DNA from: a virus
Strand: one strand, 5' to 3'
DNA: 41,180 nucleotides
Virus record (IMG/VR): IMGVR_UViG_3300042876_000489
Location: 1-41,180 of that record
Program-made: the position numbers and the translations under genes
The notes under the pieces: generated by a model
Database searches by the model: none
The model's input: the letters and a program-made list of their open reading frames with translations, nothing else
What the model was told of the DNA's origin: nothing
In this document: positions 1 to 41,180 of the stretch, in pieces
How positions within the stretch are numbered: the stretch's first letter is position 1
Layout: each line of letters starts with the position of its first letter

Positions 1-127
1 GGCTCACCGCGCTCGTTGAGCACGATGAGTGCGATCGACTTGGCACTGCCGCCCTTGTTGCCGCAGCGCAGCCGCCACCCGTCCGCTTCCGCCGCACGCA
101 CGGCGCGCACGACACGGTCATTGAGCG
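1..127. repeat. Terminal direct repeat, left copy (circular assembly overlap)
   Basis: This stretch is identical base for base to 41054-41180. It lies inside a coding region that continues in frame across the join. The odd length of 127 bp matches a large k-mer commonly used by de Bruijn assemblers, so it most likely marks a circular contig and not a true terminal redundancy. The unique genome is therefore 41053 bp. Confidence 0.95.
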
Positions 128-221
128 CCTCAGAGCATCCCGCGAGCTGCTCAGCAGTCCATCCCATTGGCACGACTACTGCCGCGGACTCACTGGCTTC
201 GGCTGCCTTCGTCTGGTCCAT
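1..221 (-). CDS. Unknown 140-aa protein, 5' part (gene crosses the contig join)
   Basis: The gene starts at an ATG whose first base is 221 and reads leftward to position 1. It continues on the right copy, from 41053 to the stop at 40852, for a total of 140 residues. The N-terminus reads MDQTKAAEASESAAVV and the middle has WRLRCGNKGGSAKSIALIV. The C-terminus is acidic and then basic (GRKRAAAK). I recognise no family. The start shares one base with the stop of the upstream HNH gene (TGATG), suggesting coupled translation. It is the last gene before the terminase block, so it could belong to the late leftward transcript or end the early one. In-frame passage across the join is the best evidence that the molecule is circular. 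Confidence 0.75.
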   Translation of the reverse strand, partial: MDQTKAAEASESAAVVVPMGWTAEQLAGCSEALNDRVVRAVRAAEADGWRLRCGNKGGSAKSIALIVLNERGE

Positions 222-586
222 CAGAAGTTCCTCACGTGCTGCGTGGTAGGGACAACCGGGCGACCGAAGCCGCCATCGGTGCGAACAGTCTTCTGGCTGT
301 GACAGGCATGACAGGCGCCGCGCAGATTCTCGAGCGCATCAGATCCACCCTGCGCGCGCGGCACGATGTGATCGGCGTCGGTGCTCGGTCGCTGATGGCA
401 GATGGTGCAAACGGGATCGCGCGCAATCACGATCGCTCTCTTCCGGCGCCATGCCGCATCGTAGCCACGCGCGCCGGCATTGCCGCGCGCGTGATCGCTG
501 GCGCGACGATGCACCGCGCACCGGCCGCGCTTCACGAGAGCGGGGCAGCCAGGCGCGGTGCAGGGGCGAAGAGCACGGGTGGGCAT
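221..586 (-). CDS. HNH endonuclease
   Basis: This is a 121-residue protein of the HNH nuclease family. The N-terminal part has a cysteine pair (CTAPGC) and a basic stretch. The core shows CTICHQRPSTDADHIVPRAQGG followed by NLRGACHACHSQKT, which supplies the DH-I-V-P histidine-metal motif, the Asn and the second CxxC zinc pair. Small HNH proteins next to terminase genes in HK97-like cos phages have been shown to stimulate terminase cutting and DNA packaging. On the circle this gene lies one gene upstream of the small terminase, so a packaging role is a reasonable inference. The start ATG at 586 is 18 bp after the previous gene. A free-standing homing nuclease is the alternative. Confidence 0.88.
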   Translation of the reverse strand: MPTRALRPCTAPGCPALVKRGRCAVHRRASDHARGNAGARGYDAAWRRKRAIVIARDPVCTICHQRPSTDADHIVPRAQGGSDALENLRGACHACHSQKTVRTDGGFGRPVVPTTQHVRNF

Positions 587-604
587 GAAGCCAGAATAAC
601 GGAT

Positions 605-919
605 TCAGGATGGTCTATGGCGATGGTCTGCAGGCACAGCGTCGTATGCAGCAAGCGCAGATTGCCAAGACGCCACGACTAGCGCGGGCACACCGAAATC
701 GGCGGCGCCGTCCTCTACGAGCTTCACAATTGCCGCCCGGCGGTCCTCGGCGAGTGTTGTAAGCCGTGCAATCTCGGACCTCAAATCGAGGATGGTTGAA
801 TAGACCGCGCGCAGTGTGTCGGGCTTGAGCGTACAGGGCACTGTTTCATCCGTCTGGTTCTGGATGTCCAGTTCCTGCTCGATTTCCTCCATCATTCCCT
901 GTGAGATGCGATCAGCCAT
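605..919 (-). CDS. Unknown 104-aa protein with helical region
   Basis: The protein begins MADRISQGMMEEIEQELDIQNQ and has a heptad-like stretch (LDLRSEIARLTTLAEDRRAAIVKLVEDG, residues about 45-73) that looks like a short coiled coil. It has no signal peptide, membrane segment or metal site, and I recognise no family. Its start overlaps the end of the upstream gene by 8 bp, which places it in the tightly packed leftward run of small accessory genes before the HNH and terminase genes. Confidence 0.7.
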   Translation of the reverse strand: MADRISQGMMEEIEQELDIQNQTDETVPCTLKPDTLRAVYSTILDLRSEIARLTTLAEDRRAAIVKLVEDGAADFGVPALVVASWQSALAAYDAVPADHRHRPS

Positions 920-1259
920 TGTCCTCTCCCGTGCTGGCGTCGGCTACTGGCACGACGCGGAACAGAATTGGGCTCGACGGCCAGAGGTCGCCGTCTGCCT
1001 CAATCCAGAACCGGCGCTCGCTGTCCCGCGTGGCGTTGTGAATCCCTGTGCTTCCCGCCTCGATGACGTGCAACGGCGTTCCGTCGCAAGGCGCGTAGGT
1101 GGCTTCGCGCCAACCCAGCTCCTTGAGGCGGGTGAAGCCATCGTGTATCGCCCGTACACAAGCGCCCTCATCCGGCAGGCGCTCCGCTCGCTCTGCCTTG
1201 TACTTCATCGCGGACGCCCACATCGATTTGGCTTCCGCCTCCGTGACTGTCTTAGCCAT
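912..1259 (-). CDS. Unknown 115-aa phage protein
   Basis: This is a cytosolic-looking protein beginning MAKTVTEAEAKSMWASAMKYKAERAERLP. It contains one Cys (ATYAPCDGTPLHVIEAGSTGI) and a Trp-rich C-terminal half (RRFWIEADGDLWPSSPILFRVVP) that resembles small beta-rich phage accessory proteins of unknown function. The start overlaps the upstream gene by 8 bp and the stop overlaps the downstream start. The function is unknown. Confidence 0.7.
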   Translation of the reverse strand: MAKTVTEAEAKSMWASAMKYKAERAERLPDEGACVRAIHDGFTRLKELGWREATYAPCDGTPLHVIEAGSTGIHNATRDSERRFWIEADGDLWPSSPILFRVVPVADASTGEDNG

Positions 1260-1671
1260 TGCCGTCTCCCTTGTCTGCGGTGGAGTCGTCGTCGTCGCCC
1301 ATCCACCAGCGATAGCGGTCGTTCATCTTCGCCCGCGCCGCATCGGTGTCGAGCTTCGCGAGGCAGTCCCACGGGCCGAGGCGCTTCCACTCTGGGAATA
1401 GTTCGTCCTGAATCTGATCCCACATCGCCGTGTACTCCCATCCGCCACAGAAGAACGCTCGGCGGATTTCACGGCAGAGAGTGCACGTCGCGAACGTGCC
1501 GAAAGTGCCATCCCAAAGCCCCGTTACGCGCTCGTACCACTCTCCGCGCAGAATCGGCTCGCCGCACTCACAGCACGTATGCTGCTTACGTGCCCTGACG
1601 ATCTTGTCGGCGTGGAACTTGGCGTCGTAGTCGTAGTCCACCGTTAGGCAAACGTCCGCGCATCCGCTCAT
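1252..1671 (-). CDS. Zinc-finger phage protein, 139 aa
   Basis: The protein has two paired cysteine motifs: CCECGEPILRGEWYERV (residues about 33-49) and ATCTLCREIRRAFFCGG (about 61-77). This arrangement suggests a zinc-binding treble-clef or ribbon fold, as seen in small phage proteins that handle nucleic acid or host factors. The C-terminus is acidic (MGDDDDSTADKGDGNG). The ATG at 1671 overlaps the upstream stop by 4 bp. The last residues, STADKG, are shared with the gene just upstream because of a 19-bp direct repeat. Zinc binding is inferred from the cysteine spacing. The role is unknown. Confidence 0.75.
   Translation of the reverse strand: MSGCADVCLTVDYDYDAKFHADKIVRARKQHTCCECGEPILRGEWYERVTGLWDGTFGTFATCTLCREIRRAFFCGGWEYTAMWDQIQDELFPEWKRLGPWDCLAKLDTDAARAKMNDRYRWWMGDDDDSTADKGDGNG
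1268..1286. repeat. 19-bp direct repeat, copy 1 (copy 2 at 1678-1696)
   Basis: The sequence CCCTTGTCTGCGGTGGAGT occurs at 1268-1286 and again at 1678-1696. Each copy lies at the extreme 3' end of a leftward gene and encodes the STADKG tail. This suggests that a gene end was duplicated or exchanged between neighbours. Confidence 0.8.
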
Positions 1672-1868
1672 TTGTTCCCCTTGTCTGCGGTGGAGTGCAG
1701 GGCGGCGTCGGACTGTTCCTCTTCGTCCTGCTCGTCGCCGCACCACTCTCCGTCTTCCTCGGGGTCGCACTCGTGCCGACAGTGGCGCGCGATCCATGCC
1801 CGCGTCATCACGATGGAATCCTCGCCGTCGCAATCGCACATCCGGTCGCATCGTGGACATTCATGCAT
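1668..1868 (-). CDS. Small Cys-rich acidic protein, 66 aa
   Basis: The protein begins MHECPRCDRMCDCDGEDS, a dense set of Cys residues, and continues with a very acidic tail (CDPEEDGEWCGDEQDEEEQ). It is probably metal binding, but the spacing does not match a family I can name. It ends STADKGNK, like the next gene. The start ATG at 1868 overlaps the upstream stop by 8 bp. Length, coupling and the acidic-Cys composition argue that it is real although small. Confidence 0.6.
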   Translation of the reverse strand: MHECPRCDRMCDCDGEDSIVMTRAWIARHCRHECDPEEDGEWCGDEQDEEEQSDAALHSTADKGNK

Positions 1869-2610
1869 GGTTGTTCTCCGGACGCCGCACGCTGTCGGGG
1901 TGCGTCTCCGCTACGGGGACGGGGGAGGCGCTTTGGCGTTCAGCAAGCTCGAACGAAAACGAACAGCGACACTTCTCGCACTGTGCGGCGATATACGGCT
2001 TCTCCCAAATCACAGTCTCGCCTTCGCGCCAGTTGAGCGACACGCCGCAGCGCAGACAAGAATGAAACGGCGCGATCCAGTTGCCGCGTTCTCCTTTCCA
2101 CGCCACCGCCTCCTGACTCACCCTCGGCGTCTCGCGCTGGGGGGCGGGGGAGGCGTAGAGGGCATCCACGCGATACTCTCCTCGACCTGACGCCGACGCC
2201 TCTTCGCGGGTTGCGAAATACGACACCGCCTCGCCACACCCGATGTGTGAGCGCAATCGCCACGCCACCGGCGTCTGCTGGGGAGCGGGGGAGGCGTCAG
2301 CAATACGGCGGCGCATCAGCTCGTCACGGTCCCGCGCGAGGTCGAGAATCGCCTCGGCAAAGTCGTAGGCGTCGGCGTTTTCCCATGCGGGATTGCGGAC
2401 GTACTGCTTCGCGCGTTGGATGCGGTCGCTCAACTCCGCCTCGGCCTCCTCGCTCAACGGCTTCTCCTGCCCCCCGCCGTCCACCAGCGAGACGACGGCG
2501 GCACGGCAGGAGGGACAAGGGTCGGGGCTGTGCTGGCCATGTGAACGGTCGGCGAGATAGCGCGCTGCGCAGAGGCTAATCGCCGTTTCTCGAATCTTCG
2601 GGTTCACCAT
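1861..2610 (-). CDS. Modular phage accessory protein with repeated PVAW/ASPAP segments
   Basis: This is a 249-residue protein. The N-terminal part has CPSCRAAVVSLVD (a possible zinc knuckle) and a helical region. After that come repeat-like modules: ASPAPQQTPVAWRLRSHIG with EYRVDALYASPAPQ, then ETPRVSQEAVAWKGERG, and a C-terminal zinc-like section (CLRCGVSLNW ... CEKCRCSF) closing with SASPVPVAETHP. Modules of the form PVAWR...LYASPAP recur in accessory proteins of many phages, with no established function. The linker DNA carries CGGGGGAGGCG three times. The ATG at 2610 follows a purine-rich GGAGAGGA. The two CxxC pairs near residues 187 and 211 suggest zinc binding. Confidence 0.7.
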   Translation of the reverse strand: MVNPKIRETAISLCAARYLADRSHGQHSPDPCPSCRAAVVSLVDGGGQEKPLSEEAEAELSDRIQRAKQYVRNPAWENADAYDFAEAILDLARDRDELMRRRIADASPAPQQTPVAWRLRSHIGCGEAVSYFATREEASASGRGEYRVDALYASPAPQRETPRVSQEAVAWKGERGNWIAPFHSCLRCGVSLNWREGETVIWEKPYIAAQCEKCRCSFSFELAERQSASPVPVAETHPDSVRRPENNHA

Positions 2611-2696
2611 GGTCCTCTCCGGTCGATGTACCCGCGCAAAACCATCAACGCCGCGAACTCCACGAGCAGCGCCACGTAAGGCAGGGCGTGGCTCAT
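2604..2696 (-). CDS. Predicted 30-aa membrane micro-protein
   Basis: This short frame reads MSHALPYVALLVEFAALMVL and then RGYIDRRGPW. It is a single hydrophobic helix followed by a positively charged end. The ATG overlaps the upstream stop as ATGA and the TGA lies inside the start of the next gene, exactly the coupling style used through this operon. Small size keeps the call uncertain. If it is not translated, this gap is only a spacer. No function can be assigned. Confidence 0.45.
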   Translation of the reverse strand: MSHALPYVALLVEFAALMVLRGYIDRRGPW

Positions 2697-3751
2697 CCGA
2701 GCCCCCGGGCCCGTCCTTCGAGCAGTTCGCGGATGCTCGTCGGCGCGCCTGGTGGAGCTGGCCGTCGCTCGGTCCGCGCCACCTCCAGCGGGCGCTCTAC
2801 CGGCTGATGCTCGGCCGGCGCGCTGCGCGTGGGCACCGTGCGTCCCTCGTGCGCCGCACCGTCGCGCAGCTTGAGCAGCAGCACGCGAATGGCGCGATCC
2901 GGATCCCGCAGCGGCTTGCCGGAGAGCACCGCATCACAGCAGCGCTCGAGGTGATCGAGGTCGGTGGCGCGCACCATGCGGCCACGGTCGAGGCTTGCGC
3001 CACCAGGCGAGAGGGACGCGGCGAGTTGGTGCAGCACGTCGCGCCGGCGCGCCCCGTCGTCGGGGTAGAAGCGATTCACGAACCGACGCACGGGCACGGA
3101 CGACAACACGCCGTCGTCAGCGGGCACGTCGCGGCCTGGCTGTGTGACAGCCAGCGGGCCGTTGGCGGGTGGTGGTGGCGGGTTGTCCACATCCACCGCG
3201 CTCGGTTCGCCGCGTGGCTCTTTCCCTTGCTCAGATCTTCCGCTTCCGCTGTTTACTCCCTTCTCCGTTTCCGTTTCCGTGCTACCCAAGGGGGTGGGTG
3301 AGGGGCTTGGGGAGGGGGTAGGGGAGGGGGTTCCTTCACCATCCGCATCGGCCAGTCCATACGCGGACAGGAAGGCCTCGACCAGCGCCACTTTCGGCAG
3401 CGATCGCGCATAGGTGATCGCGCCCTTGCGGTTGTTCGCATTCGAGGCGGTGAAGAAAGGATCGAAGCGCAGGCCGTTCACGAGCCAGCAGACGTTGCGC
3501 TCGCGACGGATCCAGCCCTCCGAGCCGCTCACGGGCTTCGGCGCCTCCAGTTCACGCAGCGCGGCCTCGAGCTCGTCACGCGAGGACCGCGCGTGGATGT
3601 GCTCCAGGACGCCGAGGTAGAACACGGCGATGCCGTACTGCCCGAGCTTCAGCTTGAGCGTGTGGAACACCGCCTGCGCCAGCGGGCTCAGCAGCTGATA
3701 GTCCGCGTCGTCCACCAGCGACTCGTAGCTCGATCGATACAGCGCCTTCAC
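2693..3751 (-). CDS. Putative phage replication initiator / replisome organiser
   Basis: This is a protein of about 352 residues. The N-terminal ~130 residues (KALYRSSYESLVDDADY, then SRDELEAALRELE ... GWIRRERNVCWLVNGLRFDP ... NRKGAITYARSLPKVALVEAFLSAYGL) match the pattern of the winged-helix domain of phage replisome organisers. A low-complexity Pro/Ser/Thr linker follows (TPSPTPSPSPSPTP) and then a basic C-terminal domain. I place the start at GTG 3751: a GGAGG lies 5 bp upstream and the GTG overlaps the previous stop as GTGA. An ATG 12 bp upstream would make that GGAGG coding. The role is to bind the origin and recruit host helicase, as lambda O does. The family call is moderate because it rests on pattern memory. 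No polymerase or helicase gene is present, so the phage must borrow host enzymes. Confidence 0.5.
   Translation of the reverse strand: MKALYRSSYESLVDDADYQLLSPLAQAVFHTLKLKLGQYGIAVFYLGVLEHIHARSSRDELEAALRELEAPKPVSGSEGWIRRERNVCWLVNGLRFDPFFTASNANNRKGAITYARSLPKVALVEAFLSAYGLADADGEGTPSPTPSPSPSPTPLGSTETETEKGVNSGSGRSEQGKEPRGEPSAVDVDNPPPPPANGPLAVTQPGRDVPADDGVLSSVPVRRFVNRFYPDDGARRRDVLHQLAASLSPGGASLDRGRMVRATDLDHLERCCDAVLSGKPLRDPDRAIRVLLLKLRDGAAHEGRTVPTRSAPAEHQPVERPLEVARTERRPAPPGAPTSIRELLEGRARGLG
3290..3330. repeat. G-rich tandem repeat inside the replication gene (possible origin or quadruplex)
   Basis: The + strand carries six runs of three to five or more G within 41 bp, including a perfect tandem pair GGGGAGGGGGT at 3309-3319 and 3321-3331. 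It encodes the Pro/Ser/Thr linker of the replication protein. Lambda-type phages keep origin repeats within the initiator gene, so this is an origin candidate. It could equally be only low-complexity linker coding. Confidence 0.4.
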
Positions 3752-4230
3752 CGGACCCTCCAATAGTGCCAGAAGTTGCCGCGCTTCTCGCGACGCATGA
3801 CGCCAGCGTCCACGAAGCGGGCGAGGATGTGACAGGTCACCTCGATGCGGGTGCCGAGCGTGTCGGTAACTGCGCGGGCGGCGACAGCCTCGCGCACGGC
3901 GCAGGGCACGAGGTCATACATGGCCCGCGCCAGCGCCGGCGTGTCGATGCGGGCCCCGCGCAAGCGACGCCACGCCACACCGCCGATCATTTCGGCTTCA
4001 TAGGCGCCATCGTCGAGGTCCAACGCATCGCCGTCATCGATGGCCCGCACGGGCGGCGCGGCACGCGGCCGCACGCGCTGCCATGCCCCGCGCGCAGCGC
4101 ACTCGGGGCAGCGTTCCTGTAGCACGCCGAACTCGTGCGCGATCCGGAACTCCAGACGCCCACCGCACGCGCAGAGCGCACTCTGCGTCTCGCCAGGCTC
4201 GTCCACGAGCGGCATCCGATTCCCTGTCAT
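3748..4230 (-). CDS. Zinc-ribbon protein with C-terminal winged-helix-like region
   Basis: This is a 160-residue protein. Near the N-terminus CACGGRLEFRIAHEF and then ERCPECAARG form a four-cysteine zinc ribbon. The C-terminal half (ALARAMYDLVPCAVREAVAARAVTDTLGTRIEVTCHILARFVDAGVMRREKRGNFWHYWRV) reads like a winged helix: helices, then a basic wing with aromatic residues. It sits directly upstream of the putative initiator and is coupled to it (GTGA), so it may be a DNA-binding partner in replication or regulation. The start ATG at 4230 overlaps the upstream stop as ATGA. No named family is recognised. Confidence 0.6.
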   Translation of the reverse strand: MTGNRMPLVDEPGETQSALCACGGRLEFRIAHEFGVLQERCPECAARGAWQRVRPRAAPPVRAIDDGDALDLDDGAYEAEMIGGVAWRRLRGARIDTPALARAMYDLVPCAVREAVAARAVTDTLGTRIEVTCHILARFVDAGVMRREKRGNFWHYWRVR

Positions 4231-4697
4231 GCCGCGATCCTCCGTCGACGTTCGGCGGCGGTGTAGGCGCCGACATCCTGCGGGCGGGCCCACACGATGT
4301 TGTGGTTGCCGTGGCTCTTCCCGAGGTACGTCATCGCCCAGGCGGGCGGCCGCTCGGAATCGACCGCCACGAGCCCCATGCCCCGGGCGAGCCCACCGAG
4401 CCCGTCAAGCTTCTCGTTGCCGTCGTTCGCGATCTCGCCGAGGCCCTGCAGGGCGATGCGGATCTCCCATACCGAGACCGAGCGCTGAAAGTCGAGGATC
4501 GCGTTCGCGGCGCGCGCGGCGATCGCGTTGAGCTTCATGCCGTCGCGCGAGAACGCGGCGAGCTGGGCGTAGTCAGAGGGACTGCGCAGCTCCGAGGGGA
4601 GCGCCGGCGGCGCCGGGGGGGTCGCCCAGAGCGGCAGATCGTCATGGCGCGGCCGTGGTCGCGTCCCGATGATGTCCTGCTCATCCGGCCGGATCAT
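4227..4697 (-). CDS. Unknown 156-aa phage protein
   Basis: The start MIRPDEQDIIGTRPRPRHDDLPLW at 4697 is chosen because its ATG overlaps the previous stop as ATGA. An ATG three codons upstream is possible. A proline-rich N-terminal segment precedes a helical region with ANAILDFQRSVSVWEIRIALQGLGEIANDGNEKLDGLGGLARGMGLVAV. No motif identifies an enzyme. Its place between the zinc-finger gene and the zinc-ribbon/replication pair suggests the DNA-metabolism module. Confidence 0.65.
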   Translation of the reverse strand: MIRPDEQDIIGTRPRPRHDDLPLWATPPAPPALPSELRSPSDYAQLAAFSRDGMKLNAIAARAANAILDFQRSVSVWEIRIALQGLGEIANDGNEKLDGLGGLARGMGLVAVDSERPPAWAMTYLGKSHGNHNIVWARPQDVGAYTAAERRRRIAA

Positions 4698-5032
4698 GTG
4701 CCGCACCCGCAGTAGCGCGAGCGACCGCCCGTCGGGGTGAACGGCTTATGGCATCGGTCGCAGAGTCGCACGCTGAAACGCATGGCCCGCCGCGGCCGCG
4801 CGGGCTGTGGCGCCGGTGCACTGGCCGCCGCGGGCGCGGGCGCGTTCGATGCGCCGGGCACGATGCGGCCGGCGAGGATCGTCACCTCGAGTAGCTGCTG
4901 TCCGTTCGTCAGGCCATAGCGCGCCTGCTCGTCCGTGCGGTAGAGCTTCGGCGTCTGGCTGCCATGCCAGAGCGTCACGCGCCCGTGCTCGTCGACCACG
5001 GTCAGGCCCTGCCAGAGAATCGTGGCGCTCAT
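4694..5032 (-). CDS. Small protein with C-terminal zinc finger, 112 aa
   Basis: The N-terminal domain (MSATILWQGLTVVDEHGRVTLWHG ... LTNGQQLLEVTILAGRIVPG) looks beta-rich. An Ala/Pro linker of about 25 residues leads to a short C-terminal zinc finger, CDRCHKPFTPTGGRSRYCGCGT. Such CxxC...CxC ends resemble the FPG/stretched zinc fingers of nucleic-acid proteins. Both ends overlap neighbours as ATGA. The function is unknown, but DNA or RNA binding is likely. Confidence 0.65.
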   Translation of the reverse strand: MSATILWQGLTVVDEHGRVTLWHGSQTPKLYRTDEQARYGLTNGQQLLEVTILAGRIVPGASNAPAPAAASAPAPQPARPRRAMRFSVRLCDRCHKPFTPTGGRSRYCGCGT

Positions 5033-5316
5033 GCCGTGGCGGCCCCGCGGAGGACACCGCGCGCTGGCCGCGGCGCGGGACCCTCTCCTACCGGTTCGCC
5101 CAGCGGGATGAAGCCGGAGCCGCGGACGCCGGCGACGCCGGGCGCATCCGTGACCACCTTCACGAACGCGACCTCAGTCTTCGCCGATTCGACGATGACC
5201 TTCGCGACGTCCGCGATCGCACGGGCGCGCTCGATCTCCATCGGTTCCTTCTCATCCTGCAGCGCCTCGAGCGTGGCGAAGAGGTGGTTACGCAGGTCTT
5301 CTATCTTGTTCTTCAC
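5029..5316 (-). CDS. Conserved small phage protein, 95 aa
   Basis: The start is a GTG at 5316 with a GGAGAG ribosome site about 7 bp upstream. The N-terminal KNKIEDLRNHLFATLEALQDEKEPMEIERARAIADVAKVIVESAKTEVAFVK is strongly helical. From memory it resembles a widespread small phage protein of the form LRNHLF-TLEAL.D...M-IERA..IA-VAQ...N-AK-EV, whose function is not known. The C-terminal ~35 residues are Gly/Pro/Ala rich. The gene overlaps the 3' end of the HNH_3 gene by 29 bp, longer than other junctions here. Confidence 0.7.
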   Translation of the reverse strand: MKNKIEDLRNHLFATLEALQDEKEPMEIERARAIADVAKVIVESAKTEVAFVKVVTDAPGVAGVRGSGFIPLGEPVGEGPAPRPARGVLRGAATA

Positions 5317-5998
5317 GACGCGCTCTCCGGTTGATCTGTCGGCGAATGGCGCCGATCAGCTGATAGGCCTCGGTGATCGGCTTCGGGTAGTTGTGCATGG
5401 TGTTGCGGCGCATCAGATCCTGACGGCTGATCCGCTCGAGGTTGTCGAGGCGGATGTCGGTCCGATCTCCATTCCGGAACACGACGGCGTGCCCGGCCGG
5501 GAGCGGCCCGTGTGCGTCCTCCCACACGAGCACGTGCACGTAGCGCCAGTTGAAGCGCGAGGCGACGGCGCGATCGTCGGCGACCTTGCGCTTGCGGTAG
5601 CCGTCGGCATCGAGCACTTCAGTGCCGATCGGAACCCACTTGCGTTGGGCCGCGCCCGCCATCGCGCCTTTCTTGAATTGCGTCTCGGCCATGCGTCCGG
5701 GCGCGTAGCCGGGCCGGCGGAGCCCCTTATTCGCCGAGACGTGCCCCTTCGTGAATCGAGTGGCCGCACCGATGTTGTCACCGCGGCGCAGTCGACAGGC
5801 CGCGGGGCTCGCGAGGTACGCCACGCTCTTGCGCAGGCCGAGATTCGCGGCGCGCGAGTAGATGCGCGCGACCGAACAGCCCAGGGCCGCGGCCAGCGTC
5901 GCGCTGCTCTCGTGCGGGTAGCGACAGCGCAGCTGCGCATCCTCCGCGGCCGTCCACCGCCGGTATGGCGTCTTTCGGATGCCTCGGCTTCTCGTCAT
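5288..5998 (-). CDS. HNH_3-type endonuclease with N-terminal HTH
   Basis: This is a 236-residue protein. Residues about 12-58 (YRRWTAAEDAQLRCRYPHESSATLAAALGCSVARIYSRAANLGLRKS) look like a Myb/SANT or GcrA-like helix-turn-helix. The C-terminal part carries an HNH_3 core: DADGYRKRKVADD, YVHVLVWEDAHGPLPAGHAVVF, RNGDRTDIRLDNLERISR. Visible nuclease residues are the H in VHVLVWE, the H in GHAVVF and the N in DNLE. Such proteins are usually free-standing homing-type endonucleases or recombination-associated nucleases in phage replication modules. The ATG at 5998 overlaps the previous stop as ATGA. Confidence 0.85.
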   Translation of the reverse strand: MTRSRGIRKTPYRRWTAAEDAQLRCRYPHESSATLAAALGCSVARIYSRAANLGLRKSVAYLASPAACRLRRGDNIGAATRFTKGHVSANKGLRRPGYAPGRMAETQFKKGAMAGAAQRKWVPIGTEVLDADGYRKRKVADDRAVASRFNWRYVHVLVWEDAHGPLPAGHAVVFRNGDRTDIRLDNLERISRQDLMRRNTMHNYPKPITEAYQLIGAIRRQINRRARREEQDRRPA

Positions 5999-6327
5999 GC
6001 CGCGTGGCCTCGGGTCGAGAGTCCCGCGGCGCGCCGCAGCGCTCGGCGGCGGTGATCTCTCGCACGGACCGCCGCTGCGCGTCGCCCCGCCGCGCAGCGG
6101 GCGCATCGCCGCGGCATCGTGCCGGCGACGTGCACGACAATCGGGCCATCCCCGCATTCGGGGCACACCGCGGCACTCGGCGTGCTGGTCAGGACCGCGA
6201 GGTCGGCCGCGTGGATGGAGCGAGCCAAAACCTTACGAGCACAGTGGACCCCTGGAGAACGTGGGTGTTGCACCCCGGTCTCCTGGCCAGCGCGGGACGA
6301 ACGTGGAGCGGCCTGCGGCGCGGTCAT
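5995..6327 (-). CDS. Zinc-ribbon protein, 110 aa
   Basis: A basic N-terminal tail (MTAPQAAPRSSRAGQETGVQ) precedes CPECGDGPIVVHVAGTMPRRCARC, a four-cysteine zinc ribbon at residues about 55-78. A very Arg-rich tail follows (GRRAAAVRARDHRRRALRRAAG). The charge suggests nucleic-acid binding. Start and stop are both in ATGA overlaps. The low-complexity ends make the exact family unrecognisable. Confidence 0.55.
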   Translation of the reverse strand: MTAPQAAPRSSRAGQETGVQHPRSPGVHCARKVLARSIHAADLAVLTSTPSAAVCPECGDGPIVVHVAGTMPRRCARCAAGRRAAAVRARDHRRRALRRAAGLSTRGHAA

Positions 6328-6530
6328 GGGACGAGCTCCCACCGCTGGCGGCGGCTCCGGATCTCGCCCGCCACGCGCATCTGCTGCAGCACGCGGTCGA
6401 GCTCGCGCATGCCCGCGTTGAGCTGCACACGGAGTTGCGACGCGGTGAGCGCGAAGCCGGGGCGCAGCAACCCGCGCACGCCCTCGCGTAGTACGGCGTT
6501 GCGTTCGGCGAAGTACTGGGCCGTCGTCAT
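6324..6530 (-). CDS. Small helical protein with winged-helix-like C-terminus, 68 aa
   Basis: The sequence MTTAQYFAERNAVLREGVRGLL is followed by ALTASQLRVQLNAGMRELDRVLQQMRVAGEIRSRRQRWELV. The second half has the helix-turn-helix-wing look of a small DNA-binding domain, ending in a basic and aromatic wing. It is coupled on both sides by ATGA overlaps. A role in transcription control or DNA handling is inferred only from this pattern. Confidence 0.55.
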   Translation of the reverse strand: MTTAQYFAERNAVLREGVRGLLRPGFALTASQLRVQLNAGMRELDRVLQQMRVAGEIRSRRQRWELVP

Positions 6531-6781
6531 GAGGCGCTCCGGCTGACGAACGCCCTGGTGTCGGCATCCCAGCGATACGCGTTGCTCGATCCCGGCGCCT
6601 TGATGAAGCCTTCGACCGGCACCCACTGGTTGGAGTAGGAGTGCAGGCGGATGCGGGCGCACGTGCGGTCGGCGGAGATCCATGGTTCTGCGGACACGCG
6701 CCGGATGCGGTAGGCCGGGACGTCGTGCGGTGATGCCACGTAGCTGCCCTCGTGCAGGGTGGCGGCTTCGTCAACGGTCAT
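6527..6781 (-). CDS. Unknown 84-aa protein downstream of a G12 tract
   Basis: The start MTVDEAATLHEGSYVASPHD at 6781 is an ATG placed 5 bp after a run of 12 G on the coding strand. The protein looks like a small beta domain (YRIRRVSAEPWISADRTCARIRLHSYSNQWVPVEGFIKAPG). No family is recognised. Translation would be affected by the length of the G run: 11 or 14 G would fuse it in frame to the preceding micro-gene. Its stop is an ATGA overlap with the next start. Confidence 0.6.
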   Translation of the reverse strand: MTVDEAATLHEGSYVASPHDVPAYRIRRVSAEPWISADRTCARIRLHSYSNQWVPVEGFIKAPGSSNAYRWDADTRAFVSRSAS

Positions 6782-6863
6782 GATCGCCCCCCCCCCCCGC
6801 ATTCACGAACGCAGGGCGCACAGCCTGGGCGCAGCCCGCGGCGAGACACTGGGCGCTCGTCAT
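6771..6863 (-). CDS. 30-aa micro-protein ending in a G-run
   Basis: The frame reads MTSAQCLAAGCAQAVRPAFV and then NAGGGGDHDR. Its ATG overlaps the upstream stop as ATGA, which suggests a coupled gene. The final residues are encoded through the 12-G homopolymer and the gene overlaps the next start by 11 bp. With 13 G the stop would instead form the usual ATGA junction, so a one-base assembly error in the homopolymer is possible. Confidence 0.4.
   Translation of the reverse strand: MTSAQCLAAGCAQAVRPAFVNAGGGGDHDR
6787..6798. repeat. C12/G12 homopolymer at a gene junction
   Basis: Twelve consecutive C on the + strand lie just upstream of the start at 6781 and inside the end of the preceding micro-gene. 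Long G runs are prone to slippage and to sequencing error. A change of length alters how the two reading frames meet. Confidence 0.9.
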
Positions 6864-7141
6864 GCCACGGCCCTCTCATCCCGTCGCTTCGTCGCGAGGA
6901 TCGTCGTGACCGCGCGCAGCGCGTCCGCCTTGGAGCAGTGGGGCGTGAGGACCGACATCTCGTCGACGGCGTCCTCGAGTCCGCGGAGATACATCTCGGC
7001 GAGCTCGCTCGGGGTGCCGGCCTCGAGGTGCGGTGGCCCGCCATAGAGGCGCTCGATCGTGCAGCGGATCTGTGGGTCCAGTGAATTGAAGACCAGCTCG
7101 TCGGCGACGGTCGGCGTGGTGGAGCGGATCGCGCGGCTCAT
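6860..7141 (-). CDS. Unknown 93-aa helical protein
   Basis: The start MSRAIRSTTPTVADELVFNSLDPQI at 7141 is chosen because its ATG overlaps the previous stop as ATGA. A start 8 codons upstream would extend into that gene. The protein is mostly helical with SELAEMYLRGLEDAVDEMSVLTPHCSKADALRAVTTILATKRRDE. There are no metal or membrane motifs and no family is recognised. It lies near the attP-proximal end of the downstream leftward run. Confidence 0.65.
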   Translation of the reverse strand: MSRAIRSTTPTVADELVFNSLDPQIRCTIERLYGGPPHLEAGTPSELAEMYLRGLEDAVDEMSVLTPHCSKADALRAVTTILATKRRDERAVA

Positions 7142-7656
7142 GTGAGACCCTCCAGCCACTTCCACGGGATGCCGAAGACGCGCCGGCTATCGGCGACGGC
7201 GGCCACGCCCTGGGGATGGACGCCGAAGAGCACGAGCCCACGGTCGGTCTGCCGGAACATCGGCTGCAGACGACGCGGGATGATCGCACCCTGCACACGG
7301 CGATCGATCATCGGGAGCCGGGAGAACTCCGCCGCCTCGTGCAGCCGGTGCGCCCGGGCGAGATAGCGGCGCACGCGGGCCCATTGCCGCCCGGAGAGCC
7401 GTCCGCCGATGCCGCGCTCGATGGTGCGGCGCAGCGCGCCGTCGTAGCTGAACGAACGCTGCCCGACGTGCGACGCGCCCCGGCGGCGACGGCGGGTCTG
7501 CTGCTGGCCGGCCGGCAGCATGTCGCGCGAGACGGCCGCGCCGTTGAGCGGATAGCCCGCCGACGTGGTGACCGGGCCGCCGGCGGCGGGGATGGCGAAG
7601 CCGGCGATCGCGGCGACGGCCACCCGCATGAGGGTGCTGCGTGAGGTGGCACGCAT
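7138..7656 (-). CDS. Unknown basic 172-aa protein, first clear gene beyond attP
   Basis: The N-terminus (MRATSRSTLMRVAVAAIAGFAIPAAGGP) has a short hydrophobic segment that could be a signal or a single anchor, although the residues before it are basic and long for a signal. A basic segment TRRRRRGASHVG follows. The C-terminal half (RLSGRQWARVRRYLARAHRLHEAAEFSRLPMIDRRVQ ... GVHPQGVAAVADSRRVFGIPWKWL) is unrecognised. The start is ATG 7656 (GTG 7659 is the alternative). In an integrated prophage this gene would be close to one end of the element. Confidence 0.6.
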   Translation of the reverse strand: MRATSRSTLMRVAVAAIAGFAIPAAGGPVTTSAGYPLNGAAVSRDMLPAGQQQTRRRRRGASHVGQRSFSYDGALRRTIERGIGGRLSGRQWARVRRYLARAHRLHEAAEFSRLPMIDRRVQGAIIPRRLQPMFRQTDRGLVLFGVHPQGVAAVADSRRVFGIPWKWLEGLT

Positions 7657-7823
7657 CACGCCGCCCTCCAGGCCTGCCCGTCGCGTTCACGGGCGGTGAA
7701 CGTGACGCGGCGGCGGGAGGCGACCTGTAGGCGGCGGCAACCGAAAACCGCCGTTTTCGCGTGTCTGAAAATGCGTGACGTTTGGCGGCTCGTCGCGTCC
7801 GCTGTAGCGTCCTCCGCATTCAC
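7656..7823 (-). CDS. Possible 55-aa leader gene between attP and 7656
   Basis: A GTG at 7823 opens a frame with TAVFGCRRLQVASRRRVTFTARERDGQAWRAA at its end. It stops in a TGATG overlap with the next gene, which is the junction style of real genes here. There is no strong ribosome site, and the frame is also open upstream through attP. This is a weak call, offered because the coupling is suggestive. Confidence 0.25.
   Translation of the reverse strand: MNAEDATADATSRQTSRIFRHAKTAVFGCRRLQVASRRRVTFTARERDGQAWRAA
7742..7759. promoter_or_regulatory. Perfect dyad CGAAAAC-4-GTTTTCG near attP
   Basis: The arms CGAAAAC (7742-7748) and GTTTTCG (7753-7759) form a perfect 7-bp inverted repeat with a 4-bp centre. 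A longer GGCGG/CCGCC pair overlaps it. It lies between attP and the first gene of the downstream operon. It could be an operator, an integrase or excisionase arm site, or an RNA hairpin. Confidence 0.4.
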
Positions 7824-7878
7824 CCCACAACCATATAGTGGGCGATCATCACGATCATGTGATTGAGCGACTTCGTAG

Positions 7879-7921
7879 CCTGATAAGCGTGAGGTCCGAG
7901 GTTCAACTCCTCGATGGCCCA
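7879..7921 (+). other. attP: attP core: 3' part of tRNA-Ile(GAT)
   Basis: The + strand carries the anticodon loop CTGATAA (anticodon GAT) with the 3' anticodon-stem strand GCGTG and variable region AGGTC. A perfect T arm follows (CGAGG, loop TTCAACT, CCTCG), then acceptor strand ATGGCCC and discriminator A at 7921. The expected 5' half is absent: bases before the anticodon loop cannot pair with GCGTG. A tRNA 3' segment of about 43 bp beside an integrase gene is the standard form of an attP core that restores the host tRNA on integration. The host acceptor 5' end should therefore be GGGCCAT. No CCA is encoded here. The exact crossover limits need the host sequence. Confidence 0.88.
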
Positions 7922-7947
7922 TTTGTATCTCCGGTTGTATCATCACG

Positions 7948-8325
7948 TTAGAAGGTCCGTTCACGGCGCCCGTCCTCACCGACGGGCGCCGTGTCTGATT
8001 TTGCATGACAATTGCCCTCTGCTCGCGCGCTTTCGGCCCGCTGCAACCGCTCGATTTCCGCCACGATCAGCGCCCCTGCTTTCACGAGTTCGCGGACCCG
8101 ATCATGCGGTGTTGGTTTCCACTTGCTTGGCGACCACGGCCACACCGCCAGCAGGCGCGTGAACGCCTCACGGAAGCGCGGAGGCGCAGCGTAGCACGCC
8201 GCGGCCGAGGCCAGCTCGCCGTGCACGTACTGATCGTCCCGGTAGTCTGAGAAGTCCTCATCGGCGCGCTGCCGCAGGCGCTCCCACCTGATGGCGATGA
8301 TCGCCTTCGTGTCCCCTGGGCTCAT
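7948..8325 (-). CDS. Conserved phage accessory protein, 125 aa
   Basis: The protein starts MSPGDTKAIIAIRWERLRQR and shows YRDDQYVHGELASAAACYAAPPRFRE, then WPWSPSKWKPTPHDRVRELVKAGALIVAEIERLQRAE. The pattern GELA-AA-CYA ... WPW....WKP.....R.LVKAGALI.AEI-RL-R recurs in many temperate phages as a protein of unknown function. The ATG at 8325 overlaps the integrase stop as ATGA. It is the last gene before attP on the integrase side. Confidence 0.75.
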   Translation of the reverse strand: MSPGDTKAIIAIRWERLRQRADEDFSDYRDDQYVHGELASAAACYAAPPRFREAFTRLLAVWPWSPSKWKPTPHDRVRELVKAGALIVAEIERLQRAESARAEGNCHAKSDTAPVGEDGRRERTF

Positions 8326-9659
8326 GGCGACTCGTCCTCCGGCTCTTCCCGGATCCGTGCCAGGGCGTCGCGCGCCTCTTCCCGTGCGGGGCGCAGGTCG
8401 TCGTCGGCGTAGATCCGGTCCGCCATCTGCGTGTCGGCCCAGCCGCCCAGTTCCTTCAACGCGTCGCGGCTGATGCGTTCCTTCTTCGCCAGGTCCACGG
8501 TCACGCGTCGCAGTCCGGTCCATCCGCGGCCTGGCAGGTGCGCCACGCCCGCGAGGAACTCGTTCGCGGCCAGCATGTCCCGCAGCGTGCCGGTGCTGAG
8601 TGGGGCGCGCTGCGCCTTCGAGGCCGCCGTGGTACTCTTCCGCCCGCGTGTCTTCCGGGCCAGCGCCATACCATAGAAGAGCGGGTAGTCGACGCCGTGC
8701 TCGAGATAGGCGCGCTCCAGCTCGTGCAGGTAGCCGCCCGGTGCGGTGGCACGCCAGAACTCGCGCACCTGGCCGGGCGTCAGCAGGCGGGCCGCGCCCT
8801 TCTTATGCTTGCGTCCGACGGTGCGCAGGTCGAACAGCCCCGTCTCAAGCGTGAGGCACGAGCGCCGCGCGCGCGCGACCTGCCCGAGGCGCAGTCCGGC
8901 GCCGAGCTGCAGCATGAGATCCCAGCGCGGATCCACATCCTTCGCCGTGCGCAGCAGCGCCCGCAGCTCCTCGGTCGTGTAGCGCGGTTGCTGGACGACG
9001 ATGGCCTGCTCGCCGATCTCCTCGATGTCCTCCTGCAGCTCCGTGCGCCAGTGCTCCCACGGGAGCCAGGCGACGGGCGGAATCAGATCCTCCTCGCGCA
9101 GCCAGGCGGCCACCGTCAGCACGCGGGCCACCGTGACCTCCGTCGCACGATGGCCGCGCACGCCCTGCGCGCGCAGCGCCCGGAACGTGCTCCGCCAGAG
9201 CGCACGAAAATCGCCCTTGGTCAGCGCGCCCCACGTCTGTTCGCGGCCCCACACCGCACACGCGCGCGTCAGGGCATGCGCCATCTCGCGCCGGTACGGC
9301 TTGTCCTTTGGCCACTTCCCCCGGTGCGGATCGAACGCGCGCGCGAGCGCATCGCCGATCGTCAGCGCCCGCTTGGGCGGCGCCGCCGTCCCGGAGGCGA
9401 GTCCGATCAGCTCGTGGTACTTCGCCTTCGCGCGCGCCTTCGCCTCGTCCACGCGCTCGCTCAGCAGCCGGCCGCGTCCATCGCGCAGCGTGAGCCCCGT
9501 CGTGCGGGTGATGTCCCGCCGCGCGCCAGCGCGGGCGCCAGGCCGTGTGTCCGCGGTCCGCCAGTGCAGGTACACCACGCCGCCGCGCGTCACCGCCTCG
9601 TAGGCGGTCACGCGATTGGGGTGCTCCCCGAAGTGGTACGACCAGCCGGTTCGCGTCAC
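8322..9659 (-). CDS. int: Tyrosine-recombinase integrase
   Basis: This is a 445-residue site-specific recombinase that would integrate the phage at tRNA-Ile and, with an excisionase, remove it. Residues ~94-200 form the SAM-like core-binding domain and ~225-425 the catalytic domain. Visible catalytic positions are R257 in GAGLRLGQV, lysines in VGRKHKKG (284-287), R384 in WTGLRRVTVD, W407 in ELGGW (a usual His/Trp position) and the nucleophile Y417 in MADRIYADD. The first His of the classical HxxR box appears to be Thr381. The start is GTG 9659 because it overlaps the previous stop as GTGA. The frame upstream lacks protein-like character. The gene reads toward attP, as usual for tRNA-integrating phages. 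Confidence 0.92.
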   Translation of the reverse strand: MTRTGWSYHFGEHPNRVTAYEAVTRGGVVYLHWRTADTRPGARAGARRDITRTTGLTLRDGRGRLLSERVDEAKARAKAKYHELIGLASGTAAPPKRALTIGDALARAFDPHRGKWPKDKPYRREMAHALTRACAVWGREQTWGALTKGDFRALWRSTFRALRAQGVRGHRATEVTVARVLTVAAWLREEDLIPPVAWLPWEHWRTELQEDIEEIGEQAIVVQQPRYTTEELRALLRTAKDVDPRWDLMLQLGAGLRLGQVARARRSCLTLETGLFDLRTVGRKHKKGAARLLTPGQVREFWRATAPGGYLHELERAYLEHGVDYPLFYGMALARKTRGRKSTTAASKAQRAPLSTGTLRDMLAANEFLAGVAHLPGRGWTGLRRVTVDLAKKERISRDALKELGGWADTQMADRIYADDDLRPAREEARDALARIREEPEDESP

Positions 9660-10003
9660 GAGGCGCGACCGGCCGTGAAGATCGGGGGCCGCGTGCCGCG
9701 CTGGATCAGGTACTCCGCGCCGTCCTTCCGGCTCACGATGAGCCCGAGCCGGCACCACCGGCGCACGGCCTGTTCCGAGCGCCGATGCAACCGCGCGAAG
9801 TCGCGCGTCGTCACCTCGGTCAGCGCGTCGTCGTCGAGCGCCTCGAGGAGCTTCTGGCTGCAGCGGTCGAGGGTGTCCGCCACGGGATCGACGGCCGAGA
9901 ACTCGCGCCGGCGGGCGGCCTCGCCCTGCCAGCCGCGCGCCACGCTCTCCACCCGCGCGCGCAGCGCCGGCTCCGTCGTCATGATCCGCTCGGGTTCCGT
10001 CAT
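9656..10003 (-). CDS. HTH protein, probable excisionase or recombination directionality factor
   Basis: This is a 115-residue protein. A helical N-terminal region is followed by a MerR/excisionase-like winged helix: LTEVTTRDFARLHRRSEQAVRRWCRLGLIVSRKDGAEYLIQRG (residues about 61-103). The pattern T-RDFA-L...SEQAVRRW...GLI is that of the HTH_17 type used by many phage Xis proteins. It lies immediately upstream of int with a GTGA overlap, so both would be translated together. Xis identity is inferred from size, domain and position. A transcription regulator is the alternative. Confidence 0.65.
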   Translation of the reverse strand: MTEPERIMTTEPALRARVESVARGWQGEAARRREFSAVDPVADTLDRCSQKLLEALDDDALTEVTTRDFARLHRRSEQAVRRWCRLGLIVSRKDGAEYLIQRGTRPPIFTAGRAS

Positions 10004-10281
10004 GCCACTCGCCTCCGCATCCGGGTGATGACGCCGCGCAGCGCGGCGATCCGCCGATCCCGCCCCGCAATCCGCTCGCGATCGCCGTGGATGATCGTCT
10101 GCTGGTCCTCGACCAACTTGCCCAGGCGATCGCGCTCGGCGAGCAGCTGCACGAACGGCTCCGCCATGCGCTCGGTGGCGTCGGCGATCCGCTGCAGCGA
10201 TCCGCAGGTGATGTCTTCCAAGCAGGGCGCCCGCCCACCGGGCGTATCCCACCGCTGGCGTGATGCGTCGCGAAGGTTCAT
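10000..10281 (-). CDS. Small coiled-coil protein, 93 aa
   Basis: The sequence starts MNLRDASRQRWDTPGGRAPCLED. It then has a long charged helix, QRIADATERMAEPFVQLLAERDRLGKLVEDQQTIIHGDRERIAGRDRRIAALRGVITRMRR, consistent with a coiled coil. It has no catalytic or membrane features. ATGA overlaps at both ends place it in one cistron series with xis and int. The function is unknown. Confidence 0.65.
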   Translation of the reverse strand: MNLRDASRQRWDTPGGRAPCLEDITCGSLQRIADATERMAEPFVQLLAERDRLGKLVEDQQTIIHGDRERIAGRDRRIAALRGVITRMRRRVA

Positions 10282-10868
10282 GCGACACCTCGTTGCTGTG
10301 CGGGCTCAGTGGAGACATCATCGACGCCCGCCATTAGTTCACGGAACCGCTGCTGAATGGCGCAGAGCCAGCCCGCGCTGGCCGAGTCGTAGTAGTAGTG
10401 GATTGACTCGGAGATGTCCTCTAGGCCGGCATCGTGGTAGATCTCCGCGATGCTTTCGATCCCCTCTGCCTCCCACGCGAGGCGGTCGAGCGCCAGCCTG
10501 GCGGCTTCCTTGGTGATTGCACCGGAGCGACGCCCCTCGATGATGGCCCGCCGCAGGTCCTCGATCGCCTTCTCGAGCACAAACTCGCGACGGAGGAACT
10601 TCTCGCAGAGGTAGTTTTCCGAAAGGCGACCGGCAAACCACTCCCAGCCGTAGCCGAGGCATGAGATCACCCCGTTCTGTCCCGGGCAGAGGTCGCCCAT
10701 GATCACGATCCCCTCGCGGGTGAAGAGGAGGAGCGTGCTGCAGGTACGACCATAGCCAGGAATCTTGAGGTACCAGCCCTTCACCTGCGGCGTGTCGACG
10801 TGGACCTCGAGGACGGTCCGCGCCATCTGCTCGCGCATGTGGGGATCGACGTAGGTGCTCAGCGTCAC
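10278..10868 (-). CDS. Conserved phage protein of unknown function, 196 aa
   Basis: The protein shows VKGWYLKIPGYGRTCSTLLLFTREGIVIMGDLCPGQNGVISCLGYGWEWFAGRLSENYLCEKFL. This matches, in general form, a beta-rich phage protein seen in early regions of many temperate phages (GWYLR....T..F.L.......I-I-GDL......S..G.....F). The rest is helical (KAIEDLRRAIIEGRRSGAITKEAARLALDRLAWEAEGIESIAEIYHDAG). There is no known activity. Start and stop lie in ATGA overlaps. Confidence 0.7.
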   Translation of the reverse strand: MTLSTYVDPHMREQMARTVLEVHVDTPQVKGWYLKIPGYGRTCSTLLLFTREGIVIMGDLCPGQNGVISCLGYGWEWFAGRLSENYLCEKFLRREFVLEKAIEDLRRAIIEGRRSGAITKEAARLALDRLAWEAEGIESIAEIYHDAGLEDISESIHYYYDSASAGWLCAIQQRFRELMAGVDDVSTEPAQQRGVA

Positions 10869-11125
10869 AGGACCACTCCGAAGAACAGGCTGAGCGTCTC
10901 CGCCGCCTGCTTGACGGCCGTCGCATCATGCTCCTGCCCGTCGCGCAGCGCCGGGTGCGTCACGAGCCGCGCCTGACGCAGCGTCGCGCGGGCGTTGTCG
11001 ATGGTGAGCGGCATCACCACCACGGCATACTCGGCCAGCGTGCGGATGGCCTCGTCGACGGGCGAGGGCTGATCGCCGAGTACCACGGGCGCCGGCGCGG
11101 GGTCACACGACGCGTTGTTCATCAT
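10865..11125 (-). CDS. Unknown 86-aa helical protein
   Basis: The sequence begins MMNNASCDPAPAPVVLGDQPSPVDEAI and continues with two amphipathic helices (RTLAEYAVVVMPLTIDNARATLRQARLVTHP and TAVKQAAETLSLFFGVVL). The start at 11125 fits an ATGA overlap with the upstream stop. No family is recognised. Confidence 0.6.
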   Translation of the reverse strand: MMNNASCDPAPAPVVLGDQPSPVDEAIRTLAEYAVVVMPLTIDNARATLRQARLVTHPALRDGQEHDATAVKQAAETLSLFFGVVL

Positions 11126-11358
11126 GGGACGAGCCCGAGTCGGCGCGCCGCCAGGTCCGCGATCGCGGCAGCCATGGTGCCGCGGAAGTCCGGGCCGTGC
11201 GCGATGCCGGTGCGATCGCGCGCGGACACGCACACCGCCCACGAGGACGCGCCGGTCGCGTCATGCGTGCGGACGCCGCTGATCGCAGAAAACGGCACGT
11301 CGTCCGGCGCCGGCGGCGCCTGCTGCGCGGTGGGAGTTGCATTCGGGGACTGCGACAT
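11122..11358 (-). CDS. Unknown 78-aa protein
   Basis: The first ~20 residues are Pro/Ala/Gln rich (MSQSPNATPTAQQAPPAPDD). The rest (VPFSAISGVRTHDATGASSWAVCVSARDRTGIAHGPDFRGTMAAAIADLAARRLGLVP) looks like a small alpha-beta fold. A GGGAG ribosome site lies about 8 bp before the ATG. Unlike its neighbours it has its own ribosome site and a 67-bp gap containing a hairpin upstream, so it starts a new translational unit. Confidence 0.6.
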   Translation of the reverse strand: MSQSPNATPTAQQAPPAPDDVPFSAISGVRTHDATGASSWAVCVSARDRTGIAHGPDFRGTMAAAIADLAARRLGLVP

Positions 11359-11412
11359 TATCGTTCTCCCTGCATGGGCTGCCGGTGGAAGCGCCGGCAC
11401 TCGTCGAAGGAT

Positions 11413-11438
11413 CCCCACAGGGCTGCTACCCTGTGGGG
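11413..11438 (-). terminator. Strong hairpin at the end of the 11426-11680 gene
   Basis: CCCCACAGGG (11413-11422), loop CTGCTA, CCCTGTGGGG (11429-11438): a perfect 10-bp stem. The TAG stop of the leftward gene (11426-11428) sits in the loop. The leftward transcript has no clear U-run after the stem, so termination may be partial or it may be a processing hairpin. On the + strand CTTTCGATTT follows. Confidence 0.6.
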
Positions 11439-11680
11439 CTTTCGATTTCTGGGGCTGTCGGCTGCACGCCGGCGTCGACGACATCAGGCGCGGCTTCCAC
11501 GTCCACCGCGGTGACGCCAACCACCTGCGCGATGGTCTCGAGGTTCGCGAGCTGCTGCGTCTCGGCCCGCAACTGCGCGGAGAGCTCCACGATCCGCCGG
11601 CGCGACCGGCTGATATCGGTCGCGACCGTCGCACGACTCGTGCGAATCGTCTCGGCCGCAGGCACGGCAGGGGCAGTCAT
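11426..11680 (-). CDS. Unknown 84-aa protein with helical core
   Basis: The start MTAPAVPAAETIRTSRATVATDISRS at 11680 is chosen for its ATGA overlap with the upstream stop. The central region SRRRIVELSAQLRAETQQLANLETIAQVVGV is a likely short coiled coil, followed by an acidic Ala/Val/Pro tail. The stop codon lies in the loop of a perfect 10-bp hairpin. The function is unknown. Confidence 0.6.
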   Translation of the reverse strand: MTAPAVPAAETIRTSRATVATDISRSRRRIVELSAQLRAETQQLANLETIAQVVGVTAVDVEAAPDVVDAGVQPTAPEIESPTG

Positions 11681-12006
11681 CGCGCGGTCCGTGGCAGGAA
11701 GCACTGCGTGAGTCGTCCTGTCCGACGGTCGATGTGGCGATGAATGCCCAGCACGTCATACTCAAAATCGAAGTCACGCGCTTCGAGGAGGCGCTCGAGA
11801 TCGAGCGGCGTGCCGTTGAGATGTGCGGCCGTGAGATCCATGGTGAGCGTGGCGACATCAATCTCGAGATCGGCGCAGAGGGGCATCGCGCGCTGCACGA
11901 TCTTCGCGATCAGCGTGGCTTCCTCGCGCGAGGTAGCCCAGTTGATATAGCCGCGCTTGGCGGCGCGCTGATGCTTCGGTGCCTTCGGTAGCGTCTTCGC
12001 CTTCAT
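11677..12006 (-). CDS. Conserved phage protein (DUF6874-like), 109 aa
   Basis: The core GYINWATSREEATLIAKIVQRAMPLCADLEIDVATLTMDLTAAHLNGTPLDLERLLEARDFDFEYDVLGIHRHIDRRTGRLTQCFLP closely follows a well-conserved phage protein with the signature TSREEA-LI-KIV-RA ... MDL-A-HLNG-PLDLE-LL-AD-F-F-HDV-GI-RHIDR-TG-L---F-PR. From memory this is the DUF6874 type, of unknown function, common in early regions of temperate phages. The ATG at 12006 overlaps the upstream stop as ATGA. Confidence in conservation is high. The family number is from memory. Confidence 0.75.
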   Translation of the reverse strand: MKAKTLPKAPKHQRAAKRGYINWATSREEATLIAKIVQRAMPLCADLEIDVATLTMDLTAAHLNGTPLDLERLLEARDFDFEYDVLGIHRHIDRRTGRLTQCFLPRTAR

Positions 12007-12524
12007 GCGCGCCTCTCGATCTGCCGCAGCGTCCGGCGCGCCGCGTGCGCGGTGGCCAGGTCCACGAGCGCCTCGCGTTCCTTGGCGTCCGCCAGGGCGG
12101 CCAGTGCCCCCGGCTGGCGCAGGTCGATCAGGCACTCGGCGCGATCCTCGGCCCCCTCGAGCTCGACCCCGCGCTGCAGCAGCTCCTCGAGCGAGACCGC
12201 GCAGGATCCGGCGGCGTCGCGCACGTGATGGATGACGGCCACGGCAAAGGCCAGCAGGTCGCGCTCCGGGGCGCCGTGGGCGGCGAGCTCGTCAATCTCC
12301 TCCAACAGCCGCTCAAGCGCGCTCGGCTGCTGTGTGGTGCTCCGGGCGCGGCGGTAGTGCGCGTCGCGCAGGTCGCTCGTGGCGCGGAGTCGGGTCCGGG
12401 TGCAGGGCCCAACGGCCAGGGCGTAAGCACGACACGCGCGCTCTTTTCTCAGGTCGGCGCTCGCGGGGGGGATGTAGCGCCCGACCGCGGCGCTGCTACG
12501 CCGGGGGACTGGTTGTAGTTGCAT
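12003..12524 (-). CDS. Unknown 173-aa early protein
   Basis: An Arg-rich N-terminus (MQLQPVPRRSSAAVGRYIPPASADLRKERACRAYALAVGP) precedes long helices: ALERLLEEIDELAAHGAPERDLLAFAVAVIHHVRDAAGSCAVSLEELLQRGVELEGAEDRAE and PGALAALADAKEREALVDLATAHAARRTLRQIERR. It is the second gene after the leftward promoter candidate and has its own spacer of 69 bp. A regulatory role is possible from position only. There is no recognised domain. Confidence 0.6.
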   Translation of the reverse strand: MQLQPVPRRSSAAVGRYIPPASADLRKERACRAYALAVGPCTRTRLRATSDLRDAHYRRARSTTQQPSALERLLEEIDELAAHGAPERDLLAFAVAVIHHVRDAAGSCAVSLEELLQRGVELEGAEDRAECLIDLRQPGALAALADAKEREALVDLATAHAARRTLRQIERRA

Positions 12525-12593
12525 GGGGACCTCGAAGGGGGAGAAGGTGCAGCGTGATCAACAACGCGCGGGGACCACCAGCCGGGGCCGTGT

Positions 12594-12785
12594 CTATGCG
12601 GCCGGCTGCTCTTCTGTCGAGGGCGGCGGCATCGCGCCGCGCACGAGCCGCGCGATGTACTTCGAGCGCGTGAGCGCCTCGCGGCGGGCCTCGCGTTCGA
12701 GGCGCGCGGCCTCACCGGCGGGGATCCAGAAGGTGATCGGAACCCCTCGGTCAGCGAGCTTTCGGTGGGGCGTGGAGGCGGCCAT
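12594..12785 (-). CDS. Ribbon-helix-helix DNA-binding protein, 63 aa
   Basis: The start MAASTPHRKLADRGVPITFWIPAG at 12785 gives a compact protein. VPITFWIPAGEAARLEREARREALTRSKYIARLVRGA has the strand-helix-helix pattern of Arc/MetJ-type ribbon-helix-helix proteins (beta strand ~15-20, helices ~23-35 and ~39-48). It is the first gene leftward from the divergent promoter region and faces the HTH repressor gene, a position typical of a Cro-like or early-transcript regulator. That role is inferred. A relaxase accessory or antitoxin-type RHH is the alternative. Confidence 0.72.
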   Translation of the reverse strand: MAASTPHRKLADRGVPITFWIPAGEAARLEREARREALTRSKYIARLVRGAMPPPSTEEQPAA

Positions 12786-12792
12786 TGTTATT

Positions 12793-12802
12793 ACCTGTAG
12801 GT
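12793..12802. promoter_or_regulatory. Operator-like dyad ACCT-GT-AGGT
   Basis: A short inverted repeat lies between the divergent early genes, downstream of the leftward promoter candidate. The 9-mer CCTGTAGGT recurs at 13697-13705 upstream of the Bor-like gene. It may be a repressor site, but it is short and unproven. Confidence 0.35.
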
Positions 12803-12816
12803 AGGGTGCGCGGTTT

Positions 12817-12845
12817 ACATTACATCCACGTTTTCTAAATGTCAA
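12817..12845 (-). promoter_or_regulatory. Leftward early promoter candidate
   Basis: On the minus strand a perfect TTGACA (12845-12840) is followed after 17 bp by TAATGT (12822-12817). TGTAAT at a 15-bp spacing is the alternative -10. It overlaps the first codons of the rightward repressor gene, so repressor-gene transcription and early leftward transcription would interfere. It would drive 12785 and the genes down to int. Confidence 0.5.
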
Positions 12846-13294
12846 TAACCCCCCTCGATCGTTCCTTGCTCGATCGGTTTCTCAAGCTCACGCGCGAGCT
12901 CACTGGCGAGCAGGTCGCGGAGGCGCTCGACGTGACTGGGGCGACGATCTCACGGTGGCGTCGAGGGGAATACCCCAGCCGCGGCTTGCACCACTCCACG
13001 CGAGGACGCATCGAGACGATACTCGCGCAGCCCGGTTGGAAGTACGTCACCCCGATTTCACCTTCGGAGGAGGAGGAGCGGGCGGCTGCCGAGAAGGCCG
13101 CCTACGCCGCCGGCGTGCTGTGGGCGCTCGCGCAGGATGCGGACCACATCGCCCGGAAGGCGCGCGATGCGCACGCCGCGATCACCTCGGGTCGGCCCGT
13201 GGGATCACCGCAGCAGCGCCAGCCACGCACCATTGGGAAGGGAACGCCCGGGACCGATCTCCCCAGGCCCCAGGACGCGAAGAAGAAGGCCTGA
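12839..13294 (+). CDS. HTH transcriptional regulator, probable lysogeny repressor
   Basis: This is a 151-residue protein. Residues about 8-52 (RSLLDRFLKLTRELTGEQVAEALDVTGATISRWRRGEYPSRGL) form an XRE-type helix-turn-helix: TGEQVAEALDV is the first helix pair and GATISRWRRGE the recognition helix. The rest is helical (EEEERAAAEKAAYAAGVLWALAQDADHIARKARDAHAAI) with a basic tail, and no LexA-type self-cleavage Ser/Lys domain is visible. It is divergent from the leftward early genes, the classic place for a CI-like repressor. There is no Shine-Dalgarno sequence before the ATG, so leaderless translation is possible. Repressor function is inferred from domain and position. Confidence 0.75.
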   Translation: MSITPLDRSLLDRFLKLTRELTGEQVAEALDVTGATISRWRRGEYPSRGLHHSTRGRIETILAQPGWKYVTPISPSEEEERAAAEKAAYAAGVLWALAQDADHIARKARDAHAAITSGRPVGSPQQRQPRTIGKGTPGTDLPRPQDAKKKA

Positions 13295-13486
13295 GTCGGC
13301 TGCAGTAGGGTCGGGATCGACGAAGTCGAGGAGCTGCCACAGAAGTTCGATGAACTCGCGCTGGTCGACGCCGGGCGGTAGCGTGCCGCGCCACCGCTCC
13401 TCGCCATGGCGATCCGTGATAACGACAACGGGTTCGCCGCCCCGGGTATAGTCCTCGACTTTGACGCCTCGCGCGCGACGCTCCAT
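13205..13486 (-). CDS. Possible 93-aa protein convergent with the repressor gene
   Basis: The frame from ATG 13486 reads MERRARGVKVEDYTRGGEPV, then VVITDRHGEERWRGTLPPGVDQREFIELLWQLLDFVDPD, which has a convincing alternation of strand and helix. Its last ~30 codons overlap the 3' end of the repressor gene on the other strand. There is a weak purine stretch (GGAAGCGGG) before the start. It is isolated from the other leftward genes, and the overlap lowers confidence. Confidence 0.4.
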   Translation of the reverse strand: MERRARGVKVEDYTRGGEPVVVITDRHGEERWRGTLPPGVDQREFIELLWQLLDFVDPDPTAADSGLLLRVLGPGEIGPGRSLPNGAWLALLR

Positions 13487-13759
13487 GCACCCGCTTCCAG
13501 TAGGGGATGTCGAGGAAGGCCGACGATCCACGCTGATGCGTGCCCGTCGTCGGGCGCGCTGTCTACTACAGCGGAGCAATGACCTTGGAGCAAGGGCAGG
13601 GGACGGGGTCAACTCCAGCGCATCGCCGAATAGACGAACGGCCCCCCGCGCGCGTCTCCGAACGTGACATGATGTACTAGCGGGCGGACTCCGGTTCCTG
13701 TAGGTTCGCGTTGACGCACGGCATGAGCGCCGCGCGCACCCACCACATGGAGACAGCCC
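13487..13759. other. Non-coding gap before the cargo genes
   Basis: About 270 bp without a convincing gene on either strand. It should contain the promoter for the rightward cargo genes, but I see no good -35/-10 pair. It contains CCTGTAGGT (13697-13705), shared with the early regulatory region, and GGAG at about 13748 as the ribosome site of the Bor-like gene. Confidence 0.5.
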
Positions 13760-14047
13760 ATGCTCAGGATCAGTGCACTGTTGGTCGCGGTTATTCTGTT
13801 AACGGGATGTTACCACGCGCAGGTAGACACGGGGCTCAAGCCCTCCACGGTCACCGTCGAGAAACGGTGGGCGCATGGGTGGATCTACGGCTTGGTTCCG
13901 CCGTCGACGGTGGATTCCCAGGCAAAGTGCGGCAAGAAGGGAGTGGCGAAGGTGGATACCCAGCTGAGCTTCGCAAACATGCTTGTCGGAAATCTCACGG
14001 GTGGCATCTACACGCCGATGTCAGTGGTAGTGACCTGCGCCGAGTGA
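13760..14047 (+). CDS. bor: Bor-like outer-membrane lipoprotein
   Basis: This is a 95-residue lipoprotein. A signal peptide (MLRISALLVAVILL) ends in the lipobox LTGC, so Cys17 would be acylated. The mature part ends KCGKKGVAKVDTQLSFANMLVGNLTGGIYTPMSVVVTCAE. This aligns with the end of lambda Bor (ICGGAENVVKTETQQTFVNG..., then LGIYTPLEARVYC): a conserved Cys, T-T-Q-x-F-x-N, GIYTP and a terminal Cys near the end. Lambda Bor is expressed from the prophage and increases serum resistance of E. coli. In this high-GC, probably environmental host the benefit must be different or unknown. A GGAG site lies about 8 bp upstream. It opens the rightward cargo segment. Confidence 0.82.
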   Translation: MLRISALLVAVILLTGCYHAQVDTGLKPSTVTVEKRWAHGWIYGLVPPSTVDSQAKCGKKGVAKVDTQLSFANMLVGNLTGGIYTPMSVVVTCAE

Positions 14048-14056
14048 ACGCCTGGT

Positions 14057-14090
14057 GCGGCAGCCGACAGCATCACATGTTGGCTGCCGC
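14057..14090 (+). terminator. Stem-loop after the Bor-like gene
   Basis: GCGGCAGCC (14057-14065) pairs with GGCTGCCGC (14082-14090), a 9-bp stem with a 16-nt loop. It starts 9 bp after the TGA stop. There is no T-run, so it is a weak or factor-assisted terminator or a 3'-end stabiliser. Confidence 0.5.
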
Positions 14091-14133
14091 GCCCGGCCAG
14101 AACCGCATGTAAACAAGAAGAGGGGGGGAGGGC

Positions 14134-14598
14134 GTGCGATTTGTTGTCGCTATTCTCGCGCTGACTGTAGTCGCCTGTTCGGGGGACGGCATGAACGAGC
14201 CGGCTCCGACTGATCCGTATGCCAGGTTCAACGGCAAATGGAGAATCGACTCGTTGCTCGGCCAAAAGCTGCCCTCTTACACGATTGCGACGCCGACCGA
14301 CAGTTCACGCCGCGAGTCGGTAACCATCGAAGTTCACTCTACGGTGGGTGGCATCGCCAACTTCACTGAATATCGCGACTCCAGCTACGCTCGCAGCTTC
14401 ATCAACGGGCTGGGGTGGGTCACGTTCAACCGGACGAACTCAGGCACCTACAAAATGAGCTGGTTGGTCAATGACCTTTGGCTGTCACTCACTGCCGGCA
14501 CAGCCCCGTCATTCATTCAGCTCAGGATGATCAACGAGAACCGCCTTGTGCGCATGTACGGGAGTGAGGCGGGGGAAGTGTTTGTGAGGGTTCACTAG
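14134..14598 (+). CDS. Lipoprotein with lipocalin-like domain
   Basis: This is a 154-residue protein. The start is GTG with a strong purine-rich site (GGGGGGGAGG) just upstream. The N-terminus MRFVVAILALTVVAC is a lipoprotein signal with Cys15 as the lipidation site. The mature part begins FNGKWRIDSLLGQKLPSYTIATPTD, a GxW motif plus a ..LxxxLPSYTI segment, then alternating strands. This looks like a lipocalin-type barrel. Small lipoproteins with W-x-L-x-S-x-N-G-x-x-LP-type openings are, from memory, frequent in Gemmatimonadota, the main hint about the host. Function is unknown. It is probably envelope cargo expressed in the lysogen. Confidence 0.65.
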   Translation: MRFVVAILALTVVACSGDGMNEPAPTDPYARFNGKWRIDSLLGQKLPSYTIATPTDSSRRESVTIEVHSTVGGIANFTEYRDSSYARSFINGLGWVTFNRTNSGTYKMSWLVNDLWLSLTAGTAPSFIQLRMINENRLVRMYGSEAGEVFVRVH

Positions 14599-14649
14599 CT
14601 CACAGTTCACACGCCGTCGCGATCGCGAGGCCCTCTTTGGGAGATTGGA

Positions 14650-15021
14650 ATGCGAGCCCGATCACTGTTGCTGGCGTTGCTCGTCCTGGCGCCATCACTC
14701 GCCGCTGCTCAGAAGAACTGCAAGAAGGGCATCCCGTGCGGCAACGGCTGCATCGCTGCCAATAAAGTCTGCCGGATCGGGAACGCAGCGCCGGCGCCGG
14801 CGCGCGCGCCGGCCGTGCAGGAGGCGTCGACCGCGGCGCCCTCGACGACTTCCGGTCCGGTCGCGATGGGGCCGTGGGTGGCGTCGTCGCGCGGGCGCAC
14901 CTATTACCGCGCCGGCTGCGGCGGAGCGAACAAACTGAGCGCCCAGAATCGCATCTACTTCAAGGACGAGGCGTCGGCCGAGGCGGCCGGCTACGCGCGG
15001 TCCGGGGCGAAGGGGTGTTGA
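14650..15021 (+). CDS. Exported Cys-rich protein with Ada-like metal-site tail
   Basis: This is a 123-residue protein. Signal peptide MRARSLLLALLVLAPSLAAAQ ends in an AAA-Q cleavage site. The mature start NCKKGIPCGNGCIAANKVCRIG is a small Cys-rich module of a type seen in exported nuclease-associated proteins. An Ala/Pro linker leads to WVASSRGRTYYRAGCGGANKL, then NRIYFKDEASAEAAGYARSGAKGC. This last part resembles the zinc-binding module of Ada (YY..GC ... N...F....EA-AAGYR-S..C) but with reduced spacing. A GGGAG site precedes the ATG. It is presumably periplasmic or surface cargo. No enzyme domain is present. Confidence 0.6.
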   Translation: MRARSLLLALLVLAPSLAAAQKNCKKGIPCGNGCIAANKVCRIGNAAPAPARAPAVQEASTAAPSTTSGPVAMGPWVASSRGRTYYRAGCGGANKLSAQNRIYFKDEASAEAAGYARSGAKGC

Positions 15022-15023
15022 CG

Positions 15024-15344
15024 ATGGCAGGCGAGATCCTACTACCCGTTACAGGCTGGAAAAACAAGCAGGGCACGGCCGATCGGGCGTGCATCTGCGG
15101 GAGTTGGCAGCAGCACTGGATCAACCTGTCCCGGCGCGAGTGGCCGTACTACTGCACCGTCGCCGCGTGCACCCGCCGCGCCACCGTAGGTGCTCACGTC
15201 ATCAATACCGACGCGCGCACGTCGGGCGAGTGGATTGTCCCGTTATGCGATTCCTGTAACAAGCGGACAGACGCCTTCACGCTCACCCTGGACACGGCCC
15301 TTGAGCCGGCGAATCGCGCAGAAACCTGCGAGAAGAGACGGTAG
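15024..15344 (+). CDS. HNH-like zinc-cysteine protein, 106 aa
   Basis: The sequence is WKNKQGTADRACICGSWQQHWINLSRREWPYYCTVAACTRRATVGAHVINTDARTSGEWIVPLCDSCNKRTDAF. It has paired Cys (CICGSW; CTVAAC), GAHV, then VPLCDSCNK, a layout like a zinc-bound HNH or treble-clef fold. From memory a similar bacterial protein family is found next to defence and phage cargo genes. Without the full HNH histidine pair, catalysis is doubtful. The ATG is 2 bp after the previous stop. It is followed after 5 bp by a KTSC-like gene, so the two are likely co-expressed. Confidence 0.62.
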   Translation: MAGEILLPVTGWKNKQGTADRACICGSWQQHWINLSRREWPYYCTVAACTRRATVGAHVINTDARTSGEWIVPLCDSCNKRTDAFTLTLDTALEPANRAETCEKRR

Positions 15345-15349
15345 CATTC

Positions 15350-15577
15350 ATGCAACTGTATCGTGATGTCGACGGAGACTCGGCCGTGGTGGCGTTCGAG
15401 GAGGGGCCCGACTTTCTTCGGGTGCAGTTCGACGACGGCGGTGTCTACCTGTACACGATGGCCAGTGCCGGTGCAATGCACCTCGATCGCGTCAAGCAGC
15501 TCGCCCGAAGTGGCGAGGGGTTGAATGCGTACATCAATCGCCATCTGCGGAAGCGATACGCGCGGAAGGAGCGATAG
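15350..15577 (+). CDS. KTSC-like domain protein, 75 aa
   Basis: The sequence is DGDSAVVAFEEGPDFLRVQFDDGGVYLYTMASAGAMHLDRVKQLARSGEGLNAYINRHLRKRYARK. It shows the L-V-F-----Y-Y ... L..A.SGEGLN-YIN..+...Y pattern of KTSC domains (first noted fused to lysyl-tRNA synthetases, otherwise alone). It has a small basic C-terminus. It sits immediately after the zinc-cysteine gene and before a membrane protein gene. Its molecular role is not established for the family. Confidence 0.65.
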   Translation: MQLYRDVDGDSAVVAFEEGPDFLRVQFDDGGVYLYTMASAGAMHLDRVKQLARSGEGLNAYINRHLRKRYARKER

Positions 15578-15581
15578 CGCG

Positions 15582-16094
15582 ATGGACGGGTTCTGGAGTG
15601 GGGTTGGGGCGAGCGCCGTTGGTGCCGTGGTGGCCCTCGCGGTGCCATGGCTCACATCGATGCTCGGGCGCCGCGCGCGTAGGCTTCAGACGCTCCATGC
15701 CTTGCGCAGCGAGCTGGCGACGAACGCGCTAGCCATTGGGGCAGAAACGCGCAGCGTCACCGCGGCGAAGCCCATGGTCCAGATCTTCGATGCGGTTGGT
15801 GCCGACGTGGCCCTTTGGTACCCGGATACACGGGATAAGACCCTCATCGCCTACCATTTCCTCAGAGAACTTTCCGCGGCCATGGACGACCTCGATGCCG
15901 CGCGCGTTGCCACCCTCGCCGTTCCGGTGACGTCGCTGCCCACTTGGGGGTTCGGTGGGGTAGCCGCGAGAGATCCCGTCCATCGACGTGGCTCCCGCAT
16001 CGAAGATCTCACCAGAGAAGCAAGGGTTCTGACCCGCGAAGCCATCACGGCGATCGACGGCGAAATTGTACGCGTGCAGCAATGGGATGCATGA
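15582..16094 (+). CDS. Membrane-anchored protein of unknown function, 170 aa
   Basis: The start MDGFWSGVGASAVGAVVALAVPWLTSMLGRRARRL at 15582 lies 4 bp after the previous stop. It gives one N-terminal transmembrane helix followed by a basic stretch, so the rest is probably cytoplasmic. The soluble part is helical (LHALRSELATNALAIGAE ... LIAYHFLRELSAAMDDLDAAR). N-anchored cytoplasmic helical proteins in prophage cargo regions are often exclusion or signalling proteins, but nothing here proves that. No family is recognised. Confidence 0.6.
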   Translation: MDGFWSGVGASAVGAVVALAVPWLTSMLGRRARRLQTLHALRSELATNALAIGAETRSVTAAKPMVQIFDAVGADVALWYPDTRDKTLIAYHFLRELSAAMDDLDAARVATLAVPVTSLPTWGFGGVAARDPVHRRGSRIEDLTREARVLTREAITAIDGEIVRVQQWDA

Positions 16095-16282
16095 CCTCGC
16101 CCTGTCGCGCGTGGCACGGATGAGTGGGATACAGCGGAGTTCGTGGCGGACGTCTCGTGTCTTCTGCGTAAGTTCTTGCGCTCTATAACCTTGCTTGTCT
16201 TTGCAAATTCTCCACTGAACCCTCTTTTCCGTAATCGACCGATTTCCTAGCGTGATGCGACCTTCACCTTCAGAGGCACGCA

Positions 16283-16513
16283 ATGGAATCGCATTCGATC
16301 GCAGATGAACGCACGACCTTCACGGGGGTCGCCGGGAACCGGTGCTGGGCGGTCATGATCAGCCCGACGCTCTCGACACCGCATAGCCCGGCTGTGATTC
16401 GGATAGGTGACACCGAGCACCTTCTCGAGACATTTCCTTTCGCACCCGAGCAGCCTGACGTGGAAGCGGCCGTGAGCCGTTGGCTGCAGGACCGACGGCG
16501 ATACGCTCCCTAG
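16283..16513 (+). CDS. Unknown 76-aa protein at the end of the cargo segment
   Basis: The sequence MESHSIADERTTFTGVAGNRCWAVMISPTLSTPHSPAVIRIGDTEHLLETFPFAPEQPDVEAAVSRWLQDRRRYAP shows a strand-rich first half and a helix at the end. The preceding 188 bp are less GC-rich than their surroundings and contain TATAAC (16184-16189) as a possible -10 without a good -35. Its stop overlaps the end of the convergent late operon by 4 bp. Confidence 0.5.
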   Translation: MESHSIADERTTFTGVAGNRCWAVMISPTLSTPHSPAVIRIGDTEHLLETFPFAPEQPDVEAAVSRWLQDRRRYAP

Positions 16514-17169
16514 AACGCGATCGCAGCGAGGGCCGCCATGGTCACGCCGGCGCCTAGCAGCGCGCTCGTGATCCGAGACGGGCAGGGCAGTGGCCCGATC
16601 TTGCAGCGCAGCGCCTTCTCCTGCGCGGCCAGCTCTCGCTCACGCGCGGCGAGCTCCGTGCGTAGATCCGCCTTCTCGGCGGAATCGGCCTGCACCTGCG
16701 CCTCGAGCGCGGCCACCCGCACGCGCGCGGAGTCCCGCTCGGCGGTGCGCGCATCGCGTTCGGTGAGGTACGCCATGGCCGTGCGATTCGCCTCGAGGTT
16801 GAGGGCCTCGAGGTGGGCGGCCATCTGGTAGACACTCGTCAGCGAGTCGGCCACGGCGCGCGCCGCGGCCGCCTGCACCTCGCGTAGCCTGGCGAGCTGC
16901 TCGTCACCGCGCGCGGCGGCGGCGTCGCTGCGGGCCGTTGCCCGCTGGAGGGGCACGCGTGTTGCCGCGGAGGCCTCCGCCGCCGCGGCTGAGCGCACGG
17001 AGTCCGCGCGTACCACGGCGCGCATCGAGTCCGCGACGTTGCGGGCGTGCGCCTGCTCGGCACGGCGGGCGCCGTCCCAGCGATCGCACGCGCGCAGCGC
17101 CGCGAGGACCACGAGCGCCGCGAGGACGATGGCGATGATGCGTGCCGGGGCGCCAGAGAGGTTGGGCAT
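16510..17169 (-). CDS. Spanin-like coiled-coil membrane protein
   Basis: This is a 219-residue protein. The N-terminal helix RIIAIVLAALVVLAALRAC crosses the membrane. A long charged coiled coil with Ala/Arg/Asp/Glu heptads follows (SLTSVYQMAAHLEALNLEANRTAMAYLTERDARTAERDSARVRVAALEAQV...), then CKIGPLPCPSRITSALLGAGVTMAALAAIAF as a second hydrophobic end. The layout fits an inner-membrane spanin of the Rz type, but the C-terminal hydrophobic segment is unusual and no overlapping Rz1 lipoprotein was found. The start is TGATG with the upstream gene. It is the final gene of the late operon. Confidence 0.55.
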   Translation of the reverse strand: MPNLSGAPARIIAIVLAALVVLAALRACDRWDGARRAEQAHARNVADSMRAVVRADSVRSAAAAEASAATRVPLQRATARSDAAAARGDEQLARLREVQAAAARAVADSLTSVYQMAAHLEALNLEANRTAMAYLTERDARTAERDSARVRVAALEAQVQADSAEKADLRTELAARERELAAQEKALRCKIGPLPCPSRITSALLGAGVTMAALAAIAF

Positions 17170-17465
17170 CATTCGCACACCTCCGTGATCTCGTGAATGC
17201 GCTTGTAGACGCTGTGGGTGATGGTAAAGCGGACGGTGTACGTGCTGCCCTTCACGAGCGCGGCCGTGTTCGGCAGGTTGCCGCGGAAGGTCCCGTGCGT
17301 GCCGGCGACATAGGCGCAGGCGATGTTGGCGCCGCCCGTGATGGGGGTACCGGCGCTTCCCAGGACATCGGCGATCACCGTGGCGGAGGCATCGAGGTAG
17401 ATCCCGTCCGCCTGATCACGGGCGCGGTTGTAGGCGAGGGTGTTGTCGCTGCCAGCCGAGAGCAT
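17169..17465 (-). CDS. Small beta-rich virion-region protein, 98 aa
   Basis: The sequence starts MLSAGSDNTLAYNRARDQADGIYLDASATVIADVLGSAGTPI. The second half has LPNTAALVKGSTYTVRFTITHSVYKRIHEITEVC, which reads as a small immunoglobulin-like or tail-fibre accessory beta domain. It is coupled to the short gene upstream by TAATG and follows the tail fibre gene, so a tail-tip or fibre accessory role is a fair guess. No family is recognised. Confidence 0.55.
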   Translation of the reverse strand: MLSAGSDNTLAYNRARDQADGIYLDASATVIADVLGSAGTPITGGANIACAYVAGTHGTFRGNLPNTAALVKGSTYTVRFTITHSVYKRIHEITEVCE

Positions 17466-17689
17466 TAGGCACCTCCAAGGGGCCGCGGGTAGACCTGCGG
17501 AGCGCCGCCGAGACGGGGCGCCGTGTGGCCGGCGCCGGCGAGGCGTGCGGCAACGTTCACGTCACCGAGGATGCGGGGCTGCGCGAACGGGGCGCCGGTC
17601 AACGCAGCGGGCGGACCCGCGGGCGCAGCCGGTGCCTGGCCGAGCCAGGCACCGATCCACTCACCCAGCAGCGCACCGAGCCAGCCCAT
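17465..17689 (-). CDS. Small tail-fibre-associated protein, 74 aa
   Basis: The sequence is MGWLGALLGEWIGAWLGQAP followed by a Pro/Ala/Gly-rich segment. Short proteins beginning MGWLG-L-G-W-G are, from memory, common directly after long tail fibre genes in siphoviruses, with no proven function. The N-terminal 17 residues are amphipathic or hydrophobic. It is coupled on both sides by TAATG. Confidence 0.55.
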   Translation of the reverse strand: MGWLGALLGEWIGAWLGQAPAAPAGPPAALTGAPFAQPRILGDVNVAARLAGAGHTAPRLGGAPQVYPRPLGGA

Positions 17690-19107
17690 TAGCTGAGATC
17701 CACCGTATCGAGCGTGCGCGCGCCCGTCACGGGATTGATGGACCCCGCGACGCGTGTCTTGGCGCCATCGAGCGACTTGAACGCGACGGCGCCGCCGGCG
17801 GACGTGAGTCCAGTCGCCGGGCCCGCAAGCGTGGCGAGCACGGCCCGCAGCACCTCGACGATGGAGTGGCCGCCTTCGACGGCGGCCGCGCTGACAGCGG
17901 CGGCGATCTCTCCGGTGGTGGGGACCGGCGCGACGATGTCGCCGAGTACCGGCATCACCGAGCGCACGGAGACCGTGTAGGCTCCGAGCGTCGGCACGAT
18001 CGGGTTCAGGGTGCCGCCCTCGACGAGCAGCGTGCCGCCGGTGATCCGTAGTTCGTGATTGCCCTCGTAGGGGCGCAGCCGCCACCCGTTCTCGAGGAAC
18101 AGGTAATAGGGGGTCGTGTGCCCGTCGAACGTCGCATCCCCTCCCACGCGCCGCAGCGCGGCGGGGTAGGCGTGCCCGTTCAGGGTATCCCACTCGACCC
18201 ACGCGGCGTACAGATCGGAGACGTCGAGCGTCGTCTCGCCACTCGACATAATGATGAGTTGGTTCGGCCCGTCGAAGGTCATGGGAGAGGGGTTAGGGTT
18301 CGTCGCGTCGTAGGGATGGCCGGCCGGCAGGCTTGCCTGGGCGTCGATCCACCACGCCGCCGAGCCCTCGTAGAGTTGGCGGTCGCCCGTCGAAAGAGGC
18401 ACGCTCCACGCGAGATACTCGCAGAAATAACCGATGAGACCGTTCGCTCCGGAGCGGGCGCAAAGCGTGAGCGGGTTCGTCGTCTCTGCGCCGGCGCCGG
18501 ACCCGAGCGCATTACCGATGTTCCATGCGCTCAGCGTGCCACCCGCGTACCGGGCGGTGGCGATCGCCGCCGAGTCGACGACAGAGGACGGGGAGCGCAC
18601 AATGCCCGCGTCGAACTCGAGCCTCCCGAGCCCATCAATCCAGAGCATGGGGTTCGCGCTGTTCCCCTCGTAGACGTTCCCGTACCCAACCGCGGTCGGA
18701 TAGAGGGTGGTCGCAATCGTGACCTGCGCCGCGCCGAGGCCCGTCGTCGATTCCGAATGCACGAAGGACGTCGCGAGCGCGCGTGACCCCAGTCGGTTCG
18801 GGGTGCCGGGCACGTAGAGCGGCGCGCCTGTCGCCACGACCTGACGCTGCTTCGCTAGCGTGGGCGTGGCGACGTGGAGTCCGTTGCCGCTCTGGTCGTA
18901 AAGGATCGACACAAACCCGTTGCCGGCACCGACGAACGCCAGCAGGTCGGTGATGTCGGGGGCGCCGTGGTGCGCGTAGATATCGCGCTCGGTGTCGTCC
19001 GCCGAGCGGCGCACGCGGAAGAGCGGCCCGGTGTATGCCGTGAAGAGGAGCCGCATCACCGAGTAGGCGGCGAGGGGCGTCGGGAGCGAGTCGAGGGCGG
19101 TCGCCAT
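17689..19107 (-). CDS. Tail fibre / receptor-binding protein with AbfB- and LamG-like domain
   Basis: This is a 472-residue protein. The N-terminal ~220 residues (AAYSVMRLLFTAYTGPLFRVRRSADDTERDIYAHHGAPDITDLLAFVGAGNGFVSILYDQSGNGLH) match the opening of alpha-L-arabinofuranosidase B-type jelly-roll modules used in phage tail proteins. A second module (NQLIIMSSGETTLDVSDLYAAWVEWDTLNGHAYPAALRRVGGD ... YYLFLENGWRLRPYEGNHELRITGGTLLVEGG) resembles a repeated virion module seen in other phages. The C-terminus is helical then basic. It lies downstream of the endolysin, with no gap. Carbohydrate binding is inferred, and hydrolase activity is not claimed. Confidence 0.72.
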   Translation of the reverse strand: MATALDSLPTPLAAYSVMRLLFTAYTGPLFRVRRSADDTERDIYAHHGAPDITDLLAFVGAGNGFVSILYDQSGNGLHVATPTLAKQRQVVATGAPLYVPGTPNRLGSRALATSFVHSESTTGLGAAQVTIATTLYPTAVGYGNVYEGNSANPMLWIDGLGRLEFDAGIVRSPSSVVDSAAIATARYAGGTLSAWNIGNALGSGAGAETTNPLTLCARSGANGLIGYFCEYLAWSVPLSTGDRQLYEGSAAWWIDAQASLPAGHPYDATNPNPSPMTFDGPNQLIIMSSGETTLDVSDLYAAWVEWDTLNGHAYPAALRRVGGDATFDGHTTPYYLFLENGWRLRPYEGNHELRITGGTLLVEGGTLNPIVPTLGAYTVSVRSVMPVLGDIVAPVPTTGEIAAAVSAAAVEGGHSIVEVLRAVLATLAGPATGLTSAGGAVAFKSLDGAKTRVAGSINPVTGARTLDTVDLS

Positions 19108-19707
19108 TTACACTCCGTGAAGGGCCGTGCGCAACGCCTCGAGCGTCGCCACGGGGTGCGCTGCGTCGTAGCCGATGATGTCCACCTTGCGCCCACGCTG
19201 GCCCGCGCGCGGATGCGGCCGGCCGTCCTCGGTGAGGCGCGGATAGCAGGCCTCGACATGGTGCGATGTCACGCGCCACGTCTCGGCGAGCGGCCAGCGC
19301 TCGGCGGCGAACAGCTCACGCGCCACGTCTGCGAAGGCGCGTATCTGGGCGTCCGTGATGCGATCGCCGGCGCGGCCGCCGGCGGCGAAGGCCACGCCGT
19401 AGAAAGCGGAGTTGGCGTGGCCGTCGGGGTACGGCAGGCGCCTGGGGTCAGACGTCCGACACACGCCGGCGTGGGGTGCGCGCATCGTGCGCGGGATGAT
19501 CTCGAAGACCTGTCCGTCATCCCAGATCAGGAAGTTGTAGCCGAGTTTGCACTTGAGGCTGAGTAACCACTCGATCGCGCCGCGATCGGTGACACTCGCG
19601 TCGTAGTGCGCCATCACACCGAGCCGCGGCGCGATCGCGAGCACCGGGCGCCCCAGCTCTGGGCGCAGCGTGATGCGCGTCCTGTACCGCTGGCTAATCG
19701 TGCTCAT
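19108..19707 (-). CDS. N-acetylmuramoyl-L-alanine amidase (endolysin)
   Basis: This is a 199-residue Amidase_2-type endolysin that cuts the amide between N-acetylmuramic acid and L-alanine in peptidoglycan. Zinc and catalytic positions fit: H34 in GVMAHYDAS, Y57 in LGYNFLIWDDGQVFEI, H79 in PHAGVC, H149/H150 in TSHHVEA and the K174-x-D176 pair in GRKVDIIGYD. Start MSTISQRYR at 19707 overlaps the end of the holin candidate by 14 bp. There is no signal peptide, so export needs a holin. It sits between the membrane genes and the tail fibre. Confidence 0.85.
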   Translation of the reverse strand: MSTISQRYRTRITLRPELGRPVLAIAPRLGVMAHYDASVTDRGAIEWLLSLKCKLGYNFLIWDDGQVFEIIPRTMRAPHAGVCRTSDPRRLPYPDGHANSAFYGVAFAAGGRAGDRITDAQIRAFADVARELFAAERWPLAETWRVTSHHVEACYPRLTEDGRPHPRAGQRGRKVDIIGYDAAHPVATLEALRTALHGV

Positions 19708-20080
19708 GGTCCTCGCGACCACCGTGCGGGGCGTCCCACAACTCGTCGCGCTCGTTGTCGAGCCACACGTCCCCGCCGCCGGCGCGGAAGGACTTGGCCA
19801 GCGAAGAGAGCGTGCGCGAGTTGTTCAGGATCTTCGCGCGACCGATAGAGACCACCATGGTCGCGGAGCAGATCATGCCGAACGCCGAGTAGCCGAGCAT
19901 CGACGGGACGATGATGGCCCCCGCCTTGGCGTCCTTGATCGACACCACGAGGCCGCCGATCGACACAACGAGACCCAGCGCGGCGAAGATGAGGACGAGG
20001 AGCCAGCCGGGGTTGAAGTCGCCGTCTTTCTCGTGCAGCAGCGTGCCGACGCGCGGCCGGTCCTCCTTCGCGCGCATCAT
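19694..20080 (-). CDS. Holin candidate, two transmembrane helices, 128 aa
   Basis: Residues about 26-48 (WLLVLIFAALGLVVSIGGLVVSI) and about 54-79 (GAIIVPSMLGYSAFGMICSATMVVSI) are membrane helices. The N-terminus and the C-terminal third (LAKSFRAGGGDVWLDNERDELWDAPHGG) are hydrophilic. Position immediately upstream of the amidase, with overlap, argues for a class II-type holin, somewhat longer than usual. Two starts (ATG ATG) lie close together at 20080 and 20077, which could give two forms, as some holins do. Confidence 0.6.
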   Translation of the reverse strand: MMRAKEDRPRVGTLLHEKDGDFNPGWLLVLIFAALGLVVSIGGLVVSIKDAKAGAIIVPSMLGYSAFGMICSATMVVSIGRAKILNNSRTLSSLAKSFRAGGGDVWLDNERDELWDAPHGGREDHEHD

Positions 20081-20397
20081 GGATCAACTGCCCGATCGAG
20101 GCTTGCGTCTCGACAGAGCACCTCGAGCTCGCGATCATGCCGCGCGTGGCCGCGCTTCAGCCCGCTCACGTCGCCGCGCAGTCCGTTGCGGCCATTCGGC
20201 CCATAGAGGTCATGCGCATGCTTCGCGATCTCTCGCGTGTTGTCGCCGAGCGCGCGATTCATGCTGCGGAGCAGTCGCAGGCCAGCAGTCAGCAGCGCGA
20301 CGATCACGGCCTGCAGCACACCGAGCACCCAGGCGACGACGGCGGTGTTCTCGGGAAGGCGCACAGTGGCGGCCTGGATGAGCTCAGGCAGGTGCAT
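20077..20397 (-). CDS. One-helix membrane protein with coiled tail (holin partner candidate)
   Basis: This is a 106-residue protein: MHLPELIQAATVRLPENTAVVAWVLGVLQAVIVALLTAGLRLLRSMNRALGDNTREIAKHAHDLYG. There is one transmembrane helix at about 20-43, then a charged helical tail. The size and layout are like XhlA-type proteins that help holins in Gram-positive phages. It may also be a tail assembly or superinfection factor. TGATG with the upstream gene and ATGA with the downstream gene couple it to the lysis set. Confidence 0.5.
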   Translation of the reverse strand: MHLPELIQAATVRLPENTAVVAWVLGVLQAVIVALLTAGLRLLRSMNRALGDNTREIAKHAHDLYGPNGRNGLRGDVSGLKRGHARHDRELEVLCRDASLDRAVDP

Positions 20398-20699
20398 CAG
20401 GACGGCCCCCCGGCAGTAGCCTGTTCCCAAATCGCCTGCAGCGCGGCCTCATCGATGACGTACCCGGCCGCCTTCGCGGCGGCGAAGCTGTCGGCCACGA
20501 TCGTCTCGGCGCGCGGCACGAGGAGCAGGGACGTGTTCGCGGGCCGCCGCAGCGTGCCGGCGGCAACGGCGGCCTGCAGCTGCAGCAGCTGGCCACGGGC
20601 GGCCGCTTCGCCCGTGAACGTCAAGAGCACAGTGGCCGTCTCGAGCGACGCGCCGTCGGCGAGCTCACAGAGGTCAGTCAGGATCACGGGGATGTTCAT
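20397..20699 (-). CDS. Unknown 100-aa protein after the tail hub
   Basis: The sequence starts MNIPVILTDLCELADGASLETATVLLTFTGEAAARGQ. It looks like a mixed strand-helix protein, ending LQAIWEQATAGGPS. It has no membrane segment and no recognised domain. The ATG overlaps the tail hub stop as ATGA and its own stop overlaps the next start. It could be a tail tip accessory protein. Confidence 0.55.
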   Translation of the reverse strand: MNIPVILTDLCELADGASLETATVLLTFTGEAAARGQLLQLQAAVAAGTLRRPANTSLLLVPRAETIVADSFAAAKAAGYVIDEAALQAIWEQATAGGPS

Positions 20700-23281
20700 G
20701 CGGCGGGACTCCCGAGGGCGACGAGGCTGGTGAGGCGTGGAGGAAGGGCTGCGACGGTCACGCCGGTGTCGGCGTCGTCGAGGTAGTTCACGGCCAGCGA
20801 GAGGCAGCGCACCGTCTGGTCCACGCCCTCGTCCTGGTGCGTGAGGCGGATCGCGCCGCCCAGCGTCACCTCGTCGGCGGCGTGACGGTCAGGGTCGACG
20901 CGGGCGAAGTCGGCGATCTTCGCGGTGATCACCGTCGGCAGCGGCGCCCACGCGCGCAGCTCGGCGTTGGCGCGCTGCAGGTGCGTGGTGCCCCCCGAGT
21001 ACTCCAGGAGGCGCTGCGGAATCTCTCGCGGTGCCGTGGGCGTCTGCGTGATCTGCACGCCCGCCACGACCGCCTTGATGTCGCCGCCCGGCGTGGTGCC
21101 CCACATGTACGCCCCGATCGCGACGACGAGCGTCTCATCCGTGAGTGGCGCCGACAAGGCCGGGAAGACGGCATCCAGCCATGTATTCAGCTGCGTCCGC
21201 GGGAACGAGCCGTCTCCGGTCAAGGCGCCTGTCGGGGAGCCGAACACGAGGTACGGCCCGGCGAGCAGCGTGCCGTTCGGGAGGCGCCGGAACACCTGCA
21301 CGGTGATGGTCGACTGCACCGGTACCATGTCGTCGATGCCCGGATCGTACTCCCATCCCGGCGGGAAATCCGTGATCTGGAATCGAAACCGGACGCTGTA
21401 CGTATCGGCACCCGCGACCTGATGCAGGAAGGCCGGCGGCGAGCGCAGCCCGCCCGACACATTCGTGGACGTATTGAGGATGCAGAGCGCGGCGTAGTCG
21501 CTCTCGATGGCGAAGGCCGGATCGGTGAGCCGGGTGATGGTCGCGCCGCCGGTGCCGGTCCACGTCCACCCGTCGGGCGGCGTCGAGGCGCTGCCACTCC
21601 AGGCGCGCATGACCGGGTTCGGGACGACGTTGCACTCGCCGCCGGCGTCGACCGACAGCACCGAGACCTTCACGCCGCTCTCGGCAACATGCGCCGGTGA
21701 CTCGACCCACGTCGGGAGCACACCGCCACAGGGCTGCACGACCTCGACCAGGTCGTTTACGGCGGCCGTGCCCACGGCGTCCACCGTCACCACATTCGTG
21801 CTAGCGGTAGATCCCCGGATGAGGTGCAGCTGCGCCACCGGGCGATAGATCCGGAAATACCGCGTGGTCCCGCTCAAGATGAGATCCGCGCCGTCGCGAC
21901 TGGTCACGGTCAGTCGCTTGTTCACCGTGTCCACGCTGGCCACCACCATCGTGGGCCCCGCGAAGCCGTAGCTGGGCGTGGCCGCAGAGCCGGGGACCAC
22001 GACATCGCCAGCCTGGACGCCGGTGACCGAGAGGACGTCGAGTCGAGACGCGCTCACCGCCGATGTGCCCGACGTGGCCAGCACAAACGTCGCCCGCCGC
22101 AGGTACCAGTCGATGAACCGCCCGTCGACGTCGAACGCGTCGGCCCCCCAGCTGCCGGCACAGGTGAGCGTGGCCCCAGCGACGGCCGTGACCTCCAACG
22201 CGCCCATCAGGTAGCCCGCGTTCCCGAGCCAGCGGCGCGTGCCGGTGAGCGGCTCCGTCTCCCGGAAGCTGATCCACTCGGGCGCCGTGACGCTGTGCGC
22301 GGCCATGGTCGACACGTCCGCGAGCTCGATCTCCTGCGTGCTCGCGTAGCTGTGCAGGATCTGATAGGTCCGCCCGGTCCGCTCGCGGAACGCGAACCAC
22401 CCGACGTACTGCTCGTCGAACTGGATCGGGCCGGGACCGCCTGCCTCGTCCGCCAGCACCAGCCGCTTCGTGCCGCCATTCACTGCGGTCACCGCAAAGC
22501 GGGCGCGCGACATGCGGGCGGCGAGCCCCGTCGCGTCGACAGGTCCGGTGGTCCGCACGCGCGTCGTCTGCCGCGTGCAGTCGTAGCCCAGTAGATAGTT
22601 GATGAGATTCTTGCCGGCGGCGAACTCCGGCACGGCCGCCTCGTCACCGACCTGCGTCACGAAGTCCACCACGTAGCTCGAGGTGCCGACGCGTCGGTAC
22701 TGCCACTCGCACGCCACGCCCTTCTTTCGCACCGCGTCGCGGATCTGGAGCACGATGGCGAGCGGCGTCCGTCCCTCGTCGGTGCTCTCCACGTCGATCT
22801 CCACGGCGTCGATCGCGGCATCCACGGTGCCGAGGCCGACGAACGCGGGGATTCCCGGCGTGCCGAGCACCAGCGTGGTGAACGCCTGTGAGGCGGTCGT
22901 GCTGGAGAGGCTGTAGCTGTAGTCCCGCAGCCCGCCGGCGCCGGTCGTGTAGTACTCGCCGCACTCCGCCAGCATATACACGGGCGGGAGGCAGCTGAAT
23001 GGCTTGAGCCCGCTGCCCAGGGTGGCGGGCGTACTTGTGTGCAGGCGCCACTCGTCGAACGTGCCGTCGGTGAACCCCACCCGCAGCACGCGCCGAGCGG
23101 TCAGCTCTCCGAGGCCGTCCCACTTCCGGCGGACCGAACCCTCGAGGCGATTCTGATCGGGGTTCTCGACCGTGAGCGTGGCCCGACAGTCCGCCAGGGC
23201 GTGCCGCGGAATGTCCCGAATCGGAACGCCGCCGGCGGCCGCCCACGTGCTGCAGATCGTGAGGGTCGCGAACTTCGGCAT
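20696..23281 (-). CDS. Tail tip / hub protein (tail-associated protein), 861 aa
   Basis: The start MPKFATLTICSTWAAAGGVPIRDIPRHALADCRATLTVEN at 23281 is set by a TGATG overlap. The N-terminal ~330 residues contain KWDGLGELTARRVLRVGFTDGTFDEWRLHTS and ICSTW-like beta segments followed by ATDAAIDAVEIDVES-type repeats, which resemble siphovirus tail hub (gp27-like) proteins. The rest is long beta-rich segments with a DGxY/W-rich region (PDGWTWTGTGG ... DTYSVRFRFQITDFPPGWEYDPGIDD), suggesting carbohydrate-binding modules. Position after Dit and before lysis genes supports the hub role. The exact family is uncertain. Confidence 0.65.
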   Translation of the reverse strand: MPKFATLTICSTWAAAGGVPIRDIPRHALADCRATLTVENPDQNRLEGSVRRKWDGLGELTARRVLRVGFTDGTFDEWRLHTSTPATLGSGLKPFSCLPPVYMLAECGEYYTTGAGGLRDYSYSLSSTTASQAFTTLVLGTPGIPAFVGLGTVDAAIDAVEIDVESTDEGRTPLAIVLQIRDAVRKKGVACEWQYRRVGTSSYVVDFVTQVGDEAAVPEFAAGKNLINYLLGYDCTRQTTRVRTTGPVDATGLAARMSRARFAVTAVNGGTKRLVLADEAGGPGPIQFDEQYVGWFAFRERTGRTYQILHSYASTQEIELADVSTMAAHSVTAPEWISFRETEPLTGTRRWLGNAGYLMGALEVTAVAGATLTCAGSWGADAFDVDGRFIDWYLRRATFVLATSGTSAVSASRLDVLSVTGVQAGDVVVPGSAATPSYGFAGPTMVVASVDTVNKRLTVTSRDGADLILSGTTRYFRIYRPVAQLHLIRGSTASTNVVTVDAVGTAAVNDLVEVVQPCGGVLPTWVESPAHVAESGVKVSVLSVDAGGECNVVPNPVMRAWSGSASTPPDGWTWTGTGGATITRLTDPAFAIESDYAALCILNTSTNVSGGLRSPPAFLHQVAGADTYSVRFRFQITDFPPGWEYDPGIDDMVPVQSTITVQVFRRLPNGTLLAGPYLVFGSPTGALTGDGSFPRTQLNTWLDAVFPALSAPLTDETLVVAIGAYMWGTTPGGDIKAVVAGVQITQTPTAPREIPQRLLEYSGGTTHLQRANAELRAWAPLPTVITAKIADFARVDPDRHAADEVTLGGAIRLTHQDEGVDQTVRCLSLAVNYLDDADTGVTVAALPPRLTSLVALGSPAA

Positions 23282-24546
23282 CAGTAGACGCTCAGCTGAT
23301 CGCGGGTCCAGCTGCTGGGCGCGACGATCAGGCGCCGATAGTCGGCGACGGCCGCCCCGTTCGAGCCACCATTCAGCGTGAGCAGCGCGGCGCCGAGCGC
23401 GCTGCGGGCGTTGCTCGCGCTGCTCCACGCCCCGAAGCCGGCGCCCACGTCGAGCCGGCACACGGGTGCGGATCCCCAGTTGGCGAACTGCGCCACCGCA
23501 GTGAACAGTCCGCCGGGCGTGATGGCCTGCCCGGCGACCGGCGTGTTGGGCGTGCCGCGGATCTCCGCGATCACCGACGCGTTCGACACGTACATCTCGG
23601 CACCGTCCGTGTTCGCGCCGATGTTGAGCAGGTTGCCGATGGCGCCGACGCCGAACCCCCACGGGATCGCCGCCGTGATGAGCACCGTGAAGTCGGCCAG
23701 CGTCGCGTTGAACGGGATCGTCAGCGTCGCGGCCGAGCGCGTGAGGGCGGTCCCCGCTTGGGGGATGAAGGAGGATGGATAGCGCGCGTCCTCGGACTGG
23801 ATGCCGCCCAGGTACGCGTTGCCCGTCTGCCCCAGCACGACAACCGGGAGCACGCTCAGTCGGTTGGTGTTGGCGGCCGTGACGCTCGTGCTCGCAAAGG
23901 CCAGCACGTAGCTGCCATCGGCGAGCCGCTGGCTGCCGAGGTACGCACCGTTCGCCATCACGACCGACGGGGCGCCGGCGTTATTCGTGATCGTCGCGCC
24001 CAACCGCTCGACCGCGGCAGTGACGTCATACAGCTGCACGCAGCTGCCTCCCGCTGCCGGCGACGTGCCGGCGCGCCAGTGCGCCAGCACCGACTTCACG
24101 CCGTCGCCGGTGTACGTCAGGTCCTGCCGGTAGTACTCCTGCGCGGCGCCATCGTCGTCGCCAAGGAGATCGAGCACCACCGCGCCCAGCGACGCCGCGG
24201 CCGCCACCCGCGTGGGCGTGCCCACCGCCGTCCAGCTCGTGCCGAAGTCATTCGGCGAGAGCACCACGTTCTTCCGCTGCGGCTCGAGGCGCAGGCCGCG
24301 CGGCGTGAACAGGCCCGTCGCGGCGTCGTACCCGCACGTGAGCTGCGGCGTCGATGCGCCCACCACGTGCACGCGGCCGCGCTGATCCGTCGCTGAGGCG
24401 GTGTTGACCGTGCCCCCGCGTGCGAACGTGGGCGTCTGACCTGAGCGGAAGATCGGGAGGCCGTTGCGATCGAGGCCATCGAGCGCATCGAAGTCCACCC
24501 AGAACGGCGAGGACCGCCCGAGGCGGCCGGCAACAGGCATCGGCAT
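23281..24546 (-). CDS. Tail protein with LamG-like domain, 421 aa
   Basis: The protein contains PRGLRLEPQRKNVVLSPNDFGTSWTAVGTPTRV, a block typical of phage tail and head-associated proteins carrying concanavalin/LamG-like modules. It is followed by a jelly-roll with NRLSVLPVVVLGQTGNAYLGGIQSEDARYPSSFIPQAGTALTRSAATLTIPF. The first ~40 residues (SSPFWVDFDALDGLDRNGLPIFRSGQTPTFARGG) may dock to the tail. It lies between Dit and the hub and is coupled to both by TGATG, so it is a structural tail-tip or receptor-binding candidate. Confidence 0.65.
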   Translation of the reverse strand: MPMPVAGRLGRSSPFWVDFDALDGLDRNGLPIFRSGQTPTFARGGTVNTASATDQRGRVHVVGASTPQLTCGYDAATGLFTPRGLRLEPQRKNVVLSPNDFGTSWTAVGTPTRVAAAASLGAVVLDLLGDDDGAAQEYYRQDLTYTGDGVKSVLAHWRAGTSPAAGGSCVQLYDVTAAVERLGATITNNAGAPSVVMANGAYLGSQRLADGSYVLAFASTSVTAANTNRLSVLPVVVLGQTGNAYLGGIQSEDARYPSSFIPQAGTALTRSAATLTIPFNATLADFTVLITAAIPWGFGVGAIGNLLNIGANTDGAEMYVSNASVIAEIRGTPNTPVAGQAITPGGLFTAVAQFANWGSAPVCRLDVGAGFGAWSSASNARSALGAALLTLNGGSNGAAVADYRRLIVAPSSWTRDQLSVY

Positions 24547-25361
24547 CAGAAATAGCCTCGGGGCGCAAATGCCAGCCCGGTCTCGGCGGTGGACAGCTTG
24601 AGCTGCGGGTACCCCGCGCGCAGCGGATCGCCGTCACTGGGGCGCAGCACGAGCCATCCGCCCGCGGTGATCCAGGCGCGTGCGCTCGATCGCACGCCGG
24701 CGGTCGTGACCTTGGTGATGAGCTGCTCGGCGTGATCAATGTCGAGCGACTCGCCAACAAGCAGGGCGCCGGTCAGCGTCATCGAGCCCACGAGCTCGCC
24801 GCCGGCGGTGAGCACCGAGAGCACGCGGCTCGATACGGTACCGCCCGTGGTGTTCGTGATGAGGATGCGGGGCGCGCACGGCGCGCTGCCCAGTGGGATC
24901 GGCACCGGCGTGGAGCCGAATGAGATGGGCGCCGCGAGATCGCCGAGCGCGTAGGCGAGCGGGTCGGGGCAGGTCAGTTTCAGTTGGCACTTTCCACCCT
25001 TCGCGAGGAAGCCCGGGGCCGTGGGCTGCAGCAGCACCGACTGCACCCGGCCATAGCGCGCGCGTGCCGTCAGGTCAATCCGGCGTACTTCGATGGTGCG
25101 CCCGAAGAGGAGCGCGTTGAGCTGGTCCTCCTCGGCAAGTCGCGCGGCCGCCGATGCGGCGAGGATCACGCCATCGAGCGTCATCTCGCGCGCCGGCACC
25201 CGGGCATCCGCCGACGTGAGCTGGGCGCCCATGACGCCCGGCAATTCGACCAGCTGGTCCGTCAGCGTGAAGCCGTTCCACAGATCCGCCGACTCCGACA
25301 TCACGAACCCCAGCGTGCTGAGATCGGTGCCGTCCACGAAGATCATCGTCCGTGCACCCAT
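24546..25361 (-). CDS. Distal tail protein (Dit-like)
   Basis: This is a 271-residue protein right after the tape measure. The sequence TLGFVMSESADLWNGFTLTDQLVELPGVMGAQLTSADARVPAREMTLDGVILAASAAARLAEEDQLNALLFGRTIEVRRIDLTARARYGRVQSVLLQ fits the N-terminal belt domain of Dit proteins. A galectin-like beta half follows (PRILITNTTGGTVSSRVLSVLTAGGELVGSMTLTGALLVGESLDIDHAEQLI). Dit forms the hexameric ring at the tail end on which the hub sits. The start may be MGARTM at 25361 (TGATG) or ATG 25346. Position supports the call strongly. Confidence 0.75.
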   Translation of the reverse strand: MGARTMIFVDGTDLSTLGFVMSESADLWNGFTLTDQLVELPGVMGAQLTSADARVPAREMTLDGVILAASAAARLAEEDQLNALLFGRTIEVRRIDLTARARYGRVQSVLLQPTAPGFLAKGGKCQLKLTCPDPLAYALGDLAAPISFGSTPVPIPLGSAPCAPRILITNTTGGTVSSRVLSVLTAGGELVGSMTLTGALLVGESLDIDHAEQLITKVTTAGVRSSARAWITAGGWLVLRPSDGDPLRAGYPQLKLSTAETGLAFAPRGYF

Positions 25362-28300
25362 CAGCGGCCTACCTCCCCGCGCCCCTGCGCGGTCAAGAGC
25401 GCGACATTCGCGAGGCCAACGTTGATGGCCTCAAGCGCCGCCTGGCCGACGGCCTGACCGCCTTCGCGACCACCCCCGACGGGCCCGTAGAACTGCTGCG
25501 TGAGCTGCACGCGGATCTGAATCAGCTGGCCGCCACTGCCCACGCTGAACGACGAGGGGAGCGACGGCGGCAGAAGCGGCGCGCGCGGCGCGACGGCAGC
25601 GGCCACGAAATCCTTCAGTACGTCCAGCTCCTCGCGACTATAGGCGACGAGTGTGCCGAGCAGTCCGAGCATGCGATCGACCTGCACCACGGTGGCGGTC
25701 TGCACGCCCGTCGACGCGCTGGACACGCCCGCCTCACCGCCGGCGCCAGCCGCCATGCCCGCCTCCGCGCCGGCGCTGGTGGCGGCTGCTGTGGTCTGGG
25801 CGGCGCGCTGCGCGCGCTTCGCGGCCTGCACCTCGGCGAGCTTGGCCAGGAACTCGGGACTCTTGCCAGCCGCTACGGCGTCATCGTACTGCCGCTGGAG
25901 GTCGAGCTCGAATTGCCGCGCATCCGCCGCGTCCGCCTTGCCCTGGGCGCGCAGCAGCTCGACCTCGAGATCCTGCATCTCCCGCTCGGCTTCGATCTTC
26001 TCGCGCGTCGCCTGCGCGGCCGCGTCCGCCGCCTGGGCGAGCGCGAGCAACGCGAGCGTGGTCGCGTCGGCCCCCTTGGCCATCCAGTCGAGGACCTCGC
26101 GCTCACGTTCCAGCGCCTGGCGACGCGCGCGTTCTTCCGGCGTCTCCCCGTTGGCGGCATTGATCCGCGTCTGCAGATCCTCGCGTCCCTGCTGCACCTC
26201 GCGCGCCTTCTGCGCGGCTTCCTCGTCGCGCCGCTTCTTCTGGTCGGCGATGTACTTCTCGCGCTCCGCGCCCAGCAGCGCCTCGAGCTCGGCGAGCTGG
26301 GCCGCGGTGTAGACGCCCCCCGCGCGCGCATCGGCGAGTTCCTTCTCCTGCTGCCTCGCGAACCGAAGCGCGTCGGTCTCCTCGGTCTTGCCGGCCAACG
26401 CCAGCCGCCGTTCGGCGAGTGAGGCGTCGACATCCTTGCGCTTCTCGGCGAGCTCGGCCGCCATCGCCTCCGCGGCCTTGCGGGAGGCGTCGGCGATCAG
26501 ATCGAACTGCTTGATCGCGTCCTCGAGCGCGCGCATCAGCGAGGACTCGAACCCCGCGGGGAACTTCGCCTTTTCCCTGGCGAGCGCGTCCGTAAGCACC
26601 TTCCGCTGACCGCCTTCGTCCTTCGCCAAGAACTCGTCGCGCGTGCCGATCCGGATACCCGGTGACTGCACGAGCAGGTCGAGCATGGCGGTGAGGTCGG
26701 CGCGCTGCTGCTGCACACGATCGCGTTCGCGCTGTTGCTGGTCGGTGAGCCCGCTCCGGCCAATGCGGTCCTGCAGACTCTCGGTAAGCTTGCCGCGCGC
26801 CTCGACCAGCGCCTTCGCGTGCTCCCGCGCTGCCTTGGCCGAACTCACCAGTCCGCTGATGATCGAGGCGGCCGCACCGGCCACGGGCAACCCCGCCCCG
26901 ATCACCGCGCCAAGTCCGCCGGATCCGCTCTCGCCCCGCGTCTTCCACGCGTTGGTCAGCGCGGGGATGTTGGCCGCGATCTGGGCGACGGAACGCAGGG
27001 TGTTGGCCGTCCGCTCGTCCATGAGGCCGAACGCATCGGCCAGCTGCAGTGCACCGTCGACCGCCTGCTGGAGTGCACGCGCCTGATTGAGCAGTTCCTG
27101 CGTGGTGCGCGCCGTCGATGACGTGACACCCTTGTTGGCGTTGGCGACGTCACCGAAACGCAGGCCCAGCGATCGCGCGGCCTCGTCGGTATCCTCGATG
27201 ACCTGCTGCACATCGAGCGCACGCTGCTTCCGGCGCCTCCAGGTCTCGGCTTCCTCCGGCGCCTCGGCGGCAAGTGCTGCCGTGATCTTGCGATCGTAGG
27301 CCAGCGCGATGTCGTCCAGCTTCGTCGCCGTGGAATTCACCAGGTCGTCCGCGAGCTCCTCACGGATCTGGGCCACCGCCTTCTCGCGTGCATCGATCGC
27401 TCGCAGCGCCTGCTCGACCGCGCGCGAGATGGCGGCCGCCTGGCGCTCCAGCGCCTCATCGGCGGCCTTGCCTGCCGCCTTGGCCGCCTCGAGGTCCTTC
27501 GTCACCTGGTCCGCGGTACGCACGCCACCGCTGCCGGTGCCTGCCGGCTTGGAGCCGGGCTTCGGCGCCTTCTCGAGCTTCTCCGCCTCCTGACGCGCGG
27601 CGGCGATGGCACGGTACAGACTGACGAACTGTCCCTCTGCCTGGCCCGTCTCTCGCGACATCGCCTTGATGTTCGTGATGATGCGATCGAGCTGGGCGAC
27701 CGACAACCCGCCGAGATTGAGCTGACCCTGACCGGCGAGGAGATTGGCGTCATACGTCTGCTTTCGGAAATCCTTCGCGCTGACGCCCTTGCCGCTTGTG
27801 GAGAACCCGGTGACCAGCGTGCCGACGTAGCGCTTCCCCTCGATCTGATCCAGCGTGCCGTTGAAGTGATCGAGGATGCCGACGAGTCCCTGGAATTCCT
27901 TGGTGACCGTGGGCAGGATGGTCTGCCCAAGGTCGATCATCGCCGCATTCAGATTGTTCTTGATCGTCTTCCAGCTGTTCTCCGCACTGGCGTTCATCGT
28001 CGCCTGCGCCGTGTTCAGCCTGGCGACGGCATCAGCGGCGAGATCGTAGGTTCCGGCGAGCTTCCGGATCTCCGCTGCGCCTTCGCGCCCGGCCGCCCCA
28101 TACTGCTTCAACTCGCTCGCCGCCTGCTTCGCGTTCATGCCGCGCTCGAGGAGCGCCCCGAGCGCGCGCATGGTCGTCTCGGCATCGAGGCCGAAGTCCC
28201 GCACTGCCGGCGCCGCCGCCTGGAACGCACCAAACAGATCCGTGATCGGCATGCGGTTCTTCGCGGTCGCGTAGAGCTGCGCGAGGAACCCCTCGGCGTC

Positions 28301-28783
28301 ATCCGCGGACAGGCCGAACATATCCATCGCCTGGTCGAGCCCGCCGATGATGCCCGTCAAATCCTCGCCGGTGGCATCCGCGACCTTCGTGACGATGGCG
28401 AGCCGCTTCTGGACCTCTTCGATGGAGTTGCCACCTTGACGGGCGATCTCCGCGGCCGCTCCCGCGAGCTCCGCCTGACTGCGCGGTCCCGCCAGCGACA
28501 TCTCGCGGATCGTGTCACGCAGCTGCGTCATCTGCGCCGTCGTGCCCGGCACGCGCGCCTCGACCTTCCGCAGCTCACTCTCCACCTGCTCGGCCATCTT
28601 CGCGGCGGCAATGCCGACGCCGAGCATCGCCGCGCTGATGGCGCCGACGGCGGCGACGGGATGCGCCTTCACATAAGCGGCGAGCTTTCCGAACTGGCCT
28701 TCCGCGTCCTTGAGGTCGCGATCCAACCCCTCGGTGCTGGCCCGAAGATCGTAGAAGAGCTCTGCGAGCTTGCCGCGCGCCAT
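25361..28783 (-). CDS. Tape measure protein, 1140 aa
   Basis: This is a long Ala/Glu/Arg-rich helical protein that sets tail length and is ejected with DNA. The N-terminal core (MARGKLAELFYDLRASTEGLDRDLKDAEGQFGKLAAYVK, residues 1-39) is followed by a hydrophobic segment HPVAAVGAISAAMLGVGIAAAKMAEQ. The phage tape-measure domain (AGAAAEIARQGGNSIEEVQKRLAIVTKVADATGEDLTGIIGGLDQAMDMFGLSADDAEGFLAQLYATAKNRMPITDLFGAFQAAAPAVRDFGLDAETTMRALGAL) matches the TP901-type core. A second hydrophobic stretch lies near the middle (GLGAVIGAGLPVAGAAASIISGLVSSA). The start overlaps the upstream stop as TAATG. At about 0.15 nm per residue a tail near 170 nm is expected. Confidence 0.93.
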   Translation of the reverse strand: MARGKLAELFYDLRASTEGLDRDLKDAEGQFGKLAAYVKAHPVAAVGAISAAMLGVGIAAAKMAEQVESELRKVEARVPGTTAQMTQLRDTIREMSLAGPRSQAELAGAAAEIARQGGNSIEEVQKRLAIVTKVADATGEDLTGIIGGLDQAMDMFGLSADDAEGFLAQLYATAKNRMPITDLFGAFQAAAPAVRDFGLDAETTMRALGALLERGMNAKQAASELKQYGAAGREGAAEIRKLAGTYDLAADAVARLNTAQATMNASAENSWKTIKNNLNAAMIDLGQTILPTVTKEFQGLVGILDHFNGTLDQIEGKRYVGTLVTGFSTSGKGVSAKDFRKQTYDANLLAGQGQLNLGGLSVAQLDRIITNIKAMSRETGQAEGQFVSLYRAIAAARQEAEKLEKAPKPGSKPAGTGSGGVRTADQVTKDLEAAKAAGKAADEALERQAAAISRAVEQALRAIDAREKAVAQIREELADDLVNSTATKLDDIALAYDRKITAALAAEAPEEAETWRRRKQRALDVQQVIEDTDEAARSLGLRFGDVANANKGVTSSTARTTQELLNQARALQQAVDGALQLADAFGLMDERTANTLRSVAQIAANIPALTNAWKTRGESGSGGLGAVIGAGLPVAGAAASIISGLVSSAKAAREHAKALVEARGKLTESLQDRIGRSGLTDQQQRERDRVQQQRADLTAMLDLLVQSPGIRIGTRDEFLAKDEGGQRKVLTDALAREKAKFPAGFESSLMRALEDAIKQFDLIADASRKAAEAMAAELAEKRKDVDASLAERRLALAGKTEETDALRFARQQEKELADARAGGVYTAAQLAELEALLGAEREKYIADQKKRRDEEAAQKAREVQQGREDLQTRINAANGETPEERARRQALEREREVLDWMAKGADATTLALLALAQAADAAAQATREKIEAEREMQDLEVELLRAQGKADAADARQFELDLQRQYDDAVAAGKSPEFLAKLAEVQAAKRAQRAAQTTAAATSAGAEAGMAAGAGGEAGVSSASTGVQTATVVQVDRMLGLLGTLVAYSREELDVLKDFVAAAVAPRAPLLPPSLPSSFSVGSGGQLIQIRVQLTQQFYGPVGGGREGGQAVGQAALEAINVGLANVALLTAQGRGEVGR

Positions 28784-29667
28784 TAGTCGTCACCGTCCTG
28801 CGCGGCCACGCGCGCACGTTCGACCGCCTCGTGCTTCGCGTTCGCGGAGAGATGCACCTGCGCCAGCACCTCGCCGAGAGTCCAGTCGCGGAGGAGGGTG
28901 CTGACCGGCACGCTCATCTCGGCCGCCACCGTGCTGGCGAAGACCGACCATGACGCGCGGGGGGCGTCCGCCCCGTCGGCGCGCTGGCTGGGCAGCAACG
29001 CCGACAGCGCGCGCAGCCGTCCGCCGTTCACGTCCTGGAACCGGCGCACCACGCCCACGACGTCACGCGGGTCGAGCGCGGACAGCCACGCCGGCGCCGT
29101 CGGCCGTGGATCCCGATAGGGATCGAACGGCAGCCACGGCCCGTCGCTCGTGGCCACCCAGACGAGCAGGGTGTTCTGGTACGCGACCTCGACGACCACC
29201 CGCTCGAGCAGCGCGGCGTCGTCATCCGCGGCGCGCGCGCGCAGCTGCTGGTGGGCATCCACGAGCCGCGCGAGCAGCAGGTCCTTCTCGTGGAACCAGA
29301 ACAGCGCGTCCAGTCCCTTGGGGTAGACCACGAGCTGCAGCGGCACGCCGTGACTGCCGGCCGCGACCGGCTCGAGCGTCTCGGGCGCGCGGCGTAGCGC
29401 GCGCAGGATGATCTGCTCCGGATCCTCGGTCTGTGTGCCGCCGCGCGGCCCCGTCGTGCTGCCCATGCGGGCGTTGAAGGCCACGAGGTTCGCATGGTAG
29501 TGCAACCACCCCCACGTGCCGCGATCGGGGTTCTCGGCGCCGCCAGGGCGCACCGCGCGCACTTCCGCCTCGGTCGCGGATCCCGAGGATTCCACGACCG
29601 AGGCGAGGATCTTGCACTTCTCGCGGAGATCCGCGAGGCGAAACGTCCGTCGCTGCGTGGGCGCCAT
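28783..29667 (-). CDS. Tail assembly chaperone-position protein, 294 aa
   Basis: This gene occupies the slot between tail tube and tape measure where siphoviruses encode the tail assembly chaperone pair (lambda gpG/gpGT). Its helical sequence (APTQRRTFRLADLREKCKILASVVESSGSA ... DALFWFHEKDLLLARLVDAHQQLRARAADDDAALLERVVVEVAYQNTLLVWVATSDGPWLPFDPYRDP) has no family I can name. There is no second small overlapping frame with a slippery site, so the usual programmed frameshift seems absent. ATG 29667 is preferred. A GTG at 29697 would put the start inside a hairpin. Its stop overlaps the tape measure start as TAATG. Confidence 0.5.
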   Translation of the reverse strand: MAPTQRRTFRLADLREKCKILASVVESSGSATEAEVRAVRPGGAENPDRGTWGWLHYHANLVAFNARMGSTTGPRGGTQTEDPEQIILRALRRAPETLEPVAAGSHGVPLQLVVYPKGLDALFWFHEKDLLLARLVDAHQQLRARAADDDAALLERVVVEVAYQNTLLVWVATSDGPWLPFDPYRDPRPTAPAWLSALDPRDVVGVVRRFQDVNGGRLRALSALLPSQRADGADAPRASWSVFASTVAAEMSVPVSTLLRDWTLGEVLAQVHLSANAKHEAVERARVAAQDGDD

Positions 29668-29692
29668 CGACCACCCGTCGTCTGGCGTCCGT

Positions 29693-29739
29693 GTCACCGG
29701 TCCCCCGCGGTGCCTCAGCGGGGGGGCTTAGCCGGTGAC
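29693..29739 (-). terminator. Two-tier hairpin after the second tail tube gene
   Basis: The outer stem is GTCACCGG (29693-29700) with CCGGTGAC (29732-29739). The inner stem is CCCCCGC (29702-29708) with GCGGGGG (29718-29724). It begins 8 bp downstream of the tail tube stop and before the chaperone start. There is no U-run, so it is more likely a partial terminator or 3' stabiliser that lowers downstream expression relative to the tail tube. Confidence 0.6.
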
Positions 29740-29747
29740 GGCTGGGG

Positions 29748-30494
29748 TTAGTCGATCTCGGCGAACGAGACCGCGTGCGTGGGCGTCAGCCGGATCGGGA
29801 TCATGGCCGCCTTCCCGCGCGCGAGGGCCTGCTCCACCGCGGTGTAGTCGAGCTCGCAGCCCCACGCCTGCATGAGGAGCACGCGCCCGTCCTTCCGGGT
29901 GCCGTTCACGTACCAGCAGAGATCGTTCTGTTCCTTGAGCTTCGTGCCGTCGATGAAGGCGCGATTGGGGTCCGCCTGCGAGCCGGCGCCGAGGATGTTG
30001 GCGTTCGTGTCGAGCATGCCGAGTGCCGACATGACGTTCTCGAGGTTGAACCCGAGCACCGAGAACTCAACCGTGATCTTCGCGTAGCTCATCAGCTGTG
30101 CGAGCCAGAGTCGACGGTTGGCGGCGTGCACGTCTTCGCTCGTCACGGCGAGGTTGTACTTCACGCCGTCCTGGGCGAGGTGCCCAAACGAGACCTGCGT
30201 CTGCTCGACCGCGGGATCGCCGACCACCACCGCGCGGTGCAGCGGATAGCGCGGCGTGATCGCATTGACCGCGATAGAATCGACCTGGCTGATCTCCGGG
30301 TAGTTGTCGAGCGCGCGCAGGCGATAGAAGTCGCCGATCGCGAAGTTCGTGCCGGATGCCACGTTGTGTACGTTGTAGGTGCCGATCGCCGGCAGCGTGG
30401 AGGCGATCGTCGAACTGCCACCGCCCGCGGTGTCCCGGAAGACCCCCACGTCGGTGATGTGGGCGAAGAGTTCACCCTTGAGATTGCGCCGCAT
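29748..30494 (-). CDS. Tail tube protein paralogue 2, 248 aa
   Basis: The sequence MRRNLKGELFAHITDVGVFRDTAGGGSSTIASTL opens like its upstream neighbour. It later has VLGFNLENVMSALGMLDTNANILGAGSQADPN, LKEQNDLCWYVNGTRKDGRVLLMQAWGCELDYTAVEQALARGKAAMIPIRLTPTH. These match segments of the 30567-31316 protein (LLGYNVENLALAHGMLE, NILGAGTTAQP, GARKDGKTVRITAMGCEMDL, ARGSKLALPVKAKVF). Both are tail tube-type proteins by position and fold pattern. A ribosome site GGAG lies 8 bp before the ATG, so it is translated independently. A hairpin follows the gene. Confidence 0.7.
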   Translation of the reverse strand: MRRNLKGELFAHITDVGVFRDTAGGGSSTIASTLPAIGTYNVHNVASGTNFAIGDFYRLRALDNYPEISQVDSIAVNAITPRYPLHRAVVVGDPAVEQTQVSFGHLAQDGVKYNLAVTSEDVHAANRRLWLAQLMSYAKITVEFSVLGFNLENVMSALGMLDTNANILGAGSQADPNRAFIDGTKLKEQNDLCWYVNGTRKDGRVLLMQAWGCELDYTAVEQALARGKAAMIPIRLTPTHAVSFAEID

Positions 30495-30566
30495 CGGATG
30501 CTCCGGTGTCGGTGGTGAGGATCAAGCCGGGCGGCCGGCGCACGCGGCGCCAACCGCCCCGCGCGG

Positions 30567-31316
30567 TTACCAGGACTCGTACAGCACGCCGGCGAACACC
30601 TTGGCCTTCACCGGCAGCGCGAGCTTCGACCCGCGCGCCAACTGGAACGACAGCCCCGCCAGATCCATCTCGCATCCCATGGCGGTGATGCGCACCGTCT
30701 TCCCGTCCTTGCGGGCGCCGGTGAAGACCCAGCCCGCATCGAGCTGCTCGCCGAACTTCGACGCGTCCATGCGCAGCACGCGCGGCTGCGCGGTGGTGCC
30801 GGCGCCGAGGATGTTGGACTCGAGCATGCCGTGCGCGAGCGCCAGATTCTCGACGTTGTAGCCGAGCAGACCGAAGGCGATGGCGATGTCGAGGTATCCC
30901 GTCTGCTGCGCGAAGAGCATCCGCTGCACCGCCGAATTCACGTCGTCGACGTTACCGCGGAACGAGATCGTCAGGCCGCCGTCATCGATGTGCCCAGGAT
31001 CCGTGAGGGCCTGCTGAACCGTCGCGTCGCCGATCGCATGCGCGAACTGCAGCGGCGTGGCGTTATCGAGCGTGATCGTGGTCCCCACCGGCGCGGTAGA
31101 CCCGTGAATACGGACGAACTCGGCGGTCTCGCCGGCGCCCACACGGATCGTCTGGCCGACGGCGAAGTTGGTAATCGCGGCCACGGTGAGGCTGACGGCA
31201 CCGGCCGCCGCCGCCGCGGTGAGCGACGTGCTGCCGAACGTCCCAGTGGCGTCGCGGACCGCCTGCACCTGCGTCAGGTGGCTCCAGAGTTCCTTCTTGT
31301 TGTTGAGCCGGGCCAT
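30567..31316 (-). CDS. Tail tube protein paralogue 1, 249 aa
   Basis: The protein begins MARLNNKKELWSHLTQVQAVRDATGTFGSTSLTAAAAAGAVSLTVAAITNFAVGQTIRVG. It shares the central GYNVEN...LE-NILGAG and C-terminal KDGK....MGCEMDL and ARGSK..LPVK motifs with the next gene. It has a strong GAGGAG ribosome site 7 bp before the ATG and a 39-bp gap after the tail terminator gene, consistent with high expression. Which paralogue forms the main tube, or whether they alternate or cap, cannot be told from sequence. Confidence 0.72.
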   Translation of the reverse strand: MARLNNKKELWSHLTQVQAVRDATGTFGSTSLTAAAAAGAVSLTVAAITNFAVGQTIRVGAGETAEFVRIHGSTAPVGTTITLDNATPLQFAHAIGDATVQQALTDPGHIDDGGLTISFRGNVDDVNSAVQRMLFAQQTGYLDIAIAFGLLGYNVENLALAHGMLESNILGAGTTAQPRVLRMDASKFGEQLDAGWVFTGARKDGKTVRITAMGCEMDLAGLSFQLARGSKLALPVKAKVFAGVLYESW

Positions 31317-31355
31317 GGATGGCTCCTCGGTGGGTGGTCGGGTGAAGAGGTCGGA

Positions 31356-31808
31356 CTACAGGGTCATGGTCAGCGCGACCGTGAGGTGCGCGTAGTGCAC
31401 GTTGCGGGTGCCCTGGCGTGGGGCGTCGGGGCCGTCTGGTTCTTCGTCGCCGTCGTCGCGGGTGAGTTGGAGTGGCGCGCCGTCGACGCTCTGCGCGGCT
31501 AGTGCGCTGGCCGTGTAGCCGTCCTCGATCGCGTCGAGCAGCTCGTGCACCGTGCGATCCGCGTCATTGCCGGCCGCGACGGCGGTGAAGCGTACAGAAC
31601 CCTCGCGCGCGTCCCGGTCCTCGCCGGTCTGCGTGAACGACCCGATGCGGTACACGATCACGGGTAGCACGGACTCCTCGAGCGTCGACCAGGTGACGCA
31701 ATTGCTCGTGTCGTTGCGGCCCGTGATGGACCGCACGGCGGCGAGTGCGTTCACGATCGCGCAGGTGGCCTCACGCAGGCGCTGGATCTGATCGGCATGC
31801 GGCGGCAT
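31356..31808 (-). CDS. Tail terminator-like protein, 150 aa
   Basis: The start MPPHADQIQRLREATCAIVNALAAVRSITGR at 31808 fits TGATG with the gp10-like stop. The middle has WSTLEESVLPVIVYRIGSFTQTGEDRDAREGSVRFTAVAAGNDADRTVHELLDAIEDGYTAS, a strand-helix pattern that resembles DUF3168/tail completion proteins. It stands between the gp10-like gene and the tail tube, the normal place of the tail terminator, which stops tube growth and joins tail to head. Assignment is from order and size. Confidence 0.6.
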   Translation of the reverse strand: MPPHADQIQRLREATCAIVNALAAVRSITGRNDTSNCVTWSTLEESVLPVIVYRIGSFTQTGEDRDAREGSVRFTAVAAGNDADRTVHELLDAIEDGYTASALAAQSVDGAPLQLTRDDGDEEPDGPDAPRQGTRNVHYAHLTVALTMTL

Positions 31809-32356
31809 CAGGCGCCCCTCGCGAGTTTCTTCGAGACACGGCGGCCCAGCTCGGCGACCATGACCTCCGTCATCTGATCCTTGCATGCGGCAAGCGCCGG
31901 CTCGAAGGACGGGCGGGGCTCGATCACGAGCTTGCGAGGCGAGAACAGCGTGGCGACGCGTCCAGACCTGCCGGCCCGGGCCTTGCCCGTCTTGCGGGCT
32001 GGCTTGGCATCGGCCACGACGCCGAGCTCAAGCAGCCGCAGCTTGAAGTCGTCCGTGCCCACGCGCCGAAAACCATCGACTGCGGCGTTCTTGACCGAGC
32101 GGCGCGCGCGCCCTGACTGCAGGTGCGGAGACTGGCCGGGCTGGGAGGGTGTGCCGCCGTAGGTGCGGCGCGTCTTCAACGACGTGCGGCGACCCGGCGC
32201 GGCGACACTCAACTGCTTGCGGATGGCGTTTTGCAGCACGCGCGCCGCCCCCTTCACGGCATCACTATCCGCCCCCGTCAACGTGCGCGTGGCAGCGACC
32301 AGCTGGCGGTGGGCCATGCTGATCTCGCGCTGCACGGAGCTGGCGCCGCGGGCCAT
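31808..32356 (-). CDS. HK97 gp10-like head-tail / tail completion protein, 182 aa
   Basis: The start MARGASSVQREISMAHRQLVAATRTL at 32356 follows a TGATG overlap. The sequence GAARVLQNAIRKQLSVAAPGRRTSLKTRRTYGGTPSQPGQSPHLQSGRARRSVKNAAVDGFRRVG contains the PGQSPHLQSG+L+ pattern of HK97 gp10-like proteins (G-PP...TG-L-.S). The C-terminal half has KLVIEPRPSFEPALAACKDQMTEVMVAEL, the RPFL-PAL helix of the same family. These proteins act at the neck during tail joining. Confidence 0.78.
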   Translation of the reverse strand: MARGASSVQREISMAHRQLVAATRTLTGADSDAVKGAARVLQNAIRKQLSVAAPGRRTSLKTRRTYGGTPSQPGQSPHLQSGRARRSVKNAAVDGFRRVGTDDFKLRLLELGVVADAKPARKTGKARAGRSGRVATLFSPRKLVIEPRPSFEPALAACKDQMTEVMVAELGRRVSKKLARGA

Positions 32357-32730
32357 CAGGCGAACGTCTCCGTCGTGCGCACGAGCGGGTGCTCCGCGTG
32401 CGTGCTGCGCGCGCCGGGGGCGCCGAAGTCCAACGAGGACTGCCCGGTCACGCGATAGCGTTCGCCGGCGCGCGCGCCCGCGGTCACGATGATCCCATCG
32501 TCCGGACGGAGGGGGACGCCAGGCAGCACGAAGATGCGCGCTTCGACCCGAGTCTCCTGCCCATACAGCCGCTGCGCCAGCTCGGCCGTCGGCGTGTCGA
32601 TGAACGCCGCGACCTTGGTCGCCACGGCCGCCCATCCCTGATTGGTGGCCCCGCCGGCCGATTGCGTGCGCGTCGCGCGCATGATCGTCACGGCGGTGCC
32701 GCTCCGCTGGATGATGCCGGCGAGGCTCAT
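32356..32730 (-). CDS. Head closure (head-tail stopper) protein, 124 aa
   Basis: The start MSLAGIIQRSGTAVTIMRATRTQSAGGATNQGW at 32730 is set by ATGA with the connector stop. The sequence continues VAAFIDTPTAELAQRLYGQETRVEARIFVLPGVPLRPDDGIIV-type beta segments with GERYRVTGQ, a small barrel typical of SPP1 gp16/HK97 gp9-like stoppers. It comes after the connector and before the gp10-like gene, as expected. The assignment rests on order plus fold pattern. Confidence 0.68.
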   Translation of the reverse strand: MSLAGIIQRSGTAVTIMRATRTQSAGGATNQGWAAVATKVAAFIDTPTAELAQRLYGQETRVEARIFVLPGVPLRPDDGIIVTAGARAGERYRVTGQSSLDFGAPGARSTHAEHPLVRTTETFA

Positions 32731-33311
32731 ACGCGCGACACCCAGCAGGCGGCGATACCCGCGTGCCACTCGGGCTGATCCTCGAGCACTCTCGCGAGGT
32801 CAGTGCTGTACCCGCCCAGCCGCTCGGTCCGCGCGTCCTCTGAACCGCGCTGGCGATACACGGCCGCCGCGCCCCGCAAGACCGCGAGCCGCGCCGGGGC
32901 GGGGAAGTGGTCAGCCGTCGTGTAGACCACCTGGACATAGCGCGGCTGGTCCAGCTCGCCGAATACGCCGCCGTCGACGCGCATGATCCGCTCGCCGTTC
33001 GCCCCCCAGACGAGCACCGACTTGTCAGCCACATCGAGCGTCTCCTCTGGCGCGGCCGCGTTGTAGCCGAGCGTCACGCTCGTGAGTGCACTGATCGGAT
33101 AGTCGAGAAACAGCGCGCTCGATCCCGTTCCGTCCCGCACTTCCGTGCGCACGGCGGACGCCATAAAGGGACGCTCGTGCCGGTTGCAGGCCGCCTCGAA
33201 CAGCGACTGCACCACGTCGATCAGGGCTAGCAGCACGTCCTCGTCGGTCCCCTCAGGGACGTTCAGGAACGCCTGTAGCTCCTCGACCGGCACGAGCTGA
33301 CTGCGCGCCAT
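32727..33311 (-). CDS. Head-tail connector protein (gp6-like), 194 aa
   Basis: The sequence VPVEELQAFLNVPEGTDEDVLLALIDVVQSLFEAACNRHERPF is the helical opening of gp6-like head-tail connectors. It is followed by a beta part (SALFLDYPISALTSVTLGYNAAAPEETLD...) and a helical end (LAVLRGAAAVYRQRGSEDA). These proteins form the ring below the portal. The ATG is 3 bp after the previous stop. Confidence 0.8.
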   Translation of the reverse strand: MARSQLVPVEELQAFLNVPEGTDEDVLLALIDVVQSLFEAACNRHERPFMASAVRTEVRDGTGSSALFLDYPISALTSVTLGYNAAAPEETLDVADKSVLVWGANGERIMRVDGGVFGELDQPRYVQVVYTTADHFPAPARLAVLRGAAAVYRQRGSEDARTERLGGYSTDLARVLEDQPEWHAGIAACWVSRV

Positions 33312-33314
33312 GGG

Positions 33315-33581
33315 CTACGCACCCTTCTTCGACGCGCCCTTCTTCCCGCCGCTCGGCTTGCCCTTCGCCTGCGGGCCGGCCGTGGCAGTCTCCGTCGTCA
33401 CGCCATCGGCAGCCGCCTTCGGCGCGCGCGGCGCGGGACCAACCGGGCCACCGGCAAACGGCTCGGCGTACCCGCCATCGATCAGCGCGCGTGCCTCGGC
33501 GTCGTCCGCGATGTCATGCACCGACCCGGGATGACGCACTCCCTGCGGTCCGGCGTCGAGACTCAGAAACTTGAGCTTCAT
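33315..33581 (-). CDS. Small head-region protein, 88 aa
   Basis: The sequence MKLKFLSLDAGPQGVRHPGSVHDIADDAEARALIDGGYAEPF resembles short virion-region proteins in which a small beta-helix motif binds capsid or connector. It is followed by a basic Ala/Lys/Gly tail (GKPSGGKKGASKKGA). A GAGGAT ribosome site lies 7 bp before the ATG. It is found between the decoration-type gene and the connector in HK97-like phages. Function is not assigned. Confidence 0.62.
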   Translation of the reverse strand: MKLKFLSLDAGPQGVRHPGSVHDIADDAEARALIDGGYAEPFAGGPVGPAPRAPKAAADGVTTETATAGPQAKGKPSGGKKGASKKGA

Positions 33582-33609
33582 GCAACGATCCTCGGATGGG
33601 CCGTGCCGC

Positions 33610-33637
33610 GCGGGTGAGGGTTCCGGGCCTCACCCGC
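33610..33637 (-). terminator. Hairpin after the decoration-type gene
   Basis: GCGGGTGAGG (33610-33619), loop of 8, CCTCACCCGC (33628-33637), a perfect 10-bp stem 16 bp after the stop at 33654. The leftward transcript then enters the small head gene. There is no U-run, so it is likely a partial terminator or mRNA 3'-end protector. Confidence 0.6.
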
Positions 33638-33653
33638 ACGTCAGGCCAGGGAC

Positions 33654-34091
33654 TCAGGCCGTGCCTTCGGCCGGCGAGTTCAGGTACTTCGCCGCGATCA
33701 CCGTGGCGTCATGCGTCGGCGGCGCCTTGCGCCCCTTGTACTGGATGGCGATGATGCCGTCGAGGACCGCGTTCGCCGTACCGCGCACGAACACCGCGCG
33801 CACGTACCGCTCGCGCGGGCGGTAGACGTCGACCACCGCGGTGCCGTCGCTCCCCGTGTCGGGAATCGACGCGAGCGACCCTTCGAGGTCCGCCGCATCC
33901 GAGAGGTTGGCGGCCTGCCCCTGCTGGGCCTTCAGGCCCGTGACCGCCGTGGCGGTGAGGGCGCCCACGGCGCCGACGAACAGCACGCCGTCGTAGCCCG
34001 ACATGTCAAGCACCGAGCTGTTCTGCACGGTGGTGCCGGCCGCGACCGCGGCCAGCACCCGCGTGATCTTGATGTTCTTGCCGATGTTCAT
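33654..34091 (-). CDS. Putative head decoration / capsid-associated protein, 145 aa
   Basis: The sequence MNIGKNIKITRVLAAVAAGTTVQNSSVLDMSGYDGVLFVGAVGALTATAVTGLKAQQGQAANLSDAADLEGSLASIPDTGSDGTAVVDVYRPRERYVRAVFVRGTANAVLDGIIAIQY is a small beta-rich protein found, from memory, just after the capsid gene in many siphoviruses. It has its own AGGAG site, and a hairpin follows it, both signs of high expression. A stoichiometric capsid decoration or stabilising role is inferred from position. It is not proven. Confidence 0.62.
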   Translation of the reverse strand: MNIGKNIKITRVLAAVAAGTTVQNSSVLDMSGYDGVLFVGAVGALTATAVTGLKAQQGQAANLSDAADLEGSLASIPDTGSDGTAVVDVYRPRERYVRAVFVRGTANAVLDGIIAIQYKGRKAPPTHDATVIAAKYLNSPAEGTA

Positions 34092-34119
34092 GGAGTGCTC
34101 CTGGCGAAAGACCGGGGGA

Positions 34120-34151
34120 GGCCGCGCGCCCGATGATCCGGGCGCGCGGCC
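34120..34151 (-). terminator. Very strong hairpin after the major capsid gene
   Basis: GGCCGCGCGCCCG (34120-34132), loop ATGATC, CGGGCGCGCGGCC (34139-34151). This is a perfect 13-bp GC stem, the strongest one noticed in the window. It lies 6 bp after the capsid stop. No U-run follows, so rho-independent termination is uncertain. Partial termination or protection of the capsid mRNA 3' end fits. Confidence 0.75.
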
Positions 34152-34157
34152 GCGAGA

Positions 34158-35417
34158 CTAGCCGAGCTTCACGCGGGCGAACGCCTCGCCAAGCACCGGC
34201 TGGCCGTCCGTTTCCTTCCGCACGATGAAGCCGGTCTGGTTGGTCGTGGCGAACAGCTCGACGAGCCGCTGCACCTGCAGGTCGAGCGCGTCGGCGATCC
34301 AGTAATACGTGAGGTCGCCGATGAAGCCGACGTACTTGCCCGTGGTGAACGTGTTCGGGATGTACTCCGACATGAACACCGGCACGCCGAGCAGCCGGTC
34401 CGGCTCGCCGATCTGCGTGGAGGGCTCCCACAGGTAGCGGTTCTGGGAGTCCTTGAGCTTCGAGATCTGCAGCACACCATCGCGGTGGAAGCCCCACACG
34501 GCCTTCTTCAGGTACCCCGCCTTGAGGGCGAACTTCGCATTGCGCAGGCCGTCCATCGTGACCGCGGTCGCCGCATTGTCGGTGGCGACGTCGCGCGTCG
34601 TGGGGATGCCGTCCGCCGAGGCCGTGAAGATGCCGAGCGGCTGACCGGCGCCGGATCCGGTGAGGAAGCCCTTCTCCTCGGGGATCGCGACCTTGTACGC
34701 CATGCGCTCCATGACCAGGCTGTCGATGTTGAGCATCGACGCGCGCATGAGCTTGTTCGACACCTTGATGAGCTTCGCCAGCGGGTGCGGACGCAGCTCG
34801 CGCTTGCCGAACGCCATCGTCGAATCCTCGCCGCCGACGGCCAGCTCCGACGTCCAGTCGGCATCCGCCGGATCGGCGTCAAGCGACACCGCGCCCAGCG
34901 CCTCCGCCGTCACGACCGGGCGGACCGTGCCGAACTTGCGGATGAACACGAGGTCATCGACCGCGCGGATGAGGTCCTGGACGAACTGCACCGGCGCGAC
35001 CGTGTAGCCACCGTTCCCGCCCGCGACCGCGTCAAGCGCGCGGATCTCACCAGTAGCCAGGAAGTGGCGGAAGTTCTCGCCGTACTCCGACGTGGCGCGC
35101 CGCAGCGCCCCAGCGTCCTTGGTGCGCAACGCGTAGCGATGCTCCTTCGCATCGATCGCGCGAACCTCGCGCACGGCCGTGTTCGGCTCGCCGTTCCCCG
35201 GCAGCGAGCGCTGGCCGCCGATCTCGCCCTCGAGCGCCGCCTGGCGCTCATGCCGCTCGATCGTCGAGCGGAGCGCGTCCTGGTCGGTGAACGCGGCGTC
35301 GTAGTTCGCCTGCTCTTCGGCGTTCAGGCCGCGCTTCTCGCTCGACGCCTTGTCGAGGATCGCGCGCATTTGCGCGGCGAGCGCGGCGCGCTTGTCCAGC
35401 ATGTCCCGCAGCTTCAT
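34158..35417 (-). CDS. Major capsid protein, HK97 fold
   Basis: This is a 419-residue protein. The first ~100 residues (KLRDMLDKRAALAAQMRAILDKASSEKRGLNAEEQANYDAAFTDQDALRSTIERHERQAAL) are the helical delta-domain that acts as scaffold and is removed by the protease. The mature part starts around the region after GGQRSLPGNGEPN. It contains GNGGYTVAPVQFVQDLIRAVDDLVFIRKFGTVRPVV, ADADWTSELAVGGEDSTMAFGKRELRPHPLAKLIKVSNKLMRASMLNIDSLVMERM and GTGAGQPLGIF-type text (LTGSGAGQPLGIFTAS), the P-domain and spine of the Phage_capsid family. The start ATG 35417 has GGAGG 9 bp upstream. A strong hairpin follows. Confidence 0.93.
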   Translation of the reverse strand: MKLRDMLDKRAALAAQMRAILDKASSEKRGLNAEEQANYDAAFTDQDALRSTIERHERQAALEGEIGGQRSLPGNGEPNTAVREVRAIDAKEHRYALRTKDAGALRRATSEYGENFRHFLATGEIRALDAVAGGNGGYTVAPVQFVQDLIRAVDDLVFIRKFGTVRPVVTAEALGAVSLDADPADADWTSELAVGGEDSTMAFGKRELRPHPLAKLIKVSNKLMRASMLNIDSLVMERMAYKVAIPEEKGFLTGSGAGQPLGIFTASADGIPTTRDVATDNAATAVTMDGLRNAKFALKAGYLKKAVWGFHRDGVLQISKLKDSQNRYLWEPSTQIGEPDRLLGVPVFMSEYIPNTFTTGKYVGFIGDLTYYWIADALDLQVQRLVELFATTNQTGFIVRKETDGQPVLGEAFARVKLG

Positions 35418-35676
35418 GGTGACGGACCTCCGATTGGGCGATCGGAGATCACGCCAGCAACGCAACGGCGCGGACCGCCGACCGCGTGAGTGGACACTCA
35501 CGACGTGTCAGGCAGGGTCCGCGCCGCATCGGCGTCGCGTCAGTCTGCGTCCGCGCGCGGGAGGTGGGCAGGCATCGGCCTCCGTGATTCCCCCGCGCGC
35601 GCTTTCCCATCAGTTCAGACGGTACGATAACACCGTCAAGTGTGGTCTGGGGCTCGTCTAGCGCCTCGGTGCGGAG
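35418..35676. other. 259-bp gap before the capsid gene (possible promoter)
   Basis: This is the longest non-coding stretch in the late operon. It contains the inverted repeat GACGGT...ACCGTC (about 35619-35638). On the minus strand a TTGACG overlaps that repeat and could be a -35, but a good -10 was not found. It may hold a separate promoter or an mRNA leader for the capsid. Only the GGAGG site directly before 35417 is clear. Confidence 0.35.
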
Positions 35677-35916
35677 CTACTCCGGGGCCTCGGTGAAGTC
35701 GAGATAGAACTTCTGGCCCGGCGCGATCTTCCCGAGCAGCGCCGGGTTGGTGATCATCATCTGCAGCGAGCCGCTCGGCGAGTAGCGCGCGAACGTGTTG
35801 TCCTCGCTCTCCCCGTTGGGGCCAAACGGCGTCTTGCCCGTGACGCACTGCAGCTTGACCTGCTCGCCGTGCTGGAACTTCTCGACACTCGCCACCTGCA
35901 TCTTCGCGCGCATCAT
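35677..35916 (-). CDS. Conserved small phage protein between protease and capsid, 79 aa
   Basis: The sequence MMRAKMQVASVEKFQHGEQVKLQCVTGKTPFGPNGESEDNTFARYSPSGSLQMMITNPALLGKIAPGQKFYLDFTEAPE matches the form of a small protein seen in many siphoviruses near the capsid gene (MRAK-+--SV ... F-++TPSG---M-I-NPA....F-PG--YY-DFT-A). Function is unknown. It could be an accessory head protein. A strong GGAGGAG ribosome site lies 6 bp before the start (ATG 35916 or 35913). Confidence 0.75.
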   Translation of the reverse strand: MMRAKMQVASVEKFQHGEQVKLQCVTGKTPFGPNGESEDNTFARYSPSGSLQMMITNPALLGKIAPGQKFYLDFTEAPE

Positions 35917-35951
35917 GCGGTACTCCTCCGTGTGAGACTGTGTGAACCCGA

Positions 35952-36611
35952 CTACAACCCTGCGGCAATCAGATCGACCTCGCGCCGGCGGAGATCCATC
36001 GCATGCTGCCAGGCGTCGGGATCCGACAGCGCTTGCTCGCCCTGGCGCGCGATGGCCTCCAGCGAACGTCGCCCTTCCTCGGCGATCAGCGTGAGCGATC
36101 CACGCACCCCCGAGTCCGCCTCCGGGTAGGCGGGGAACGTCACCGGGCTCACATCCCACAGGCGCTTCACCTTGAGGACCGTGCGCACCATGATGCCGTC
36201 GCGCGTCTCCCACTTGTCGTCCAGCGTGGAGAACTGGAAGGACGACTGATTCACGTCGCCGCGACGCATGCTGATGACGAGGTCGCGCGCGTAGGTGGTC
36301 TCCGGCGGCTGGATCTCCATGCGCAGCCCCTTGTCATCCTCTTCGATGAGCATCGTCGGCTCAGGCTTCGCGCGGTTCCGCCCGAGAATCATGTTCGGGT
36401 CGTGGTTGAACAGGGCCCGCACATCATCCGTGCGGATGGCGTCAGCGAAGGCGCCGGGCGCGATGATCTCGCGGAAGCCGCCGAGGTTCTCGCTGAGCGA
36501 GTTGAAGACGGCGGCATGGCCAACGATGCGGGGGAGGCCCTGAGCGCCCCCCTCGGGATCGACGAGCCGCAGCTCGTCGAAGTCGAAGATGCGGAATTCA
36601 CGCAGCAACAT
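35952..36611 (-). CDS. Prohead protease (HK97 gp4 / S78 family)
   Basis: This is a 219-residue protease that cuts the capsid delta-domain and itself during head maturation. The catalytic His is in VRALFNHDPNMILGR, with the typical (L)xNHDxxxxLG pattern. The catalytic Ser is in DVNQSSFQFS. VSPVTFPAYPEADSG gives the conserved SPVTFPAYP end of the core. The C-terminal part is acidic or basic helices. The start MLLREFRIFDFDEL at 36611 overlaps the end of the portal gene by 14 bp. Confidence 0.92.
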   Translation of the reverse strand: MLLREFRIFDFDELRLVDPEGGAQGLPRIVGHAAVFNSLSENLGGFREIIAPGAFADAIRTDDVRALFNHDPNMILGRNRAKPEPTMLIEEDDKGLRMEIQPPETTYARDLVISMRRGDVNQSSFQFSTLDDKWETRDGIMVRTVLKVKRLWDVSPVTFPAYPEADSGVRGSLTLIAEEGRRSLEAIARQGEQALSDPDAWQHAMDLRRREVDLIAAGL

Positions 36612-38349
36612 GGGCAGGTCCTCGATGCGACAGGGTGGAGAGGATCGCCGTGCGCTCGCGCTGCGCGGCGTCAGTGGCGCGGGTAGACTCCCACGCGGTG
36701 AACAGGGCAAGTAGGGCGTCGCGACCTTCCGCGGCCGCCGCGGTCACGGCCGTGCGAGCGGCGCCGCCCTCGCGCTCGACCGCCGCAGCGACGAGGGCGC
36801 GAGCCAGCGCTTCGCTGCCGGCGCCGTCGGCAGCGGTCGTGACCATGCGCAGCACCGGGAGCAGCCGCTCGGTCAGCGTCGCCTGGTGTTCACGCCAGAA
36901 CGCCTCGTGCCAGGCGACGAACTCGGTGACGTCCGACGAGCGCTCGAGCTGCCGGCGACTGGCCAGCAGCTCCTTCCGCAGCGCGCGACCCAGCGCATCA
37001 GTGAGCACCGGGATGGACGCGGCCAGCAGTCGGGCATGCAGGTCCTCCTCATCCTCACCGTCGCCCGCGCTGCCGTTGCCATCACCGGTACCGTCGGCGG
37101 GACCATCCCCGCCGTCCGGCATCGGCTCCTTCGTGCCAGGCGCACCAGACTTCGGGGTGGCCATGTTCAGCGGCTGGAGGTAGATGCTCCCCTGGCCGTT
37201 CGGCAGCGGGTTCATGTTCTCGATCTCGCGCACCTCATCGGCTGACAGCCAGCCCCCCGTCCGCCCCACGTTGTAGGCGTCGTATCGCGTCTTCATGTCA
37301 CCGCGCAGCAGCCCGTCCACGAGGAACTCAAAGAAGTACGTCCCGCGCTCGCGCTCGAGAAGCAGCGCCTTGTTCAACCGCTGCTCCATGCGGACGAGGC
37401 GCGCGCGCAGTGACCAGATGACGAACTCGATGCCCTGGTGTTCGATGTTGCTGAACGTGGCGCGGTCCATGCTCTTGAGCATGTGCGGCGGCAAATCGAA
37501 GATCCGCGCGATCTCCTCGATCTGGAACTTCCGGGTCTCGATGTACTGCGCGTCCCGGCGCGACATCGTGAGCGACTGCCACTCCAGCCCCTCCTCGAGG
37601 ATCGCCGGCTTCCAGGCATTGCCGCTGCCGGCAAAGCGCGCCTCCCACGAGTCCTTGAGGCGCTGGTACGCCTGGTCGCTGAGCTTGGCCTTGTGCTTGA
37701 GCACGCCGCCCGGCGTGGCATCGTTCGAGTAGAACTTTGCCGTGTGCTCCTCGGCGGCGAGCGCCACGCCGATCGCCTCACGCGCCACCTCGATCGTGCC
37801 CTTGCCCACATAACCATCCGACGAGAACCCGCGAAAGTGCAGGATCTCGTCCTCTCGGAAGGTGAGCATTCCGCCCTGGCGCGTCTGGTACCGATACCAG
37901 ACGGTGTCGTCGGGAGCGATCACGAGCGTGATGCGATCAGGGTGCAACGGCGGGAGGGCCTGTACCACGCCGCGGCGGTCCGCGTCGATCACGGCATACG
38001 CGTTCCCACGCAGCTCGAGATGGCCGGCCAGCATTTCCCGCCACTCGAAGCTGGTCAGCCGATCGGTGGGCGCATCGTGCAGCAAGCGGTAGAGGGGATG
38101 GTCCACCGCCCGATCCTTTCCACCGCCTGGTCGTCGCTGATACAGGATGAGCGGCAGGCCGGCGATGGCCCCCGACAGGATGCGGACGGCGTTCCAGACC
38201 GCGGTATTGGTCAGCGCGGTCTCGGCGTTCACCGTCTGCCCCGTGGCGGATCGGCGGCCGCCGAGCATGGTCAGCAACCACTGCTCGGGCGTGGCGATGC
38301 CACTCTGGGCCGCGCGACGGGCGACGAAGGAGCTCAGGGGTCCAGGCAT
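36598..38349 (-). CDS. Portal protein (HK97 gp3 family), 583 aa
   Basis: The portal forms the 12-fold ring through which DNA is packaged and leaves. Typical segments are NTAVWNAVRILSGAIAGLPLILYQRR, HPLYRLLHDAPTDRLTSFEWREMLAGHLELRGNAYAVIDADRRGVVQALPPLHPDRI, EDEILHFRGFSSDGYVGKGTIEVAREAIGVALAAEEHTAKFYSNDATPGGVLKHK and IEEIARIFDLPPHMLKSMDRATFSNIEHQGIEFVIWSLRARLVRMEQRLN. The ~170-residue C-terminal part after PDGGDGPADGTGDGNGSAGDGEDEED is longer than in lambda-size relatives, acidic then helical. The ATG at 38349 lies 3 bp after the previous stop. Confidence 0.95.
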   Translation of the reverse strand: MPGPLSSFVARRAAQSGIATPEQWLLTMLGGRRSATGQTVNAETALTNTAVWNAVRILSGAIAGLPLILYQRRPGGGKDRAVDHPLYRLLHDAPTDRLTSFEWREMLAGHLELRGNAYAVIDADRRGVVQALPPLHPDRITLVIAPDDTVWYRYQTRQGGMLTFREDEILHFRGFSSDGYVGKGTIEVAREAIGVALAAEEHTAKFYSNDATPGGVLKHKAKLSDQAYQRLKDSWEARFAGSGNAWKPAILEEGLEWQSLTMSRRDAQYIETRKFQIEEIARIFDLPPHMLKSMDRATFSNIEHQGIEFVIWSLRARLVRMEQRLNKALLLERERGTYFFEFLVDGLLRGDMKTRYDAYNVGRTGGWLSADEVREIENMNPLPNGQGSIYLQPLNMATPKSGAPGTKEPMPDGGDGPADGTGDGNGSAGDGEDEEDLHARLLAASIPVLTDALGRALRKELLASRRQLERSSDVTEFVAWHEAFWREHQATLTERLLPVLRMVTTAADGAGSEALARALVAAAVEREGGAARTAVTAAAAEGRDALLALFTAWESTRATDAAQRERTAILSTLSHRGPAHVAA

Positions 38350-38352
38350 GGG

Positions 38353-38526
38353 CTAGCCTCCGGCAGAGGAGCGGCGGACCGAAATGTCGACGGACAGCCA
38401 TCCAAGGAAGAGCAACAAGGCCCCGCACGCGATCAGGCCCAGCGCACGGGAGAACGTCCACACGCCGGCGATGATCGTCACCAGGCCGGCAAACATCAGG
38501 AACTCAGAGAGGAGGCTGCGCGCCAT
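38353..38526 (-). CDS. Small two-helix membrane protein, 57 aa
   Basis: The sequence MARSLLSEFLMFAGLVTIIAGVWTFSRALGLIACGALLLFLGWLSVDISVRRSSAGG has two hydrophobic helices (about 9-24 and 29-46) and a short basic tail. Small two-helix proteins are often found between terminase and portal in HK97-type phages. Their function is unknown, though head-membrane assembly or lysis have been suggested. It lies 11 bp after the terminase stop and 3 bp before the portal start. Confidence 0.65.
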   Translation of the reverse strand: MARSLLSEFLMFAGLVTIIAGVWTFSRALGLIACGALLLFLGWLSVDISVRRSSAGG

Positions 38527-38537
38527 GGTCGGTTCGG

Positions 38538-40202
38538 TCAGAGGGTCCGGATGCCCTGCGTCTCGTAGACGCTCGCAGCCTCGAGCGGATCCACGATCAG
38601 GCGACTCAATGCCATGATGCTGGCCACCACGCCGTCGATGCGGCCGGTCTGGGTGGACTTGTCGGGCATGATGTTCTCGTTCGCGTCCTCGCGGAGACCG
38701 ACGTTCGATACCATCCAGCGCAGCACCGGATGCCCGCCGTGCCGCACTCGCCGCGAGACCACGCGCGCTTCGAATTCCTTCGACGGCTCCGACATGCTCT
38801 TGAAGCCTTGCCGGACCTCGACCATCGTCAGCCCGTCGCCGCCGAGCTGCGTCGCGATCTGGGTGGCATTCCACGGATCGAAGCCGATCTCGCGCACCTC
38901 GAAGCCCTGGCAGAGCTGCACGATGTCGTCGCGCACGCGGTCATAGTCCACGACGTCACCTGGCGTCTCGATGAGCCACCCGTCGCGCGCCCAGGCGTCA
39001 TAAGGGACGCGGTCCTTGCGCGCGCGCTCGAGGATCCGTTCCTTCGGACACCAGAAGCGTGCGACCAGGGCGAGCTCATCGTCCTGGGGAATCGCCAGAA
39101 CGAAGGCGGTGATGTCGATCTTGGTGGACATGTCGAGCCCGCCGAACGCGAGCGTGCCACCGAGCGAGGACACCCACGCCTCATACTCGATCGACGAGCA
39201 CTCGTCATCGCAGGCGGTCCACTGCTCCGGCGCGATCCACCGAGTGCGCTGTTGCGTCCACCGGTTGAGGTGGTAGCGCAGGAAGGTGTTCAGATACGAG
39301 GGCTGCTGCTTCGCCTTCTCGCACTCCGTGCGCAGATAGCTCTCGCGCACCGAGACGTTGAGGTTCGGGTTCGCCTTCCGCCAGGTGACGGGATCGGTGT
39401 AGTCGTCCTCGTCATCCGCGGCGAAGATCAGCGCGAAGAGCGAGTCGTCCTCGATCGCCCCCTCGAGCACCTTGACCGCCCGCTCATGCAGGATCCAGCC
39501 GATGTTCTCGGGGTTGTACTCACCCGCCGTCGTGATGTAGAACGTCAGCGGCTGACGGCGGGCGCCCATCGAGGTCTGCAGTACGTCGATGAGATGGCGG
39601 TCGCTGTGCGCGTGCACCTCGTCGATGATGTTGCCGTGCGCGTTCAGCCCGTCCTGCGTCTTCGAGTCCGCGGCGAGCGGCTCGAACTTCGACCCGAGTT
39701 CAGCGCAGCTGATGTTGCTGCGCAGGACGGAGAGGAACCGCCCGAGCTCCGGCGACGCCTCGACCATCTTCGCCGCCGTGCCCCACACAATGCGCGCCTG
39801 CTCGCGCTTGGTCGCCGACGAGTAGACCTGCGCGCCATGCTCGCCGTCGGCCACAGTGAGATAGAGACCGACACCCGCGCCGACTTCGCTCTTGCCGTCC
39901 TTCCGCGGGATCTCGATGTACGCCTCGCGGAAGCGGCGCACCGGGTCCGTTGGCCGGCCGTCAGTACCGGGATCGCCCGGACGGATCCAGCCGAAGATCT
40001 CGCGCAGCATCGTCTGCTGCCACAGCTCGAGGAGCAATGGCTTGCCGGCCCACTCGCCGATATGGTGATGGAGGTACTCCTCGAAGAACTGCACCACCCG
40101 GTTGCCGCGTTCGGCATCGAAGATGAAGCCACGCGCGCGCGCGCCGCGCGGCCCGTGGTCGCGCCGCATGCGCTCCACCGCGAGTCGCTCGAGGCGCCCC
40201 AT
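38538..40202 (-). CDS. terL: Terminase large subunit (TerL), 554 aa
   Basis: TerL is the packaging ATPase and DNA-cutting nuclease. The Walker-A-like motif PRKDGKS is at residues 99-105 (EIPRKDGKSEVGAGVGL), coupled to the adenine motif region LLELWQQTML (57-66). The Walker B is NIIDEVHAH (191-199). The nuclease half has LAFGGLDMSTKIDITAFVL and GFDPWNATQIATQLGGDGLTMVEVRQGFKSMSEPSKEFEARV, fitting the Terminase_1 (HK97-like) RNase-H fold. Start ATG 40202 is set by the position 7 bp after TerS. The upstream part of the open frame is Ser/Arg shadow sequence. Confidence 0.95.
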   Translation of the reverse strand: MGRLERLAVERMRRDHGPRGARARGFIFDAERGNRVVQFFEEYLHHHIGEWAGKPLLLELWQQTMLREIFGWIRPGDPGTDGRPTDPVRRFREAYIEIPRKDGKSEVGAGVGLYLTVADGEHGAQVYSSATKREQARIVWGTAAKMVEASPELGRFLSVLRSNISCAELGSKFEPLAADSKTQDGLNAHGNIIDEVHAHSDRHLIDVLQTSMGARRQPLTFYITTAGEYNPENIGWILHERAVKVLEGAIEDDSLFALIFAADDEDDYTDPVTWRKANPNLNVSVRESYLRTECEKAKQQPSYLNTFLRYHLNRWTQQRTRWIAPEQWTACDDECSSIEYEAWVSSLGGTLAFGGLDMSTKIDITAFVLAIPQDDELALVARFWCPKERILERARKDRVPYDAWARDGWLIETPGDVVDYDRVRDDIVQLCQGFEVREIGFDPWNATQIATQLGGDGLTMVEVRQGFKSMSEPSKEFEARVVSRRVRHGGHPVLRWMVSNVGLREDANENIMPDKSTQTGRIDGVVASIMALSRLIVDPLEAASVYETQGIRTL

Positions 40203-40209
40203 CGGACGC

Positions 40210-40707
40210 TTAGGCCAGGAGACGCGGCTTGTCGAACTTGAGGAAGTCACGAGCCTTGTCCTTCTGCTTCGGGGGGTCGGGGAGCTTGATGGCGGTGCGT
40301 GCACTCGGCGTGAAGCCGAACTCCGCGCTGAACGCCTTGATCTGCTGCATGGCCTTGTTCGCGATCGCGACCTCTGGTCGCGCCATCTCGTACAGCGTAC
40401 CGGCCTTGCTCTCGAACTCCATCGTGAGGCCGTACTTGTCGAGCTGTGCCTGCGCGAGTTTGAACGTCGCCCACGCCTGGCAGTAGCACGCGAGCGCCGC
40501 GCGATCGACGCGCGTAAGCAGGTTGAGCGCCTGCAGCTCCGGGACGATGCGATCCCACTCGGCGCGCGCGTCGCTGTTCAGGAAGTCGGGACACGCGGGG
40601 ACCGCGAGCGCCGGTGTCGGCTCGCGGTCGTTCAGGGCGCGCTTGCCGGGATTGCCCCGGAGCCGCTTCTGCGCAGTGGGTTGCGGCTTCGGGCCGCGTC
40701 GTCCCAA
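40210..40707 (-). CDS. terS: Terminase small subunit (P27 family), 165 aa
   Basis: The protein is MGRRGPKPQPTAQKRLRGNPGKRALNDREP, then PACPDFLNSDARAEWDRIVPELQALNLLTRVDRAALACYCQAWATFKLAQAQLDKYGL, then EVAIANKAMQQIKAFSAEFGFTPSARTAIK. This is the P27-type small terminase pattern (GRKP-.....L-GNPGK+.l, ...L....eF-G-TP-sR---...). It recognises the packaging site and starts the cut together with TerL. The start is a TTG at 40707 with a strong GGAGGAG ribosome site 6 bp upstream. It lies right downstream of a hairpin cluster that may be the packaging signal. Confidence 0.9.
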   Translation of the reverse strand: MGRRGPKPQPTAQKRLRGNPGKRALNDREPTPALAVPACPDFLNSDARAEWDRIVPELQALNLLTRVDRAALACYCQAWATFKLAQAQLDKYGLTMEFESKAGTLYEMARPEVAIANKAMQQIKAFSAEFGFTPSARTAIKLPDPPKQKDKARDFLKFDKPRLLA

Positions 40708-40753
40708 TCGTGTCTCCTCCTGCGGGTGGTGCGATCAGAGGGCCCGCCGTGGC

Positions 40754-40841
40754 GAGACCCCCCCTACCGAAACCTGCGGACGCACACGCAAAGCTCTGCG
40801 GCGGTCATTCCAGGGGGGTCTCCAGAAGTGGACACCCCCCT
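40754..40841. promoter_or_regulatory. C/G-run inverted repeats before terS (terminator or cos candidate)
   Basis: AGGGGGGT (40812-40819) pairs with ACCCCCCT (40834-40841) around TCCA-GAAG-TGGA, giving an 8+4-bp hairpin with one C-C mismatch. A third arm, GAGACCCCCC (40754-40763), is complementary to GGGGGGTCTC (40813-40822). The cluster lies in the 144-bp gap between the join-crossing gene and terS, where HK97-like phages often keep their cos site. It could also be the terminator of the early transcript. Confidence 0.5.
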
Positions 40842-40851
40842 CCCCCTCAGG

Positions 40852-41180
40852 TCACTTCGCGGCGGCGCGCTTCCGTCCCGTCGACGCTTGCGACTCCTCA
40901 TCCGACACTGTGGCGACCTCGTCTTCTGTCGCCACCGAGACACCGAGCGCGACGTGTCCCACCGTCCGCACGGCAAGCCCGTGCACCGTCAGGTGCGTTT
41001 GCACCGCTTCGCAGAGCGCCGTGCTGGTCCCGTCATCCTGCTTCATGCGCGCTGGCTCACCGCGCTCGTTGAGCACGATGAGTGCGATCGACTTGGCACT
41101 GCCGCCCTTGTTGCCGCAGCGCAGCCGCCACCCGTCCGCTTCCGCCGCACGCACGGCGCGCACGACACGGTCATTGAGCG
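40852..41180 (-). CDS. Unknown 140-aa protein, 3' part (gene crosses the contig join)
   Basis: This continues the gene that starts at 221: positions 41054-41180 duplicate 1-127, and the remaining frame runs to the stop at 40852. The C-terminal residues include QTHLTVHGLAVRTVGHVALGVSVATEDEVATVSDEESQASTGRKRAAAK. Neither part contains a recognised domain. The stop lies 11 bp from the C/G-run hairpin cluster, which could end this transcript. Confidence 0.75.
   Translation of the reverse strand, partial: LNDRVVRAVRAAEADGWRLRCGNKGGSAKSIALIVLNERGEPARMKQDDGTSTALCEAVQTHLTVHGLAVRTVGHVALGVSVATEDEVATVSDEESQASTGRKRAAAK
41054..41180. repeat. Terminal direct repeat, right copy (circular assembly overlap)
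   Basis: This is identical to 1-127, so coding sequence in this stretch is counted once in the circular genome. It is best read as the overlap left by an assembler closing a circular molecule. Confidence 0.95.

Follow-up and report, generated by a model that had tools for sequence, protein, structure and literature searches.

We propose that excision joins the early promoter of a tRNA-targeting temperate phage to its replication and late genes, and that integration separates them; we put this reading just short of an even chance. In the window, meaning the whole 41,180-nucleotide stretch of viral DNA analysed, the attachment site (attP) lies inside a long run of leftward genes, beyond the integrase gene (int). 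The topology and the promoter ranks fit such a switch, which had been suggested by the initial annotation and which we regard as plausible but unproven.

The window carries a 127-bp direct terminal repeat, giving a circle of 41,053 bases. Outside an immunity block at 12786-16500, which was excluded from the strand count, codon-model gene prediction placed 57 of 57 genes leftward and none rightward, and on the circle this train runs uninterrupted from 12785 round to 16510. In order of transcription, the early promoter is followed by 12594-12785, small early genes, a likely excisionase gene (9656-10003), int, 7948-8325 and attP. Beyond attP come 7138-7656, an HNH gene (5288-5998), an initiator-like gene (2693-3751), a second HNH gene (221-586) and the small terminase subunit gene (TerS), and then the large terminase subunit (TerL), portal, head and tail genes, ending at 16510. 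Among the genes of this train beyond attP are the following.

221 to 586, minus strand: HNH endonuclease (PF01844, 6e-11)
2693 to 3751, minus strand: replication-initiator-like protein (family shared with a protein of genome G171)
5288 to 5998, minus strand: HNH endonuclease (phrog_1891, 2e-46)
7138 to 7656, minus strand: first confidently predicted gene past attP, no family (gene prediction)
16510 to 17172, minus strand: final gene of the leftward train (gene prediction)
25361 to 28783, minus strand: tape measure protein (phrog_28)
34158 to 35501, minus strand: major head protein (phrog_10)
36598 to 38349, minus strand: portal protein (PF04860, phrog_12)
38538 to 40304, minus strand: terminase large subunit, HK97 type (PF20441, PF03354, phrog_9)
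40210 to 40707, minus strand: terminase small subunit (PF05119, phrog_83)

The claim that attP divides a leftward operon is confirmed by the position of the core between int and 7138-7656, inside these 57 genes, and the same position bears out that integration would place the two halves at opposite ends of the prophage, int at one and the replication and virion genes at the other. The annotated path from the promoter through int and attP to the virion genes and 16510 also stands, except that the initiator had been placed directly past attP. The protein encoded there, 7138-7656, matched no family in Pfam, PHROGs, NCBIfam or PDB searches, and the initiator label was dropped for it. We assign that role instead to 2693-3751, because a member of the same family in G171, 29% identical to it, matches phrog_270 (replication initiation, 4e-31) and the DnaD-like phrog_1701. 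Neither protein has close relatives in viral_contigs.

The attP core and the elements around it are listed below.

7656 to 8006, minus strand: open frame spanning the attP core, its stop sharing TGATG with the start of the next gene (coding potential unsupported)
7672 to 7714, no strand assigned: long imperfect inverted repeat, or strong hairpin, just upstream of the start codon at 7656 (repeat search)
7742 to 7759, no strand assigned: perfect palindrome CGAAAACCGCCGTTTTCG, candidate regulator site, the sole GAAAAC-N-GTTTTC in the window
7760 to 7779, plus strand: arm-like direct repeat CGTGTCTGAAAATGCGTGAC, putative Int arm site (repeat search)
7878 to 7923, plus strand: attP core, equal to the tRNA-Ile(GAT) 3' half, which starts in the anticodon loop, with TT added after the 3' end (exact match to tRNA-Ile genes)
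7962 to 7993, plus strand: 13-bp GC-rich hairpin with a T-rich tail on the plus strand and no T tract leftward
7990 to 8009, plus strand: arm-like direct repeat CGTGTCTGATTTTGCATGAC, putative Int arm site (repeat search)

The core is 46 bp long, and the same 46 bp form attL of an integrated element in the host genome G021. Its 42-base centre exactly matches 24 stretches of genome_contigs, all from Gemmatimonadota; most of these are intact tRNA-Ile(GAT) genes, which carry on with their own 5' half at the point where the phage sequence diverges, and several are orphan cores. No match to the core was found in viral_contigs. The two 20-nt arm-like repeats, at 7760 and 7990, are 80% alike and lie one on each side of the core, with no further copy in the window. 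Judged on these sequence features, namely a core identical to a tRNA, an adjoining int and arm-like repeats, the window phage qualifies as a predicted tRNA-targeting temperate phage with a tyrosine integrase.

We also observed orphan tRNA-Ile(GAT) 3' halves away from any tRNA at seven loci (L002, L003, L004, L006, L010, L016 and L022), and several orphan cores have a common GTGAACATTCGCGCACAA-like arm before them. The tRNA-Ile(GAT) gene is a hot spot for integration: one genome (PR.004) holds at least four copies of the core. The open frame that crosses the core (7656-8006) is not supported as a gene, its codon scores being negative. A similar frame crosses the core in contig 25 of genome G359 (31753-31965), its stop likewise overlapping the start of the next gene, and both frames read as GLEPRT- or GVEPRT-like antisense tRNA.

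On the other side of attP lie int and the early genes, shown here with the candidate promoters.

7948 to 8325, minus strand: 125-aa protein, function unassigned, between int and attP (phrog_6628 and others)
8322 to 9659, minus strand: tyrosine integrase, int (phrog_1, 2e-7; Gemmatimonadota relatives; alignments)
9656 to 10003, minus strand: likely excisionase directly upstream of int (weak phrog_629 match, E 0.002)
12594 to 12785, minus strand: first early-operon gene, ribbon-helix-helix-like by eye (weak VapB-type antitoxin family match only)
12817 to 12845, minus strand: early leftward promoter candidate (rank 1 on the leftward strand)
12839 to 13294, plus strand: probable repressor, a divergently transcribed helix-turn-helix protein (weak matches to HTH_31, HTH_3 and phage repressor families)
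35612 to 35639, minus strand: weak internal promoter candidate in the 259-bp gap before the head gene (rank 5, 6.6 bits)

In alignments, the integrase keeps the R, GLRR and Y boxes, and its catalytic His-II is replaced by Thr, where most relatives have Tyr. Across the integrase family (L110-L139), most members carry Tyr (WYGLRR) or Thr in place of the box II His, yet members sit in intact att-flanked elements. No close relative of int was found in viral_contigs, and neither this integrase nor that of G359 matched annotated phages. A homologue of the likely excisionase adjoins int in the same way in the viral record G416. The 125-aa protein, stand-alone here, matches the C-terminal portion of several far longer phage proteins without an assigned function. 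A leftward gene with good codon bias (13205-13486) extends over the end of the rightward repressor gene, on its 3' side.

We ranked promoter-like sites with a generic E. coli-type sigma-70 weight matrix. The top leftward site, at 12845-12817, can be read as TTGACA-17-TAATGT or TTGACA-15-TGTAAT (11.0 and 10.3 bits), and the next unrelated leftward site scores 7.1 bits. Because 2 of 25 Markov-resampled sequences had top scores above it, the early site's score alone is not significant; what counts is that the site falls in the divergent early gap. Between the core and 7656, the strongest sigma-70-like site ranks only 26 on the leftward strand, in agreement with the earlier impression that 7657-7870 holds no convincing promoter.

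A block to leftward transcription beside attP would end the early transcript at int in both the integrated and the circular state, and the hairpin at 7962-7993 is strong enough to raise that prospect (-36 kcal/mol, z -4.3 on the leftward RNA). Its T tract, however, faces only the opposite direction, that of the tRNA, and a similarly placed hairpin occurs in integrated relatives, which is what a tRNA terminator would predict; we therefore hold a leftward block to be very improbable. A strong hairpin lies at most 135 bases downstream of the tRNA end, and usually within 50, in all 11 of the compared loci, and one near the tRNA end is common to nine integrated loci with relatives of int, the window, G359 and G416. 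Since the T tract faces the tRNA direction and hairpins are similarly placed in relatives, 7962-7993 reads as a phage-supplied terminator for the reconstituted tRNA, which would not need to halt leftward transcription. No intrinsic terminator with a T tract was found on the leftward strand from int to 7656, including 7656-7948. A sib-like role for the hairpin was rejected, as the core does not separate it from int.

In the proposed switch, the repressor would hold the early promoter (12845-12817) shut in the lysogen, and any early transcript from the prophage would run past int into the host tRNA region, antisense to it. Upon induction, the early operon would first yield Xis and Int, which would excise the circle; only then would the early transcript extend over the rejoined attP into the replication and late genes, so that excision would come first and replication second. 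A lytic transcript from the early promoter would be about 37 kb long and would probably need antitermination or helper promoters. The interpretation in the initial annotation is thus partly supported: its topology stood, the scan agreed on the lack of a visible promoter, and the gene order recurs elsewhere; read-through from int across attP, control by the repressor and the absence of any hidden promoter before the downstream genes are what we infer.

The main alternative, which we consider nearly as probable, at somewhat below an even chance, is that the genes past attP have their own activator-dependent or non-canonical promoter at about 7656-7760 and that attP accompanies int merely as part of a module; integration would then barely affect lytic expression. 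The gene model places no coding sequence in the 222 bp between the core and 7656, even though the arm-like site reaches no further than 7760, and just upstream of the first gene the palindrome at 7742-7759, which adjoins that repeat, is followed by the strong hairpin at 7672-7714. A unique palindrome, a strong hairpin and an arm-like repeat within 222 bp mean that a regulated non-canonical promoter could sit there. Phage late promoters often require a phage activator and escape sigma-70 scans. Against such a promoter stand the rank of 26 for the best site in this interval and the 165-bp gap from the core to the next firm gene in G359, which has no site above rank 46. It is unlikely, in our estimate, that the late genes are instead expressed mainly from internal promoters, for example before the head gene, leaving only the block of small genes and the initiator dependent on excision. 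The 259-bp gap before the head gene does hold the best intergenic candidate after the early promoter, but at 6.6 bits this is weak and falls under the top scores of resampled sequence; a 144-bp gap also lies directly before TerS, but it contains nothing above rank 67.

Nine of the analysed Gemmatimonadota loci have both a relative of int and a tRNA, and in all nine int points with its 3' end towards the complete tRNA, in convergent orientation; transcription of the int operon in such elements is therefore directed out of the element. Both element ends are present in two of the nine: a 14-kb element in tRNA-Gly and an 18.5-kb element in tRNA-Ile. The latter, in G021, uses the same tRNA-Ile as the window, carries a distant relative of int and has a 44-bp repeat at its other end.

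The order of early genes, int, attP, initiator and terminase recurs in contig 25 of G359 (48.6 kb), from a Gemmatimonadota genome. There, the early genes, RecE, RecT, int (30516-31748), attP (31766-31797), an initiator (39867), TerL (42951) and the portal gene (44216) follow one another on one strand, and the attP core comprises 32 bases of the host's intact tRNA-Lys(CTT), with 12-base direct repeats on either side. The order probably also recurs in G416 and G417. G416 is a 43.4-kb viral record of an integrated prophage with TerS, TerL, virion genes, a repressor block, early genes that include an Erf-like annealing protein, int and tRNA-Ser in that order and the lytic genes on one strand; in the excised form, transcription through int would continue into the record's left end, but attR is absent from the record. 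In G417 (58.7 kb), int and a methylase gene are followed by a 344-bp gap with repeats flanking its middle, a DnaD-like loader and the portal gene, and no tRNA core was found. The top coding-strand site of G416 lies in the early-repressor gap (12.1 bits), as in the window; in G359 and G417 the top coding-strand sites lie elsewhere than at the early promoter, and the stretch following attP again scores weakly (ranks 32 to 46).

This recurrence supports the layout being functional. A counter-example is G270, which carries the closest initiator relative and has the initiator upstream of int, and the separation is thus not universal. Relatives of TerL were rejected as models of the layout: four have an integrase, and in all four, with strands read from listed coordinates, int is on the opposite strand, which indicates that the layout is not inherited with TerL. 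We tentatively suggest, while holding it somewhat doubtful, a recurring class of single-polarity temperate phages in which int closes the early operon, attP comes next, and circle formation is what gives the initiator, terminase and virion genes a promoter.

If the proposal is correct, these phages would be unable to replicate in place, unlike induced lambda prophages, and an excision mutant could not express the lytic genes; gene layout could then be used to test whether a defective prophage remains inducible. An attP within a co-directional gene set is already known, from epsilon15 and phiC31. In epsilon15, as in the window, attP lies between co-directional genes (lysis, then int), but there it precedes int and is accompanied by a terminator, and replication is encoded elsewhere, in a rightward block by the repressor. 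PhiC31 is likewise temperate, and from 30 kb onwards its annotated genes, among them int, share one strand to the end; unlike the window, it has a serine integrase and no tRNA attB, and its attP lies upstream of int. G359 shares with the window early genes, int, a tRNA-derived attP, initiator, terminase and virion genes on one strand, but its integrase and terminase belong to other lineages and its tRNA is tRNA-Lys instead of tRNA-Ile. We did not find the variant seen here, in which the replication initiator and every virion gene follow attP on the same strand as int, described in the partially covered literature, and the same partial search returned nothing specific on excision-gated late genes in phages.

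In lambda, the leftward pL transcript reads through xis and int, and continues over attP only when the genome is circular. What it reaches past attP in lambda is the sib site and non-essential genes, with replication and late genes elsewhere, whereas the window has these beyond attP; sib is an RNA-processing hairpin that integration parts from int, and the window hairpin stays with int.

The closest parallel in regulation is Tn916, for which excision-coupled transcription from Porf7 is proven (PMC11658703). As predicted for the window, its main promoter reads out past the xis/int end; integration parts the replication and transfer genes from this promoter, and circularisation joins them to it (PMC11658703). 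Tn916 has an insulating terminator before the downstream genes together with an antiterminator (canT), whereas no T-tracted terminator was found on the leftward strand at 7656-7948. Tn916 is, moreover, a conjugative element and the window a tRNA-targeted phage, whose identified genes are those of packaging, head and tail, with no conjugation genes among them. If excision does connect the early promoter to the lytic genes, the lytic switch of these phages would be coupled to recombination and not to repression alone, making them a phage counterpart of Tn916.

Follow-up and report, generated by a model that had tools for sequence, protein, structure and literature searches.

The DNA analysed here (the window) is a complete IMG/VR virus record of 41,180 bases, the right half of which carries a block of head and tail genes on the minus strand. 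The block runs from the small and large terminase genes through the portal, protease and major capsid protein genes, two small genes, the adaptor and the neck genes to g176, and continues with P0001, P0002, g304, the tape measure gene and the gene of the distal tail protein, Dit (Table 1). P0001 and P0002 are transcribed in that order. The sequence-only reading had placed ORFs of 249 and 248 residues here, and both exist on the minus strand with exactly the ends that it gave; they are two separate, complete ORFs, each with its own start and stop and each running full length without an internal stop. The two genes that flank the pair, g176, whose true start is probably the ATG at 31808, and g304, have no family match in PHROG, Pfam or NCBIfam.

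Table 1. Positions in the window of the tail-tube-like pair, of regions within the two proteins and of neighbouring genes.
Feature	Coordinates	Strand	Basis
P0001, first tail-tube-like paralogue	31316-30567	minus	249 aa ORF and translation
P0002, second tail-tube-like paralogue	30494-29748	minus	248 aa ORF and translation
Putative beta-module of P0001, residues 27-105	31002..31238	minus	30.7% identical to P0002; profile matches
Putative beta-module of P0002, residues 26-100	30195..30419	minus	aligned to PDB 9n71_B 94-205 and phrog_28493 102-158
Presumed tube core of P0001 (residues 106-249), containing all shared motifs	30570..31001	minus	38.6% identical to P0002
Presumed tube core of P0002 (residues 101-248), containing all shared motifs	29751..30194	minus	alignment and motif positions
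Head-tail adaptor (precedes the tail genes)	32727..33311	minus	phrog_442, E 7e-16
g176, likely tail terminator by position	31356..31886	minus	
g304, likely tail assembly chaperone by position, between P0002 and tape measure	28783..29697	minus	
Tape measure protein, 1140 aa	25361..28783	minus	phrog_28, E 1e-19; PF10145, E 4.8e-14
Distal tail protein (Dit)	24546..25361	minus	phrog_33, E 1.6e-11

P0001 and P0002 are, beyond doubt, true paralogues that arose from an old gene duplication. A BLASTP comparison of the two gives 132 bits (E = 1e-42) with 35% identity over 238 aa, and the local alignment score of 337 lies far outside that of 1000 shuffles of P0002 (mean 34, SD 5.3, maximum 61; z = 57), which bears out the paralogy claimed from the sequence beforehand. 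The shared order of motifs that had been described is likewise present, with all nine strings found: GYNVEN at residue 152 of P0001 and GFNLEN at 148 of P0002, NILGAG at 168 and 166, KDGK at 203 and KDGR at 201, MGCEMDL at 213 and WGCELDY at 211, and ARGSK at 227 and ARGKA at 225. The proteins align end to end and no added exterior domain separates them. The duplication must be old, since DNA identity, codon by codon, is just 55.6%; when P0001 was searched against the whole 41,180-base record, the only matches were itself and P0002. Third-position GC content (GC3) is 0.90-0.91 in both genes, similar to that of the capsid gene. The ATG of each is preceded by an SD-like stretch, GAGG/GGAG, so that each plausibly has its own ribosome-binding site. 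One copy might be a relic that persists by chance and is scarcely expressed, a reading for which the lack of found relatives, in which both copies could be seen to be conserved, leaves room. Nevertheless, this is very unlikely for either gene: both are full length without stops, their GC3 is like that of the capsid gene, and the same motifs have been kept in both since the old duplication.

The position of the pair, above all, makes it highly likely that P0001 and P0002 are tail-tube proteins. Both genes lie between the neck and terminator genes and the tape measure gene, with the adaptor and neck genes upstream and the tape measure and Dit genes downstream, and an order of neck, tube gene and tape measure is given for siphophages in a published account (PMC5513430). 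A weaker pointer is phrog_117, annotated as major tail protein, which reached E 0.051 with P0001 in the search of the full library and which, when run in six frames against the 41,180-base record alone, matched P0001 and nothing else (14.2 bits, E 3.9e-4); P0002 has no phrog_117 match. Searches of Pfam and NCBIfam with either protein returned nothing, and a profile built from 54 major-tail-protein ORFs of head relatives did not match the pair (probability 0.1%). Thus the tail-tube identity proposed in the sequence-only reading is upheld by gene position and, weakly, by phrog_117; it draws no support from structure, AlphaFold2 models from the two-row alignments having a pLDDT of 32.9 and 32.8 for the two paralogues, which is uninformative on fold. 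It is possible that the pair encodes some other tail or neck component that occupies the same position, a reading to which the want of a confident family match and the pLDDT of about 33 lend themselves. We consider this improbable for two reasons: first, it is P0001 to which phrog_117 points, and second, the phage would then be left without a tube gene, the only other candidates between the neck and the tape measure being g176 and g304.

Divergence is unevenly spread along the two proteins, with identity of 48% over residues 1-26, 31% over 27-105, 31% over 106-160 and 43% over 161-237. The second of these regions (residues 27-105 of P0001 and 26-100 of P0002) looks like a small beta-module, which was not visible in the sequence-only reading; its boundaries are our reading of the alignments and are approximate. 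A two-row profile of P0001 and P0002 matched this beta-module in two proteins that are otherwise unlike the pair. The presumed core has no PHROG match of its own, neither in P0001 (residues 106-249) nor in P0002 (as the near-identical stretch 29748-30182). The PDB match, between P0002 and 9n71_B, named 'Tail tube', has an E-value of 5.4e-4 and sets residues 16-124 on 94-205 of 264; as proof of a tube it was rejected, because the aligned stretch is mainly the small, mobile beta-module, which also occurs in otherwise unlike proteins.

No relatives of P0001, of P0002 or of both were found among 2.9 million viral contigs, none of either in 50,697 phage records, and none of P0002, the one protein searched there, in 72,556 plasmid records. 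The motif G[YF]N.EN, searched as a DNA pattern, was present in 13 contigs, none of which encodes a relative as judged from the proteins, and scans with the tape measure and Dit returned no related loci. In draws of genomes the two-row profile had matches in 0/5, 1/398, 2/251, 0/385 and 0/369, an absence of relatives that is weak evidence because the draws are thin; two of the three matches are to the beta-module alone and the third is a 43-residue match within a 428-aa frame. The head genes gave a different result. A capsid scan identified 135 relatives in IMG/VR (80 kept) and seven in genome contigs, and a portal scan 484 (80 kept). In the resulting 166 head-relative loci (87 capsid-relative and 79 further portal-relative), no homologue of P0001 or P0002 was found, and therefore this phage pairs a common head with a rare tail. 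When the tail genes from the adaptor on were compared with the same loci, the adaptor alone was matched, once and weakly (L143, E 3e-4), and none of the tail genes, from adaptor to tail tip, has a clear relative among the 166. The record thus has a sharp mosaic border near 33,311, between the head genes (33654-40707), with hundreds of relatives in IMG/VR, and the tail genes (20696-33311).

The usual description of a siphophage tube is a stack of a single protein, and the view in the sequence-only reading that one tail tube gene is the norm among siphoviruses is fair as a generality; among head relatives with a detectable major tail protein, however, two genes are present in at least 9 of 29 records. 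The sample was drawn from 105 loci with a capsid gene, which hold 95 distinct capsid proteins, 50 of them with at least 5 kb downstream; 46 are virus records, the genome-contig loci L083, L086, L088 and L089 being excluded. Profiles phrog_158 and phrog_10528 were run on the 46. The former matched in 24, twice in L021 and L035, and the latter in eight, twice in L005, L073, L074, L080 and L179; L025 and L185 had one match in this search and a second gene identified through phrog_9522 or phrog_4574. A major tail protein was detected in 29 of the 46 records, with two copies in at least nine and one in 20, and none was detected in 17. The proportion of 9/29 is a lower bound, the second profile missing families such as that of P0001 and P0002, and it is no unbiased rate, because the profiles were picked after the first pairs had been seen.

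Eight of the nine pairs are adjacent, those of L035 being separated by other ORFs, and L088, outside the 46, also has a pair. The pairs lie mostly upstream of the tape measure gene and in most of them the first copy is the longer. In L005, L025, L073, L074, L080, L088 and L185, the first copy is of about 235-245 aa, belongs to phrog_9522 and carries a C-terminal module of about 100 aa, and the second is a plain copy of about 135-150 aa belonging to phrog_4574 or phrog_10528. In L021, a 242-aa copy with an insert is followed by a 144-aa copy without it (50% identical), in L179 there are two short copies alike at E 1e-57, and in L035 the first copy has a long tail of repeats. The pairs of L021 and L179 look like separate duplications, because each pair closely resembles itself. 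All these pairs have in common with P0001 and P0002 the same head module and the presence of two tail-tube genes; they differ in belonging to other tail families, with no detectable similarity to P0001 or P0002, and in consisting mostly of one long and one short copy.

Two features of the long copies may be recorded. In L005, L025, L073, L074, L080, L088 and L185, the long tail-tube proteins have a C-terminal module that matches small proteins encoded directly after the major capsid gene in other loci (L006:2902-3285, L007:5394-5777, L009:1285-1659 and L042:11282-11713; E 6e-5 to 7e-4). The module of L088 also matches phrog_5707, to which the post-capsid gene of the window itself (34091-33654) belongs. 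This raises the possibility that one decoration-like module is used on both capsid and tail; the window's post-capsid protein is not itself among the direct module matches, none of the 19 overlapping its 65 relatives. In L035, the ORF at 12763-13929 encodes an N-terminal domain that resembles a tail-tube protein; behind it come several repeats, almost identical and each about 37 residues long, which look like a beta-propeller.

Phages with two or three tail-tube genes are already known, and two or more major tail proteins are described in actinophages (PMC11080557, PMC13313380, PMC10652937). Multiple major tail proteins are given for Microbacterium phage Damascus of cluster EL, and for clusters AM, AU, AW, BI, CC and DJ (PMC11080557). 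The Damascus proteins gp17 (286 aa), gp19 (609 aa) and gp20 (255 aa), all annotated as major tail protein, are paralogous over the N-terminal 215 aa or so, at 42-51% identity. As with P0001 and P0002, these are neighbouring paralogous tail-tube genes between the terminator and the tape measure; the Damascus copies, however, differ by C-terminal extensions, whereas P0001 and P0002 are equal in length and layout, and no sequence similarity above chance was found between the two sets. In the Rhodococcus cluster CB phages Peregrin, Grayson and Weasels2, the published description reports related putative major tail subunits, two or three in number, with 52% identity in Peregrin and Grayson, and its authors call these subunits odd and say that the presence of all of them in virions is not known (PMC13313380). 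Compared by description alone, these phages resemble ours in having more than one related putative tube subunit per phage and differ in their non-canonical gene order, with copies apart (genes 70 and 81). The tail of SPP1 holds gp17.1 and gp17.1* at 3:1 by translational frameshift, the long form carrying an added FN3 domain (PMC8718954). SPP1 thus offers a parallel, a single tail that contains the tube protein in two forms, to what is proposed here for P0001 and P0002, and it differs in that one frameshifted gene, instead of two genes of equal length, gives rise to the two forms. P0001 and P0002 also differ from most known pairs by being alike in length and layout. JBD30 was considered as a further phage with two tail-tube proteins and was then dropped.

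It is suggested that P0001 and P0002 are two tail-tube proteins, derived from the old duplication, that are built together into one tail of a long-tailed temperate phage, a reading whose chances we judge to be evenly balanced. From the observed paralogy, the intact genes and their position by the tape measure gene, we infer the tube fold, the presence of both proteins in virions, their mixing and a benefit from it. Both proteins would be made as virion proteins and each would form rings of the ordinary kind that stack up around the tape measure protein. Both could enter the same tail through the ring and stacking surfaces that they would have kept at the N-terminus and in the C-terminal core; drift or specialisation would have affected the beta-module and other parts. 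The likely outcome would be a tube that combines two kinds of subunit, as the SPP1 tail does with gp17.1 and gp17.1*, here achieved with two genes instead of a frameshift. In favour of such a tube are the paralogy, the intactness of both genes, the gene order, the phrog_117 match of P0001, the SD-like sites and the parallels in at least 9 of 29 records and in Damascus. The regional identities (48, 31, 31 and 43%) agree with shared ring surfaces and are no demonstration of them, because residues 106-160, which lie outside the module, are equally diverged.

Instead of both forming the tube, one paralogue may do so and the other form a special end ring that links the tube with the terminator or with Dit. 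This is the main rival to a two-subunit tube and is, on balance, unlikely. T4 has tube-related end proteins, gp48 and gp54, which provide a precedent, and the similar length of P0001 and P0002, together with divergence along their whole length, would suit a protein that had acquired a new partner. However, candidates for the terminator and for Dit are already present in the record, and in the head relatives an extra domain usually distinguishes the second copy by its presence or absence, which is more like surface variation than an end ring. A further scenario, that the phage makes alternative tails with one paralogue at a time, or holds one as a spare with which to escape host defences that sense the tail tube, such as DSR2, has only a slight probability. 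DSR2 recognises phage tail-tube proteins (PMC11087589, PMC10981675), and a diverged second copy would let the phage escape sensing of this kind; yet the two genes belong to a single block on the same strand, each has its own SD-like site, no switch was seen, and no DSR2 is in evidence.

A wider reading is possible, albeit doubtful: two-product tubes would be a repeated design in this head lineage, reached by several duplications in unrelated tail modules with one paralogue free to vary on the outside, and P0001 and P0002 would be an orphan pair that shares an inserted module and acts as a defined mixture, or an alternation, of full-length subunits. The repeated retention of two diverged tube genes would mean either that tubes of mixed composition are widespread and of use to the phage or that a particular position among the rings requires a protein of its own. 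The pairs described above, in particular the adjacent long and short pairs and the equal-length P0001 and P0002, are concrete material for deciding between a mixed tube and such a ring protein.

Elsewhere in the record, a 638-aa protein (8322-10238, minus strand), which has no relative in the phage records, weakly matches the tyrosine-integrase family PF00589 (E 0.006, below the Pfam cut-off), which suggests a temperate phage. Downstream of the tail genes, a 472-aa protein (17689-19107, minus strand) matches over its first 80 residues PF09206, the alpha-L-arabinofuranosidase B catalytic domain (E 4e-10), and is possibly a glycan-binding or glycan-cutting part of the tail, or a lectin-like fold.
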